Assembly (NCBI GenBank): GCA_021801525.1
Contig: JAJYXW010000133.1
Span: forward strand, 1-48,584
Source of the DNA: Actinomycetes bacterium
Lineage (GTDB): Bacteria > Actinomycetota > Acidimicrobiia > Acidimicrobiales > JAJYXR01
Direction of reading: 5' to 3'
DNA length: 48,584 nucleotides
Shown: in pieces, positions 1-48,584 of the stretch
Position numbering within the stretch: the stretch's first letter is position 1
Layout of the letters: every line of letters starts with the position of its first letter
Notes under the pieces: generated by a model
What the model saw: only the letters and a program-made list of their open reading frames with translations
Told to the model about the DNA's origin: nothing
Database searches by the model: none
Translations under genes and position numbers: made by a program

Positions 1-44
1 CCGTTCCCGGTGAGTGTGCAGTAGTTGCACGCTCCATCGGCGGC

Positions 45-250
45 CTATGGACTTCAGGCCGTGCCGTTGCCTCGGGCTGACGCGCAAGCATCAGGCCACC
101 GCCTTCTTAGGGCTGGGTGAGACTCCATCGATGACGCCGACAGAGCCGGTGGCGACAACAGCTTCCCGATCGGAGGGGCGGTACCCGGCAGAACTGCGCC
201 GGGAGGTCTCCCTCCCCCCTCCATCGGCCCTGGGGCCTCCGGCTCGGGCA
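45..250 (-). ncRNA. candidate omega RNA at the tnpB 3' end
   Basis: TnpB nucleases use a guide RNA (omega RNA) transcribed from the 3' part of tnpB through the right end of the element. Here the last 60 or so codons of tnpB are low-complexity and unlike conserved TnpB sequence, as expected if this DNA is mainly constrained as RNA. A perfect stem-loop (7-bp arms counting one G-U, 4-base loop) lies at 77-94 and overlaps the tnpB stop codon. The limits given are a guess; only the hairpin is directly seen. Confidence 0.35.
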
Positions 251-1821
251 CACCCCCGCGAACTGCGGGTGTCTTGCTTCAGGTCTTTCTTCTCCCAGCC
301 GTAGGGACGAACAGGGAGCTTGGACCAGTCGACCGGTTCCCCAGTCGAGGCTTGGCAGAGCACAGCCAGACAAGCGAGCTCTGCCAGGGATTGAAGGTTG
401 TACGCCGCGTTCAGGTCGCGGTCGATCAGGAGCCCGCACTTCGGGCAGTGAAACACGCGGTCCGAACGCTTCAGGTCGCGGTTCACAACCTTGCAGGCAG
501 AGCACGTCTTCGACGACGGGTACCAGCGGCTCGCGAGCAGGAGTATCCCGCCGAACCACGCATGCTTGTAGGAGAGCTGCCGGCGAAGCTCGGCCAGGGC
601 CGAGTCGGCCTGGGATCGGTTGGAGCAGCGCTTGCCCCGACCCTTGGCGATCATGCCGGAAGCGAACAGGTCCTCGACCACGTTCACCCTGTAGGTGCTA
701 GCGAGGCGGTGGGACTCCTTATGGATCGGGTCTTTGCGGATGTTCGCTGCCTTCGCGTGAGCACGGCGGAGCTTGGCCTGGGTCTCCTTTGAGCGCTTCG
801 AGCGGTTCTTCCAGAGACAACGGCCAGCGATGTGGGTCCCATCAGGGGTGAAACAGGCCGGGCTGCCCGTCCTGTGCTGGCGATCCATCCGGCGCTGGTA
901 GCGGTTGATCTTCTGGCGTGCCTGCTTCTCCGCCCTCGGGTTCTCTACGACATGGCCATCCGAGGAGGTGGCGAGGTGGGCGATGCCGACATCGGTGCCA
1001 GAGACGCCCGCGAGAGCCTGCACCTCCGCGTCCTTCTTCACGATCACGTTGAACGAGACGAAGCGCCAGCCCCCCTCCTCGGAGAGCGTGGACCGCAGTA
1101 TCTTCGCCGAGCCACGCTCGAGCCTCAGGCGTAGCTTGTCGGTCGGCTCCTTCGTGCGACGCACCCCGATCACAGGCAACTGCACATGATGGCGGTCCAC
1201 GACACCCATCGTCCCTGTCGTGAAACCGACCGATTGCCGCCCGCGATACTTGCGCGGTCGTCTCGGCCAGCCGACTTGAGCACCCTTCCGGGTGCCTTCC
1301 TTCGACTGGAAGTAGTTCTTGAGTGCGAGTGATGCAGCCTCGAAGCCAGACGAGTAAGCCTCCTTCGAGTTCGCCTCCCACCAGCCGACCGATGGGACCA
1401 CTCGGTCGGCATAGTTCCTCGCCTCTGTCGCACGAGCCCCTTGGCGGAGAGCCAGGACTTCGAGCACTGCCCTCGCGTGGATGTTCTCTGCCGCGGCCTC
1501 CCGTTCGGCATCGTTCCTCGCTGTCACGAGGTCCTTCTCGTCGTTCCAGATGCGCCGCATCGCAGCCTTGGACCAGGGAACCGGGACCATCGCCCTTGCC
1601 CAGTTGTCCGCGTCCTTGGCGTTAGCTCCCTGGCGGAGAGCGAGCACGCGGTAAGCGTTTCTCGCATGGAGCTGGTCTTCTACGAGCCTGAGTCCCCACT
1701 TCTTAGCGAATCGCTTGGCACCGAGGTGAGACGCCTCGGCAGGGTCAGCTCGCTCCCCGTCGTCAAGGCAGAACTTATACGCACTCGCGCACCAGCCTTC
1801 AGGGACCTTGAAGCCGCTCAC
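91..1821 (-). CDS. tnpB: TnpB, RNA-guided RuvC-like nuclease of an IS607-type element
   Basis: This 576-residue TnpB has the three RuvC acidic positions: D277 in GTDVG, E383 in VVEDL, and the D467/D469 pair in DRDLNAAYN. A four-cysteine zinc ribbon (C440, C443, C459, C462) lies between the last two. Known TnpBs cut DNA next to a target-adjacent motif, guided by omega RNA, and favour retention of the element. The protein is longer than the usual 380-450 residues. Its N-terminus carries two diverged copies of a roughly 30-residue segment containing VLALRQGA (about residues 52-82 and 115-146), and it has a non-conserved C-terminal tail. It starts at GTG 1821, overlapping the tnpA stop in a GTGA. 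All catalytic residues are present, so it looks intact. Confidence 0.88.
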   Translation of the reverse strand: MSGFKVPEGWCASAYKFCLDDGERADPAEASHLGAKRFAKKWGLRLVEDQLHARNAYRVLALRQGANAKDADNWARAMVPVPWSKAAMRRIWNDEKDLVTARNDAEREAAAENIHARAVLEVLALRQGARATEARNYADRVVPSVGWWEANSKEAYSSGFEAASLALKNYFQSKEGTRKGAQVGWPRRPRKYRGRQSVGFTTGTMGVVDRHHVQLPVIGVRRTKEPTDKLRLRLERGSAKILRSTLSEEGGWRFVSFNVIVKKDAEVQALAGVSGTDVGIAHLATSSDGHVVENPRAEKQARQKINRYQRRMDRQHRTGSPACFTPDGTHIAGRCLWKNRSKRSKETQAKLRRAHAKAANIRKDPIHKESHRLASTYRVNVVEDLFASGMIAKGRGKRCSNRSQADSALAELRRQLSYKHAWFGGILLLASRWYPSSKTCSACKVVNRDLKRSDRVFHCPKCGLLIDRDLNAAYNLQSLAELACLAVLCQASTGEPVDWSKLPVRPYGWEKKDLKQDTRSSRGCARAGGPRADGGGRETSRRSSAGYRPSDREAVVATGSVGVIDGVSPSPKKAVA

Positions 1822-2450
1822 GGTGTGATCGTCTCAGATGGGTGTATCAGTGCCATCGGCCCCACGTCGTTCTTTGCACACCTGAGTGCCTTCTCGGCAC
1901 GGTTCCTTGCACCTCGCCGGCCGTAGAGGCGGGCACAGAAGGATGTGAGCACCTCGGTCATGTCGCGCACGAGGTCGTCTTCCACCTCGCCGGAATCAAC
2001 CACCGCAACACGCCGTCCCTGGGCTGATAGTGCAGCTTCGAGATGCTCGACCCCGAAGCGTGCCAAGCGGTCCCTGTGCTCGACCACGATGATCGCAGCG
2101 GTAGGGTCGGCAAGGACCCTGGCAAGCTTGCGACGGCGGCCATTCATCCCCGAGCCGACTTCGGTCACCACCTCGTCTACCGACAAGCCCGATGAAGTCG
2201 CCCACTCGGTGAGCCTCGAGACCTGGCGGTCGAGATCACCCCGTTGGTCGTGGCTCGACACTCGCGCGTAGACCACCGTACGGGTGTGTTCCGCTCTGTC
2301 CGCGTCAGTATCGACCAGGATGAGCCGGCCCACGCGACGTGCGGGAACAGGCAGGGTACCGTCGCGCCACCAGCGGTAGGCAGTGTGCTTGCTCACGCCC
2401 ACTCGGTCAGCCCAGTCAGACAGGTTCACAGTGGACAGACTAGTACACAC
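1818..2450 (-). CDS. tnpA: IS607-type serine recombinase (TnpA)
   Basis: This 210-residue protein starts with a MerR-like helix-turn-helix (about residues 9-45, with VSKHTAYRWWRDG). A small serine-recombinase domain follows, with the nucleophile serine in YARVSSHDQ and the downstream DRLARFG region. The DNA-binding domain in front of the catalytic domain is the hallmark of IS607 TnpA. It would catalyse excision and insertion at GG-containing sites. The start at GTG 2450 is the longest choice; GTG at about 2429 is also possible. The stop overlaps tnpB by 4 bases. The 174 bases between this gene and the next contain only the ACTAGT repeats and no convincing gene. Confidence 0.85.
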   Translation of the reverse strand: MCTSLSTVNLSDWADRVGVSKHTAYRWWRDGTLPVPARRVGRLILVDTDADRAEHTRTVVYARVSSHDQRGDLDRQVSRLTEWATSSGLSVDEVVTEVGSGMNGRRRKLARVLADPTAAIIVVEHRDRLARFGVEHLEAALSAQGRRVAVVDSGEVEDDLVRDMTEVLTSFCARLYGRRGARNRAEKALRCAKNDVGPMALIHPSETITP

Positions 2451-2624
2451 ATACGCACACTAGTTGGCATTCGCTACCCAGCAGTTGCGAACCCCTCGGC
2501 GATGCAGGTCTGCATTGTGCTCCATGCCCGTTGGATTTCCCGACGCTCTCGCTGGCGCGTCTTCACGAACACTGTGAGCAGCACGATCCTGCGGCCGGTG
2601 GCGATGTAGTGTCACCCGCCATCG

Positions 2625-3521
2625 TCATGGGGACAGCTGGAACGCGCAGGATCGGGACCGGGGGCAGAAATACCACGGTGGCGTCCCTGGTCCCCATGGG
2701 TTGGATGTCGCCGGCAAGGCGAACTGCTCCGGTGCCACCGCAGACGAGAGGCTCACCAGCGTGCCTCGCACCCGGCTCGCATAGGGGAGCAGGTTGGCGT
2801 AGGCGGGGAAGCTGGCGAGAACGCCGCTATTGGTGAAGCACCAGCGCCATGTGCCGTTCCACCTGGTGAGCGAGATGCACTTTGCCGACTGCCCGGCGAT
2901 CACGGCCTTGGTAGCTACCAAGGCCTTCACGCCGCCAGAGACCGTGTTCTCGAGAGCCCCGAGCTGAGTTGTCGGTTCGTAGAGCTCGAGCGCAGCATGC
3001 ACGGCGGTTCCGCCACTGTCGGCAGCGCGGGGCCCCATGCAGGTCCAGACCGATGCAGCGTGTGGACGACCGCATTGGTAGAGCCCGTCGGGGCGACTGA
3101 GCATCTCGACTTCGGCACCGCTCGACCACTCGAGCGCGTAGGACCACTCCACGGATGAGGTCTGTCCAGAGAGCGGAGCCGACGCAACGACAAGCGTCGC
3201 CGGCCGGCCACCTCCGGTCGCGTAGGGGGTCTCGATGGCGTACGTGGCCACGAAAGCGGTGTGGAGCCCGTGCTCTGCAAGAGCCAAGAAGCTCTTCGCC
3301 GTGGCGGTGCCGGTGTGATGCCGTGCAGCAGGTGGATGCACCGATATTGATCCAGAGGAGGAGATAGAAAGGTACGTGCCACCTCCAGCTGCGAGAAGCA
3401 GACCTGCCAGTCCGACCAGAAGCTGCCGACGGCGTTGCCTGCGTCGAGCTTCCTTCATCGGCGCATCCGCGTCGCGGTTGCTTCGCCGGTTTGCGCTTGG
3501 TCTGTGGCCGAGAAGCACCAT
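2625..3521 (-). CDS. hypothetical membrane-anchored extracytoplasmic protein
   Basis: I do not recognise the family of this 298-residue protein. It has a strongly basic stretch (about residues 22-33, KEARRRQRRRQ), then one hydrophobic segment (LLVGLAGLLLAAGG, about 34-48) and a long polar Ser/Thr/Gly/Trp-containing domain. That fits a type II signal anchor with the bulk outside the cell. Several cysteines (in YQCGR, WTCMG, KCISL, WCFT, YFCPRSRSC) could form disulfides. ATG 3458 would give a more usual N-terminus directly before the basic stretch. It stands alone, with no evident operon partner. Confidence 0.6.
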   Translation of the reverse strand: MVLLGHRPSANRRSNRDADAPMKEARRRQRRRQLLVGLAGLLLAAGGGTYLSISSSGSISVHPPAARHHTGTATAKSFLALAEHGLHTAFVATYAIETPYATGGGRPATLVVASAPLSGQTSSVEWSYALEWSSGAEVEMLSRPDGLYQCGRPHAASVWTCMGPRAADSGGTAVHAALELYEPTTQLGALENTVSGGVKALVATKAVIAGQSAKCISLTRWNGTWRWCFTNSGVLASFPAYANLLPYASRVRGTLVSLSSAVAPEQFALPATSNPWGPGTPPWYFCPRSRSCAFQLSP

Positions 3522-3762
3522 GACGCGGCAACCATCACCGGTGCCCGCTATGTTCCATCCCGCCGATGCGGAAGGGCTCGGCTACTCGGCCGATGCGTAA
3601 CCGATGCGTAACCATTCACGTGGCCTCCAGCCGCGAGTGACCCCGGGCCGACTCCATAGCTTACTCTCCACGGTGAAACGCCGGTCAGAAGGTGCGGCTC
3701 GTTCGAGCCCAGAGTAAATCGACCCAAGGTGGCGAACCCGCCGGTTGTGTATGCTGATTTGC

Positions 3763-3957
3763 ATGCAGTCGACGAGTGTGAGGATTGACGGCGAGACTCA
3801 CGAGGAGCTGAAGCGCCTGGCGGACGAGCTCGGGACGACGGTCGGACGCACCGTCGGCCTTGCTGTGCGCGCTCTACGCCAGGACCGTATGGGTCAGCAG
3901 CTGGCTCGGCCGTTGCGCGACGACGAAAAGGCCTGGCTCGATGCTGACCTCGGGTGA
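3763..3957 (+). CDS. ribbon-helix-helix antitoxin
   Basis: This 64-residue protein has a short ribbon-like strand (STSVRIDGET) followed by two predicted helices, as in MazE- or RelB-like ribbon-helix-helix antitoxins, and an acidic C-terminal tail that would wrap the toxin. ATG 3763 is preferred over the upstream in-frame ATG 3751 because the conserved region begins there. The stop overlaps the start of the MazF-like gene by 17 bases, so the two are probably co-translated. Such antitoxins normally bind their own promoter as dimers. Confidence 0.75.
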   Translation: MQSTSVRIDGETHEELKRLADELGTTVGRTVGLAVRALRQDRMGQQLARPLRDDEKAWLDADLG

Positions 3958-4282
3958 CGTAGTCGATCTGGACCTCGGACTATCCCAGGGTCGCGAAGCC
4001 GGCTTTCGTCACCCCGCAGTCGTCGTATCTGCGCAACGCATCCTCAGCGCGGAGCCGTCCGTGGTCTGCGTCGTGCCCCTGACCTCTACCGTGCGGGGGT
4101 TCCACTCGGAACCGACTATCGAGCCCGACGACCACAACGGCCTCAGCGCTCGATCCTCCGCCCAGTGCCAGCATCTTCGGGCCGTATCGACTGCCCGGAT
4201 CGTCTCGACCCGCGGCAACGTCGGGGCAGGGACGCTCGCCCAGATCCGCGAGACGATCGCGACCATGCTCGACATCACTTGA
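3941..4282 (+). CDS. MazF/PemK-family toxin (mRNA interferase)
   Basis: This 113-residue protein begins with the MazF-type pattern GDVVDLDLG followed by FRHPAVVVSA, the usual start of the SH3-like barrel. It continues with VVCVVPLTST and ends with a helix (AQIRETIATMLDI). MazF toxins are sequence-specific endoribonucleases held inactive by the cognate antitoxin. ATG 3941 lies inside the last codons of the antitoxin gene in another frame, the usual layout of such pairs. The N-terminal Arg usual near the first loop (as in GxxRPAV) appears as RHPAV. Confidence 0.8.
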   Translation: MLTSGDVVDLDLGLSQGREAGFRHPAVVVSAQRILSAEPSVVCVVPLTSTVRGFHSEPTIEPDDHNGLSARSSAQCQHLRAVSTARIVSTRGNVGAGTLAQIRETIATMLDIT

Positions 4283-4749
4283 TCTCGGCGACTGTCAACG
4301 ACCCCTCGAGGCGGACATAACCCTGGACTCTGGATTGGTGGTGCTTGCCTTGCGCTCCTCGTGAGCGGTCCTTTTCTCCGGTCTCGCCTGCCACGGAGAA
4401 GACGGCCTCGTCGGACCTGACGGCTGGCGCACTTCGGGCCGGGCCGGCGACACAGCCGGCAGGGACGACCCGCACGGTGACCACGGTTGCTATCAGCGGG
4501 CATGGCGATATCACCGTGTACCTCGCCACGTCTCCGTGGGCACCGGCGGCCAGATGAAGAACGATCTCTCCGCGGTCTATGCGGACACAAGCGGCAGAGC
4601 GCCACTACTTCGCCGGATCTGTCGGTGGCGCACCGCTCTCGGTCCTGCGCCAATACATCGAGTCCCAGACCCGACCGCTGTAGTGATGGCGGCGCTTCGC
4701 ACCCGACATGATTCCCGGGGCACTGCGCCGCATTTTGGCAGCCCGCCGG
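4283..4749. other. intergenic region without a supported gene
   Basis: These 467 bases separate the toxin gene from the convergent lipoprotein gene. Short open frames exist on both strands (for example 84 codons on minus, 4275-4529, and 70 codons on plus, 4345-4557), but none has a recognisable domain or a good ribosome-binding site. I see no clear terminator or repeat. It may be decayed coding sequence. Confidence 0.4.
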
Positions 4750-5184
4750 TCAGAGCAGGTCGTGAAGCGCCAGCGGGAGGTGGCGGAGCAGCGCAGTGCC
4801 GAGCAGGTGGTGGCCCGACGCGGTGACCACCACCACGGCGTATGGCCGGGGTACGGTCACCGTTACGCCCACCGGGTCGATCACCTGAGAGCTGGTGAAC
4901 GATCCGCGGAAGCCGACGGCGCACAGCGCGGGCAGAGCCGAGCCCCGGACCAGGTCGCCCAGGCGACCCCGACCCCGGAGGTCTCTGGCGCCCACGAGAC
5001 GGACTCCGGCGAAGTTGCCGCGGTGGTGGACCGCCGCCGCAGCCACCGGCAAGGCGTGGAAGCAGACGCCGACCCGCGGGCCTAGGGTGTTTCTGGCGGC
5101 AGTGCAGCCGGTCAGCGCGAGCGGCGCACAGAGCAGAGCGATGCACAGCGCCACTGCCGCCAACCGGCGCCGCACCTCGGTCAC
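4750..5184 (-). CDS. small lipoprotein of unknown function
   Basis: This 144-residue protein starts with a classic lipoprotein signal: MTEVRRR, a hydrophobic stretch, then the lipobox LTGC with the lipidated cysteine at about residue 27. The rest is Val/Ala/Arg-rich and I do not recognise it. The GTG start at 5184 lies 4 bases after the stop of the upstream flippase-like gene, within three head-to-tail copies of GGTGACC, so the two genes are probably co-transcribed and translationally coupled. It may work with that membrane protein at the outer face of the membrane. Confidence 0.65.
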   Translation of the reverse strand: MTEVRRRLAAVALCIALLCAPLALTGCTAARNTLGPRVGVCFHALPVAAAAVHHRGNFAGVRLVGARDLRGRGRLGDLVRGSALPALCAVGFRGSFTSSQVIDPVGVTVTVPRPYAVVVVTASGHHLLGTALLRHLPLALHDLL

Positions 5185-5188
5185 CTGG

Positions 5189-6322
5189 TCACCTGGTCAC
5201 CGCTGTCAGGTCGCCGGCGCCCGGCTTCTCGGCTCCGGGCATTGCGGCTCTGGCTTCTTGCTTGTCGCGCCAAGTGAGATGACCCCACACCGCCCACCCG
5301 ATGGGGAGCTCCAGCCAATAGCTCATCACCCGGTAGACGAGCACAACCACCGCAGTGGACGCCACGTCACCGCCCAATGCCACCAGGGCGATGGTCATGG
5401 AGCCTTCCACGACCCCCAAGCCACCGGGGGTGATGGGCAAGTTGGCAGCCAGCTGCCCAGCGCCGTAGGCCAGCAGAAGCCCGTGCCAGGGAACGGCGGA
5501 GCCCACAGCCAAGAACGACAGGGCCAGGCAGGCGCAGTCGAGGAACCAGTTGCCGCCGGTCCACCACACCGCCCGCAGCATCTGCCGGGTCGACAAGTTC
5601 ACCGAGGACAGCCGGTCCAAGCCGGCAGCGATAGGCCGGGACAGCTGTTCGGGTAACGCTCGGCTGGCCGCGGCCACTACCCACAGCGCGGCGCGCCGCT
5701 GGACCAAGGTCACGCCTCCAGCCACAGCGAGGACCACTACGCCGACGGTCACGCCGACCAGGTCGGCGCTGGCTCCCTCCGAACCGGCCAAGCCCAGGCC
5801 GACGCCGGCCAGAAGCGCCAGGCTGGCTCCTGCTGCCACCAGCACAGCAAGCAAGGCCCAGGCGGCCACGGCGTCGTCCGCGCCGCGCCGGCGGAACTGG
5901 CGGAAGCTGAACACCGTGGCCAGCACCGACCCAGCGGGCAGTGAGTTGGTGATGGTGGTGGCCACTACCACGATCTCGGTCATGGGACCGAAGCCGACGT
6001 CCACACCGGCCACCCGGAGCAGGCTTCGTTGGGCGGTGGCGAACGACAGGTACGACCCAGCTTCGGCCAAGAGCGCCAACGCCACCCACCACAGCTGGAG
6101 GTGGTGCAGGGCACTGGACAGGCCGGCCAGCTCGCCACGTTGCCCGAGCACTGCCCACAGGGCGAGGCCAGCCACCCCCAAGCCGACCAGGTAACGGATC
6201 CACCGCCACGAACGCCCCCACCTCGAGCCGGACCGCCATGGCCACCACGAGGAGCGCTCCTCGGGTGATGGTGCCGGTACCCGAGTGACGCTCACGAGAT
6301 CGATGGTGCCACTCCCCACCAC
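5189..6322 (-). CDS. flippase-like (LPG synthase TM-domain family) integral membrane protein
   Basis: This protein of about 377 residues has some 8 hydrophobic segments and the features of the UPF0104/lysylphosphatidylglycerol synthase transmembrane family. These include LPAGSVLATVFSFRQFRRRGA near the middle and LAANLPITPGGLGVVEGSM towards the C-terminus, the most conserved signature of the family. Members occur next to glycosyltransferases and polymer genes and are thought to move or modify lipid-linked substrates. There is no catalytic MprF C-terminal domain, so it is not an aminoacyl-lipid synthase. The start is uncertain: TTG 6325, GTG 6322, GTG 6319 and GTG 6295 are all possible. It lies downstream of the GT2 gene with a 158-base gap. 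Confidence 0.8.
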   Translation of the reverse strand: MVGSGTIDLVSVTRVPAPSPEERSSWWPWRSGSRWGRSWRWIRYLVGLGVAGLALWAVLGQRGELAGLSSALHHLQLWWVALALLAEAGSYLSFATAQRSLLRVAGVDVGFGPMTEIVVVATTITNSLPAGSVLATVFSFRQFRRRGADDAVAAWALLAVLVAAGASLALLAGVGLGLAGSEGASADLVGVTVGVVVLAVAGGVTLVQRRAALWVVAAASRALPEQLSRPIAAGLDRLSSVNLSTRQMLRAVWWTGGNWFLDCACLALSFLAVGSAVPWHGLLLAYGAGQLAANLPITPGGLGVVEGSMTIALVALGGDVASTAVVVLVYRVMSYWLELPIGWAVWGHLTWRDKQEARAAMPGAEKPGAGDLTAVTR

Positions 6323-6480
6323 CAAAGGCGAGCCAGACCCCCATCAGCCGGCACTGCCGGCGCGTTCCACGAGACGGACTTGCCACCCGCCCCTGATCCC
6401 ACGTCTCGGACCTGAATGTGGTCGTGGACGTCGAGGGCTATGTGAGATCCTCCTCTGCGGCAGCTTCGGTTGCGCCGGCG

Positions 6481-7935
6481 CTATCGTGGATATGGTCGGC
6501 TGACAGGTTCCGGCATCGTGAAGGGCTCGCCCCGCCATCCCTGCCTGGTCATCTCTCCCCAGTCGCTGCGCCCCCGAACGGCGCGGACCATCCCACGCAG
6601 CTGCCAGACGACGCTCAGCTGGCGGTAGCCGAACGGCTCGACCAGCGCCCAGCAGACCAGGAGCACTCGATCGGCCATGCCCTCGTAGCGCCGGCTGGTG
6701 AGCTCGTCGAGCAACAGCGCCCCGATGCTGAAGAGCAGGCCCCATCCGTAGACGGCGAGGAGGAAGAGGAGCGCGATCTGGACGTCCACCATCCCCAAGG
6801 CGAGGCCGGCAGCGACACCCACCAAGCCGAGCGCCTGGACCACGGGGCCGAGCAACTCGACGAGGAAGAAATACGGGGTGACCACGAGCCCGACCGCCCC
6901 GTAGCGCGGGTTGAACAGTAGCTGCCGGTGGCGCCACAGCACGTCGGTCAGGCCCCGCTGCCAGCGGTCGCGCTGGCGACCGAGCACCCTGATGGACTCG
7001 GGAGCCTCCGTCCAGGCAACCGGCTCTGGGACGAAGACGACCCGGCTGGCCTCTCCTCGCTCGAGCCCGGCACGCCGCAGCCGAACGACGAGCTCCATGT
7101 CCTCCCCGATGCTCTCCACCTGGTATCCGCCTATTGCCCGGAGCGCGTCCCTCCTGAAGAGCCCGAAGGCGCCGGAGATGATCAGGTTGCCGCCCAGCCG
7201 GTTCCACCCCAGGCGACCGAAGAGGAACGCCCGCAAGTACTCCACGGCCTGCAGCCCGGCCACCGGCCGGCGCGGTGCCCGCGGGGTGACGACCCGCCCA
7301 GCCTGCACCAGTGAGCCATTGGCGACTCGGATCGTCCCTCCCGAGGCAACCACGTCATCGGACGCGAGGAACGGCTGCACGATCCGTAGCAGGGCCGCGG
7401 GCTCGATGAGGGTGTCGGCGTCTATGGCGCAGACGAGCGTGCCAGTCGCGAGGTTGAGAGCAGCGTTCAGCGCGTCGGCCTTCCCCCCGTTGTCCTTGTC
7501 GACGACCACCAGCCCGGGGTGAAGCCGCGAGCGGTACAGGGCGCGCACGGGCCTGGTTGCCACGACGCGGCGGTAGATGGGATGTATCGACTGGAGCTCG
7601 AAGCGCTGTACGAGCGTGTCGAGCGTCTCGTCGGTGGACCCGTCGTTCACGAGCACCACCTCGAGGTTCGGGTACTCGAGCGTGAGCAGCGCCAGCACGC
7701 TCTCTCCCACCGTCGCTGCCTCGTTGTGAGCGGGCACGAGGACGCTCACCCGAGGGAGCACCGAGGAGCTGAGCAGCCACCGGAGGTCCTCCTCTTCACT
7801 CGAGCGACGGTGCTGGACCATCTGCCACGCGGCAGTGACGAGAAGCGCCGACCAGAACCCGTTCGCGACGACGAAGTATCCGATGACCGCCCAGGCGGTC
7901 ACGTCGAAGAAGAGACGGAGCGGCTCGAGTGTCAT
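6481..7935 (-). CDS. processive GT2 glycosyltransferase (cellulose/hyaluronan synthase-like)
   Basis: This 484-residue protein has an N-terminal membrane segment (about residues 10-40) and a cytoplasmic GT-A domain. The GT-A motifs are VSVLVPAHNE, NDGST, the DxD-type AIDADT, GEDMEL (catalytic-base region) and QRDRW (the QxxRW motif of processive synthases). Four to five C-terminal membrane segments follow. It would polymerise a sugar nucleotide on the cytoplasmic side and export the chain; the sugar cannot be read from the sequence. ATG 7935 overlaps the stop of the HEAT gene by 4 bases. It is the last gene of the operon that begins with the hybrid kinase, so its output may be under c-di-GMP or phosphorelay control. 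No PilZ domain is visible. Confidence 0.88.
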   Translation of the reverse strand: MTLEPLRLFFDVTAWAVIGYFVVANGFWSALLVTAAWQMVQHRRSSEEEDLRWLLSSSVLPRVSVLVPAHNEAATVGESVLALLTLEYPNLEVVLVNDGSTDETLDTLVQRFELQSIHPIYRRVVATRPVRALYRSRLHPGLVVVDKDNGGKADALNAALNLATGTLVCAIDADTLIEPAALLRIVQPFLASDDVVASGGTIRVANGSLVQAGRVVTPRAPRRPVAGLQAVEYLRAFLFGRLGWNRLGGNLIISGAFGLFRRDALRAIGGYQVESIGEDMELVVRLRRAGLERGEASRVVFVPEPVAWTEAPESIRVLGRQRDRWQRGLTDVLWRHRQLLFNPRYGAVGLVVTPYFFLVELLGPVVQALGLVGVAAGLALGMVDVQIALLFLLAVYGWGLLFSIGALLLDELTSRRYEGMADRVLLVCWALVEPFGYRQLSVVWQLRGMVRAVRGRSDWGEMTRQGWRGEPFTMPEPVSRPYPR

Positions 7936-8987
7936 GGTGGCGAGCCGAGCGAGCCAACAGCTCTGTCAGGGAGATCCAGCACCTGGCGGGCCATGTCTGC
8001 CGCGTAGGGATCGGGATCGGTCAGCGCCCGGCGGAGGTAGAGCCGCCCCGCCGGACCGAGCCGGCGCAGAGCCAAGGCGGCCTCGCGCCGGACCTCCCAG
8101 GCGCGATCGCCGAGCGCCCCGGCGAGGTGCGGGGCCAGTTCCCAGGAGCTGACCACGCCCAAGCCGCGGGTGGCCGCGACCCGCACCGGATCGATCGGGT
8201 CGTGGAGGAGCCCGAGCAGCCCTTGCTCGGCCCGCTTCCCCGCCACTGCAGCGAGCAGGGTGGCGGCCTGGGCTCGCACCCCGGGGTCCGAGTCGCCGGC
8301 GGCGCGCAACCCTGGCCAGAGGAAGCGTGCGTCGGCGAGCCCGGTCGCTGCTGCCAGTGCCAGTGCCAGCGCCTTCCCGGGTGTCTCGCCCCGGTCCAGG
8401 TAGGCGGCCAGAGGCTCGGTTGCCACTGCGCCGAGCCGGATCAACCCATCCTGCGCGACCAGTCGGCAATGACGATCGGGGTCATCGAGCATCGCTACCA
8501 GGTGCTCGGCTGCCGCCGCACTCGGGTGGTGGGCTGCCCATCTGGCCGCCGCTGCTCGGACCACCGGGTGCTCGTCGCCAAGGCGCGCCGGGACGAGGTC
8601 GTTGCCGCCGCCGATGTGGTCGAAGAACCGGACGCCACGCAGCCGGTGCCACCACAGCCGGCTCTGGCACCAACGCGCCGCCTGGTCCGACAGGCCCATC
8701 TCGCGCGCCAATCTCTCGATCCGCTCGGCCCCCTCCCCAGAGACGCTCGTGGCCAGCTCTTCGAATGCCTGACGGTAGAGCTGCGAATCACGGCGCGACG
8801 TGGGCGAGGCGAGCCGCACCTCTCCTTCGGCGGCTCGTAGCACGTCCCGTCGCAACTGCACGAGGCGGTGGCCGGTCGGCAGGGTCGCCGTCACCACCCG
8901 CAGGCTGTGAGCGAGGAACGCCGCGAGGAGCACGAGAAGCAACCCCAGCTCGGCCAGCCCGGCGAGGAGAAGCAGTCCTCCGGCCAT
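7932..8987 (-). CDS. membrane-anchored HEAT-repeat protein
   Basis: This 351-residue protein has one N-terminal hydrophobic segment (about residues 3-28), a helical linker, and then at least five HEAT/PBS-lyase-like helical repeats. Examples are HPVVRAAAARWAAHH, DPGVRAQAATLLAAV, DPVRVAATRGLGVV and AWEVRREAALALRRLG. Such repeats are protein-binding scaffolds with no catalytic role. It is coupled on both sides: 6 bases after the GGDEF protein and a 4-base ATGA overlap with the GT2 gene. This suggests it bridges the signalling proteins and the synthase at the membrane. Confidence 0.8.
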   Translation of the reverse strand: MAGGLLLLAGLAELGLLLVLLAAFLAHSLRVVTATLPTGHRLVQLRRDVLRAAEGEVRLASPTSRRDSQLYRQAFEELATSVSGEGAERIERLAREMGLSDQAARWCQSRLWWHRLRGVRFFDHIGGGNDLVPARLGDEHPVVRAAAARWAAHHPSAAAAEHLVAMLDDPDRHCRLVAQDGLIRLGAVATEPLAAYLDRGETPGKALALALAAATGLADARFLWPGLRAAGDSDPGVRAQAATLLAAVAGKRAEQGLLGLLHDPIDPVRVAATRGLGVVSSWELAPHLAGALGDRAWEVRREAALALRRLGPAGRLYLRRALTDPDPYAADMARQVLDLPDRAVGSLGSPP

Positions 8988-8993
8988 CTCAGG

Positions 8994-11024
8994 TCAGCCC
9001 GCGAGGGCGCGTCGAACGCGGTGCATGAGAACCGGAAGGCTGAACGGCTTTCCCACGTGGTCGAACGCACCAGCCGCGAGGGCTCGCAGGATCTCTTCCT
9101 CGGAGGATCGGGCGGTGAGCACGATCACGCGCGTCGCCTCGAGCATGCCCGTTCGCCGCAGGTGCTCGAGCACGGCGAAGCCGTCGAGGCTGGGCAGGCT
9201 GATGTCGAGCAGGACGAGCCGTGGCGGTTGTCGCGACGCATCGGTAAGGAGCTCCACCGCAGCTTGACCGTCGTTGACGCAGAGGCTCCGGTAGCCGCTG
9301 TCAGCCAGCGCGTGCGCGAGCAGCTCGGCCACGACGTCGTCGTCCTCGACGACCACCACGTCGACCAGGCGGTCATAGCCGTGCACATCGCGCCACTCGC
9401 CGGCGGGGAGCACGCGAGAGCGGCCGAGAGCCTTGGCTGCATAGAGGGCCTCGTCGGCGCGTCGGTAGAGGTCGAGGAGCGTGGCACCGTCCACCTTGTG
9501 CTCGCTGACCCCGCCGCTGAAGCTGACCCGGAAGGACTGCCCGTCCGGCGTTGCCATGGTTTTCTCAGAGATGGCCCGTAGGGCGTCGGTGACTCGCCTC
9601 ACCCCGTCCGAGCGGGACATGCCATACATGGCAAGGGCGATCTCCTCGCCACCCCATCTGGCAACCACGTCTTCGCCCCGGAAGCACTCCGAGAGTAGCC
9701 GGCCGATGTGCTTCAGCACGACGTCACCGACCTCGTGGCCGTAGCGGTTGTTCACCTCCCGGAAGTGGTCGAGGTCGAGCAGGGCGAACGAGAGCGGCTG
9801 GCCATAGCGTTCAGCCATCGCTTGGAGGCGCGTCCACTGGGACTCGAACTTCCTCCTGTTGGCGAGGCCGGTGAGTGGATCTGTCTCGGCCCGGGCCTGG
9901 AGGATCTTGGTCCGCTCGAGGCGGTTGGTGATCCGGGTCACCAGCTCGGGACCGCCCACGGGCTTGGGGACGTAATCGTCGGCACCGGCTGCGAAGATCG
10001 CCTCGATGGTGTCCCGACCGACGTGTGAGGTAAGGAAGACCACGGGCAACGCCGACCACCGGGGGTCGGCTCGGAGCAGCCGGCACAGCTCGGTCCCGCT
10101 CACTACCGGCATGTCGAGGTCCAGCACCACGAGGTCGGGCGCGCTCTCCCTCAGCGTTGCCCAGAACCGCTCAGGCTCCGTCACTCCGGTAACTACGATG
10201 CCGGCAGGCTCGAGGATTGCCACGAGCGCAGCCAATACCGCCGGGTCGTCGTCGACAGCCAGCAATCGCTGCCTGTCCCTCCCGGCAGCTTCGAGAGTGG
10301 CCGCGGCCGCCCCCGCCAGCTCGTTCGGCGACAGCGAGCCCGGCAGGAAGGCCTGGATCCCGGCCCGCACAGCCTCGACGCGGTCGAAGAAGCCGGTGCC
10401 GTGGGTCACCGCCAGCACCACTACCGGCGGGGTGCGGGTGCTCAGCTCCCGAACGAGGTCCAAGACGCCGTCGTCGCCCTGGCCCAAGTCCACCAGGGCC
10501 ACTGCCGGAATCGCGACGTCGAGCGCTTCCCGAGCGGTGGGTACGCTCGTGGCCACCTGTGAGGCCAGACCCCGTGCCTCGACGGCCAGCCCGATGCCCG
10601 CTGCCAGCTCCGCGTCGTGGTGCATCACCAAGACTACTGGCCGGTCCTCGGCAATCGACTGGTCAGCAGAAGGAGCGTCTGTCAGCTCGCTTCGGAGAGA
10701 CTCCACCTGGACCAACGCATCGCTCAGCTCCATGGCGTCTACCGGGCCTGGGCGGGTTAGAAGCTCCTCGAGGCTGCGGGCGAGCACCGAGGCGTAATGC
10801 CGCCCGAGAGTGCCCGCCGACCCGGCAAGGCGGTGAGCGTCGCGTTCTGCCCGGCGGCGCAGCTCGTCGTCCAACCTGGATTCGACGAGCGCTGCGAGCG
10901 CCTCCTCTATCGACTCCACCCGGGCAAGCATCTGAGGCTGGAAGCGCACCCACAGCGCCTGCACCCTGGCTGCGGCTTCGAGGTCGGCCGCTTGCTCGGC
11001 CGCCGGCTCGGCAGGCATGTTCAC
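8994..11024 (-). CDS. HPt - pseudoreceiver - receiver - GGDEF - receiver signalling protein
   Basis: Domains of this 676-residue protein, in order: an HPt-like domain (about 20-115, H64 in HRLAGSAGTLG), a degenerate receiver (about 127-245), a full receiver (about 255-370, DDD cluster, LDLDMP, PKPVG), a GGDEF domain (about 380-545) and a second full receiver (about 555-675, VEDDD, LLDISLP, GKPFS). The first receiver keeps VDL but lacks the usual paired acids and the conserved lysine. The GGDEF signature is WGGEE, which is compatible with diguanylate cyclase activity. RGED lies exactly five residues before it and would form a product-inhibition I-site. The gene overlaps the upstream receiver gene by 4 bases. 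It probably integrates a phosphorelay into c-di-GMP output. Confidence 0.87.
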   Translation of the reverse strand: MNMPAEPAAEQAADLEAAARVQALWVRFQPQMLARVESIEEALAALVESRLDDELRRRAERDAHRLAGSAGTLGRHYASVLARSLEELLTRPGPVDAMELSDALVQVESLRSELTDAPSADQSIAEDRPVVLVMHHDAELAAGIGLAVEARGLASQVATSVPTAREALDVAIPAVALVDLGQGDDGVLDLVRELSTRTPPVVVLAVTHGTGFFDRVEAVRAGIQAFLPGSLSPNELAGAAAATLEAAGRDRQRLLAVDDDPAVLAALVAILEPAGIVVTGVTEPERFWATLRESAPDLVVLDLDMPVVSGTELCRLLRADPRWSALPVVFLTSHVGRDTIEAIFAAGADDYVPKPVGGPELVTRITNRLERTKILQARAETDPLTGLANRRKFESQWTRLQAMAERYGQPLSFALLDLDHFREVNNRYGHEVGDVVLKHIGRLLSECFRGEDVVARWGGEEIALAMYGMSRSDGVRRVTDALRAISEKTMATPDGQSFRVSFSGGVSEHKVDGATLLDLYRRADEALYAAKALGRSRVLPAGEWRDVHGYDRLVDVVVVEDDDVVAELLAHALADSGYRSLCVNDGQAAVELLTDASRQPPRLVLLDISLPSLDGFAVLEHLRRTGMLEATRVIVLTARSSEEEILRALAAGAFDHVGKPFSLPVLMHRVRRALAG

Positions 11025-11416
11025 CCCGACCAGCCGAGCACCTCGGCCACCTGGTTCGCGAGCACCATGGGATCAAACGGCTTGACGAGGACTCCTGCGG
11101 CACCGAGGTCACCTGAGCCGCCGAGGTCTGCCCATTGCAACTGCTCGGAGTGGCGCACTTTGGCTGTGAGGAACACCACCGGGATCGATGCTGTCGCCGG
11201 ATCGGCTCGCAGGCGCGCCAAGGTGCTCGGACCGTCGAGACCCGGCATCATCACGTCGAGGAGGATGGCATCCGGGTGTTGGGCCGACGCCTTCAGCACC
11301 GCCTCTTCCCCCGAGCAGGCGGTGGTGACCTCCCAGCCGCCAACCCGTGCAAGGCTGGCCTCGGCGATCTCCAGGATCAGCTCGTCGTCGTCGACGAGAA
11401 GTATGTGCTTTGTCAT
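11021..11416 (-). CDS. single-domain response regulator (CheY-like)
   Basis: This 131-residue receiver has the acidic triad (VDDDE), the phospho-acceptor in LLDVMMPG, the Thr in VVFLTAKV and the Lys in VKPFDP. There is no output domain, so it would relay phosphate, probably from the hybrid kinase encoded immediately upstream to the HPt domain of the next protein. ATG 11416 gives a standard receiver start (MTKHILLVDDDE) and an ATGA overlap with the kinase stop. The stop overlaps the next gene by 4 bases. Confidence 0.87.
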   Translation of the reverse strand: MTKHILLVDDDELILEIAEASLARVGGWEVTTACSGEEAVLKASAQHPDAILLDVMMPGLDGPSTLARLRADPATASIPVVFLTAKVRHSEQLQWADLGGSGDLGAAGVLVKPFDPMVLANQVAEVLGWSG

Positions 11417-14109
11417 CGCGGGCCGGGCGATCTCCGGGAGGCCTCCTGCGCGGCCCAGTCGAGCAGCTCCTCGATATCGGCCTCGAACAGTGCAGGCGAC
11501 GTCCGGCCCTTGGTGAGGAACTTCGTCTTGCCCAGGCGCAGCCGGTCCCGGTCGGCCCCGTCCAAGTCGAAAGCCGTGTACACGAGAACCGGGACAGTGC
11601 TGAGCCAGCGCTGCTTGCGCATCCACTCGACGACGCCGTAGCCGTCTCCGCCGGGGAGCGCCAGGTCGAGCACCAGCAGGTCAGGGGCGAGCGCTCGACC
11701 GAGGCGCACCGCCTCGCGCCCCGTTCGGGCGCGCCGGACCTTCAGGCCGTGGCGGGCGAGGGCCACCTCTATCACCTCGGAGGTGCGAGGGTCGTCTTCT
11801 ACCACCAGTGCATGCCGGCCGTCCCCACCGATGGCGTTGCGCAGAGCGTTCAAGAGCGCGTCTTCGTCGATCGGCTTCTCGAGCCGGGAGGCGGCACCCT
11901 CCACCTCCATCTGCTCGGGGGTGAGCACGCTCAGCACGACAACGGGGATGTCGCCCGTGTCCTCCTCGCCCCTCAGAGCAATTGCCGTCTCTTGGCCATT
12001 CATGCCTGGGAGGAGCAGGTCGAGCAAGACGACGTCCGGGTGCCGCTCCCGGGCGACCGCCAGGGCCTCCTCGCCGCTTGCTGCGTCCCACACCCGGTAC
12101 CCGTTGGCCTCGAGCATGGCCCTCACCGCCTCGCGGATCACCGCGTCGTCGTCACAGACGAGCACCTCGGGCTCGGAGCGGCCGTAGGCCTCGTCATCCG
12201 AGCCGGCGTCTGTTACGAGCGGCAGGGTGAAGCTGAACGTAGCTCCCTGGCCGAGGACGCTCTCGGCCCAGATGCGCCCGCCGTGCTGCTCGACGATCGT
12301 GCGGCAGATGGCGAGCCCGAGACCAGTGCCGCCCTTCACCCTCGAGTCGGAGGCGTCGACTTGCCGGAAGCGCTCGAAGACCGTTTCCAGCTGGTCGGCG
12401 GGTATTCCCGGGCCGTGGTCCTCGACGGCAAAACGAACGTGGTCGTCCTCCACCTGGGCGCTCACCTGGACGGTGCCGGATCGAGGCGAGAACTTGATGG
12501 CGTTGCCGACCAGGTTGGTGAGGGTCTGGATGACGCGGTCCGGATCGGCCCAAACCCGGCCGTCCACCGACGCCGCCCGCACTTCGACCCCGAGCGCGTC
12601 GGCGGCACCTCGAATCTCCTCGACCGCCCGGGAGACGAGCCCGGCCGCGTCGCAGGCCTCGCGCAACAGCGACAGCTTCCCGGAGGTGAGCCGCTCGAGG
12701 TCAAGGATGTCGTTGATGAGCCGGATCAGCCGATCCGTGCTCTGCACTGCAATGTCGAGCATCCGCTGTGCGGAATCGGGGAGATCCCCGACGGCACCTC
12801 CTGCCAGCAAGCCGAGGGAGCCCCGGATAGAGGTGAGCGGTGTGCGCAGCTCGTGGCTCGTCACAGAGACGAACTCGTCCTTGGCGCGCTCTGCGTCCTT
12901 GCGCGAGGTGACGTCCTGGATGACCGCGACGATCTCGAAGGGCTCGCCCTGCTCGTCTCGGGTGAGCGAAACGGCAGCTTCCAGCCAGATCGACCGGCCA
13001 TCTTTGGTCGCGAAAGCCTGCTCGAGCTCGAACGACGGCATGTCGCCGGCCAGCAGCTCGCGGACGAGCTGTCGGATCTCTTCGGTTCGCGCCAGGTGGT
13101 CAACGCCGAGGAGAACCGAGAGGCCGCCTTCGATCAGCTCGTCCCTCTCGTAGCCGGTGATGGAACAGAGCGCGGGGTTCACGTTCACGACCACGCCGTC
13201 CAGGCTTACTAGTGCCATGCCGGCCGGTGCGTGCTCGAAGTACGCGCGCAGCCGCGCCTCGCTCTCTCGCAGGGCGGCCTCGGCATGCTTTCGGTCCGTT
13301 ATGTCGGTGAAGAACCCGGCGACACCGGCGATGGCGCCGTCCTCGCCGGGGAAGGGAGCGGTTGCGATGATCGCCCACAGGGTGCTTCCGTCCCTGCGCC
13401 GGAGCCGGACCTCGGTCTGCTCCGTCTCGCCTCGCAACCCCCGGAGCGCGATCCGGGCTATCGCCGGCGCGTCCTCGGGGAAGATCACGGAGTCAATACC
13501 CAGGCCGATCATCTCTTCGACCCGGTAGCCGAGCATGTTCGCCATCCGCGAGTTGCAGAAGACGATCTGTTGCTCCGCGTCGAGCACGCCGATCCCCTCG
13601 TGAGCGGACTCGACCATGGCGCGATAGCGCGCTTCGCTAACGGCCAAGGAGGCCAGGGCGGCTCGCGACTGGTACATCGGCGTGAGGTCTCGGACAATTG
13701 CTGTGATTCCGACCGCGGAGCCATCGCTTCGCAGCAGGGGTACCGCTGTCACCGACAGCTCGAGCGTGGTGCCATCGGGGCGCTGGTAGGTGACCGCGTA
13801 GGGTTCGATGTCCCACCTGCTCGCCAGATCAGCGAGCAACGGGGCGATCTCTTCGGGAGTCCGGTGGGGCAAGAGCACGCCCACGGAGCCACCCACGACG
13901 TCTTTCGCTTTGTACCCGTACAGTCGTTCCGCGGCGGGGTTGAACGCCATGATCACCCCCTCCAGGTCCACATCGATGATCGCGTCGTTGCTGTGAAGGA
14001 AAAGTGCCTCGCCGCGCCGCCGATCGGAGGCGTCCCGAGCTCGCCAGGAGCGCTCGGTTACCCAAGGGCGCTCAGTGCCGCCTCTGCCTGGACTTTCTGC
14101 GTCGTCCAT
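11413..14109 (-). CDS. hybrid sensor histidine kinase: 3 PAS - HisKA - HATPase - 2 receivers
   Basis: This protein of about 898 residues carries three PAS domains (roughly 35-150, 160-285, 290-410), a HisKA dimerisation domain with the phospho-acceptor His in SHELRTPLTS, and an HATPase domain (N-box LVGNAIKFS, G boxes EDHGPGIP and GGTGLGL). Two complete receivers follow (VCDDDA...LLDLLLPG...LEKP and VVEDDP...VLDLALPG...LTKG). There are no membrane segments, so it senses a cytoplasmic signal. ATG 14109 (MDDAESPG) is chosen over the longer GTG start at 14190. It is the first gene of a five-gene coupled operon. Multiple receivers here and in the third gene indicate a branched phosphorelay. Confidence 0.88.
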   Translation of the reverse strand: MDDAESPGRGGTERPWVTERSWRARDASDRRRGEALFLHSNDAIIDVDLEGVIMAFNPAAERLYGYKAKDVVGGSVGVLLPHRTPEEIAPLLADLASRWDIEPYAVTYQRPDGTTLELSVTAVPLLRSDGSAVGITAIVRDLTPMYQSRAALASLAVSEARYRAMVESAHEGIGVLDAEQQIVFCNSRMANMLGYRVEEMIGLGIDSVIFPEDAPAIARIALRGLRGETEQTEVRLRRRDGSTLWAIIATAPFPGEDGAIAGVAGFFTDITDRKHAEAALRESEARLRAYFEHAPAGMALVSLDGVVVNVNPALCSITGYERDELIEGGLSVLLGVDHLARTEEIRQLVRELLAGDMPSFELEQAFATKDGRSIWLEAAVSLTRDEQGEPFEIVAVIQDVTSRKDAERAKDEFVSVTSHELRTPLTSIRGSLGLLAGGAVGDLPDSAQRMLDIAVQSTDRLIRLINDILDLERLTSGKLSLLREACDAAGLVSRAVEEIRGAADALGVEVRAASVDGRVWADPDRVIQTLTNLVGNAIKFSPRSGTVQVSAQVEDDHVRFAVEDHGPGIPADQLETVFERFRQVDASDSRVKGGTGLGLAICRTIVEQHGGRIWAESVLGQGATFSFTLPLVTDAGSDDEAYGRSEPEVLVCDDDAVIREAVRAMLEANGYRVWDAASGEEALAVARERHPDVVLLDLLLPGMNGQETAIALRGEEDTGDIPVVVLSVLTPEQMEVEGAASRLEKPIDEDALLNALRNAIGGDGRHALVVEDDPRTSEVIEVALARHGLKVRRARTGREAVRLGRALAPDLLVLDLALPGGDGYGVVEWMRKQRWLSTVPVLVYTAFDLDGADRDRLRLGKTKFLTKGRTSPALFEADIEELLDWAAQEASRRSPGPR

Positions 14110-14351
14110 CCTGCGTGTGTCCCGTCTCCCAGAGGCCGCCGGTAGCCGCCCGCTAGCACGGGCACATAGTTGGCACTGGCAAATGACCACTGTAGTGCTC
14201 GGCGAGGGCCCGTGGTGGTCGGTTGGTCGGCTGGCTGGCTGGCTGGTTTCCGCACCGTGAGCGCTGCAGTTGGGCCGGGGTGCTCGCGGGCTCGATGCAG
14301 CCCGCTACGGCCGAGCGCGGAGGCTGTTCGGGCGTGCATAGACTCGCAGAA

Positions 14352-15119
14352 ATGGCTCGGGTGGTGGCGGTTGCCAACCAGAAGGGCGGCGTCGCCAAGA
14401 CGACGACCGTGCATTCGCTCGGCTACGCGCTCGCCGAGCGGGAGCGGAGGGTGCTCCTCGTGGACCTCGACCCGCAGGCATGCCTCACCTACTCGCTCGG
14501 CTTCGACCCCGACAGCCTCGAGCGCACCCTGCACGACGTCTTCGTCCGCAAGGCAAAGGTGGCCGAAGTCTGCCTGAGGAGCGACGGCATCGACGGGCTC
14601 CACCTCCTTCCGGCAAGCATCGACCTCGCAGGCTCCGAGGTCCACCTCCTCACCCGCACCGGGCGTGAGCACGTGTTGGAGCGGGCGCTGCGCCCCGTGG
14701 CCGACGACTTCGACTTCATCCTCATCGACTGCCCTCCGTCGCTCGGGGTCCTCACCATCAACGGGCTAACGGCTGCGACCGAGGTCCTCGTCCCCCTCCA
14801 GTGCGAGGCGCTCAGCCACCGCGGGGTGGGCCAGCTCCTCGAGACGATCGAGGACGTGCGCACCTTCGCCAACGCCGACCTCAGGGTCCTCGGCGTCATC
14901 GCCACCATGCTCGACGAGCGCACCAGGCACGGGCGCGCGGTCCTGCAGAGCGTGCAGGAGCGCTACGGTCTGGCGGTGATCGAGCCACCGGTGAGGAAGT
15001 CCATCCGCTTCGCCGAGGCCCCCGAGCGTGGTCGCTGCATCTTGGAGCACGCTCCCTCGTCGCCCGGTGCCGAGGCATACCGTGCGATCGCGGCGGCGAT
15101 CGACTCAGGCCATGCCTGA
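14352..15119 (+). CDS. parA: ParA-family ATPase
   Basis: This 255-residue ParA/Soj-like protein has a deviant Walker A (NQKGGVAKTTT), Walker A' (VDLDPQA) and Walker B region (ILIDCPPS), plus the EALSHRGVGQLL helix. These ATPases position chromosomes, plasmids or cell-envelope machinery by ATP-dependent dimerisation on DNA or membranes. No ParB is present next door. Instead the gene overlaps a zinc-ribbon protein (start at 15112, inside this gene) and then DedA, so it is probably an orphan ParA with a dedicated partner. The upstream 242 bases contain a short GGCT repeat near 14222-14245 and no other gene. Confidence 0.87.
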   Translation: MARVVAVANQKGGVAKTTTVHSLGYALAERERRVLLVDLDPQACLTYSLGFDPDSLERTLHDVFVRKAKVAEVCLRSDGIDGLHLLPASIDLAGSEVHLLTRTGREHVLERALRPVADDFDFILIDCPPSLGVLTINGLTAATEVLVPLQCEALSHRGVGQLLETIEDVRTFANADLRVLGVIATMLDERTRHGRAVLQSVQERYGLAVIEPPVRKSIRFAEAPERGRCILEHAPSSPGAEAYRAIAAAIDSGHA

Positions 15120-15708
15120 GGGCCCCGATCCCCTGGGGAAGAGAGCCCTGTTCTGGGCCCCGGCACAACGTTCGGACCCCGAACAGCGCCGCGGTGATGC
15201 GTCACCAGACCTCGGGCGCAGGGCCCTGTTCTCCTCGCCGGCAGGTACCGAGCGATCGGCCGGTGCTGCCGAGCGTACTGGCAGCCGAGGCTCCTCGAGC
15301 AAACGATCGCGCGCCTCGGCTGCCTCGAGACGGCTCGCGCCCGTCACCGGGCGGCGGGCCCCGGCTGCCGGGCGGCGAGCGGTACCCTCCAAAGGCTCCC
15401 GCGACAAGGCGGGCGAGCCTACCGGCGACGGCTCGGCGAAGCCTCAGGGCTCCCGGATGCCACGAGGCTCGGGCGATCCCGCCACTACACCGCTCGGCGC
15501 GGCTGGGTTCTCGATCGGCGGGCCGATCGTTCTCGAGTGCTCCGCATGCCACGGGCGCTCGGAGGTTGACATGCTCGACTACCTGGTCCTCCACTTGCCC
15601 CTCTGGCTCTGGAGGCCAGGGCGCGGCTATACGCGCCTCATGCGGTGCCCTGCGTGCTCCCGGCGGACCTGGCTGAGTGCCTCGTGGTCCTTCCGGGGTC
15701 GCACGTGA
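15112..15708 (+). CDS. zinc-ribbon protein with duplicated RALF motif, ParA-linked
   Basis: I do not recognise a named family. The 198-residue protein has two copies of a short motif near the N-terminus (LGKRALFWAPA at about 8-18 and LGRRALFSSPA at about 34-44), a long basic Ser/Arg/Ala-rich disordered region, and a C-terminal zinc ribbon. The ribbon has a first CxxC in ECSACHG, a hydrophobic insert with LPLWLW, and a second CxxC in RCPACSRR. ATG 15112 overlaps the parA stop by 8 bases. The stop overlaps the DedA gene by 4 bases. The repeated short motif in a disordered region looks like a docking site, perhaps for ParA. Confidence 0.7.
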   Translation: MPEGPDPLGKRALFWAPAQRSDPEQRRGDASPDLGRRALFSSPAGTERSAGAAERTGSRGSSSKRSRASAASRRLAPVTGRRAPAAGRRAVPSKGSRDKAGEPTGDGSAKPQGSRMPRGSGDPATTPLGAAGFSIGGPIVLECSACHGRSEVDMLDYLVLHLPLWLWRPGRGYTRLMRCPACSRRTWLSASWSFRGRT

Positions 15709-16331
15709 GCAGTATCGCCAACTCGATCCTCCACCTCCACGGGCTGCCCGTCTACTTCCTCGTGGGGATCCTCGTCTTCGGAGAGACGGCGGTAATGCTC
15801 GGCTTCGTCGTCCCGGGCGAGACGGCTGCCCTGGCGGGAGGTGCGCTTGCAGGCCTCCACCGGGCCAACGTCGAGGCCGTGCTGTTCGTGGTGGTCGCCT
15901 GCGCCGTCGTCGGCGATATGGTGGGCTACGAGGTCGGCAAGCTGATCGGGCCCTGGCTCGTTGACCATCGTCCCCTGAAGGGCCGGCGCGAGGTCGAAAA
16001 GGCGCGCTCGCTGATGGAGCGCCGGGGGGGACTGGCTGTATTCCTGGGCCGCTGGGTCGCGGTAGTGCGTGCCCTGGTCCCGGGCCTCGCCGGCATGAGT
16101 GCGGTCAGGTACCGCACCTTCATCATCTGCGACATCCTGAGCGGGGTGCTCTGGGGCGCCGCCTACGTGATCCTCGGCTACGTGCTAGGCCACTCCTTCG
16201 ACTCAGCCGCTGCTGCGACGACAAAGGTGGAGCTGGCCCTGGTCGTGGTGGTGGTGCTCTTGGGCGGCGGGTACCTTCTCTGGAGGCGGCGGCACCGGCG
16301 CCAGGTCCAGCAGGCCACGCCGCCCCACTAG
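15705..16331 (+). CDS. DedA-family membrane protein
   Basis: This 208-residue protein has the DedA/SNARE-associated pattern: an amphipathic N-terminal segment, ETAVMLGFVVPGETAALAGG (family glycine-rich E/G motif), a G-D-x-x-G-Y-x-x-G segment (GDMVGYEVGKLIG), and FLGRWVAVVRALVPGLAGMS (conserved FxxRxxPxxR-like segment). Membrane helices and a basic tail follow. Several DedA proteins are undecaprenyl-phosphate flippases or affect membrane homeostasis. GTG 15705 gives a 4-base GTGA overlap with the preceding gene. Its stop overlaps that of the convergent hydrolase gene in a shared CTAG. Confidence 0.87.
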   Translation: MSSIANSILHLHGLPVYFLVGILVFGETAVMLGFVVPGETAALAGGALAGLHRANVEAVLFVVVACAVVGDMVGYEVGKLIGPWLVDHRPLKGRREVEKARSLMERRGGLAVFLGRWVAVVRALVPGLAGMSAVRYRTFIICDILSGVLWGAAYVILGYVLGHSFDSAAAATTKVELALVVVVVLLGGGYLLWRRRHRRQVQQATPPH

Positions 16332-17380
16332 CGCTCGTCGCTTGCCAGGTGGAAGCGTGCCGGCATGCTTCCCTCGCGCCTCACCCTCTGGTGGTTCTCG
16401 AGGAGCACGATGTGCGCGAGCGTCTCGCCCACGGCCGCCCTTTGCATGAAGTCCGGGATCTGCTCCCACGGCCGTGACCAACTGAGCCCGAGGGCGAGCT
16501 CCCAGGCGGTGGCCCCCGGGCTCTTCGCAAGGAGGCGCTCTATGGCGGCCAGGCGGTCCGCGTGGTGGGTGATTATCTCGTCGATCCGCGCCCCCAGCCC
16601 GGCGAAGCGGTACTCGTGGGCAGGCAGCACCTCGTCTACGGGCAAGTCGTGGACCTTCAGGAGGGACTCTAGGAAGTCGCCCAGCGGGTTCGGGAACTGC
16701 TGGGTGTGCACCCCGATGTTGGGCGTGATCCGTGGCAGCACGTGGTCCCCCGACATGAGCAGTCGCCGGGACTCGCTCGCGAAGCAGACGTGCCCGGGCG
16801 AGTGCCCCGGCGTCCAGATGCACTTCAGGTCCCAGCCGGGCAGGTCGACCTCGTGCCCGTCCTCGAGCAGGACGTCCGGCTCGGCCATAGTCACCTGCGA
16901 GCGGATCATCATGGACGCCATGTTCAGGTCGGGCAGCTTGACCTCGGGGACCCCGGCGTCCTCGAGCAGTGAGCACATGCGCCCGAGAAGGTCGTCCACA
17001 TCGACGTAACGGCCCTGGAGCATTGCTGCGTCCTCGGGATGGAGGGCGATCCAGGCGCCCGAGGTCTCGCGCACGCGGCCGGCCAGCCCGTAATGGTCCG
17101 GGTGAATATGGGTGACGAGCACCGCGCGGACGTCCGATATCGAGCCGCCAGCCTCTGCGAGCCCGCCGCAGAGGGATTCCCAGGCGTCGTCGGTGTTCCA
17201 CCCGGCGTCCACGATCGCGACGCCGCTGTCGAGCTCCAGGGCGTAGACGAGCACGTAGCGAAGCGGGTTGTCGGGGATCGGGACGGGGATCGACCACAGG
17301 CCAGGCCGCACTTTCTCGACTGGCGGGAGGACGCCCCGGTCCCACGCCTCGCGCTGAGCTGTGCCCGTTATCTCGATCAC
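16328..17380 (-). CDS. metallo-beta-lactamase-fold hydrolase
   Basis: This 350-residue protein has the MBL signature THIHPDHYGL (HxHxDH), then GHSPGH, SGDHVLP and PAHEYRF, together supplying the metal ligands of a binuclear zinc or iron site. The C-terminal helical extension (about 270-350) is typical of the glyoxalase II-like and alkyl-hydrolase branch. The substrate cannot be told; hydroxyacyl-thioester or lactone are usual for this branch. GTG 17380 is chosen because it directly precedes the conserved region, though no good ribosome-binding site is seen. It is a single gene convergent with dedA. Confidence 0.8.
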   Translation of the reverse strand: MIEITGTAQREAWDRGVLPPVEKVRPGLWSIPVPIPDNPLRYVLVYALELDSGVAIVDAGWNTDDAWESLCGGLAEAGGSISDVRAVLVTHIHPDHYGLAGRVRETSGAWIALHPEDAAMLQGRYVDVDDLLGRMCSLLEDAGVPEVKLPDLNMASMMIRSQVTMAEPDVLLEDGHEVDLPGWDLKCIWTPGHSPGHVCFASESRRLLMSGDHVLPRITPNIGVHTQQFPNPLGDFLESLLKVHDLPVDEVLPAHEYRFAGLGARIDEIITHHADRLAAIERLLAKSPGATAWELALGLSWSRPWEQIPDFMQRAAVGETLAHIVLLENHQRVRREGSMPARFHLASDER

Positions 17381-17821
17381 GAGACCGGCATGCGACGGCG
17401 GGGCTCCGGCATCACGCCGGTAACCATGGACGAGGCGCCGCCAGTGGAGGAGACGCCGCCGGCACGGGGGGCGGTACAGACCGAAGGAGGACTCACGCAT
17501 GCACCGTATGCCTACGACGCAGCTCCGCACCACCCGGCGGGTCCGAAGCTCTGTGTGACACGAGCGGCGCTCATGCGAATCCGAGGGTAGATCCGGCTTC
17601 CTTGCCGGTTGCCGTTCAACCTGTGAGCACGTAAAGTATTTATAGAAACACAAAAAGTAGCAACAGGCTCGAGAATGCGGCTCGATAATCTCGATAATAC
17701 GGTGCCTGTTGTTCGTTTCACCATTGACCAAGTGTTTGCAGGGCCGTAACATCGACGAACTGGCCTGACCTCCCAGTCGGGGGGAGGGCGGAAAGCTGAT
17801 GGGAGGGGGCTTGGTGCCAGC
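17381..17821. promoter_or_regulatory. AT-rich divergent intergenic region with inverted and direct repeats
   Basis: These 441 bases lie between the divergent MBL hydrolase and GGDEF-EAL genes. The part from about 17620 to 17760 is conspicuously AT-rich for this window. It holds an inverted repeat (CAACAGGC at 17661-17668, GCCTGTTG at 17704-17711) enclosing two head-to-tail copies of CTCGATAAT (17681-17689, 17690-17698). This looks like a regulatory region or protein-binding site rather than coding DNA. No promoter boxes can be assigned with confidence. Confidence 0.45.
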
Positions 17822-19717
17822 GTGAGCGAGCCCAGAGCTACCAGGGAGGCCGAGGGCGGTGGCGAGGGGATAGGTGTGCGCGGCCTTGCGGCCAGTGCGA
17901 CCAACGGCGCCACAAACGGCGCAGGTGCGAGTGCCGCCAACGGCGCCACAAACGGCGTAGGTGCGAGTGTCACCAACGGCGCAGGCGCGCTGGCAGGTGC
18001 GATGCCTGGCGGGCGGGGGGCGCCGGAAACCTGGGAGCGGCGTTTCCGCGACGTGCTCGAGCTCTCCAGGGACGCGTTCATCGAGACCGACAGCGCGGGG
18101 GTGGTGACAGAGTGGAACCACCAGGCCGAGATGCTTCTCGGCTGGAGTCGTGACGATGCCATCGGGCGTGATATCACCAGCTTCTTGATACCGGAGCGCT
18201 TCGCGAGGCGTTTCGAAAGCGATCTCGCCGAAGCGAGGACGATGCCCCCAGGAGCTGCGCGTGCTTCCGGCGAGCGGCAGCTGGTGCTTCTCCATCGCGA
18301 GGGCCACGAGGTGCGGGTGTCGGGTGTCCCTTACGTCTTCGGCTGCAACGAGAGCTTCAGGCTCGGTGGCTTCGTCCACGACGTCGCAGCGGAGCAAGAG
18401 GCAGAGGAGGCGCTGGCCCACGCGTACCTCCATGACCCGCTCACCGGCCTTCCCAACCGCACTCTTTTCACCTACCGGCTCTCCTACGTGCTCGCAAGGG
18501 GACATGCCGAGCCGGGCACCGTCGCTGTCGCAGTCCTCGACCTGGACCGCTTCAAGGCCATCAATGACGGGCTCGGCCACGAGGTGGGCGACGAGGTTCT
18601 CGTAGCGGTCGCCGAGCGCCTTCGCCAGGCTGACGGCACCGCCGAGGTGATTGCTCGCCTCGGGGGAGACGAGTTCCTGGTCCTCTTCGACGGCGCGGAT
18701 GCGCAGTCCGCTGCAGTCGCCTTCGCCGACAAGGTTGCAGAGGCCTTGCAGATGCCCATCGCGGCCGGAGGCTCCGAGGTCTTCATCAGCGCGAGCATCG
18801 GGATCGCGTCGAGCACGGAGAGCGTTACCGAGGCGACTGCCCTGCTCTCCAACGCGGACGCAGCCATGTACCAGGCCAAGCAGCACGGCGGTGCGAGCAA
18901 CAGGGTGTTCGGCGACGCAATGAGGGTGAAGGTGCTCGACCGTATGACGACCGAGCACTCTCTGCACCGGGCTCTCGAGCGCTGCGAGCTCACCCTCTTC
19001 TACCAGCCGGTGGTGGATATATGCGGGGAGCGAGCGGTCGGGGTCGAGGCGCTGATCCGCTGGCAGCACCCCGAGCAGGGGCTGGTGGCGCCTGATCGCT
19101 TCATCCCGGTCGCCGAGGAGACGGGTCTCATCATCCCGATCGGCACGTGGGTGCTGCACGAGGCATGCCACCAGCTGAAGACCTGGCAGCACCACCGCTG
19201 GGGCGGCAAGGACGGGGCGGTCGAGGTGAACCTCTCGGCTCGCCAGATCGACCATCCCGAGATCGTCGAGACCGTGGAGCGGATCCTGTCCGACACCGGC
19301 CTGGCGCCCGCCAACCTGACTCTCGAGATCACCGAGAGCGCGTTGATGGCAGATGCTGCTTCGGCCCTCGACGTGCTCAGTGCTCTCAAGTCCCTGGGGG
19401 TCACGCTCGCCATCGACGACTTCGGCACCGGCTATTCCTCGCTCAGCTACCTTCAGCGGTTCCCTCTCGACATCCTGAAGGTGGACAAGTCTTTCGTGGA
19501 CGGACTGGGCAGCGGCGAGGGATCGGAGATCGTCGCTGCGGTGATCAACCTCGCGCACACCCTCGGCCTCAGGGTCATAGCCGAGGGGGTGGAGACGGAG
19601 ATCCAGCTCGAGGAGCTGCAGAAGCTCGACTGCGACTTCGCGCAGGGTTACCTCTTCTCGAGGCCCGTTCCAGCTGCCGATCTCGTCACCAACTTCCCCC
19701 TGCGCCTCGGGGCTTGA
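17822..19717 (+). CDS. PAS - GGDEF - EAL c-di-GMP turnover protein
   Basis: This 631-residue protein has an N-terminal low-complexity Ala/Asn/Gly/Thr repeat region (about 20-60), a PAS domain (about 70-200), a GGDEF domain (RLGGDEF intact) and an EAL domain. EAL residues are present: GVEALIRW, NLSARQ, EITES, IDDFGTGYSS, KVDKSFV and AEGVET. Both active sites look complete, so it could make and degrade c-di-GMP. No RxxD I-site precedes GGDEF. There are no membrane segments, so the PAS domain probably senses a cytosolic ligand or redox state. The GTG start at 17822 has a purine-rich GGGAGGGGG stretch somewhat far upstream. Confidence 0.87.
   Translation: MSEPRATREAEGGGEGIGVRGLAASATNGATNGAGASAANGATNGVGASVTNGAGALAGAMPGGRGAPETWERRFRDVLELSRDAFIETDSAGVVTEWNHQAEMLLGWSRDDAIGRDITSFLIPERFARRFESDLAEARTMPPGAARASGERQLVLLHREGHEVRVSGVPYVFGCNESFRLGGFVHDVAAEQEAEEALAHAYLHDPLTGLPNRTLFTYRLSYVLARGHAEPGTVAVAVLDLDRFKAINDGLGHEVGDEVLVAVAERLRQADGTAEVIARLGGDEFLVLFDGADAQSAAVAFADKVAEALQMPIAAGGSEVFISASIGIASSTESVTEATALLSNADAAMYQAKQHGGASNRVFGDAMRVKVLDRMTTEHSLHRALERCELTLFYQPVVDICGERAVGVEALIRWQHPEQGLVAPDRFIPVAEETGLIIPIGTWVLHEACHQLKTWQHHRWGGKDGAVEVNLSARQIDHPEIVETVERILSDTGLAPANLTLEITESALMADAASALDVLSALKSLGVTLAIDDFGTGYSSLSYLQRFPLDILKVDKSFVDGLGSGEGSEIVAAVINLAHTLGLRVIAEGVETEIQLEELQKLDCDFAQGYLFSRPVPAADLVTNFPLRLGA
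17901..17985. repeat. 36-bp tandem repeat in the GGDEF-EAL gene, about 2.3 copies
   Basis: A 36-base unit beginning CCAACGGCGCCACAAACGGC occurs at 17901, again at 17937 with two or three changes, and partially at 17973. It encodes the N-terminal Asn-Gly-Ala-Thr linker. A period that is a multiple of three keeps the frame, so copy number could vary between strains without breaking the gene. Confidence 0.8.
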
Positions 19718-19759
19718 AGGAGGCTGCGCTGGGCAGGCAACTGCTCTAACACTTCCATC

Positions 19760-20758
19760 ATGCAAACTTGGCGAGCGCATAACGCGTGCCGCCTTATGCT
19801 CGTGCTGGTGAGACGGCATCCGATTCGGCTGCTCAGCCCGTTGCTGTGCCTGCGGAGGGTCCGGCTCCTGGGTAGTCGTGGGGGCGCGAGGCGCTTGCTC
19901 GCCGGCCCGGCAGGTGGATCCCGTAAGGTCATCGTGGCACCTCCGGCACTTGCCGCCATCGCGGCGCTCGTCATCGGGGCCGCATTCGCGACAGTGCCGA
20001 CAGGGTTCTTGGGCGCGCCCCCGGCGCCTTCCCCCGACAGCGTCCCGGCATCGCAGGCCCCGGGGGCGGCTCTGAAGGCTCTGGGTGATCTCCCGCCGAT
20101 GCTCGGGTCTGCCTCTCTCCCGCATGTCAACTTGGTGGGTTACTCCTTCGCTCTCGGCAGCAGGAAATCCTCACGGCTTGGCGCGTCCCGCAGCGCGCTC
20201 GAGCGTGTCCTCGGTGCCGTCCACTCCCGCCTAGAGCTGCTAGGGGCTCAGGTATCATCGGCCGGCGAACTAACCAGTGCAGAGCGAGCGGCGCTGATGG
20301 TGCCCGTGAGCGGTGCGCTCGGAGCGGTTGCCGGCTTCGACGAGCGGGCCACTGCCGCATCCAGCCCCACCGAGCTCTCGCTGGTGGCCGCGAGCGCTCG
20401 TGCTTTCGGGTTCGCACGGGTGGTGCCTCAGGTGCTGCTGGCACGCGCAGCCTACGAGGCGGGAAACATCGAGGCGCAGCTCCAGCAGGTGGAGACTCTC
20501 GCCGAGCGAGCCGTGCAGCGTTCGGGCCGCTCCGCGCTCCCGGCGCTCCGCCTGGCCGAAGCTGGACTCGCGAGCCAGGTGGCATCTGCGGATGGAGCGA
20601 CGGCCGGTGTCGCGAGCTCGCTACTGGCGGCCTCGCCTGCCGGGCATCCGCCAGCGAAGACGTCCTTGCTAGCTGCTCGGAACGAGCTCCTTGCCACGCG
20701 TGCCGCCTTGCGCGAGGCACGCCACTACCTGGAGAAGATTGTCTACGGTCTTCGCTGA
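19760..20758 (+). CDS. hypothetical membrane-anchored alanine-rich protein
   Basis: I do not recognise the family of this 332-residue protein. A basic N-terminus is followed by one clear hydrophobic segment (APPALAAIAALVIGAAFATV, about residues 60-80), a Pro/Ala-rich linker and a long Ala/Leu-rich helical domain ending in HYLEKIVYGLR. It would sit in the membrane with an external helical domain. The true start may be inside (for example GTG at about 19934), because the first 55 residues are Arg-rich and unusual. It follows the GGDEF-EAL gene by 42 bases and could be co-transcribed. Confidence 0.55.
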   Translation: MQTWRAHNACRLMLVLVRRHPIRLLSPLLCLRRVRLLGSRGGARRLLAGPAGGSRKVIVAPPALAAIAALVIGAAFATVPTGFLGAPPAPSPDSVPASQAPGAALKALGDLPPMLGSASLPHVNLVGYSFALGSRKSSRLGASRSALERVLGAVHSRLELLGAQVSSAGELTSAERAALMVPVSGALGAVAGFDERATAASSPTELSLVAASARAFGFARVVPQVLLARAAYEAGNIEAQLQQVETLAERAVQRSGRSALPALRLAEAGLASQVASADGATAGVASSLLAASPAGHPPAKTSLLAARNELLATRAALREARHYLEKIVYGLR

Positions 20759-20769
20759 CGCTGAGCCTC

Positions 20770-21828
20770 TTACGCAGACGGGCTCGTCCAGCCGGCCGGG
20801 AGAGCCACTTCCATACGCTCGGCCCAGGCGGCTATCGCCGAAGCAGTCGGGCCTGCTATCTGAAGTGCCTCCGACGGATTCACGTCGTCGGGGTGCACAC
20901 GGTTCCTCCCCGGCACCCGCCCACCTGCCGCCTCGACGCCATCGCGGAGCTCGGCCAGCCTCGCCGGCGCCCCCCCGGTTGCGTCGAGCGTCTCGACGTC
21001 GATAGCGACGATCAGGTGGGAAAGCCCCTGTTTCCTCCCTGCCGCAGCGTGCGCCAGCGGGTCTGCCACCTCGGTCGATAGTTTGGGCCCGACCATCCCG
21101 CCGGTCAGGGCCTCGAGGAGGAGAGCCAGGGCGAAACCCTTTGCCCCGCCTGCCGGTGCGACCATGCCTGCGAGTGCAGCATCCGGGTCTGTCGTGGGTC
21201 GCCCCCCGGCGTCGAGCGCCCAGCCTTCCTCGAGCAGCTTGCCGCTTGCAGCGTGCTCGGCGATCTTCCCCCTCGTGACGGCGCTCAAGGCCAGGTCCAC
21301 CACCACCGGGCGTTCTCCTGCAGGGAAGGCAGCGGCGATAGGGCTGGTGGAGACGAGCGGTCTGTTCCCTCCCCAGGGGGCAATCGCTGCGGGTCCGTTC
21401 GACGCGACGAGGCCAACGAGCCCGGCTCCGGCGAGCCGCATGGCGTAGAGGCCGAGGGAGCCGCAATGCCCGGAGTCGGCGACGCTGACTGCCGCGATGC
21501 CGTGCGTGCGGGCGCGCTCGGCGGCAATGCCTGCCGCTTCCCAAGCCTGCCAGTGGCCGAGCCCGGCCTCGCCATCTAGGGCCACTGTTGCTCCGCCGTC
21601 TCGTACCGTCCGGAGATCGGCAGCAGGGTTGGAGCCTCCCTCGACGAGTCGCTCGAGGTAGTAGGGCAGGCGGAGGAGCCCGTGCGAGCGCAGTCCCCAG
21701 AGCTCGGTGACCGCCAGGAGCCATGCGCTGCGATGTGCTCGTTCGCCGGGGACTCCTGTCGCGCCGAGCAGCTTTGCGCCGAGCGAGGCTGCTTCCCCGA
21801 CGGTTGTGCTCACGGGAGCGTTATCCAT
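20770..21828 (-). CDS. Ldh2-type malate/L-lactate/(R)-sulfolactate dehydrogenase family
   Basis: This 352-residue protein has Ldh2-family features: SHGLLRLPYY, the catalytic His in SGHCGSLGLYA, APWGGNRP, VVDLALS..RGKI, GWALDAGGRPTTDP and a GGAKGFAL segment. The family reduces 2-oxo acids such as oxaloacetate or sulfopyruvate with NAD(P)H and includes ComC, the (R)-sulfolactate dehydrogenase. The usual GTNP before the nucleotide region reads STSP here. It is the last gene of the minus-strand operon that starts with the fumarase-like genes. Given the SuyAB-like lyase in the same predicted regulon, ComC activity is my favoured reading, with malate dehydrogenase as the alternative. Confidence 0.82.
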   Translation of the reverse strand: MDNAPVSTTVGEAASLGAKLLGATGVPGERAHRSAWLLAVTELWGLRSHGLLRLPYYLERLVEGGSNPAADLRTVRDGGATVALDGEAGLGHWQAWEAAGIAAERARTHGIAAVSVADSGHCGSLGLYAMRLAGAGLVGLVASNGPAAIAPWGGNRPLVSTSPIAAAFPAGERPVVVDLALSAVTRGKIAEHAASGKLLEEGWALDAGGRPTTDPDAALAGMVAPAGGAKGFALALLLEALTGGMVGPKLSTEVADPLAHAAAGRKQGLSHLIVAIDVETLDATGGAPARLAELRDGVEAAGGRVPGRNRVHPDDVNPSEALQIAGPTASAIAAWAERMEVALPAGWTSPSA

Positions 21829-21843
21829 GCCTGGCGCTCCTTC

Positions 21844-22311
21844 CTAGTGGACCGGGTTCGCGATCACGGTGGCGACTATCGCGTACCACCCGAGCCCGCA
21901 CAACGCAGAGCAGAGCGTGTAGACGAAGCCGAGCCACGCTTTCCTCGCCCATCTCGTACGCGCGTAGTCCCTGACGACCGCCGTGGTGCCTATAGCTCCG
22001 TGCAGGAGCGCTGCGGTGAGCATGGTCCCGTCCCAGGTCACCCACAAGGCGCTGCTCCAACGGCGCGCCACGAAGCTCGCCCCCGTGCGGGACACGTCGG
22101 TGAGCAGGTGGACGAACAGGAGATGTCCGAGGACGAGGACGGAGAGCAGAAGCCCCGTTCCCCGCATGGCGACCCAGAGAGCTGCCGACGCGTGATAGCC
22201 CCCGGACCTGCCGGGCACGGCCTCGCCGGGCGGTTGCGTGCCGGCCGCGTACGAAGCCATGCCTGCTCCGCCCCGTGTCGCCTGCGCAGCTGTGCTCTGG
22301 TCGGCGCTCAT
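21844..22311 (-). CDS. sdhD: SDH/fumarate reductase-like membrane anchor subunit D
   Basis: This 155-residue protein has three hydrophobic segments. It carries a conserved His-rich pair (VLVLGHLLFVHLLTDV) and LLHGAIG, which could ligate haem b or shape the quinone site. ATG 22311 overlaps the subunit C stop by 4 bases (ATGA), and the gene ends 15 bases before the Ldh2 gene. It would anchor the flavoprotein/iron-sulfur pair to the membrane and pass electrons to quinone. Confidence 0.8.
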   Translation of the reverse strand: MSADQSTAAQATRGGAGMASYAAGTQPPGEAVPGRSGGYHASAALWVAMRGTGLLLSVLVLGHLLFVHLLTDVSRTGASFVARRWSSALWVTWDGTMLTAALLHGAIGTTAVVRDYARTRWARKAWLGFVYTLCSALCGLGWYAIVATVIANPVH

Positions 22312-22871
22312 AGGACTGGTGCGAGGATCAGCACGCTCGAGACGATGCCGGCCACCACACTCAGCACCGTCACGGGTACGAGGGCGATGCGCGAGGCTCG
22401 CGCGCTCAGGTTCCACCCGTCCACAGCGAGGATGCGCAGGCCGTTCAGTGCGTGGAACAGCACCGCGAACACGAGGCCGCATTCGAGCACCCGCAGCTCT
22501 GGCGTGGCGTAGAGGGAGTGGACACGGTCGTAGAGCCGGGTGGAGAACGCGAACAGGCTCACGTCGACTATATGGAGGGTGAGGAACCCGAGTACCCCTA
22601 CCCCGGTGATGCGGTGGAGGTAAAAGGCCCACCTGGTCGCGTAGGCCGGGTCCCCAGGTCGCAGCTCCAGGGCGCGAAGCGTGTTGGCGACTCCCCAGAG
22701 CCTCACGGGCCGCCCAGAACCCCCGGGCCGCCCAGAACCCCCAGGCCGCCCAGAACCCCCAGAACCTTCAGAACGGCGCAGCCCGCTCATAACGACCAGC
22801 ACGCAGAAGGCTCCGAGCGCGACGACGAGCAGTGACAGGGCGCTCAAGAAAAGGGTGTCGGGGAGGCTCAT
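22308..22871 (-). CDS. sdhC: SDH/fumarate reductase-like cytochrome b subunit C
   Basis: This 187-residue protein has an N-terminal hydrophobic segment, a Gly/Ser/Arg/Pro repeat linker (about 35-55), then WAFYLHRITGVGVLGFLTLHI and FHALNGLRILAVDGW. These are the usual SdhC haem/quinone signatures with their histidines. ATG 22871 overlaps the sdhA stop by 4 bases. The first segment plus repeat linker looks like an addition to the normal subunit, which usually starts near the HR-x-TG helix. Confidence 0.82.
   Translation of the reverse strand: MSLPDTLFLSALSLLVVALGAFCVLVVMSGLRRSEGSGGSGRPGGSGRPGGSGRPVRLWGVANTLRALELRPGDPAYATRWAFYLHRITGVGVLGFLTLHIVDVSLFAFSTRLYDRVHSLYATPELRVLECGLVFAVLFHALNGLRILAVDGWNLSARASRIALVPVTVLSVVAGIVSSVLILAPVL
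22708..22765. repeat. 18-bp tandem repeat in sdhC, about 3 copies
   Basis: The unit GGGCCGCCCAGAACCCCC (plus-strand reading) is repeated head to tail with minor changes. It encodes the GSGRPG linker of subunit C on the minus strand. The in-frame period would allow length variation without loss of the gene. Confidence 0.8.
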
Positions 22872-24679
22872 GGAGATGTTCTCGCCTGCCCGCCCGAATC
22901 GCCCGAATCGCCCGTAGCATCGTGACCTGGCGGAGCGAGACGCGACAGCTCCACCGGTACCGTGCGGATCTGAGGCCGCCCGCCCTCGCCGGCGCGCACG
23001 CGGACGCTCCTGAGCCAGCGGGCGTTGTCGGTCTCGGGGAAGTCCGACCGGTAATGGGCGCCGCGGGACTCCTCGCGTTCGAGTGCCGAGGCGACGAGGC
23101 AGCGAGCGGCTGTCACCTGGTTCTCCAGGTCGATTGCTTCCTGCCAAGTGGGGTTGAGCTGCGGGGGTCCCGGAGCGCGGGTCCTGGTGCATCGCTCGGA
23201 GAGATCCTCCAGGGCGTCGAGCGCCTCGACGAGGTTGGCCCGGTCGCGCACCACCCCGGCGCGACGCCACATGAGCTCCTTCAGCTCCTTGCTCAGGGCC
23301 ATGGGGTGCTCTCCTTCGTCGGCGCCAAGTGCGCGGAAAGCCTTGGCGAAGAACCCTCTGGCGGCAGCGATGGACGGGCGGCCCTTCGTCGAAGCACCCC
23401 TCGAAGCACCCTTCGAAGTGCCTGTCGAAATACCGGAGAGCATCTCGGACGCCGTGTCGCCTGCGCGGGCTCCGAACACCGTGGACTCCGCCACGCCGTT
23501 GCCGCCGAGCCTGTTGGCTCCATGCATGCCGCCGGAGTCCTCGCCTGCCACCAGCAGGCCCGGCAACTCGGTGCGGCAGTCGACGTCGGTCACCACACCG
23601 CCCATCTGGAAGTGCGCCACCGGGGAGACCTCGACCGGGCCCGTCGAGAGGTCCTGGCCGAGTTGGCGGGTGCGGTCGACCATCCCCGGGAACCTCCGCC
23701 GCACCTCCTCGGTGCCGAGCACCGACGCTATGTCAATGAGCACGCCGCCGGCCGGTGTGCCCCTGCCCGCTGCGATCTCGGTGTAGCTGGCCCGCGACAC
23801 CACGTCGCGCGTGGAGCGCTCCATTCGCTCGGGGTCATAGCGCACCATGAAGCGCTCTCCCAGGGCGTTCACCAGGAGCGCCCCGGCACCGCGCAGGCCC
23901 TCCTCCAGCAATGCCCCGGTGAGGCGCGAGTCTCCGGCGAGCAGGCCCGTGGGATGGAACTGGAGCATCTCCATATCCCTGAGCTCGAGCCCGGCCCTGT
24001 AGCACATGGCGATCCCGTCGCCGGTCTTCTCCCGTGCAGGCGTCGCGAGGCTGTACATGGTCGCCGCGCCGCCGGTTGCCATGACCACCACCTTCGCACC
24101 GATGAGCAGGGGGCGGCCAGAGCGTATGTCGAGCGCAGCGATGCCGGACACCTCGCCCTCCTCCACTACGAGGTCGAGAGCGCGGACATCCTCGAGCTCG
24201 CGGACGCCGATGCGGAACATCTGATCGCGGAGCCTTCCCATGATCTCGAGCCCGGTGAGGTCGCCTCGGTGCACCGTGCGGTCGAATGTCTGGCCGGCAA
24301 AGGCCTTCTGGTGTATCCGCCCATCCGGCGTGCGGTCGAAGAAGCATCCCACTCGAGTCTCGAGCTCGACGATCACCTTCGGCGCGTCGTTCACGAGCGC
24401 CCAGGCAAGGTCCTGGTCGTTCAGCCAGTACCCGCCCGCGAGGGTGTCGGCGAAATGCCCCTCGATCGAGTCGCTCGGGTCGAGCACGGCGTTGAAGCCA
24501 CCTTGGACCATGCGCGTGCAGCCCGACTTGCCGACGATCCCCTTGCTCACCACCGTCACGTCCGAGCCGGGCGTCCGCTCGGCCAGGTGCAAGGCGCACA
24601 TGAGCCCGGCGCCGCCGCTCCCGACGATGGCGACGTCGGTCTGTATCGTCTCGGGGCCCGGGAGGTCGCTCGGCTTCAT
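22868..24679 (-). CDS. sdhA: SDH/fumarate reductase-like flavoprotein subunit A, non-canonical FAD site
   Basis: This 603-residue flavoprotein has the FAD dinucleotide motif (VAIVGSGGAGL) and the dicarboxylate-site residues of the family: H242 in FHPTG, E260 and R263 in EEGLRG, R291 in RDVVSRA, H356 in VAHFQMGG and R390 in HGANRLGGN. The histidine that normally binds FAD covalently (in SHT) is replaced by C54 in SGCTRMVQGG, so FAD is probably bound non-covalently. RGEGG reads RGAGA. A diacid-type substrate fits, but the altered flavin site and the neighbouring genes leave open an analogue such as 3-sulfopropionate. ATG 24679 is used; the gene overlaps sdhC by 4 bases. Confidence 0.87.
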   Translation of the reverse strand: MKPSDLPGPETIQTDVAIVGSGGAGLMCALHLAERTPGSDVTVVSKGIVGKSGCTRMVQGGFNAVLDPSDSIEGHFADTLAGGYWLNDQDLAWALVNDAPKVIVELETRVGCFFDRTPDGRIHQKAFAGQTFDRTVHRGDLTGLEIMGRLRDQMFRIGVRELEDVRALDLVVEEGEVSGIAALDIRSGRPLLIGAKVVVMATGGAATMYSLATPAREKTGDGIAMCYRAGLELRDMEMLQFHPTGLLAGDSRLTGALLEEGLRGAGALLVNALGERFMVRYDPERMERSTRDVVSRASYTEIAAGRGTPAGGVLIDIASVLGTEEVRRRFPGMVDRTRQLGQDLSTGPVEVSPVAHFQMGGVVTDVDCRTELPGLLVAGEDSGGMHGANRLGGNGVAESTVFGARAGDTASEMLSGISTGTSKGASRGASTKGRPSIAAARGFFAKAFRALGADEGEHPMALSKELKELMWRRAGVVRDRANLVEALDALEDLSERCTRTRAPGPPQLNPTWQEAIDLENQVTAARCLVASALEREESRGAHYRSDFPETDNARWLRSVRVRAGEGGRPQIRTVPVELSRLAPPGHDATGDSGDSGGQARTSP

Positions 24680-24689
24680 GCTCTCGGGC

Positions 24690-24790
24690 CGTTCGTGCTC
24701 TCGGGCCGGCCGTGTTCCCCAGGCCGTTCGTGTTCCCCAGGCCGGCCGTGTTCCCCAGGCCGTTCGTGTTCCCCGAGCCGTTCATGCTCT
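24690..24790. repeat. 18-bp (36-bp higher-order) tandem repeat between sdhB and sdhA
   Basis: The spacer between the iron-sulfur and flavoprotein genes consists largely of alternating units with GTTCCCCAGGCCGTTCGT and a GGCCGGCC variant, about five copies. It is open in some frames but lies outside the two predicted genes. It lengthens an otherwise tight operon spacer to about 140 bases. Confidence 0.75.
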
Positions 24791-24818
24791 CGGGCCGTAC
24801 TCGGTCCAGCGGTTGTGC

Positions 24819-25613
24819 TCACGTCGCACCTGCCGCAGGCGGCCCAGTGACGCGCCAGCGCCGCAGCCTCCTGATTGCGTCGAACGGGTCTATTCGCTTA
24901 GGGCAGCAAGCGCTGCATGCTCCGATGTAGTGGCAGCGGTCTATGCCGTCGAGACGACCGATGCGCGCCAGGCGTTCGGTCCTCATCGTGTCCCTGCTGT
25001 CCGCGATCAGGACCATCGCACGATTGAGCGCTGCAGGTCCAAGGAAGTCGCGCCCCTCGTCGGAGACAGAGCACGAGGAGTAGCAGATTCCGCAGGTGAT
25101 GCAGTCGAGTGCCGGGTCTATCGTCCTGCGCTCGGGGGAGTCCGGGCGGACGACAGCCGGGGCCGACACGGCTGCGTCGGGCACCGGATAAGGCGTCACT
25201 GCGGCCCACCTGGCGAAGAACGGCGCCGGGTCCACGACGAGATCCCGCAGCACCGGAAGGCCGGCGAGGGGCGCCAGGCGCAGCTCCTTTGCACCGCTTG
25301 GCACCGAGGACTGGCAGGCGAGCACCGACGTGCCGTTGGCTCTGAGCGCGCAGGTCCCGCACATCGCCACTCTGCAGGAGTAGCGGAACGCGAGGGAGGG
25401 GTCGTGGTCACGCTGTATGGCCACGAGCACGTCGAGCACCTTCATTCCTGGGTGGCTCTCCACTACGAAGCGGTCGTCCTTGCCGCTCTCCGACCTTCGC
25501 ACGAGCACTTCGAGCGATCCGACGGCTCGAGCCCCGACCGGGCGCGTCCGCGAGCGCACGGAGATCCGGTGAAGGATACGCGAGGGCCTGCCTCTGGCAG
25601 TGCTCCGAGCCAC
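24819..25613 (-). CDS. sdhB: SDH/fumarate reductase-like iron-sulfur subunit B
   Basis: This protein of about 264 residues has a [2Fe-2S] ferredoxin-like cluster (CRVAMCGTC followed by a further Cys in VLACQ) and the bacterial-type [4Fe-4S] and [3Fe-4S] motifs (CITCGICYSSC, CHYIGACSACCPKRIDP). All expected ligands are present. GTG 25613 lies 5 bases after the stop of the beta-subunit gene; a slightly later GTG is possible. The order B-A-C-D, with B first, differs from the common C-D-A-B order of housekeeping complex II. Confidence 0.84.
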   Translation of the reverse strand: MARSTARGRPSRILHRISVRSRTRPVGARAVGSLEVLVRRSESGKDDRFVVESHPGMKVLDVLVAIQRDHDPSLAFRYSCRVAMCGTCALRANGTSVLACQSSVPSGAKELRLAPLAGLPVLRDLVVDPAPFFARWAAVTPYPVPDAAVSAPAVVRPDSPERRTIDPALDCITCGICYSSCSVSDEGRDFLGPAALNRAMVLIADSRDTMRTERLARIGRLDGIDRCHYIGACSACCPKRIDPFDAIRRLRRWRVTGPPAAGAT

Positions 25614-25618
25614 GTCTC

Positions 25619-26281
25619 TCAGATGCCGAGGATCTGCTCGGCCTTGGCCCGGCGCTCTTCGGTCCTGCGCGCCACCTCTTCGTACGCGGAGGCGCCGGTC
25701 GAGTCCATCGTCACGAAGAGCGGCCCGAAGTTGCTCACACGCAGCTTCCACAGGCACTCGGGCAGGAGGTCCTCGAAATAGGTCTCCTCTATGGCATCCA
25801 CCTGTTGTGTCTCGGGGCTCGCGGCCCCACCGACAATGGACAGGTAGACCGCCCCCGCCGCTTGGAGCGACTCGCCCGAAGTTCGGCTCAGGCCCCCCTT
25901 GCCAACTATGGCCCTGGCGCCCAGCTGCTCCACGCAGCCCCGGGTGAAGCGATCCATGCGCATCGAAGTGGTCGTGCCTACAGAGACCGGGTCGTAATGC
26001 CCGTCCTCGCCCTTGCGGATGCTCGGCGCGCTGTGAAGCAGGATGGCTCCGGTGAGGTCCACCGGTGGCGCCTTTCCTTCGTCGAAGATCCGGATGAGTG
26101 TGGCGTCGCGCAGCGCCCAGATGACGCCGTCGACCCTCAGCACCTCCCCGACCCTGAGCGCACTTGAGGTCACGCTGTCGAGCGGTCCGGTTATGCGGCG
26201 GACAGGCGCTTCGATAGAGGCTCCCTCGGAAGCTGGGCCATCGGAAGCTGGGCCTTCGGAAGCTGGGCCCTCAGAAGCCAT
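25619..26281 (-). CDS. class I fumarase / tartrate dehydratase-like beta subunit
   Basis: This 220-residue protein resembles TtdB and the C-terminal half of class I fumarases (SVGxTTSMRMD at about 100-110, IVGKGG with K128, GGAAS). Two pocket positions differ from the family pattern: the His of RDxxH is Leu (RDATL, residue 62), and GPTTS reads GTTTS. The first 22 residues are an Ala-Ser-Glu-Gly-Pro repeat. ATG 26281 overlaps the end of the alpha gene by 11 bases. With the alpha subunit it should hydrate or dehydrate a small hydroxy-diacid or an analogue such as sulfolactate/sulfoacrylate. Confidence 0.85.
   Translation of the reverse strand: MASEGPASEGPASDGPASEGASIEAPVRRITGPLDSVTSSALRVGEVLRVDGVIWALRDATLIRIFDEGKAPPVDLTGAILLHSAPSIRKGEDGHYDPVSVGTTTSMRMDRFTRGCVEQLGARAIVGKGGLSRTSGESLQAAGAVYLSIVGGAASPETQQVDAIEETYFEDLLPECLWKLRVSNFGPLFVTMDSTGASAYEEVARRTEERRAKAEQILGI
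26226..26279. repeat. 15-bp tandem repeat at the start of the beta-subunit gene, about 3.5 copies
   Basis: The unit TCGGAAGCTGGGCCN is repeated head to tail. On the minus strand it encodes the Ala-Ser-Glu-Gly-Pro N-terminal repeat. It sits directly at the translational junction of the alpha and beta genes. Confidence 0.8.
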
Positions 26282-27233
26282 ATTCCACCATGCCGTCGGC
26301 ATGCACCCTGGCCTTCGCGCGCTCTCCTCGCCAGCACTGGATGTTCACCGCGACGGGGTTCATGGATATGTGCGTGTAGGCGTACTCGACGTGGACGGCG
26401 AAGGCGGTGGTGGCCCCTCCGAGGCCCTGGGGGCCGATCTCCGTGGCGTTGAGCGCCGCGCACAGCAGGCGTTCCAGCTCCGCGATGTCGGCTTCAGGGT
26501 GAGACTCGCCCACCGGCCGGGCTATGGCTCGCTTGGCCAACGCTACGCACTCGTCGGCGGTACCCCCGAGGCCGACCCCCACGATCGTAGGCGGGCAGGG
26601 CTTGGCCCCGGCCGAGATCACCGAGTCGAGGACGAAGCGCTTCACCCCGGCCAGGCCCTCTGCGGGGGTGAGCATGGCCAGGAAGGACATGTTCTCCGAA
26701 CCGGATCCCTTGGGGACGAGCAGCAGGTCGAGCCATGGTGCGCCGCTCACGAACTCCACGTGGAAGATGGGCACGCCTCTTCCGGTGTTGGTCTGGGGGT
26801 TATGGCGCGTCAGAGGGTGCACGACGCTCGAGCGGAGCGAATGGCGAAGCGTAGCCTGCTCGATGCCGTCGGCCAGCGCCTGCTGCAGGCGGGCGCCGTC
26901 GATCGGGATCTCCGTGCCTATGCCCAGGAAGTACACCGGTATGCCGGTGTCCTGGCAGACGATGAGACCGGTGCGGTCGGAGGTCTCCACGGCGTCGGCC
27001 ATGACCCGCAGTCGGATCCTTGCGCCCTCGTCCGGCTCGTTCTGCTGGGCGCGCCCGATGGCGGAGCGCACGTCAGGAGGCAGGACCGTCAGCGCCTGCT
27101 TGTACAGGAAGCTCGACACCTCGGCGAGGCCCGCATAGAGCGCGGGACCCGACATCTCGATCCGCTCGGGGCCTGACGCAATCCTCGCGCCGACGCCCGC
27201 CGGAGCAACTCGGCCTGCCCCTGCCTGGGTCAT
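26271..27233 (-). CDS. class I fumarase / tartrate dehydratase-like alpha subunit
   Basis: This 320-residue protein has the class I iron-sulfur hydratase alpha pattern. The three cluster cysteines are in VCQDTG, in the GTADECVALA region and in NIQCWRGER, with TRHNPQTNTGRG, GSGSENMS and GPQGLGG between them. These enzymes use an oxygen-sensitive [4Fe-4S] cluster as Lewis acid. It is the first gene of the minus-strand operon. ATG 27233 has an AGG six bases upstream; ATG 27155 would remove a 26-residue low-complexity extension. A MITE-like element lies between its start and the predicted promoter. Confidence 0.85.
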   Translation of the reverse strand: MTQAGAGRVAPAGVGARIASGPERIEMSGPALYAGLAEVSSFLYKQALTVLPPDVRSAIGRAQQNEPDEGARIRLRVMADAVETSDRTGLIVCQDTGIPVYFLGIGTEIPIDGARLQQALADGIEQATLRHSLRSSVVHPLTRHNPQTNTGRGVPIFHVEFVSGAPWLDLLLVPKGSGSENMSFLAMLTPAEGLAGVKRFVLDSVISAGAKPCPPTIVGVGLGGTADECVALAKRAIARPVGESHPEADIAELERLLCAALNATEIGPQGLGGATTAFAVHVEYAYTHISMNPVAVNIQCWRGERAKARVHADGMVEYGF

Positions 27234-27326
27234 ATGCAGCCTGCCCGGCTCATGTCTGGCCACCTGCCGGCAAGGTGTACCTCCACTGGGGATCGAGCCG
27301 GCAACGCCGACGGTGCGTACTTGTAA

Positions 27327-27503
27327 GAGGCTCAGCGGATAGGGATGCCGGGCTTGCCGTCCCCCAGACTTCGCATTGCGGCGTTGTCCCCTTGCTCTGA
27401 GGATGGGTCGGGCAGGCACTCCAGCCTGCCCTTCCTCCTCCGCCTTGCCCTGCTCGTCTGGATGAACGGCTCCCTGATCCAACCTCCCTATCCGCTGAGC
27501 CTC
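27327..27503 (-). mobile_element. 177-bp MITE-like element, copy 1
   Basis: A 177-base element bounded by near-perfect inverted repeats starting GAGGCTCAGCGGATAGGGA. It is flanked on both sides by TAA (27324-27326 and 27504-27506), consistent with a 3-bp target duplication. A second copy lies at 34084-34260 in opposite orientation and differs at three positions. The centre holds an 8-bp perfect hairpin (GGGCAGGC / GCCTGCCC with a 6-base loop). No complete gene is inside, so it would depend on a transposase elsewhere. It separates the predicted fum/sdh promoter from the first gene. Confidence 0.85.
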
Positions 27504-27526
27504 TAACTCGAGTTGCCATCAATAGA

Positions 27527-27542
27527 TCTGACCTCTTACCAA
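27527..27542 (-). promoter_or_regulatory. putative GntR operator, site A
   Basis: Read on the minus strand this is TTGGTAAGAGGTCAGA. It matches site B at 28641-28656 in 15 of 16 bases. It lies 12 bases downstream of a predicted -10 box for the fum/sdh operon and 184 bases before gntR. The core GGTCAGAtC resembles the GGTnnnACC operator half-sites of FadR-type regulators. Confidence 0.6.
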
Positions 27543-27554
27543 GTGACACACCCG

Positions 27555-27583
27555 AGAGTAGGATGGAGGGCTGTGGCTGTCAA
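27555..27583 (-). promoter_or_regulatory. predicted promoter of the fum-sdh-ldh2 operon
   Basis: On the minus strand there is a perfect -35 TTGACA (27583-27578), a 17-base spacer and a -10 TACTCT (27560-27555). Transcription would start near 27547, run through operator site A and the MITE, and reach the alpha-subunit gene at 27233. Confidence 0.55.
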
Positions 27584-27725
27584 CCCATGAGGGACGTCAC
27601 AGGGCTGCAGGGGGTTGGATAGGGGGTTACGTAGGCGGTTAGGCACAGGGCTTGGCAACGTTCGCAACGTTCGGATCCGCAGGGGTGCGCGAAGCGCTAG
27701 CCCAGGCCTGCGAGAAGGGAGGGAA

Positions 27726-28613
27726 GTGGTGGCGTCCGAGACGAGTGATTTGGAGGCGTCCGCTCCGGGTGCGATGAGCGACGGCGCAACTGGAGCAGGT
27801 GCCGACGGCGCCGGCGTTGCTGCCGACTGGCGTGCCGGCACGGCAGAGGTGTGGAAGCCGCTCAAGCAACCAGGCAACCTCACCCAGCGGATCGTGCTCG
27901 CGATCGAGGAGCTGGTGGACACCAGGCAGATAGGAGCTGGCGAGAGGCTGCCGGCCGAGCGCGAGCTGGCGCGGCTCCTCGGCGTATCTAGGCCGGCTCT
28001 GCGCGAAGGGCTGAAGATCCTCGAGGCTCGCGGGCGCCTAGCCGTGCGGCACGGCAAGGGAGTGTTCGTCCGCATGAGCGGTGAGGAGGCCATGCGAGCA
28101 GGCCTGGCTCATGTGCGGGCGAACCTGGCCGAGCTGTTTGCCATGCGCGAGGCGTTGGAGGAGCCGGCAGCGGCCTGGGCGGCCGCCAGCGCGACTCCCG
28201 CCGACGTAGCGCGCCTCGCCGAGGCGCTCGCCGCCGAGGAGGAGGCACGGCGGCCTCCCGTCGACTTCGAGCGCCTGGGCGCGCTCGACGCCGGGTTCCA
28301 CATGCTCATCGTGGAGCTCGCGAAGAACCGGTTCCTCCGCCAGACGCTCGACGTGCTCCAGGACATGCTGGATGCGGGGATGGAGACGACCCTCACGATC
28401 CCAGGGAGGATCGACCAGGCGCGCGCAGACCACAGGGCGATCTTCGAGGCCATCGAGAAGGGGGACGCTGCCGGTGCCCGCCAAGCGGTTCGCAAGCACG
28501 TCCGAGGCGCCCGCGACGCTGCGCTGGCCCGCGTCGGGCATGGTCTCGAGGACCTCGGGAATCCGGAGGGCCCGGCCGGAGCACAGCGCGAAGTACCTGG
28601 TGCAAGTGATTGA
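27726..28613 (+). CDS. GntR/FadR-family transcriptional regulator
   Basis: This protein of about 295 residues has a winged helix-turn-helix (LPAERELARLLGVSRPALREGLKILEARG split over about 80-115, with GKGVFV as wing). A C-terminal all-helical FCD ligand domain follows (MREALEEPAA, HMLIVELAKN, DHRAIFEAIEKGDAAGARQAV), with His residues that often bind a metal and a carboxylate ligand. The start is GTG 27726 or 27729 after GGGAGGG. It lies between the two catabolic operons, and both carry the same putative operator just after their promoters, so it is probably a repressor released by a pathway acid. An AACGTTCGC direct repeat precedes the gene at about 27655-27672. Confidence 0.85.
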   Translation: MVASETSDLEASAPGAMSDGATGAGADGAGVAADWRAGTAEVWKPLKQPGNLTQRIVLAIEELVDTRQIGAGERLPAERELARLLGVSRPALREGLKILEARGRLAVRHGKGVFVRMSGEEAMRAGLAHVRANLAELFAMREALEEPAAAWAAASATPADVARLAEALAAEEEARRPPVDFERLGALDAGFHMLIVELAKNRFLRQTLDVLQDMLDAGMETTLTIPGRIDQARADHRAIFEAIEKGDAAGARQAVRKHVRGARDAALARVGHGLEDLGNPEGPAGAQREVPGASD

Positions 28614-28638
28614 CAGCCGGAGGCAGCGCAGTTACAAT
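28610..28638 (+). promoter_or_regulatory. predicted strong promoter of the suyAB-like operon
   Basis: TTGACA at 28610-28615, a 17-base spacer, and TACAAT at 28633-28638: near-consensus sigma-70-type boxes at ideal spacing. The -35 overlaps the gntR stop codon. The expected start near 28645 falls inside operator site B, as for a repressed promoter. Confidence 0.75.
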
Positions 28639-28640
28639 CA

Positions 28641-28660
28641 TTGGAAAGAGGTCAGACCAG
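28641..28660 (+). promoter_or_regulatory. putative GntR operator, site B
   Basis: TTGGAAAGAGGTCAGACCAG begins two bases after the -10 box. Its first 16 bases match site A with one change. It contains GGTCAGACC, a perfect match to the GGTnnnACC core of FadR-type operators, centred on the expected transcription start. Confidence 0.65.
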
Positions 28661-28745
28661 TTGTGTGCTGCGTGGGTGTCTTGCCACGCAACGCATGCGG
28701 CAAGGCGCGACTTGGAGCTCGGGTTCGAGAAGGGGAGGGAAACGA

Positions 28746-29054
28746 GTGGGGAACGACGATTCGGATCGGGTCGGTTGCCTTGTCCACAACGACGGTGACG
28801 ACGTGGCGGTCGCAGTACGCGACCTCGAACCCGGGGGAGTGCCAGTCGCGTGGCTCGACTCCGGCAGGCGAGGGGAGGTCGTGGTGACCGAGCGCGTGCC
28901 GCTCGGTCACAAGGTCGCCCTAGTCGACATGCCCGAGGGGCACAAGGTGGTCGAGTACTTGGAGCAGATCGGCCTGACGAAGTGCGCGCTGAAGGCTGGC
29001 TCGCACGTCCACACGCACAACCTGAGGAGCGCCAGATGGCAGCGAAGCGCGTAA
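28746..29054 (+). CDS. suyA: SuyA-like / altronate dehydratase N-terminal (SAF) small subunit
   Basis: This 102-residue SAF-domain protein (CLVHNDGDDVAVAVRDLEPG, VPLGHKVALVDMPEGHKV, HVHTHNL) matches the small subunit of split UxaA-type lyases. In (R)-sulfolactate sulfo-lyase, the SAF domain is a separate protein, SuyA, as here; altronate dehydratase fuses both parts. GTG 28746 has GGAGGGA just upstream. It overlaps the large-subunit gene by 19 bases. The gene symbol is given on architecture and context, not on a diagnostic residue. Confidence 0.75.
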   Translation: MGNDDSDRVGCLVHNDGDDVAVAVRDLEPGGVPVAWLDSGRRGEVVVTERVPLGHKVALVDMPEGHKVVEYLEQIGLTKCALKAGSHVHTHNLRSARWQRSA

Positions 29055-30193
29055 GCGGTTACCGGAGGGCCGACGGCAGGGTCGGGGTCCGCAACCATGT
29101 GGTTGCCATCCCGGTAGACGACCTGTCGAACGCAGCCGTCGAGGGGATAGCGAAGCTCGTTCCCGGCGTCATCCCCCTGTCGCACCACTACGGGAGGCTG
29201 CAGTTCGGCGAGGACTTGGACCTCACCTTCCGCACCCTCATCGGCACCGGGGCCAACCCGAACGTGGCGGCCGCTGTCGTCGTCGGGATAGAGCCGAGCT
29301 GGACCGAGCGCGTGGTGGAGGGCATAGCCGCTTCGGGCAAGCCGGTCGTGGGTCTTTCCATCGAGCGCCACGGCGACCTCGCGACGATCGCGGACGGAGC
29401 GCGCCACGCCGCGTCGATGATGCAGGGGGCTAGCGAGCTCGTGCGCGAGCCCGTGGATCTTTCCGAGGTAATGGTCTCCATCAAGTGCGGCGAGTCCGAC
29501 ACGACGAGCGGGCTCGGTTCGTGCCCGACTACAGGCCAGGTGGTCGACCGGCACGTCGGGGCAGGGGGAACGGTGCTCTTCGGGGAGACCACAGAGCTGA
29601 CTGGCGGCGAGCACCTTATCGCCGAGCGCTGCGCGGACGACGAGGTGCGCAAGAAGTTCCAAGGCTTCTTCGACCGCTACCTCGATCTCGTGGAGCGTTC
29701 GGGGGCGAACCTGCTCGGCTCCCAGCCAACCGAGGGGAACATCCGGGGCGGGCTCTCGACGATCGAAGAGAAGGCGATGGGCAACATCGCGAAGACCGGG
29801 AGCGCGCCGGTAGTCGGAGCGCTCGAGCCCGCCGAGGCGCCCGTGAAGGCCGGGCTCAACTTCATGGACACGTCGTGCGCGGCGGCAGAGTGCATCACCT
29901 TGATGGCAGCCGCGGGCGCGGTGGTGCATCTCTTCCCGACGGGTCAGGGCAACATAGTCGGGAATCCGATCGAGCCCGTGCTGAAGATAACGGCGAATCC
30001 GATCACTGCGTCCACGATGTCCGAGCACATCGACCTCGACGTGTCGGGCCTGCTCGAGCTCGAGTTCACGCTCGAAGAAGCCGGGGATCGCCTGATGGAC
30101 CTGGTGGAGCGGACGGTGAACGGCCGTCTGACGGCTGCCGAGACGATCGGGCACCGCGAGTTCGTCATCACCAAGCTCTACCCGAGCGCGTAA
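29036..30193 (+). CDS. suyB: SuyB-like / UxaA-family lyase large subunit
   Basis: This 385-residue protein has UxaA/SuyB C-terminal domain features: GRVGVRNHV, SHHYGR, GTGANPNVAAAVVVGIE, SIKCGESDTTSGL, FGETTEL, QPTEGNIRGGLSTIEEKAMGN (split here by family variation), MDTSCAAAE and PTGQGN.VGNPIEPVLKI. It would use an iron site to eliminate sulfite from (R)-sulfolactate, giving pyruvate; altronate or galactarate dehydration is the alternative. ATG 29036 has GAGGAG six bases upstream. The neighbouring sulfonate-type transporter and TauE/SafE exporter favour the sulfonate role. Confidence 0.8.
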   Translation: MAAKRVSGYRRADGRVGVRNHVVAIPVDDLSNAAVEGIAKLVPGVIPLSHHYGRLQFGEDLDLTFRTLIGTGANPNVAAAVVVGIEPSWTERVVEGIAASGKPVVGLSIERHGDLATIADGARHAASMMQGASELVREPVDLSEVMVSIKCGESDTTSGLGSCPTTGQVVDRHVGAGGTVLFGETTELTGGEHLIAERCADDEVRKKFQGFFDRYLDLVERSGANLLGSQPTEGNIRGGLSTIEEKAMGNIAKTGSAPVVGALEPAEAPVKAGLNFMDTSCAAAECITLMAAAGAVVHLFPTGQGNIVGNPIEPVLKITANPITASTMSEHIDLDVSGLLELEFTLEEAGDRLMDLVERTVNGRLTAAETIGHREFVITKLYPSA

Positions 30194-30237
30194 GGAATGG
30201 CGGCAGATTGACCACGGTACGTGCGAAGATGAGGACA

Positions 30238-31131
30238 ATGGAAGCGGGCGACGTGCCAGGCGAGCGCGACGCCGAGGGTCCCGGTGGGACCATGGCGGCA
30301 AGAGGTTCCGAGCGAGGCGCTACCGAGCGAGGTGGTGCCGAGCCCACAGGCGCCATGGAATCGGTCCTCTTGAGCGTCGACGGCGCCAGGATCTGCTATC
30401 GCTTGCGCAAGCAGGTGGTGACAGCCGTCGAAAGCGCCACCTTCTCGATGGACCGCCACGAGCGGCTGATGCTTATAGGGCCCTCGGGGTGCGGCAAGTC
30501 CACGTTGCTGAAGGCGGTGGCAGGCTTCATCCCTCTGGCGGGTGGCAGGATCACCTTCGACGGCCACGAGGACCTCACTCCGGGCCCTGATCGCGCCGTC
30601 GTCTTCCAGGAGTTCGACCAGCTGTTCCCCTGGCGAACTGTTCTCGAGAACGTCGCGTACCCGCTGCGGGTAGTTGGTAGGGAGCGCTCGGAGGCCAGAG
30701 CGATCGCGGAACGGTTCCTCGAGATGACCGGGCTGACCCAGGCTGCGGACCGCCACCCGCACGAGCTCTCGGGAGGTATGAAGCAGAGAGTGGCGATCGC
30801 GCGAGCCCTCGCACTCGAGCCGGCCATGCTCTTGATGGACGAGCCCTTCGGGAGCCTCGACGCGATCACGAGGGCGCGCCTGCAGCGCGAGCTGAAGGCA
30901 ATCGCGGACCGCACGCGTGTCTCGATACTGTTCGTCACCCACAGCATCCTCGAGGCCATGACCCTTGGCGACAGGGTCGTGGTCCTCGGCTCCCCACCGT
31001 CACGAGTCCTCGACATCGTGGACGTGCGGGGGCTAGGTGGGCCGGGCGACCCTCGCTACGTCGAGACCCAGGCACACCTGCACGAGTTGTTGGGCGCAAC
31101 CGACGAGGACCTGAGCGGTGTCGAAGGCTGA
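30238..31131 (+). CDS. sulfonate/nitrate-type ABC transporter ATPase
   Basis: This protein of about 297 residues has Walker A (GPSGCGKST), Q-loop (VVFQEFDQLFPW), signature (LSGGMKQR), Walker B (LLMDEP) and H-loop (FVTHS). It is closest in pattern to SsuB/TauB/NrtD ATPases, which energise import of sulfonates, taurine or nitrate. About 40 N-terminal residues before the domain are low-complexity (Gly/Glu/Arg), so the start is uncertain. ATG 30238 is chosen for the GAGG five bases upstream. It overlaps the permease gene by 14 bases. Confidence 0.83.
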   Translation: MEAGDVPGERDAEGPGGTMAARGSERGATERGGAEPTGAMESVLLSVDGARICYRLRKQVVTAVESATFSMDRHERLMLIGPSGCGKSTLLKAVAGFIPLAGGRITFDGHEDLTPGPDRAVVFQEFDQLFPWRTVLENVAYPLRVVGRERSEARAIAERFLEMTGLTQAADRHPHELSGGMKQRVAIARALALEPAMLLMDEPFGSLDAITRARLQRELKAIADRTRVSILFVTHSILEAMTLGDRVVVLGSPPSRVLDIVDVRGLGGPGDPRYVETQAHLHELLGATDEDLSGVEG

Positions 31132-32047
31132 AGCGGCCCTCGCTCCCGCCGACGAGGCCCCGAAGGCGGGCGAACTGCCACGAGGCGGTTCGTGGTGGCG
31201 TCCGGCCGGCCTGGCTATGCCGGGGGCTCAAGGAGGCCGCGGCGTCGCGGGGCGTCGGCAGTCCGCGTGGTCGAGGCTTCCCACGTGGTTCCGCCGCCTC
31301 ATCGTGTTCGTCGTGCTGGTGGCGTTCTGGCAGTTCTACGTGACGGTAAAGCATGTGAACCACCTGGTGTTCTCGAGCCCCTCGGCAGCGATGACAGCGG
31401 TCATCGACGGCTGGCGCAACGGGCAGATCGCTCATGCGACGGCGACGACGCTCGAGGTTCTCGTCATCGGCATGGCGATAGGTCTGGTCGTCGGCTTGCT
31501 CTTTACGGTGGCGGCCACCGTCACCACAGTGGGCAAGGACTTCGTGATGATGATGACGGCAATGATCAACCCGCTGCCTTCGATCGCGATCTTGCCGCTT
31601 GCCATCATTTGGTTCGGGCTGAACTCCAAGGCCCTGATCTTCGTCATTGCCCTCGCCGTGGTGTGGCCGATGGCGATCAACATGAGCACAGGGTTCACCA
31701 CCGTCAACCCGACGCTGCTCATGGCTGCTCGCAATCTGGGCTTGCATGGATCGCGCATGATAAGGGACGTTCTCATACCTGCCGCGCTCCCTTACACGAT
31801 GAGCGGGATCAAAGTAAGCTGGGCATTCGGGTGGCGTACCGTTATTGCCGCGGAGCTGGTGTTCGGCACTGCCGGTGGATCGGGTGGCCTCGGCTACTAC
31901 ATCAACAACAGCCAGTACTTCTTACAGATACCCAACGTGTTCGCTGGTCTGATAACAATTGCGGTAATAGGCATAGCTGTGGAGACTATGCTCAATATGG
32001 TAGAGAAGCGAACTGTGGTACGGTGGGGGATGCAGCGGTCCGCGTAA
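31118..32047 (+). CDS. sulfonate/nitrate-type ABC transporter permease
   Basis: This 309-residue permease has a cytoplasmic N-terminus of about 60 residues and six membrane segments. Its EAA-like coupling loop (AARNLGLHGSRMIRDVLIPAALPYTMSGIKVSWAF, split over about 205-240) is typical of SsuC/TauC. GTG 31118 lies inside the ATPase gene. From about 31890 the codons become noticeably AT-richer than in the rest of the gene. Confidence 0.85.
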   Translation: MSKAEAALAPADEAPKAGELPRGGSWWRPAGLAMPGAQGGRGVAGRRQSAWSRLPTWFRRLIVFVVLVAFWQFYVTVKHVNHLVFSSPSAAMTAVIDGWRNGQIAHATATTLEVLVIGMAIGLVVGLLFTVAATVTTVGKDFVMMMTAMINPLPSIAILPLAIIWFGLNSKALIFVIALAVVWPMAINMSTGFTTVNPTLLMAARNLGLHGSRMIRDVLIPAALPYTMSGIKVSWAFGWRTVIAAELVFGTAGGSGGLGYYINNSQYFLQIPNVFAGLITIAVIGIAVETMLNMVEKRTVVRWGMQRSA

Positions 32048-32204
32048 TAGGGCGATCGAATAGCGCAACCGGATAGCACAGCAGCGAGGGATATAGAGGG
32101 ACATAGTTCCGGCGGGCACAGCCCGTGTCGGCCACACGCAGGGTGGAATAGCTTGGCAAAGGATAGGACGGCAAATGTTGGCAAAGAAACCGGAGGGGAA
32201 CCAG
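32048..32204. other. AT-richer spacer with RATAG words before the binding-protein gene
   Basis: The spacer between the permease and binding-protein genes is less GC-rich than its surroundings and contains repeated AATAG/GATAG/CATAG words, three of them spaced by 13 bases (about 32045-32080). I find no gene or clear terminator in it. It ends with the strong ribosome-binding site GGAGGGG of the next gene. Confidence 0.4.
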
Positions 32205-33242
32205 ATGAACGGACCATTAGGAAGAACTGCAAGACGCTGGCGCGGCGCAGGATCACTTGCCACCGGGCTTCTCGCGCTGAGCCTGCTGGCTGCTGCCTGT
32301 AGCTCTAGCAGCTCGACCAAGCCGTCGGCATCGGCGAAGAGCACGTCGTCAGGCCTGCACGGCAGCTTGACCATAGCTGTGCAGCCGGACCTCGGGTACT
32401 CGCCGCTCTACGTCGTCGACCAGGAGGGATGGCTGAAGAAGGCCATGCCCGGGGTTAACGTCACCTGGGAGACCCTGAACTCCGGCTCGGCGATGGAGAC
32501 CGGCATGCTCTCCGGGAGCATCGACGTGGGAGCCGGCGGCGTCGCACCGTTCATCCTCGGATGGGCCAAAGGTGTCGGGTGGAAGCTGGTCACCTCCCTC
32601 GGTGAGTCGAACCTCTGGCTGGTAGTGAAGCCGCAGATCACCTCCTTCAAGTCGATAACGCCAGCCGACCGCATCGCGGTGGTGGCGCCTACGTCGATCC
32701 AGGCGATCATCCTGAAGGCGGCCGCGAAGAAGTACCTGGGCAACCCGAGCGCCCTCGACTCGAACCTGACGATCCTGTCGCACCCGGTGGCTTACCAGGC
32801 CTTCCGTTCGGGGACGATCCAGGGCGCTCTCGACGCGCCTCCATTCCAGCAAGAAGAGGTCGCCGCGGGCGGGCACGTGTTGTTGAAGAGCTACTCCCTC
32901 TTCGGCCCCTCCACGTTCAACAGTGCCTTCGCGCTGCCGAGCTACTACAACAGCCACAAGCAGATCATGAAGATCCTGTTCCAGCAGACACAGCGCGCTG
33001 TGACGCTGCTGAACACCCACCCGAACCAGGGTGCGCGGATCATCTCAGCCTACGAGCACGGGTCGCTCACGGCGGCGGCAGCCAAGGCCGCCATCACGAG
33101 CTCCACCGAGCACTGGACCGTGACTCCCCACGGCTACCTCGCGTACGCGAAGTTCATGAAGTCCATCGGGCTCATCTCCAAGGCGCCCACGTCGATCAAG
33201 CAGATCGAGTTCCCGACTCTCTACGGGACGAACGGCAGCTGA
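32205..33242 (+). CDS. sulfonate-type ABC transporter substrate-binding lipoprotein
   Basis: This 345-residue protein has a lipoprotein signal (arginine-rich start, hydrophobic core, lipobox AAAC, then a Ser-rich linker) and an SsuA/TauA/NMT1-like periplasmic-binding fold. It starts SLTIAVQPDLGYSPLYVVDQEGWL and contains MLSGSIDVGAGGVAPF. The family binds sulfonates, nitrate or pyrimidine precursors. ATG 32205 is preferred over ATG 32175 because GGAGGGG stands eight bases before it. It supplies the permease pair encoded upstream. Confidence 0.85.
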   Translation: MNGPLGRTARRWRGAGSLATGLLALSLLAAACSSSSSTKPSASAKSTSSGLHGSLTIAVQPDLGYSPLYVVDQEGWLKKAMPGVNVTWETLNSGSAMETGMLSGSIDVGAGGVAPFILGWAKGVGWKLVTSLGESNLWLVVKPQITSFKSITPADRIAVVAPTSIQAIILKAAAKKYLGNPSALDSNLTILSHPVAYQAFRSGTIQGALDAPPFQQEEVAAGGHVLLKSYSLFGPSTFNSAFALPSYYNSHKQIMKILFQQTQRAVTLLNTHPNQGARIISAYEHGSLTAAAAKAAITSSTEHWTVTPHGYLAYAKFMKSIGLISKAPTSIKQIEFPTLYGTNGS

Positions 33243-33280
33243 TCGTCGTAGCGCCAGGTTTCCTCCCCGCCAACCGACTG

Positions 33281-33319
33281 CCGCCGTTCCCAGACTCGCT
33301 TTGAGCCTGGGAACGGCGG
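33281..33319 (+). terminator. long perfect hairpin between the binding-protein and exporter genes
   Basis: CCGCCGTTCCCAG (33281-33293) and CTGGGAACGGCGG (33307-33319) are perfectly complementary 13-bp arms. The loop has an inner CTC/GAG pair. No T-run follows, so it is either a rho-assisted terminator, an mRNA stabiliser, or a translational control structure. The TTG start of the exporter gene lies in the loop. Confidence 0.55.
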
Positions 33320-34020
33320 TTGCCGCCATAGCCATAGAAGTGCTGGGTGCCACGGTCCAGGGTGTGTTCGGCTTCGGCATCAACCTGCTCGCCGCGCCGT
33401 TGCTGGTTCTCGTCGACCCTCACTTCGCCCCGGCGCCCGTGGTTCTCGCGAGCCTCGTGGGCAGCGCGATGATCGTGGTACGTGAGCGGGGCAGCGCGGA
33501 CCGCGCATCCATCGCATGGGCGCTTGGCGGGCGCGTCCCCGGCACCGCGCTCGGCGCCCTGGTCGTTCTAGCCGCAGCTGGGGCGCGGCTCAGGCCTGTC
33601 GTCGGCCTCGTCGTCCTCGCTGCCGTCGGGCTGAGCCTCGCCGGGCGCAGCCTGGCGAGGAGCCCGCGCAACCTCCTCGGCGTGGGTGCCGCGTCGGGTG
33701 TCATGAACATGATCGCGGGCCTGGGAGGAGCTCCCTTCGGGCTCGTCTGCCGCGACATGCCCGGGCCGGTCCTGCGCCCCACGCTTGCCGCCTACGTTCT
33801 CGCTGGAGGCACGATGTCAGCCGCAGCCTTGGCTCTGACGGGCGAGCTGGGCGTGGAGAGCCTCCGGCTAACCGCGCTGCTGATCCCTGGCGTGCTCGTC
33901 GGGTTCGCGCTCTCGGGGCTGCTCGTGCCGCTAGCCGACCGCAAGGCGGCTGCGAGACCGGGGATACTTCTCATAGCCACTGCGGGTGCGCTCGCCGCGA
34001 TCGCGAAGGGGCCGTGGTGA
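33301..34020 (+). CDS. TauE/SafE (TSUP)-family exporter
   Basis: This 239-residue integral membrane protein has about eight hydrophobic segments. It shows the TSUP pattern VQGVFGFGINLLAAPLLVL near the N-terminus and a second, related half (LGVGAASGVMNMIAGLGGAPFGL). TSUP proteins move sulfite, sulfoacetate or other organosulfur anions. Next to a SuyAB-like lyase the likely cargo is sulfite. The start is TTG 33301, because the first membrane helix begins almost at once and no other start fits. That codon lies inside a 39-base hairpin. Confidence 0.83.
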   Translation: MSLGTAVAAIAIEVLGATVQGVFGFGINLLAAPLLVLVDPHFAPAPVVLASLVGSAMIVVRERGSADRASIAWALGGRVPGTALGALVVLAAAGARLRPVVGLVVLAAVGLSLAGRSLARSPRNLLGVGAASGVMNMIAGLGGAPFGLVCRDMPGPVLRPTLAAYVLAGGTMSAAALALTGELGVESLRLTALLIPGVLVGFALSGLLVPLADRKAAARPGILLIATAGALAAIAKGPW

Positions 34021-34083
34021 TGCCGGGCCGTTGGGCACGTGCATCAGGCGGTCGCGCGTGGAACTTCGGGGACGGAGCACGAA

Positions 34084-34260
34084 GAGGCTCAGCGGACAGG
34101 GAGGTTGGATCAGGGAGCCGTTCATCCAGACGAGCAGGGCAAGGCGGAGGAGGAAGGGCAGGCTGGAGTGCCTGTTCGACCCATCCTCAGAGCAAGGGGA
34201 CAACGCCGCAATGCGAAGTCTGGGGGACGGCAAGCCCGGCATCCCTATCCGCTGAGCCTC
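34084..34260 (+). mobile_element. 177-bp MITE-like element, copy 2
   Basis: This is the inverted partner of 27327-27503: 177 bases, with the same terminal repeats apart from one base in the left arm, and 174 of 177 identical by eye. Two of the three differences fall in one arm of the central hairpin, which is therefore broken here (GCCTGTTC). The flanks are GAA and TAA, so the 3-bp target duplication is imperfect. It ends 13 bases before the next start codon and may supply its leader or promoter. Confidence 0.85.
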
Positions 34261-34273
34261 TAAGTTTGGCGCT

Positions 34274-35020
34274 ATGACACCTGAGGAGCTCGTAGCTCGA
34301 GCCTGTCCCAAGATCGGCGCTCTCGGTAGCGCCTTCTACTTCGTGCCGGAGACGGTTGCCGCCGGAGCGGCCCTCGGATTGGACGTGTTCCAGTTCTACT
34401 TCCTCGGCAGGGGCGGCGTGCTCGGGGACGTGGAGCCCCGGGTGGTGGCGAGCGCGTTCGGGTACTTCGAACCCTCTCTCGTGGAGATGATGTGGAATGC
34501 CGCGAGGGCGAAGGCGGCGCCTCGCGAAGCCGGCAGAGCGCACCTCGCGGCATGCCAGTCATTCGGTAGGGCCCACCTCGGTGACCTGCCCGGCCTCGGC
34601 GCCTTCTGCGAGTCGGCCGAGGCGGTGGTCGCCGCGGCCGACCCTGCGGGGCTCGCGCTCTACTCCGGGATATCCGCGGAGGCGCTGCCAGACGACCTGC
34701 CGGCCCGCGCCATGCAGCTTGTGGCAGTGCTCCGGGAGTATCGAGGGAGTGCTCACCTCGTGGCCGTGATTGCCTCGGGGCTCGAGCCGAGGATCGCCCA
34801 CTACCTCCGGCGGCCGGCGGACCTCGGGCTGTTCGGCTGGCCTGCGGAACCGCCCCCGGAGGTGACAGATTCCGACAGGCGGGCACTCGCGGATGCAGAC
34901 GCGCTGACCGACAAGCTGGTGCTCAGTGGCTACGGCGTCCTCGACGGCCCGGGTCGCGAAGCTCTTGTTGCGGGTGTCGACCAGATCGAGTCGGCACTGT
35001 CTGGCCCGGGATCCGTGTGA
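34274..35020 (+). CDS. SCO6745-like uncharacterised protein
   Basis: This 248-residue protein resembles the actinobacterial SCO6745 family, seen in the pattern FYFVPETVAAGAALGLDVF, GRGGVLGDV, FGYFEPSLV and the LREYRGSAHL segment. The biochemical role of the family is not known to me; some members look like duplicated winged-helix folds. It starts at ATG 34274 directly after the MITE. The next gene is a 2-hydroxyacid dehydrogenase on the same strand. A link to the sulfonate pathway is only by position. Confidence 0.65.
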   Translation: MTPEELVARACPKIGALGSAFYFVPETVAAGAALGLDVFQFYFLGRGGVLGDVEPRVVASAFGYFEPSLVEMMWNAARAKAAPREAGRAHLAACQSFGRAHLGDLPGLGAFCESAEAVVAAADPAGLALYSGISAEALPDDLPARAMQLVAVLREYRGSAHLVAVIASGLEPRIAHYLRRPADLGLFGWPAEPPPEVTDSDRRALADADALTDKLVLSGYGVLDGPGREALVAGVDQIESALSGPGSV

Positions 35021-35108
35021 CCGCTGCCACACTCGGGCGCGCTGCCGCACGCGGGCGCTTCGCCGGCGAAATGACGGGCGCACTGCCGGCGCAGTGGTGA
35101 GCGCAGTG

Positions 35109-36071
35109 GTGAGCACAGTGGACATAGCAGTCGTCGAGGACGTGTGGGGAGCGCCCTTCGAGGAGCTGGCAGGGCGCTTCTCGGTGGAGCGGCGGCCGGA
35201 AGCCTGGTCGGATCGCAGGGAGCTCTTGCGCGTGGCGGGCTCGGCGCGGGCGCTCGTGGTGCGAAACCGCACCCGCGTCGACCGGGACCTCCTCTCGTCT
35301 TCCAAGCGGCTCGAGGTGGTCGCGCGCGCCGGCGTGGGCCTCGACAACGTCGATCTCGATGCAGCCGACGGCTTCGGGATAGTCGTCGTGTCCGCTCCTG
35401 GCGCCAACGCGAGGAGCGTGGCGGAGCACGCTCTCGGCATGGCCTTGGCTCTGGAGCGGGGTATCACCCAGCACGACCGCTCGGTTCGCGAGGGCGCCTG
35501 GGAGCGCTCGCTCGGGCGTGAGCTGGCAGGATCCACGTGGGGGGTTGTCGGGCTCGGCTCGACGGGCAGGGCAATGGCCGGAGTCGCGCGCAGCTTCGGC
35601 ATGGAAGTCTGCGGCCACGATCCCTTTGTCGTCACGAGCGTCGAGGGGGTGGAGGTGCTCCCTGGTCTCTACGACCTGCTCGAGCGATCCGACGTCGTGT
35701 CGCTCCACCTGGCGCTGAGCGACGCCACGCAGATGCTGGTGGATGCCAGGTTCCTCGGAGCGATGAAGCCGGGTGCCCTACTCGTGAACGTGGCTCGCGG
35801 TGGCCTGGTGGACGAAGACGCCCTGGCGGACGTCCTCGAAGCAGGCCGTCTAGGGGGAGCCGCCCTCGACGTGCGCTCGGAGGAGCCGCCGGTTCTGGGC
35901 CGTCTCGAGCGCTCCGAGCGGGTCGTTCTCACACCTCACGTAGCCGGGCTCACCGTTGAGTCCCAGCGTCGCGTGGCGGAGATGCTTGCTTCGGACATGG
36001 AGGCGGTGCTCCTCGGGCGCGAGGCGGCCAACCCGGCCGGGCGTCTCCGCATGCCGCTTCCCAGATCCTAG
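35109..36071 (+). CDS. D-isomer-type 2-hydroxyacid dehydrogenase, SlcC-like candidate
   Basis: This protein of about 320 residues has the family hallmarks: RAGVGLDNVDLDAA, the NAD motif GLGSTGRAMAG, VSLHLALSDAT, the catalytic Arg in NVARGGLVDE, a downstream Glu (RSEEPP) and the catalytic His in LTPHVAGLT. The family includes phosphoglycerate dehydrogenase and SlcC, the (S)-sulfolactate dehydrogenase. With an Ldh2/ComC-like enzyme it could interconvert sulfolactate enantiomers via sulfopyruvate. The start is GTG 35109 or 35106, within a GCGCAGTGGTGA tandem duplication (35089-35112), with no clear ribosome-binding site. Confidence 0.8.
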   Translation: MSTVDIAVVEDVWGAPFEELAGRFSVERRPEAWSDRRELLRVAGSARALVVRNRTRVDRDLLSSSKRLEVVARAGVGLDNVDLDAADGFGIVVVSAPGANARSVAEHALGMALALERGITQHDRSVREGAWERSLGRELAGSTWGVVGLGSTGRAMAGVARSFGMEVCGHDPFVVTSVEGVEVLPGLYDLLERSDVVSLHLALSDATQMLVDARFLGAMKPGALLVNVARGGLVDEDALADVLEAGRLGGAALDVRSEEPPVLGRLERSERVVLTPHVAGLTVESQRRVAEMLASDMEAVLLGREAANPAGRLRMPLPRS

Positions 36072-36078
36072 GAGCCCA

Positions 36079-36106
36079 GGAGACTAGGAGACTAGGAGAC
36101 TAGGAG
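36079..36106. repeat. 8-bp tandem repeat, 3.5 copies
   Basis: GGAGACTA is repeated three times head to tail, followed by GGAG, in the short gap between the convergent dehydrogenase and phoU genes. It is non-coding. No terminator hairpin was found here. Confidence 0.8.
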
Positions 36107-36139
36107 CCCCAAAGGCCCAGCGCGCAGCTTGGTCGGCGC

Positions 36140-36799
36140 TCAGCCCTCGGAGCTGCGTGAGATGCCAGTGATGCGCCTGGCGAGGTTGACGGCGTGGTCG
36201 CCGAAGCGCTCGTAGAACCTCGCGACGAGCGCAGCTTCGATGGCAACCGGAAGAGGCATCGACCCGCTCGCTATCTCGGCCGTCAGGGTCACATGGAGCT
36301 CGTCGAGCTCGTCGTCGCGCTCGTCCACCTCGGCAGCCGCGCGCTCCGAGCGGTCCGCGTAGGCGTCGGAAGTAGCGCGCCACATCGCTATGGCGACCTC
36401 TCCCATCTGCTCGACCAGCCCCCTCGCACGCGGGGAGAGCTCCATGCCGAGCCCGCTGACCGCCCGCCTTGCCACGTGCTCGGCCAGGTCGCCGCTTCGC
36501 TCGATCTCAGGGAGCATACGGAGCACGGCCACGAGGAACCTGGCCTCTTCCGGTCCCCGCACGCCGCTCGCCAGGCGCTCCTGGGTCAGCGTCTCCACCT
36601 CGCGGTAGAGCTCGTCTATCGCTTGGTCACGTTCGGCGAGACGTCTCGCCGCCTCGCGGTCCCCGGCAAGGAGCGAGTCCGTGGCCCCCGCCAGCGCTTC
36701 GCCCACCATTGCGAACAGCCTGATGATGTCGTGGTCGATCGGTGTCCCCTGCTCGTCCACGGCCACATGACCACGGTAGCGTTCTTGGAGTGACCTCAC
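36140..36799 (-). CDS. phoU: PhoU-like phosphate signalling regulator
   Basis: This protein of about 219 residues consists of two three-helix PhoU repeats, each with the acidic metal-binding ExxxD pattern (ERDQAIDELYREVE; DERDDELDELHVTL). It also has IERSGDLAEHVAR and FYERFGDHAVNLARRI. PhoU links the Pst transporter and the PhoR kinase in phosphate control. GTG 36799 is chosen because GGGGGGA precedes it; the longer start at 36829 is possible. No pst or phoR genes are adjacent. The divergent DUF2236 gene starts 57 bases away. Confidence 0.85.
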   Translation of the reverse strand: MRSLQERYRGHVAVDEQGTPIDHDIIRLFAMVGEALAGATDSLLAGDREAARRLAERDQAIDELYREVETLTQERLASGVRGPEEARFLVAVLRMLPEIERSGDLAEHVARRAVSGLGMELSPRARGLVEQMGEVAIAMWRATSDAYADRSERAAAEVDERDDELDELHVTLTAEIASGSMPLPVAIEAALVARFYERFGDHAVNLARRITGISRSSEG

Positions 36800-36855
36800 C
36801 GTCCCCCCGTGAACGGCCCACTTCACCACACAGTCCGGAGTGGCCCAGGAGCCGC

Positions 36856-37698
36856 GTGCACCCCGAGGCGCTCCTCGGTCCCGGCACGGTTGCAGCCGGT
36901 GTCCTCGGGCATCCCGCCGTGCTGCTCGGCGGCGCCAGGGCGTTGCTGATGCAGCTCGCGGAAGCGAGGGTTGCAGCCGGGGTGCTCGACCATTCCTCCT
37001 TCGAGGAGGATCCCTACCGGCGCCTGGCGCAGACGTTCGAGGTCATGAACGAGATCGCGTTCGGCTCGCCGGAACGCTCGGCAAGGGCGGCGCGGGCACT
37101 CGCCGGCGTGCACCGGCGGGTGAAGGGAGCAGCGCCCGACGGGCGGCCCTACGACGCGGCGGACCCCGAGCTCGCCATGTGGGTGCACGCGACGCTCGTG
37201 GACACGGTCCTCGAGATCGAGCGCCGTTACCTAGGCCAACTCTCGCAGGCTGCCCGCGGGCAGCTCTACGGCGAGATGTGCCTGCTGGCCGGCCCGCTCG
37301 GGATCCCCGACTGGGCCGTGCCGCCCACGCTCGGGGACTTCGAGCGCTACGTCTCCGAGCGCCTGGCCGATCTGCTCGGAGATCCGTCCAACCCCGTGGT
37401 GGCGCCGTGGTCCCTCCGCATAGCGCGCTCCGTCGTAGACCCCCAGCCGCCGGCCAGGCTCGGTCCGCTGGCCCCAGTGGTCTCGCGCCTCGGCGGGGCG
37501 CTAGCGCGCTGGGTGACGGTCGACATCGGGCCTCCGGAGCTCTGCCGGGCGTACGGCCTTCCCGGGCGGCTCGACCCGCCGGCCGCGAGGCTCCTCGGCA
37601 CGGGCGCGTTCGCGTCGAAGGCCGCGAGCCCGCTCATGCCCCCGTGGCTCCGCCGCCCCTCCAACCTCGTTGCCATCACCTCGTACCTCGCCTCGTAG
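36856..37698 (+). CDS. DUF2236 / MpaB-like haem oxygenase family protein
   Basis: This 280-residue protein fits the DUF2236 (oxygenase MpaB, latex-clearing protein related) pattern: an initial LLGPGTVAAGVLGHPAVLLGGARALLMQLA, a FEEDPYRRLAQTFEVMNEIAFG region, AGVHRRVKGAAPDGRPYDAADPELAMWVHATLVDT (split here) and a helical C-terminus. The His residues of VHRRVKG and WVHATL are candidate haem ligands by analogy. GTG 36856 has AGGAG six bases upstream. Actinobacteria carry many paralogues with unknown substrates. Confidence 0.8.
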   Translation: MHPEALLGPGTVAAGVLGHPAVLLGGARALLMQLAEARVAAGVLDHSSFEEDPYRRLAQTFEVMNEIAFGSPERSARAARALAGVHRRVKGAAPDGRPYDAADPELAMWVHATLVDTVLEIERRYLGQLSQAARGQLYGEMCLLAGPLGIPDWAVPPTLGDFERYVSERLADLLGDPSNPVVAPWSLRIARSVVDPQPPARLGPLAPVVSRLGGALARWVTVDIGPPELCRAYGLPGRLDPPAARLLGTGAFASKAASPLMPPWLRRPSNLVAITSYLAS

Positions 37699-37758
37699 GG
37701 GCGCAAGCCACAGGGCGAACCACCTGCCGGTGCCCTGCGGGAGCTACGTTCGGGGGTG

Positions 37759-40700
37759 ATGCCGCGCGAACGCTTCCGTCACGGGCCTGCGCTCGACGGA
37801 GCAGCGCGCAAGGATGCCGAGAGCGAGGATGCCGAGAGCGAGGTCCAGCGCCTGGCCCGCGTGCTGGCTGTTCACGAAGGGCACACCAGGGCAAAGCTCT
37901 TCCACCTGTCGTGGTGGAGCGATCGCCTGCTCGGCCAGGCCATGTCCGACCCGGTGTTCAGGGCTCGGCTCTTTCGCTTCGTGGATGCGTTCCCGGCCCT
38001 GGTAGGCGATGCCGAGGTGGACGAGCACCTGCGTGGAGAGCTCGAGGGGGTGGAGCTGCCGAGCTGGCTCTCGGCCGGCCTCCTAGCCGCTGGTCGCGTG
38101 CCCGGGGGGCGCCATGTGCCGGCAGCGATGGCCAGGCGCAGCATCGAGCGCATGGCACGCCAGTTCATCGCCGGCACCGACCCGGCCGAGGTGGCCGCCC
38201 TGGCCGGCCGGATGTGGGAGCGCTCGATCGGGGCCACGGTCGATGTCCTAGGCGAGCACACCTGCAGCGAGGGCGAGGCCGATCGTTACGCCTCCCGCCT
38301 CGAGTCCCTGGTGGAGGCCCTGGCGAACGCCGCTTCCGCCTGGCCCCCTGACGAGCGCCTCGAGCACGACGACCTGGGTCCGGTCCCCAGGGCGAGCGTG
38401 AGCGTGAAGGTGACGGCGATCGCCTCCTCCTTCACGCCGCTTTGCGCCGCTACGGGCATCGAGCAGGCCGAGCGTCGCCTGCTCCCGATCTTGGAGTTGG
38501 CATCGCAGCGGGGGGTGTCGGTCTGGTTCGACATGGAGCGCTACGAGGTGAAGGCGCTCACTCACCAGCTGTTCAGGCGGCTGCTCTCCCGTCCGGAGAT
38601 CCAAGGGCTCCACGCGGGGATAGTCCTGCAGGCTTACCTGCGCGACTCGCCGGGGGACTTGGAGGATCTGGCAGCCTTTGCCCGTGCCCGCTCGCTGCCG
38701 ATCGGAGTGCGCCTTGTGAAGGGCGCCTACTTCGACACCGAGACCATCGAGGCCGAGGCGCGCGGATGGGCACTGCCGGTGTTCAGCGAGAAGGCCCAGA
38801 CCGACGCCAACTTCGAGCGCCTCGCGGCGCGCCTCGCCGAGCACCACGGTATCCTCCGGCCGGCCTTTGCAAGCCACAACCTCCGCTCGCTGGCCGCTGC
38901 TGTCACCGCCTGGCGAAAGGCCGGGTTCGACGACCGCTCCTTCGAGCTTCAGCTCCTCTACGGGATGGCTGAGCCCCTGCAGGAGGCTCTTGTGGAGATG
39001 GGGTTCCGCCTGAGGCTCTACGCGCCCATGGGGGAGCTCGTCCCCGGCATGGCCTACCTCGTCAGGCGCCTGTTGGAGAACACCTCGAGCGAGAGCTTCG
39101 TCCGCCATCACTTCGCAGAGCGGGAGCCGATCGAGGAGCTGGTGCGCCCGCCACGGCCCGGGGATCTCCCGGGTCCGGCGCCGCTCGCGAGGAGAGCTCC
39201 CTCCGAGCCAGGGCGCCTCTCCCCCTACGCTCCCGAGCCGCCGGCGGAATGGCGCCGCGCCCCTGTCATGGGCGCGTTCGCCTCGGCGATGTCTGCAGAG
39301 CGCTCCCGGCCGGCCCGCTTCGTCCCGGCGCTGATCGGCGGGGAGCCCGTGAGGACGGGCCGCACCATCGTGTCCGTGGACCCCTCCGAGCCCGATACGG
39401 TCGTAGCCGAGGCGGCTGCCTGCGGGACGCGCGAGGTAGCCGAGGCTGTCGAGAGCGCGCGTGAGGCTTCGGCTGCCTGGGGGTGCATTACACCCGGGGA
39501 ACGGGTCGCGGTCATGGTCCGGGCCGCCGAGCACCTCCGGGCCCGGCGCTTGGAGATCGCCGCCCTCGAGGTCCGCGAGGTGGGCAAGGGCTGGGCGGAC
39601 GCGGACGCGGACGTCTGCGAGGCGATCGACTACCTGGAGTACTACTCCCGCCGGATGCTGGTGCTCGCCGGCGGTGGTGAGGTGAGCTCCCCACCAGGTG
39701 AGGACAACCGCCTCGGGTACCTGCCGAGGGGGGTCTGCGCGGTGATCGCACCGTGGAACTTCCCGCTTGCTATCGCCACCGGTATGGTCGCTGCTGCACT
39801 CGTCACCGGCAACGCGGTCGTGCTCAAGCCCGCGGAGCAGTCTCCTGGGGTGGCAGCGGAGCTCGTGGCGGCCTTCGACGCGGCGGGACTTCCCCGAGGA
39901 GTGCTCGGGCTGGTCCCAGGCACGGGAGAGGAGGCCGGCGCGCATCTCGTGGCTGACCCCGGAGTGGACGTGATCGCGTTCACCGGGTCGAGGGAGGTGG
40001 GTCTCGGCATCATCGAGGCTGCAGCGCGCCGTGATCCCCGCCGGCGCTCGATCCCTCGGGTGGTGGCCGAGCTGGGCGGCAAGAACGCTGTGATCGTCGA
40101 CTCGGATGCCGACCCCGACGAGGTGGTGCCTGCGGTCATATCGTCGGCGTTCGGCTTTGCAGGCCAGCGCTGCTCGGCGGCGAGCCGGCTCATCTGCACG
40201 GAACGCGTCCATGACGCCGTAGTCGCCAGGGTGGTAGAGGCTGCTCGCTCTCTCCTGGTTGCACCCCCCTACCTGCCAGAGAGCCAGGTCGGTCCGGTGA
40301 TCGACTCCGAGGCGAAGGGCCGGATAGCCGAAGCGCTGGAGCGGGCAGGAGATGCCGGCGAGGTGCTGCTCGCTCGCCGTGACGTCCCATCCGCTGGGTA
40401 CTTCGTAGGACCCGCGGTCGTCGCCCGGGTGGACCCCGGTTCGCGGCTTGCGACCGACGAGCTCTTCGGCCCCGTCCTCGCCACCTTCAGCGTCCCCGAC
40501 CTCGACGCCGCGGTGGAGCTGGCCGAGTCGAGCGACTACGCGCTCACGGCCGGGGTGTTCACCCGCTCTGCCAGAAAGGCAGCCCATGTGGTGTCGCGCC
40601 TCCACGCGGGGAACGTCTACGTGAACCGCGCCATCACCGGCGCAGTGGTCGGCCGCCAACCATTCGGCGGGAACCGCATGTCAGGGGTGGGCTCCAAGGC

Positions 40701-40872
40701 GGGTGGGCCTGACTACCTGCTGCAGTTCAGCGACCCGCAGGTCGTGGCCGAGAACACGGTCCGCCAGGGGTTCGCGCCGGCTTCACAGGCGCCTTCGGCC
40801 AGCGGAGCGCGAGACGGTCGAGTGAGAGGTGGCGGAGTGGGAGGTGGCGGAGTGCGAGGTGGGGGCCGATGA
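37759..40872 (+). CDS. putA: bifunctional proline dehydrogenase / P5C dehydrogenase (PutA)
   Basis: This protein of 1037 residues has an N-terminal PRODH barrel (about 130-450: SVKVTAIAS, FDMERYEVKALT, VLQAYLRDS, GVRLVKGAYFDTE, FASHNLRSLA, LLYGMAEPL) and a C-terminal aldehyde dehydrogenase domain (about 520-1010: PWNFPLAIATG, ELGGKNAVIV, catalytic Cys in FAGQRCSAASR, E in TDELFGP). It oxidises proline to glutamate with FAD and NAD. It lacks the N-terminal ribbon-helix-helix of regulatory PutAs. The last 20 residues are a Gly/Arg/Val repeat. It is first in a three-gene coupled operon, so its proline is probably made from ornithine by the next enzyme. Confidence 0.9.
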   Translation: MPRERFRHGPALDGAARKDAESEDAESEVQRLARVLAVHEGHTRAKLFHLSWWSDRLLGQAMSDPVFRARLFRFVDAFPALVGDAEVDEHLRGELEGVELPSWLSAGLLAAGRVPGGRHVPAAMARRSIERMARQFIAGTDPAEVAALAGRMWERSIGATVDVLGEHTCSEGEADRYASRLESLVEALANAASAWPPDERLEHDDLGPVPRASVSVKVTAIASSFTPLCAATGIEQAERRLLPILELASQRGVSVWFDMERYEVKALTHQLFRRLLSRPEIQGLHAGIVLQAYLRDSPGDLEDLAAFARARSLPIGVRLVKGAYFDTETIEAEARGWALPVFSEKAQTDANFERLAARLAEHHGILRPAFASHNLRSLAAAVTAWRKAGFDDRSFELQLLYGMAEPLQEALVEMGFRLRLYAPMGELVPGMAYLVRRLLENTSSESFVRHHFAEREPIEELVRPPRPGDLPGPAPLARRAPSEPGRLSPYAPEPPAEWRRAPVMGAFASAMSAERSRPARFVPALIGGEPVRTGRTIVSVDPSEPDTVVAEAAACGTREVAEAVESAREASAAWGCITPGERVAVMVRAAEHLRARRLEIAALEVREVGKGWADADADVCEAIDYLEYYSRRMLVLAGGGEVSSPPGEDNRLGYLPRGVCAVIAPWNFPLAIATGMVAAALVTGNAVVLKPAEQSPGVAAELVAAFDAAGLPRGVLGLVPGTGEEAGAHLVADPGVDVIAFTGSREVGLGIIEAAARRDPRRRSIPRVVAELGGKNAVIVDSDADPDEVVPAVISSAFGFAGQRCSAASRLICTERVHDAVVARVVEAARSLLVAPPYLPESQVGPVIDSEAKGRIAEALERAGDAGEVLLARRDVPSAGYFVGPAVVARVDPGSRLATDELFGPVLATFSVPDLDAAVELAESSDYALTAGVFTRSARKAAHVVSRLHAGNVYVNRAITGAVVGRQPFGGNRMSGVGSKAGGPDYLLQFSDPQVVAENTVRQGFAPASQAPSASGARDGRVRGGGVGGGGVRGGGR
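40823..40866. repeat. 15-bp tandem repeat at the putA 3' end, about 3 copies
   Basis: The unit GAGGTGGCGGAGTGN repeats directly before the putA stop and the overlapping start of the next gene. It encodes the glycine-rich tail of PutA. Confidence 0.75.
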
Positions 40873-42269
40873 GCGCCAGTGAGGTCCTCCGGCTCGACGG
40901 GCACGTGGTCGACTCGCTCGTGCTGGCCAAGGTGCTCGATCTCGTCGTCGATTCGGGCGCGACCTACCGGATCCTGGAGATGGAGATCGGCACCACCAGG
41001 CGCGACCCGAGCCACGTGCGGATCGAGGTGACCGCATCTAGTGAGGAGTCGCTCGAGGCGCTGTTCGCCTCGCTGCACGTGCACGGAGCGAACCGTGAGG
41101 ACGCTGCCGACGCGCTATTGGTTCCCGCGGAGCGCGACGGGGTGCTGCCGGAGGGCTTCTACGCGACGACGAACCTGCCGACCCGTGTTCGGCTGGGTGG
41201 CCGCTGGACGAGCGTGGAGAGTCCCGAGATGGACTGCGCCGTCGTGGTGGAGCCTGACTCCGAGGGCGCAGCCGCGTCTGCGCGCACCGTGCCCATGCAC
41301 AGGGTGCGCCGCGGCGACATGGTGGTAGTGGGCTCGGGTGGGGTGAGGGTGGACCGGCCGACGCCGCGGGGTTGCGGGGCCGGTGCCGGTGCCGGCAATG
41401 ACGAAGACGAGGACGAAGACGGAGACGAAGGCGAGCTCGGAAGCCTTACGGGTGGCGGAAGCTTCGGCTTCATGACCTCGGACGTGTCCTCCGAGAAGCC
41501 GAAGGCCCTGAGCGTAGAGCGCGTGGCAGGAGCGCTTCGCTCGGCGCGATCCCGGCGGGAACGCCGGAGCGGGCGCCAAGAAGACCGGAGCCCAGGCGGG
41601 GGAGCAGACCGGGGAGCAGACCGGGGAGCAGACCGGGTTCTCGTGGTCGCGGGTCCTGCGGTCGTCCACACTGGCGCGGCGCCGGCTCTTGCTGGCTTGG
41701 TGCGCGACGGGTGGGTGCAGGTTCTCTTCGCCGGCAACGGCTTCGCCACCCACGACGTGGAGTCTGCCGTGCTCGGGACCTCGCTCGGCGTGCCCCTGGC
41801 GGGCGGCAGGCCTGCGGAGCACGGGCACGCTAACCACCTACGGGTGATAAACGAGCTCCGCCGGTACGGCTCCATCGAAGCAGCCGTGCAAGCCGGCTGG
41901 CTCGCCTCAGGGGTCCTCTACGAGTGCGTGAAGGCGGGGGTGCCCTTCGTGCTCGCCGGGTCGATCCGCGACGACGGACCGATACCCGACGTTGTGACCG
42001 ACACTCTTCAGGCCGCCGACGCGATGCGCGAGCAGGTTGCCGGGGTGGGCGTGGCGATCATGCTCGCTTCGACCCTTCATGCGATAGCGACCGGCAACCT
42101 GCTCCCCGCCGGCGTGGAGACCTTCTGCGTCGACATCAACCAGGCGGTCGTGACCAAGCTCGCGGACCGCGGCAGCCATCAGGCGATGGGTATCGTCACC
42201 GACGTCGGCCTGTTCGTGAGCGAGCTGGCAGCGGCCGTCGGAGCGCTTCCCGTGCCGAGTCCCACGTGA
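40869..42269 (+). CDS. LOR/SDH-type ornithine cyclodeaminase (AgrE/ArgZ C-terminal-like)
   Basis: This 466-residue protein resembles the TIGR00300/LOR-SDH family. It has an N-terminal domain (VVDSLVLAKVLDLVVDSGATYRIL, about 10-115), a central low-complexity acidic and GADR-repeat insert (about 170-260), and a nucleotide-binding C-terminal domain (VLVVAGPAVVHTGAAPAL, LFAGNGFATHDVE, LGTSLGVPL, HLRVINELRR). In cyanobacterial AgrE this module makes proline from ornithine. Here it stands between PutA and the separate dihydrolase, with 4-base overlaps on both sides. The insert contains a 12-bp tandem repeat at about 41602-41637. Confidence 0.82.
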   Translation: MSASEVLRLDGHVVDSLVLAKVLDLVVDSGATYRILEMEIGTTRRDPSHVRIEVTASSEESLEALFASLHVHGANREDAADALLVPAERDGVLPEGFYATTNLPTRVRLGGRWTSVESPEMDCAVVVEPDSEGAAASARTVPMHRVRRGDMVVVGSGGVRVDRPTPRGCGAGAGAGNDEDEDEDGDEGELGSLTGGGSFGFMTSDVSSEKPKALSVERVAGALRSARSRRERRSGRQEDRSPGGGADRGADRGADRVLVVAGPAVVHTGAAPALAGLVRDGWVQVLFAGNGFATHDVESAVLGTSLGVPLAGGRPAEHGHANHLRVINELRRYGSIEAAVQAGWLASGVLYECVKAGVPFVLAGSIRDDGPIPDVVTDTLQAADAMREQVAGVGVAIMLASTLHAIATGNLLPAGVETFCVDINQAVVTKLADRGSHQAMGIVTDVGLFVSELAAAVGALPVPSPT

Positions 42270-43207
42270 GCGAGGACGGAGCGAGGCCCCTCGCCTGGGG
42301 GCGGCGCTACCTCGTGTGCTCGCCGGAGCACTTCACTGTTGCATACGAGATCAACCCGTACATGCACGTGGAGGTCCGCCCCGATCCCGAGCGCGCCATG
42401 TCCGAGCACCAGGCACTCGTGTCGACGCTCGAGGAGGCCGGGGCGCAGGTGGAGCGCCTGTGCCCGGTCGAGGGGTTGCCGGACCTGGTCTTTTGCGCGA
42501 ACGCAGGCCTCGTGGACTGCGCTGCCGGCGGTCCTAAGCGCTTCGTGCCGAGCCGCTTCCGCCATCCGGAGCGCCAGGGCGAGAGCGCGCACGACACGGC
42601 CTGGTTTGCCGAGAACGGCTTCGAGGTCGCCGAGCTGCCGGGTGATGAGCCTTTCGAAGGAGCGGGTGACGCTCTCCCCTTCCAGGCCTCCGGCGTGGCC
42701 ACGAGCCCGGCGCCCGGCCCGGTGATGCTGGCGGGGTACAAGATGCGCTCGTCGATCTCGGCGCACGCGGCGATATCGGAGCTGCTCGGCGCACCGGTCC
42801 GCTCGGTCGAGCTCGTGGACGAGCGGTACTACCACGTCGACCTCGTGTTCTGCCCGCTGGACGGCCAACACGCGCTGGTCGCCCCGCAGGGGCTCGACCG
42901 CTACGGCTGCAAGGTGGTGGAGGCGCTCGTGCCCGAGCCGGTATGGCTCGAGGAGGACGAGGCAGCGTCCTTTTGTGCCAACTCGGTCGTGGTCGGGAGG
43001 GTAGTCGTGATGCCCGCGTGCAGCCCCCGCCTCGGGCGGTTGCTCGAGAAGGCCGGCTTCGAGGTGGCTGTCACGCCGGTGGGTGAGTTCCAGAAGGCCG
43101 GCGGCGGCGTGCGCTGCCTAACCCTCGCGCTCGATACACCCCTGAGCAGCCACCCCGCCGGCGACTCAGGTAACCATGCCCAGCGGTACAGGACCTCGCG
43201 AAACTGA
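42266..43207 (+). CDS. arginine dihydrolase / amidinotransferase-superfamily hydrolase, C-terminus altered
   Basis: This 313-residue protein has the amidinohydrolase core: an N-terminal MHVEVRPDPERA, LPDLVFCANAGLV, FEGAGDALPF, YYHVDLVFCPL (catalytic His) and the catalytic Cys in GGGVRCLTLAL. It matches the N-terminal half of AgrE, which turns arginine into ornithine, CO2 and two ammonia; dimethylarginine hydrolases are an alternative. GTG 42266 overlaps the cyclodeaminase stop by 4 bases. The residues after the catalytic Cys motif appear to come from the inserted restriction-modification island. The original tail lies beyond it, at 46342-46407. Confidence 0.83.
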   Translation: MSEDGARPLAWGRRYLVCSPEHFTVAYEINPYMHVEVRPDPERAMSEHQALVSTLEEAGAQVERLCPVEGLPDLVFCANAGLVDCAAGGPKRFVPSRFRHPERQGESAHDTAWFAENGFEVAELPGDEPFEGAGDALPFQASGVATSPAPGPVMLAGYKMRSSISAHAAISELLGAPVRSVELVDERYYHVDLVFCPLDGQHALVAPQGLDRYGCKVVEALVPEPVWLEEDEAASFCANSVVVGRVVVMPACSPRLGRLLEKAGFEVAVTPVGEFQKAGGGVRCLTLALDTPLSSHPAGDSGNHAQRYRTSRN

Positions 43208-43655
43208 TCAGGCTGGTGCCGCTCCGGCGCTGACGTAGGCCCTGACCGCCCGAGTCGAGGCCGATGCCGGCAGGACCACAACGGCTACGCCACGTTGAGT
43301 CCCGCAATCCGCTTGGACAACGGACTGTCGGTTCGGCGATCGAGCGTTCCGATACCGTGGCGCGCGGGATGATCTGCCAGACGCAGCAAGCGATAAGCGC
43401 CCAGAGAAGCCCGTTATTGGGGCCCGTGCCTTGGCCGGTCAGGATCCTGCCGAGTGCCTCGTCGAAAACCCAGATCGCGACGCCGAGCACCATGGAAACC
43501 AACAGGCACAGCCTGGGCAGCATCATGAAGGTGTGTGGTCGCCTGGCGGGGAACCGGCGAACCACTGGGAGGCGCTCCGGAATTCGACGGAGGGGGGTCT
43601 CCATCTTGGTACCCCACTGGCTCAAGCTCCCTGACCAGGGGCTCGTGCTCGTCAA
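43071..43655 (-). CDS. doubtful small membrane protein overlapping the island's left end
   Basis: This 194-codon minus-strand frame contains two convincing hydrophobic segments (MMLPRLCLLVSMVLGVAIWVF and GLLWALIACCVWQII) followed by an Arg-rich tail without recognisable sequence. The tail runs 137 bases into the 3' end of the dihydrolase gene. The membrane part may be a real short gene or a remnant whose own stop was lost when the island inserted. I cannot assign a function. Confidence 0.3.
   Translation of the reverse strand: MTSTSPWSGSLSQWGTKMETPLRRIPERLPVVRRFPARRPHTFMMLPRLCLLVSMVLGVAIWVFDEALGRILTGQGTGPNNGLLWALIACCVWQIIPRATVSERSIAEPTVRCPSGLRDSTWRSRCGPAGIGLDSGGQGLRQRRSGTSLISFARSCTAGHGYLSRRRGGCSGVYRARGLGSARRRRPSGTHPPA
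43100..43134 (+). repeat. 35-bp direct repeat, copy 1 (left border of the R-M island)
   Basis: Bases 43100-43134 are identical to 46342-46376. The repeat encodes the catalytic-cysteine segment GGGVRCLTLAL of the dihydrolase in frame. After this point the gene continues with unrelated sequence. Confidence 0.9.
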
Positions 43656-43759
43656 GGCAGTTGGGGCCGGCCGACGGCGAGGCAGGGTGGCAGTTCCCGG
43701 GCGCCGTGAGCGGCTGGCGGCGCGGCAGATCGCCCTCGGAGTTACACCCTGGCCCTACG

Positions 43760-45481
43760 ATGGACCCTGTGTCGATCCTCGTTGACCAGCCGGCCCTGAT
43801 TCCGAGCACTTGGCTTCCGACGCAGCTGATGCTGCCGGACGATGGGGCCATCAGCCACGGCGAGGTGTTCACCCGCCGCTGGGTCGTGGATCTCATTCTC
43901 GACCTTGCCGGTTACACGCCCGACCGGGACCTGGCCGCGATGCGAGCGATCGAGCCGGCCTGTGGCGCTGGAGCCTTCCTCGCCCCGATGGCAGCTCGGC
44001 TCGTGAAGTCATGCCGGGTCCACGGAAGGCCGATCGAAGATGCCGCCGAGGCGATTTACGCAGTCGATCTGATGGCCGAGAATGTCGCCATCGCTCGCAG
44101 CACTATTGCTAAGACCCTGATCGACGATGGGTGGGACGAGGGTGCGGTGTGCCGCCTGAGTGAAGGCTGGGTGCATGCCGAGGATTTCCTCCTTGGACGG
44201 GATGTAGGGGGCACAGCCGACTTTGTCCTTGGAAATCCGCCTTACGTGCGCCTTGAGGAGGTGTCTGACACCCGGAGCGCCGCCTACCGGCGTGCATGCC
44301 CGACGATGAGCGGGCGGGCGGATCTGTTCGTCGGCTTCTACGAGATGGGCCTACGGGCACTGAAGCGTGAGGGTACCCTGGCCTTCATTTGCGCCGATCG
44401 GTGGATGCACAACGCATACGGCCGGGCGCTCCGCTCCTTCGTCGGAGACCATTTCTCGGTCGACGTGACCGTCGTCATGCACGACGTGGACGCCTTCGAG
44501 GAGGCGGTGAGCGCCTACCCCGCTATAAGTGTCATCCGCAGAAGGGATCAGGGACCAGCCATCCTGGCCGACACGACGTCCGAGTTCGGTCCCGGCGAGG
44601 CACGCCAGCTACTCCGCTGGGCGAGGGGACGCCAGCACCGAACGAAGCACGCCGCAGCGTTCCAAGTAGCGGAGCTACCCCATTGGCACAAGGGCCCAGA
44701 AGCGTGGCCGGCCGGCAGCCCAGACCGCCTGGCGCTGATCGCCGACCTTGAAAGCCGGTTCCCCCGGTTAGAGGACCCGGATACCGGCACCCGAGTCGGC
44801 ATCGGGGTGGCTACCGGCGCCGACGGCGTGTTCGTCACGAGCGACGCAGACCTTGTTGAAGCCGAGCGCTTGTTGCCACTAGCAGTGGTACGCGACACGA
44901 AGACAGGTCACTTCGATTGGTCCGGGCACTTCCTTGTCGACCCCTGGCACAACGGCCCGGGTAGGGGGCTCGTCGATCTCGACCAGTATCCCCGGCTGCG
45001 GAGCTACTTCGAGGCTCAGGAGGCCCGGCTTCGCCAGCGCCACATCGTAGAGCGTCGCCCACGGGACTGGTACCGGACGATCGACCGAGTCGACCACTCT
45101 CTGACTTGCCGGCCGAAGCTGCTCTTTCCGGACATGAAGCTGGCGATGGAACCCATCTACGAGCACGGCATCTGCTACCCGCACCACAACCTGTACTACG
45201 TCGTCTCCGACGTTTGGCCGCTTGATGTGCTTGGCGGGCTGTTGCTCTCCAGGGTCGCTGACCTGTTCGTGCGCACCTACGCCGTGAAGATGCGCGGTGG
45301 CACCCTACGCTTCCAGGCGCAGTACATGCGCCGGATCTGCGTGCCGAGGCTTGACGCCATCACGAAGCCGCATCGGGCTGCTCTCACCCAGGCCTTCGAG
45401 GCCCGCGATGTCGAGAAAGCCACGGGCGTCGCATTGGCTATCTACGGGCTTCCACAAGAGGCGATGTCAGTGGTCCGATGA
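43760..45481 (+). CDS. type II DNA adenine methyltransferase, PaeR7I/Eco57I-like
   Basis: This 573-residue N6-adenine methyltransferase has the SAM motif (AIEPACGAGAFLAPM), the catalytic NPPY motif (FVLGNPPYVRLEEV) and a C-terminal target-recognition region (about 340-570). The layout is that of Eco57I-type or PaeR7I-type modification enzymes. ATG 43760 places the start just before a conserved-looking ISHGEVFTR motif. The start of the endonuclease gene overlaps its stop by 4 bases (ATGA), so the pair is co-translated. It would protect host DNA, with CTCGAG predicted from the endonuclease. Confidence 0.85.
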   Translation: MDPVSILVDQPALIPSTWLPTQLMLPDDGAISHGEVFTRRWVVDLILDLAGYTPDRDLAAMRAIEPACGAGAFLAPMAARLVKSCRVHGRPIEDAAEAIYAVDLMAENVAIARSTIAKTLIDDGWDEGAVCRLSEGWVHAEDFLLGRDVGGTADFVLGNPPYVRLEEVSDTRSAAYRRACPTMSGRADLFVGFYEMGLRALKREGTLAFICADRWMHNAYGRALRSFVGDHFSVDVTVVMHDVDAFEEAVSAYPAISVIRRRDQGPAILADTTSEFGPGEARQLLRWARGRQHRTKHAAAFQVAELPHWHKGPEAWPAGSPDRLALIADLESRFPRLEDPDTGTRVGIGVATGADGVFVTSDADLVEAERLLPLAVVRDTKTGHFDWSGHFLVDPWHNGPGRGLVDLDQYPRLRSYFEAQEARLRQRHIVERRPRDWYRTIDRVDHSLTCRPKLLFPDMKLAMEPIYEHGICYPHHNLYYVVSDVWPLDVLGGLLLSRVADLFVRTYAVKMRGGTLRFQAQYMRRICVPRLDAITKPHRAALTQAFEARDVEKATGVALAIYGLPQEAMSVVR

Positions 45482-46221
45482 CGGGCGACCGCATTCCTGA
45501 CTACGAAGAGCGGTTCCGCAGGGCTGTCAGCAGCTACTGGATGATGCGCGATCAGCAGGCAGCCGACCAGGAGTCCCGGGGGGTCGCCGACGCTGGGACT
45601 CGCGGCGCCGTTACAGGTGGTCAGCACCTGAACCTCGTGGCGGCTCTCGTGCGCGGAGTGTTCGCCGATGCCGGGCTGGCCCCCATCGCAGCAAGTCGCT
45701 ACATCCTCCCCGGCTACTACCGAGGGTCGAAGAACTGGGATCTCGTCGTCCCGTATCGGGGCAGCGTCGTTGCGATCATCGAGCTGAAGTCTCAGGTCGG
45801 GTCGTTCGGTAACAACCAGAACAATCGGATCGAGGAGATGGCCGGCCAGAGTCTCGACATCTTGCGGGCGGCCCGCGAGCACCTGCTCGGCCCCATACGT
45901 CCTTGGTTTGGGTACTTGATGCTCCTCGAGGACCACGAAGACAGCAGGGCGCCCCGGCGCACTCGCACCAACGGCGACTTCCCTCCCGACCCGGCATTTC
46001 ACCAAGCGAGCTACCTCGAACGCTACCGAATTGCATTCGTGCGGCTGCGCCTGGAAGGGGACCTAGACGCGGTATGCCTCGCATCCTCCGACCACGCCAC
46101 AGCTTCGGTTGGATACATCGATCAGACAATGTCCTTCAACGCATTTGCAGCGGCGATTCACGCTCGAGTGATCGAGACATTTGGGATGCTGGGGCCACCT
46201 GGCGACGTCCAGAACAAGTAG
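45478..46221 (+). CDS. PaeR7I-like type II restriction endonuclease
   Basis: This 247-residue protein resembles the PaeR7I/XhoI group: an N-terminal FRRAVSSYWMMRDQQ and a PD-(D/E)XK-like core with SKNWDLVVPYRGSVVAIIELKSQVGS (split here; D and the ExK pair visible). This is followed by NNQNNRIEEMAGQS, a well-conserved segment of the family. PaeR7I and XhoI cut CTCGAG. The cutting specificity here is inferred from family resemblance only. Confidence 0.82.
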   Translation: MTGDRIPDYEERFRRAVSSYWMMRDQQAADQESRGVADAGTRGAVTGGQHLNLVAALVRGVFADAGLAPIAASRYILPGYYRGSKNWDLVVPYRGSVVAIIELKSQVGSFGNNQNNRIEEMAGQSLDILRAAREHLLGPIRPWFGYLMLLEDHEDSRAPRRTRTNGDFPPDPAFHQASYLERYRIAFVRLRLEGDLDAVCLASSDHATASVGYIDQTMSFNAFAAAIHARVIETFGMLGPPGDVQNK

Positions 46222-46341
46222 CACGAGCCAACGTCGTTGTTCTTGCGGCTGATGCGAACGGAAGGTGTCCGCGACAACGGGCACCATATTCGACAAGACC
46301 CGCACCCCGCACCCCGCTGACGGTGTGGTTTGCTACCGGCT
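46222..46341. other. end of the R-M island, no gene seen
   Basis: These 120 bases after the endonuclease stop contain no convincing gene or terminator. They end at the second 35-bp direct repeat. Confidence 0.5.
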
Positions 46342-46407
46342 GGCGGCGGCGTGCGCTGCCTAACCCTCGCGCTCGACGTCTCCTGGGGGCCCAGCGGGTC
46401 CCCTTAG
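46342..46407 (+). pseudogene. displaced 3' end of the arginine dihydrolase gene (includes repeat copy 2)
   Basis: The 35-bp repeat copy (46342-46376) continues in the same codon phase as the dihydrolase: GGGVRCLTLALDVSWGPSGSP then TAG at 46405-46407. This reads as a natural short C-terminus for the family, whereas the intact-looking gene at 42266 has a longer unrelated tail. I infer that this is the original end, cut off by the island. Its stop codon lies in the target duplication of the adjacent IS1634-type element. Confidence 0.7.
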
Positions 46408-46408
46408 G

Positions 46409-48370
46409 CCGAACTTACGTCCCCGCGGGTAGCTGATCCTGTCCCCACCAGGGGAAACGAACGGGGTTGCTGGATTGTTCTGGCTACGAGAGCCGGAGAG
46501 GCACCGGGGTGCCGAGCAGTTCGAACACCTGGCGCTGGATCGGAGTGGGAGTGGCGAGCATCTGGAACTCGCTGGTGGTCCCGGTCGTGACCTTCATGGT
46601 GTTGCGGGTGAGGGTGCCCAAGTGGTCGAGGAGCTCACGGAACCCGCGTACGTCGTCGCCAGCGGCGTTACGCTTTGTGGCGGCCTTGGCCCTCGCTCCA
46701 AGAGAAGCGACAGCCGGTGCCACCGGGTTGTTCCTCGCCGGTGGAGCCTCGTCGGCAAAGGTGAGGGGGGCGAGTGCCTCGCGCAGGTGCCAGACCACGT
46801 AGGCGGCCAGCATGCAGATGAGCACGTGGGCGCGCACCCGGGCTTCGAGGCGGTGATGGATGGGACGCAGGTCGATGTCGTCAACCTTGATGTGGCGGAA
46901 GTCCCGTTCTACGTGGGAGAGATCCTTGTAGGCGCTCACCACGCCGGGGGCGTCGAGCTGAGCATTGCCGATCGTGGTACGCAGCACATAGATCCCGTCG
47001 AGTGCGGCCTCTCGGTCGATGGACGCCTGTTTCCTCGTGACGGCGAGGGTGGTGTCGGTGATGCTGACCTCGAAGTGCTTGGCCATCTTGCGCTTGTTGA
47101 TCACCTTGCCGAGACGCAATCCGATCTTCTCTGCTCCGACCAGGCGACCTTGTTCGACGGCGGTGATGATCGGGAGGAGTGCCTCTTCGGTGGCGGCCAG
47201 GAGCTCTGCCCGCTTACGCCTTCGCTCTTCGGCCAGCAGCGGGTTGCGGCACGCGACGAGGCGCTCTCCTGGATAGTCGGGGTGGGTGAACTCCGCCAGG
47301 TCCGCTTCGTCGAACAGTGAGAGCTGCAAGGGGCCGTCGCCTCTGGCCAAGGCTGCGATCTGGGGGGCGCGCAGGCACGTCAGCCACCCGAGGTCGCCCA
47401 CCTCGCGCAGTGCTGTGATCCGGGCAGAGGTGATCATCCCGCGGTCTCCCACCATGACCAGGCGGTCGAGATGAAAGCGGGTGCGGATGGTGTCGACGAT
47501 CGAGATGAACGCGCTTGGGTCTGCAGTGTTGCCGGGGAACACCTCGACAGCGACGGGGCGACCGTCTTTGTCGGTCAAGAGTCCGTACTCGATCTGGGCC
47601 AGGCCGCGCTTCTTGTCACGCGAGTACCCACGAGCCGCCAGCTCGTTATGGGTTCCTTCCACCCACGAGCTCGACAGGTCGAAGTAGGCGAGGGCCGAGG
47701 GGTTGGCCGCCTTTTCCAAGTGCCGGCGGGCGAGCACGGTCTCGATCGCCCCCTGGCGCTCGACCAACCAGTCCATCGCCGCGTAGACCTCGTCGGTCCC
47801 CACGTCTTCTATTCCGAGGTCACTGGCGAGCGTCGTGTCGCCCCACCACTTGGTCGTGGCCAACTTCGGGCGGGGGTGGACCACCCGGGCGAGGACGAGC
47901 GCGTAGGCGATGTCGCGCTCTTTGCACGCTGGGCCCAAGAGGTCACGGAGCCCGAGAGTCTTGGCCATCGTTGCCACCGCGGCCACATGTCCGTGGGGAA
48001 GTGCACGGGTGAGCTCGAACCCCTCACCGGCCACCACGAGCGTCTTGCCGGCCAGTCCGGCACGGATCGCGTCGATGATCTCTTCTGGGAGGTGCGAGAG
48101 GTTGGCCAGAGTCTCGTTGCGGACCTTGGTGCCGTCGCGCAGCGAGCGGCGCAGCAGGTGGGTCTCGTAGTGTCGCTCGGTGCCGTCCTTGCCGACATAG
48201 TGACGACGAGTCGTCGCCACGTGCATTGCACCACCACGCCTAGACATAGGAACATTCTATCGGTCCCGTGGCGGAATGTCAAGCTTCTTAGTGTCTACAT
48301 TATCGGGTCAGAATACTCCATCAAGGCTGCTGGGAGGGGCTATCTGCAGGGTCCGGGGACGTAAGTTCGG
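46409..48370 (-). mobile_element. IS1634-family insertion sequence, 1962 bp
   Basis: The ends carry perfect 17-bp inverted repeats, CCGAACTTACGTCCCCG, at 46409-46425 and complementary at 48354-48370. The hexamer CTTAGG flanks both sides (46403-46408 and 48371-48376), a clear 6-bp target duplication. One transposase gene fills the element. The intact duplication and ends indicate a recent insertion. Confidence 0.93.
46484..48247 (-). CDS. IS1634-family (IS4-like) DDE transposase
   Basis: This 587-residue transposase has the IS1634 layout: an N-terminal GTERHYETHLLRRS region, and a DDE core with the first Asp in AYFDLSSSW, the second in MVGDRGMIT and the Glu of the Y-x2-R-x3-E-x6-K-like signature (YKDLSHVERDFRHIK). 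Motifs QIEYGLLTDKDGRPVAVEVF and GNTADPSAF are typical. The frame is open throughout, so the element may be active. ATG 48247 is the longest start; ATG 48226 is also possible. Confidence 0.88.
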   Translation of the reverse strand: MSRRGGAMHVATTRRHYVGKDGTERHYETHLLRRSLRDGTKVRNETLANLSHLPEEIIDAIRAGLAGKTLVVAGEGFELTRALPHGHVAAVATMAKTLGLRDLLGPACKERDIAYALVLARVVHPRPKLATTKWWGDTTLASDLGIEDVGTDEVYAAMDWLVERQGAIETVLARRHLEKAANPSALAYFDLSSSWVEGTHNELAARGYSRDKKRGLAQIEYGLLTDKDGRPVAVEVFPGNTADPSAFISIVDTIRTRFHLDRLVMVGDRGMITSARITALREVGDLGWLTCLRAPQIAALARGDGPLQLSLFDEADLAEFTHPDYPGERLVACRNPLLAEERRRKRAELLAATEEALLPIITAVEQGRLVGAEKIGLRLGKVINKRKMAKHFEVSITDTTLAVTRKQASIDREAALDGIYVLRTTIGNAQLDAPGVVSAYKDLSHVERDFRHIKVDDIDLRPIHHRLEARVRAHVLICMLAAYVVWHLREALAPLTFADEAPPARNNPVAPAVASLGARAKAATKRNAAGDDVRGFRELLDHLGTLTRNTMKVTTGTTSEFQMLATPTPIQRQVFELLGTPVPLRLS

Positions 48371-48584
48371 CTTAGGCTATAGGTGGTCCCTGGGGCTTCC
48401 GAGGACGGTGCAGATGCCGTGACCGACAGGTTCGGAGCGGGCCCTTCGCCGATGCGTGCATAGTCGGTCGCGATTGCTGTCGGCGCGTCGTTCGAGGAGA
48501 TGGAGGCCGAGTCGTTTGCCGACGTACCTGTCGATGCAGATGAGCTCACGACGTTGTTGAAGACGATGTTCTGCAGGCCCGTCC
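48340..48584 (-). pseudogene. 3' part of an unknown gene, truncated by the IS1634 element
   Basis: A minus-strand frame enters from the right edge and is open to the insertion site. The visible part (about 75 residues) is Ser/Ala/Thr-rich (SSSASTGTSANDSASISSND), like the end of a secreted or surface protein. At 48371 the IS interrupts it, and reading through the inverted repeat gives a stop at 48340. Without the element, the frame would continue about 13 residues, antisense to the dihydrolase 3' end, and stop. The loss is therefore small and the product may still work. I cannot assign a family. Confidence 0.55.

Follow-up and report, generated by a model that had tools for sequence, protein, structure and literature searches.

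Two operons on opposite strands, separated by a gntR gene, very probably form one regulon of that GntR regulator, as judged from their operators and those of related loci, and the common theme of the regulon is sulfolactate desulfonation. They lie in a stretch of 48,584 nucleotides of actinobacterial DNA (hereafter, the window; Table 1). The explanation we prefer, with moderate confidence, is that GntR acts at both operators and that one 3-sulfopropionate pathway is split over the two operons; we lean slightly towards 3-sulfopropionate as the substrate of the minus-strand module. For the most specific form of the proposal, the case is evenly balanced: the minus operon would encode a previously unreported SDH (succinate dehydrogenase)-family 3-sulfopropionate dehydrogenase and a fumarase-family 3-sulfoacrylate hydratase. 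Both would occur in several phyla, and a FadR-type regulator would switch them on along with SuyAB through the operator TGGNMAGAGGTCAKAYC.

Table 1. Features of the two operons, the regulator and the predicted control sites in the window.
Feature	Position	Strand	Basis or remark
ComC-like dehydrogenase (Ldh_2), likely (R)-sulfolactate dehydrogenase	20770..21828	-	PF02615
SDH-like membrane subunit D	21844..22260	-	PF01127
SDH-like membrane subunit C	22308..22871	-	PF01127
SDH-like flavoprotein	22868..24679	-	without covalent-FAD His; Glu at the E. coli SdhA Thr254 position
SDH-like iron-sulfur subunit (open frame; true start further downstream)	24819..25757	-	Fer2_3, Fer4
FumB-like class I hydratase beta subunit	25619..26302	-	PF05683
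FumA-like class I hydratase alpha subunit	26271..27155	-	PF05681
Operator, fumarase/SDH-like operon	27525..27542	-	predicted, TTGGTAAGAGGTCAGATC; same variant before fumA in L051
Promoter-like boxes TTGACA-17-TACTCT, minus operon	27555..27583	-	sequence; TTGACA 27578-27583, TACTCT 27555-27560
gntR, FadR-type (GntR + FCD)	27729..28613	+	Pfam, NCBIfam; GTG start uncertain
Promoter-like boxes TTGACA-17-TACAAT, plus operon	28610..28638	+	sequence; TTGACA 28610-28615, TACAAT 28633-28638
Operator, suyAB operon	28641..28658	+	predicted, TTGGAAAGAGGTCAGACC; orthologous sites before suyA
SuyA-like subunit (SAF domain)	28746..29054	+	PF08666
SuyB-like sulfolactate sulfo-lyase subunit	29036..30193	+	PF04295/PF20629
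ABC importer: ATPase, permease, substrate-binding protein	30355..33242	+	
TauE-type sulfite exporter candidate	33301..34020	+	PF01925
SlcC-like D-2-hydroxyacid dehydrogenase (open frame, start uncertain)	34926..36071	+	PF02826/PF00389

A pair of probable operators flanking gntR

An earlier note on this DNA had placed the 16-mer TTGGwAAGAGGTCAGA at 27527-27542 on the minus strand and at 28641-28656 on the plus strand, and both coordinates are correct. Within the window these are the only matches with up to three mismatches (0.19 expected), and two or more matches arose in 1 of 100 shuffles. The motif is not common in the genome: the two sites are the sole exact copies in the 3.38-Mb assembly, and the six further matches among its 3,384,414 bases each carry three mismatches, a background level; the reversed 16-mer, used as a control over the whole assembly, gave 6 matches in total. 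The conserved unit, TGGNMAGAGGTCAKAYC, is longer than the 16-mer, at approximately 17-18 bp. A GGTnnnACC core had been proposed for both sites. The fit is exact for the plus site at 28641 and not exact for the minus site, which reads GGTCAGATC rather than GGTCAGACC and so has an imperfect right half, at positions where the matrix of orthologous sites (see below) conserves GGTCAKACC. A wider regulon in this genome was considered and rejected, further matches to GGNNAGAGGTCAKAYC (C169, C6, C43, C177) lying inside open frames or having no clear promoter.

Promoter-like boxes of the form TTGACA-17-TAnnnT stand immediately upstream of each site, as had been suggested, both with spacers of 17 bp. 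Each site begins a few bases 3' of the -10 box, over the predicted transcription start, and since the sites overlie the expected start, GntR is most likely a repressor. A miniature inverted-repeat element of ~180 bp with 23-nt terminal repeats (27323-27507) also lies in the fumA leader, downstream of the minus promoter/operator; a second copy follows tauE (34083-34261), and about 29 long copies of the element, 77-100% identical, occur in the genome.

The assignment of the regulator to the FadR type is borne out by matches above cut-off to both PF00392 (the N-terminal GntR winged helix-turn-helix) and PF07729 (the C-terminal FCD domain). Its nearest NCBIfam models, LldR, NanR, GlcC and PdhR, all fall below cut-off, and its best PDB match is a PdhR structure. 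Orthologues of 49-61% identity were found in relatives, with D187, H191, H235 and H257 invariant in 8 orthologues; an Asp and three His are the metal-site residues of FCD domains.

Recurrence of the predicted operator in related loci

The suggestion that the fumarase/SDH-like and SuyAB-like operons belong to one regulon gains its support from sites that recur across orthologous loci. A matrix built from 18 sites of these loci, with the window excluded, gave 30.7 bits at 28641 and 28.5 bits at 27519-27542, the next site in the window scoring 9.4; the two operators therefore rank first and second with a lead of about 19 bits. In 258 kb of orthologous loci, the exact pattern AGAGGTCAKACC was counted 13 times, against a mean of 0.05 and a maximum of 1 in dinucleotide shuffles and none for the reversed control; most of the copies stand at promoters of sulfolactate or sulfonate genes near an orthologous GntR. 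The window, G116 and G049 had served to define the pattern, and the remaining loci are the independent part of this count. Across the orthologous loci the site precedes suyA, sulfoquinovose (sulfo-ED), ABC-transporter and fumarase/SDH operons. Because a window-free matrix picks out both sites and orthologues carry the site at these same operons, we regard the one-regulon claim as well supported.

Individual loci illustrate this pattern. In G116, which has a sulfo-ED cluster, TTGGACAGAGGTCATACC lies before suyA and AAGGACAGAGGTCATACC further on. G049 unites suyAB, SlcC, ComC, sdhDC, gntR, sdhAB, fumAB and ABC genes in one cluster, with gntR inside the SDH gene group and sites before suyA and before fumA, and more SuyB loci of the same taxonomic order have sites before suyA, SQase-side and ABC operons. 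The nearest named relative, Acidimicrobiaceae palsa_742 (L051), has AGAGGTCAGACC near suyA and, before fumA, AAGAGGTCAGATCTAT, the same variant as the minus operator of the window. Related sites (AGAGGTCAAACC, AGAGGTAAGACC, AGAGGTCTTACC) precede the corresponding genes in Pseudonocardiaceae and Actinomadura.

The plus operon encodes a UxaA-family SuyA and SuyB pair that, by Pfam assignment and identity, is close to the characterised type of cluster: SuyB is 58.7% identical to a protein encoded beside hpsN/hpsO in Cupriavidus pinatubonensis. The sole PDB relative of SuyB is galactarate dehydratase. An HTH_67 protein is also encoded in this operon. SuyB orthologues are 74-79% identical, and several are clustered with an EDD-type dehydratase, SDR, aldolase and aldehyde dehydrogenase, often with GH31, a set that reads as the Entner-Doudoroff pathway for sulfoquinovose. 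Of the two dehydrogenases expected to interconvert the sulfolactate enantiomers, ComC belongs to the minus operon and SlcC to the plus operon, and this division is in itself an argument that the operons are controlled jointly.

At L015/L016 (G116), L043, L047/L048 and L037, sulfo-ED clusters for sulfoquinovose that look complete are joined to SuyAB and have the same operator. In the SuyAB clusters at L041/L042 (G172) and L045/L046 (G376), the operator precedes an ABC transporter, and the G376 locus also has hydrolase or amidohydrolase genes; the G172 and G376 loci suggest another sulfonate feeder.

The SDH- and fumarase-like module

The minus operon is not a housekeeping one, because a normal SDH, its flavoprotein retaining the covalent-FAD His, is encoded elsewhere in the same genome (contig C130). 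The best NCBIfam models for the ComC-like protein and the SDH-like flavoprotein are L-sulfolactate dehydrogenase and the CoM/CoB fumarate reductase TfrA, respectively, both below cut-off. The flavoprotein of the window has the catalytic residues of SDH except at Thr254. All 87 family members examined lack the FAD His and have Glu in place of Thr254, the His position being Gly or Cys in the window flavoprotein and all relatives. As judged from E. coli fumarate reductase mutants, the missing covalent-FAD His disfavours succinate oxidation, and it puts a question over reaction direction. We considered the Thr254-to-Glu change as proof of a sulfonate substrate and rejected it, since Verrucomicrobiota members without SuyB share the Glu and no active-site column splits SuyB-linked from other members of the SDH family.

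Among 80 named loci of this family, a class I hydratase is nearby in 58, SuyB (counted at at least 52% identity) in 29 and both in 22; a SuyB cut by a contig end at L054 brings the SuyAB link to 30 of the 80. On the tree, 15 of the 18 rows in the window's Actinomycetota clade are linked to SuyB. The gene set is found again, in varying order, in Actinomycetota, Bacillota, Chloroflexota, Planctomycetota and Pseudomonadota. Two genome samples contained the SDH family only in SuyB-bearing genomes, with small numbers of carriers, two in each sample (chance about 0.001 each, and 0.001 jointly without the window's own genome). Plasmids of Methylobacterium, Paracoccus and Pseudomonas carry the module beside sulfite exporters, with sulfite oxidase in two of the three stretches, and in the Paracoccus plasmid it is also accompanied by DHPS-type genes and suyAB. 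Among the culturable bacteria that carry the module are Rhodococcus jostii RHA1, Actinophytocola gossypii, Methylobacterium radiotolerans and Paracoccus versutus. The Verrucomicrobiota members lack a neighbouring SuyB, some lying beside dicarboxylate-transport and malate-dehydrogenase genes, and at L081 the module adjoins malate dehydrogenase and a dicarboxylate symporter; on account of these members and neighbours, the family probably has ordinary dicarboxylates as substrates as well.

Several variants of the module were observed. Pseudonocardiaceae have, instead of the class I hydratase, a lyase of the aspartase/fumarase superfamily, which scores above the argH cut-off and matches XcbC (coenzyme M biosynthesis) below cut-off, and the lyase operon carries the same operator type. 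An argininosuccinate-lyase-like enzyme takes the place of the hydratase beside SDH-like genes at L056:7764-9296, and also at L053-L055, L058, L062 and L073; this enzyme has matches to XcbC and XcbD, which belong to coenzyme M biosynthesis. In bacteria, that biosynthesis passes via sulfoacrylate, a step that our search of openly licensed PMC papers did not confirm. Aconitase X is encoded close to the SDH-like module at L061:15419-16795, L052, L126 and L134. On the Pseudomonas sp. MPC6 plasmid (L133), the module stands beside a methylmalonate-semialdehyde-type aldehyde dehydrogenase, sulfite oxidase and TauE, and SuyAB was not found in that stretch.

These data bear on other readings of the window. 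The miniature inverted-repeat element in the fumA leader, with its many genomic copies, starts with GTAAGAGGCTCAG, which is slightly site-like, and the two 16-mers might on that ground be chance or repeat-derived resemblances rather than operators; however, a matrix made without the window scores both far above everything else in it, and L051 has the same variant before fumA, leaving this reading a very slight probability. A different possibility accepts one regulon and takes the SDH/fumarase-like operon as an auxiliary C4 dicarboxylate route, from succinate via fumarate to malate, that operates during sulfolactate use. The retention of SDH catalytic residues apart from Thr254, the lack of a column setting SuyB-linked members apart and the neighbours at L081 all agree with such a route, yet the genome has its separate SDH, and the module is rare, confined to SuyB genomes in both samples and found with sulfite exporters. 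We consider this route unlikely.

It is also conceivable, again under one regulon, that the SDH-like enzyme runs as a reductase or has a different sulfonated acid, e.g. sulfosuccinate, as its substrate. The absent covalent-FAD His and the sub-threshold TfrA match point that way, but the SuyAB, ComC and SlcC partners better fit the malate analogue of 3-sulfopropionate, and we judge this improbable. Taken together, the family members without SuyB, the absence of a separating column and the missing FAD His leave the regulon claim strong and the substrate claim moderate.

Proposed pathway and comparison with known systems

In the 3-sulfopropionate pathway that we favour, the ABC importer would take up a C3 sulfonate, the SDH-like complex would convert 3-sulfopropionate to 3-sulfoacrylate, and the fumarase-like pair would hydrate the latter to (R)-3-sulfolactate. 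SuyAB would then cleave (R)-3-sulfolactate to pyruvate and sulfite, TauE would export the sulfite, and ComC and SlcC would interconvert the sulfolactate enantiomers. If a sulfonate takes the place of one carboxylate of succinate, the result is 3-sulfopropionate, and in the same series sulfoacrylate corresponds to fumarate and sulfolactate to malate; by our own reasoning from the CIP rules, the geometry of L-malate matches that of (R)-3-sulfolactate, the SuyAB substrate. Genes for the oxidase, hydratase and desulfonating enzyme (SDH-like, FumAB-like and SuyAB) occur together with the same predicted operator, and the set recurs in several phyla. The FadR-type GntR would sit on both operators and presumably repress until released by an acid of the pathway. 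Sulfolactate would be the best candidate inducer, since it is the intermediate common to the regulator's modules and the Asp/His of the FCD pocket, typical of acid-sensing members, are kept.

3-Sulfopropionate is formed from homotaurine, and Enterococcus gilvus forms it from the abundant plant sugar sulfoquinovose; its degradation by bacteria had not previously been reported, according to the same paper (PMC11489063), and a 2026 review states that the mechanism for 3-sulfopropionate in Bilophila remains unclear (PMC12890257). As far as that paper relates it, a thesis proposed sulfopropionate, sulfoacrylate and sulfolactate as intermediates of homotaurine use in Roseovarius nubinhibens (PMC11489063). 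In openly licensed PMC papers, we found no published genes for the 3-sulfopropionate route, nothing relevant that tied GntR, or SDH plus fumarase, to sulfolactate catabolism, and no account of the predicted operator. The second operon would supply candidate genes for 3-sulfopropionate breakdown, and because the shared operator links these defined candidates with a desulfonating enzyme whose type is known, the question becomes directly testable. If true, the enzymes copy the succinate-fumarate-malate steps on a sulfonate.

The regulator resembles LldR, PdhR, FadR and their kind in its GntR and FCD domains, and in a predicted operator that has a GGTnnnACC-like core and is placed over the promoter. 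It differs from this subfamily in that the conserved site reaches left to TGGNMAGA, that its predicted targets are sulfolactate/sulfonate genes and that no named NCBIfam model reaches cut-off for it. In related genomes, sulfo-ED sulfoquinovose clusters ending in SuyAB are predicted to be controlled by the orthologous GntR and operator, whereas the window's two operons have no sulfo-ED genes and the upstream module is SDH/fumarase-like.

The enzymes of the minus operon are like succinate dehydrogenase/fumarate reductase and class I fumarase in subunit set, domains and main catalytic residues, but they cluster with sulfonate genes, lack the covalent-FAD His, have Glu for Thr254 and share the genome with a second SDH. 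Known (2R)-sulfolactate sulfo-lyase systems likewise comprise SuyA, SuyB, SlcC-like and ComC-like dehydrogenases, TauE and an importer; the operon described here appears to extend these SuyAB desulfonation systems by an SDH-like complex and a fumarase-like hydratase under the same predicted regulator. The intermediates that we predict are the same as those of the R. nubinhibens route, to the extent that PMC11489063 describes the thesis.
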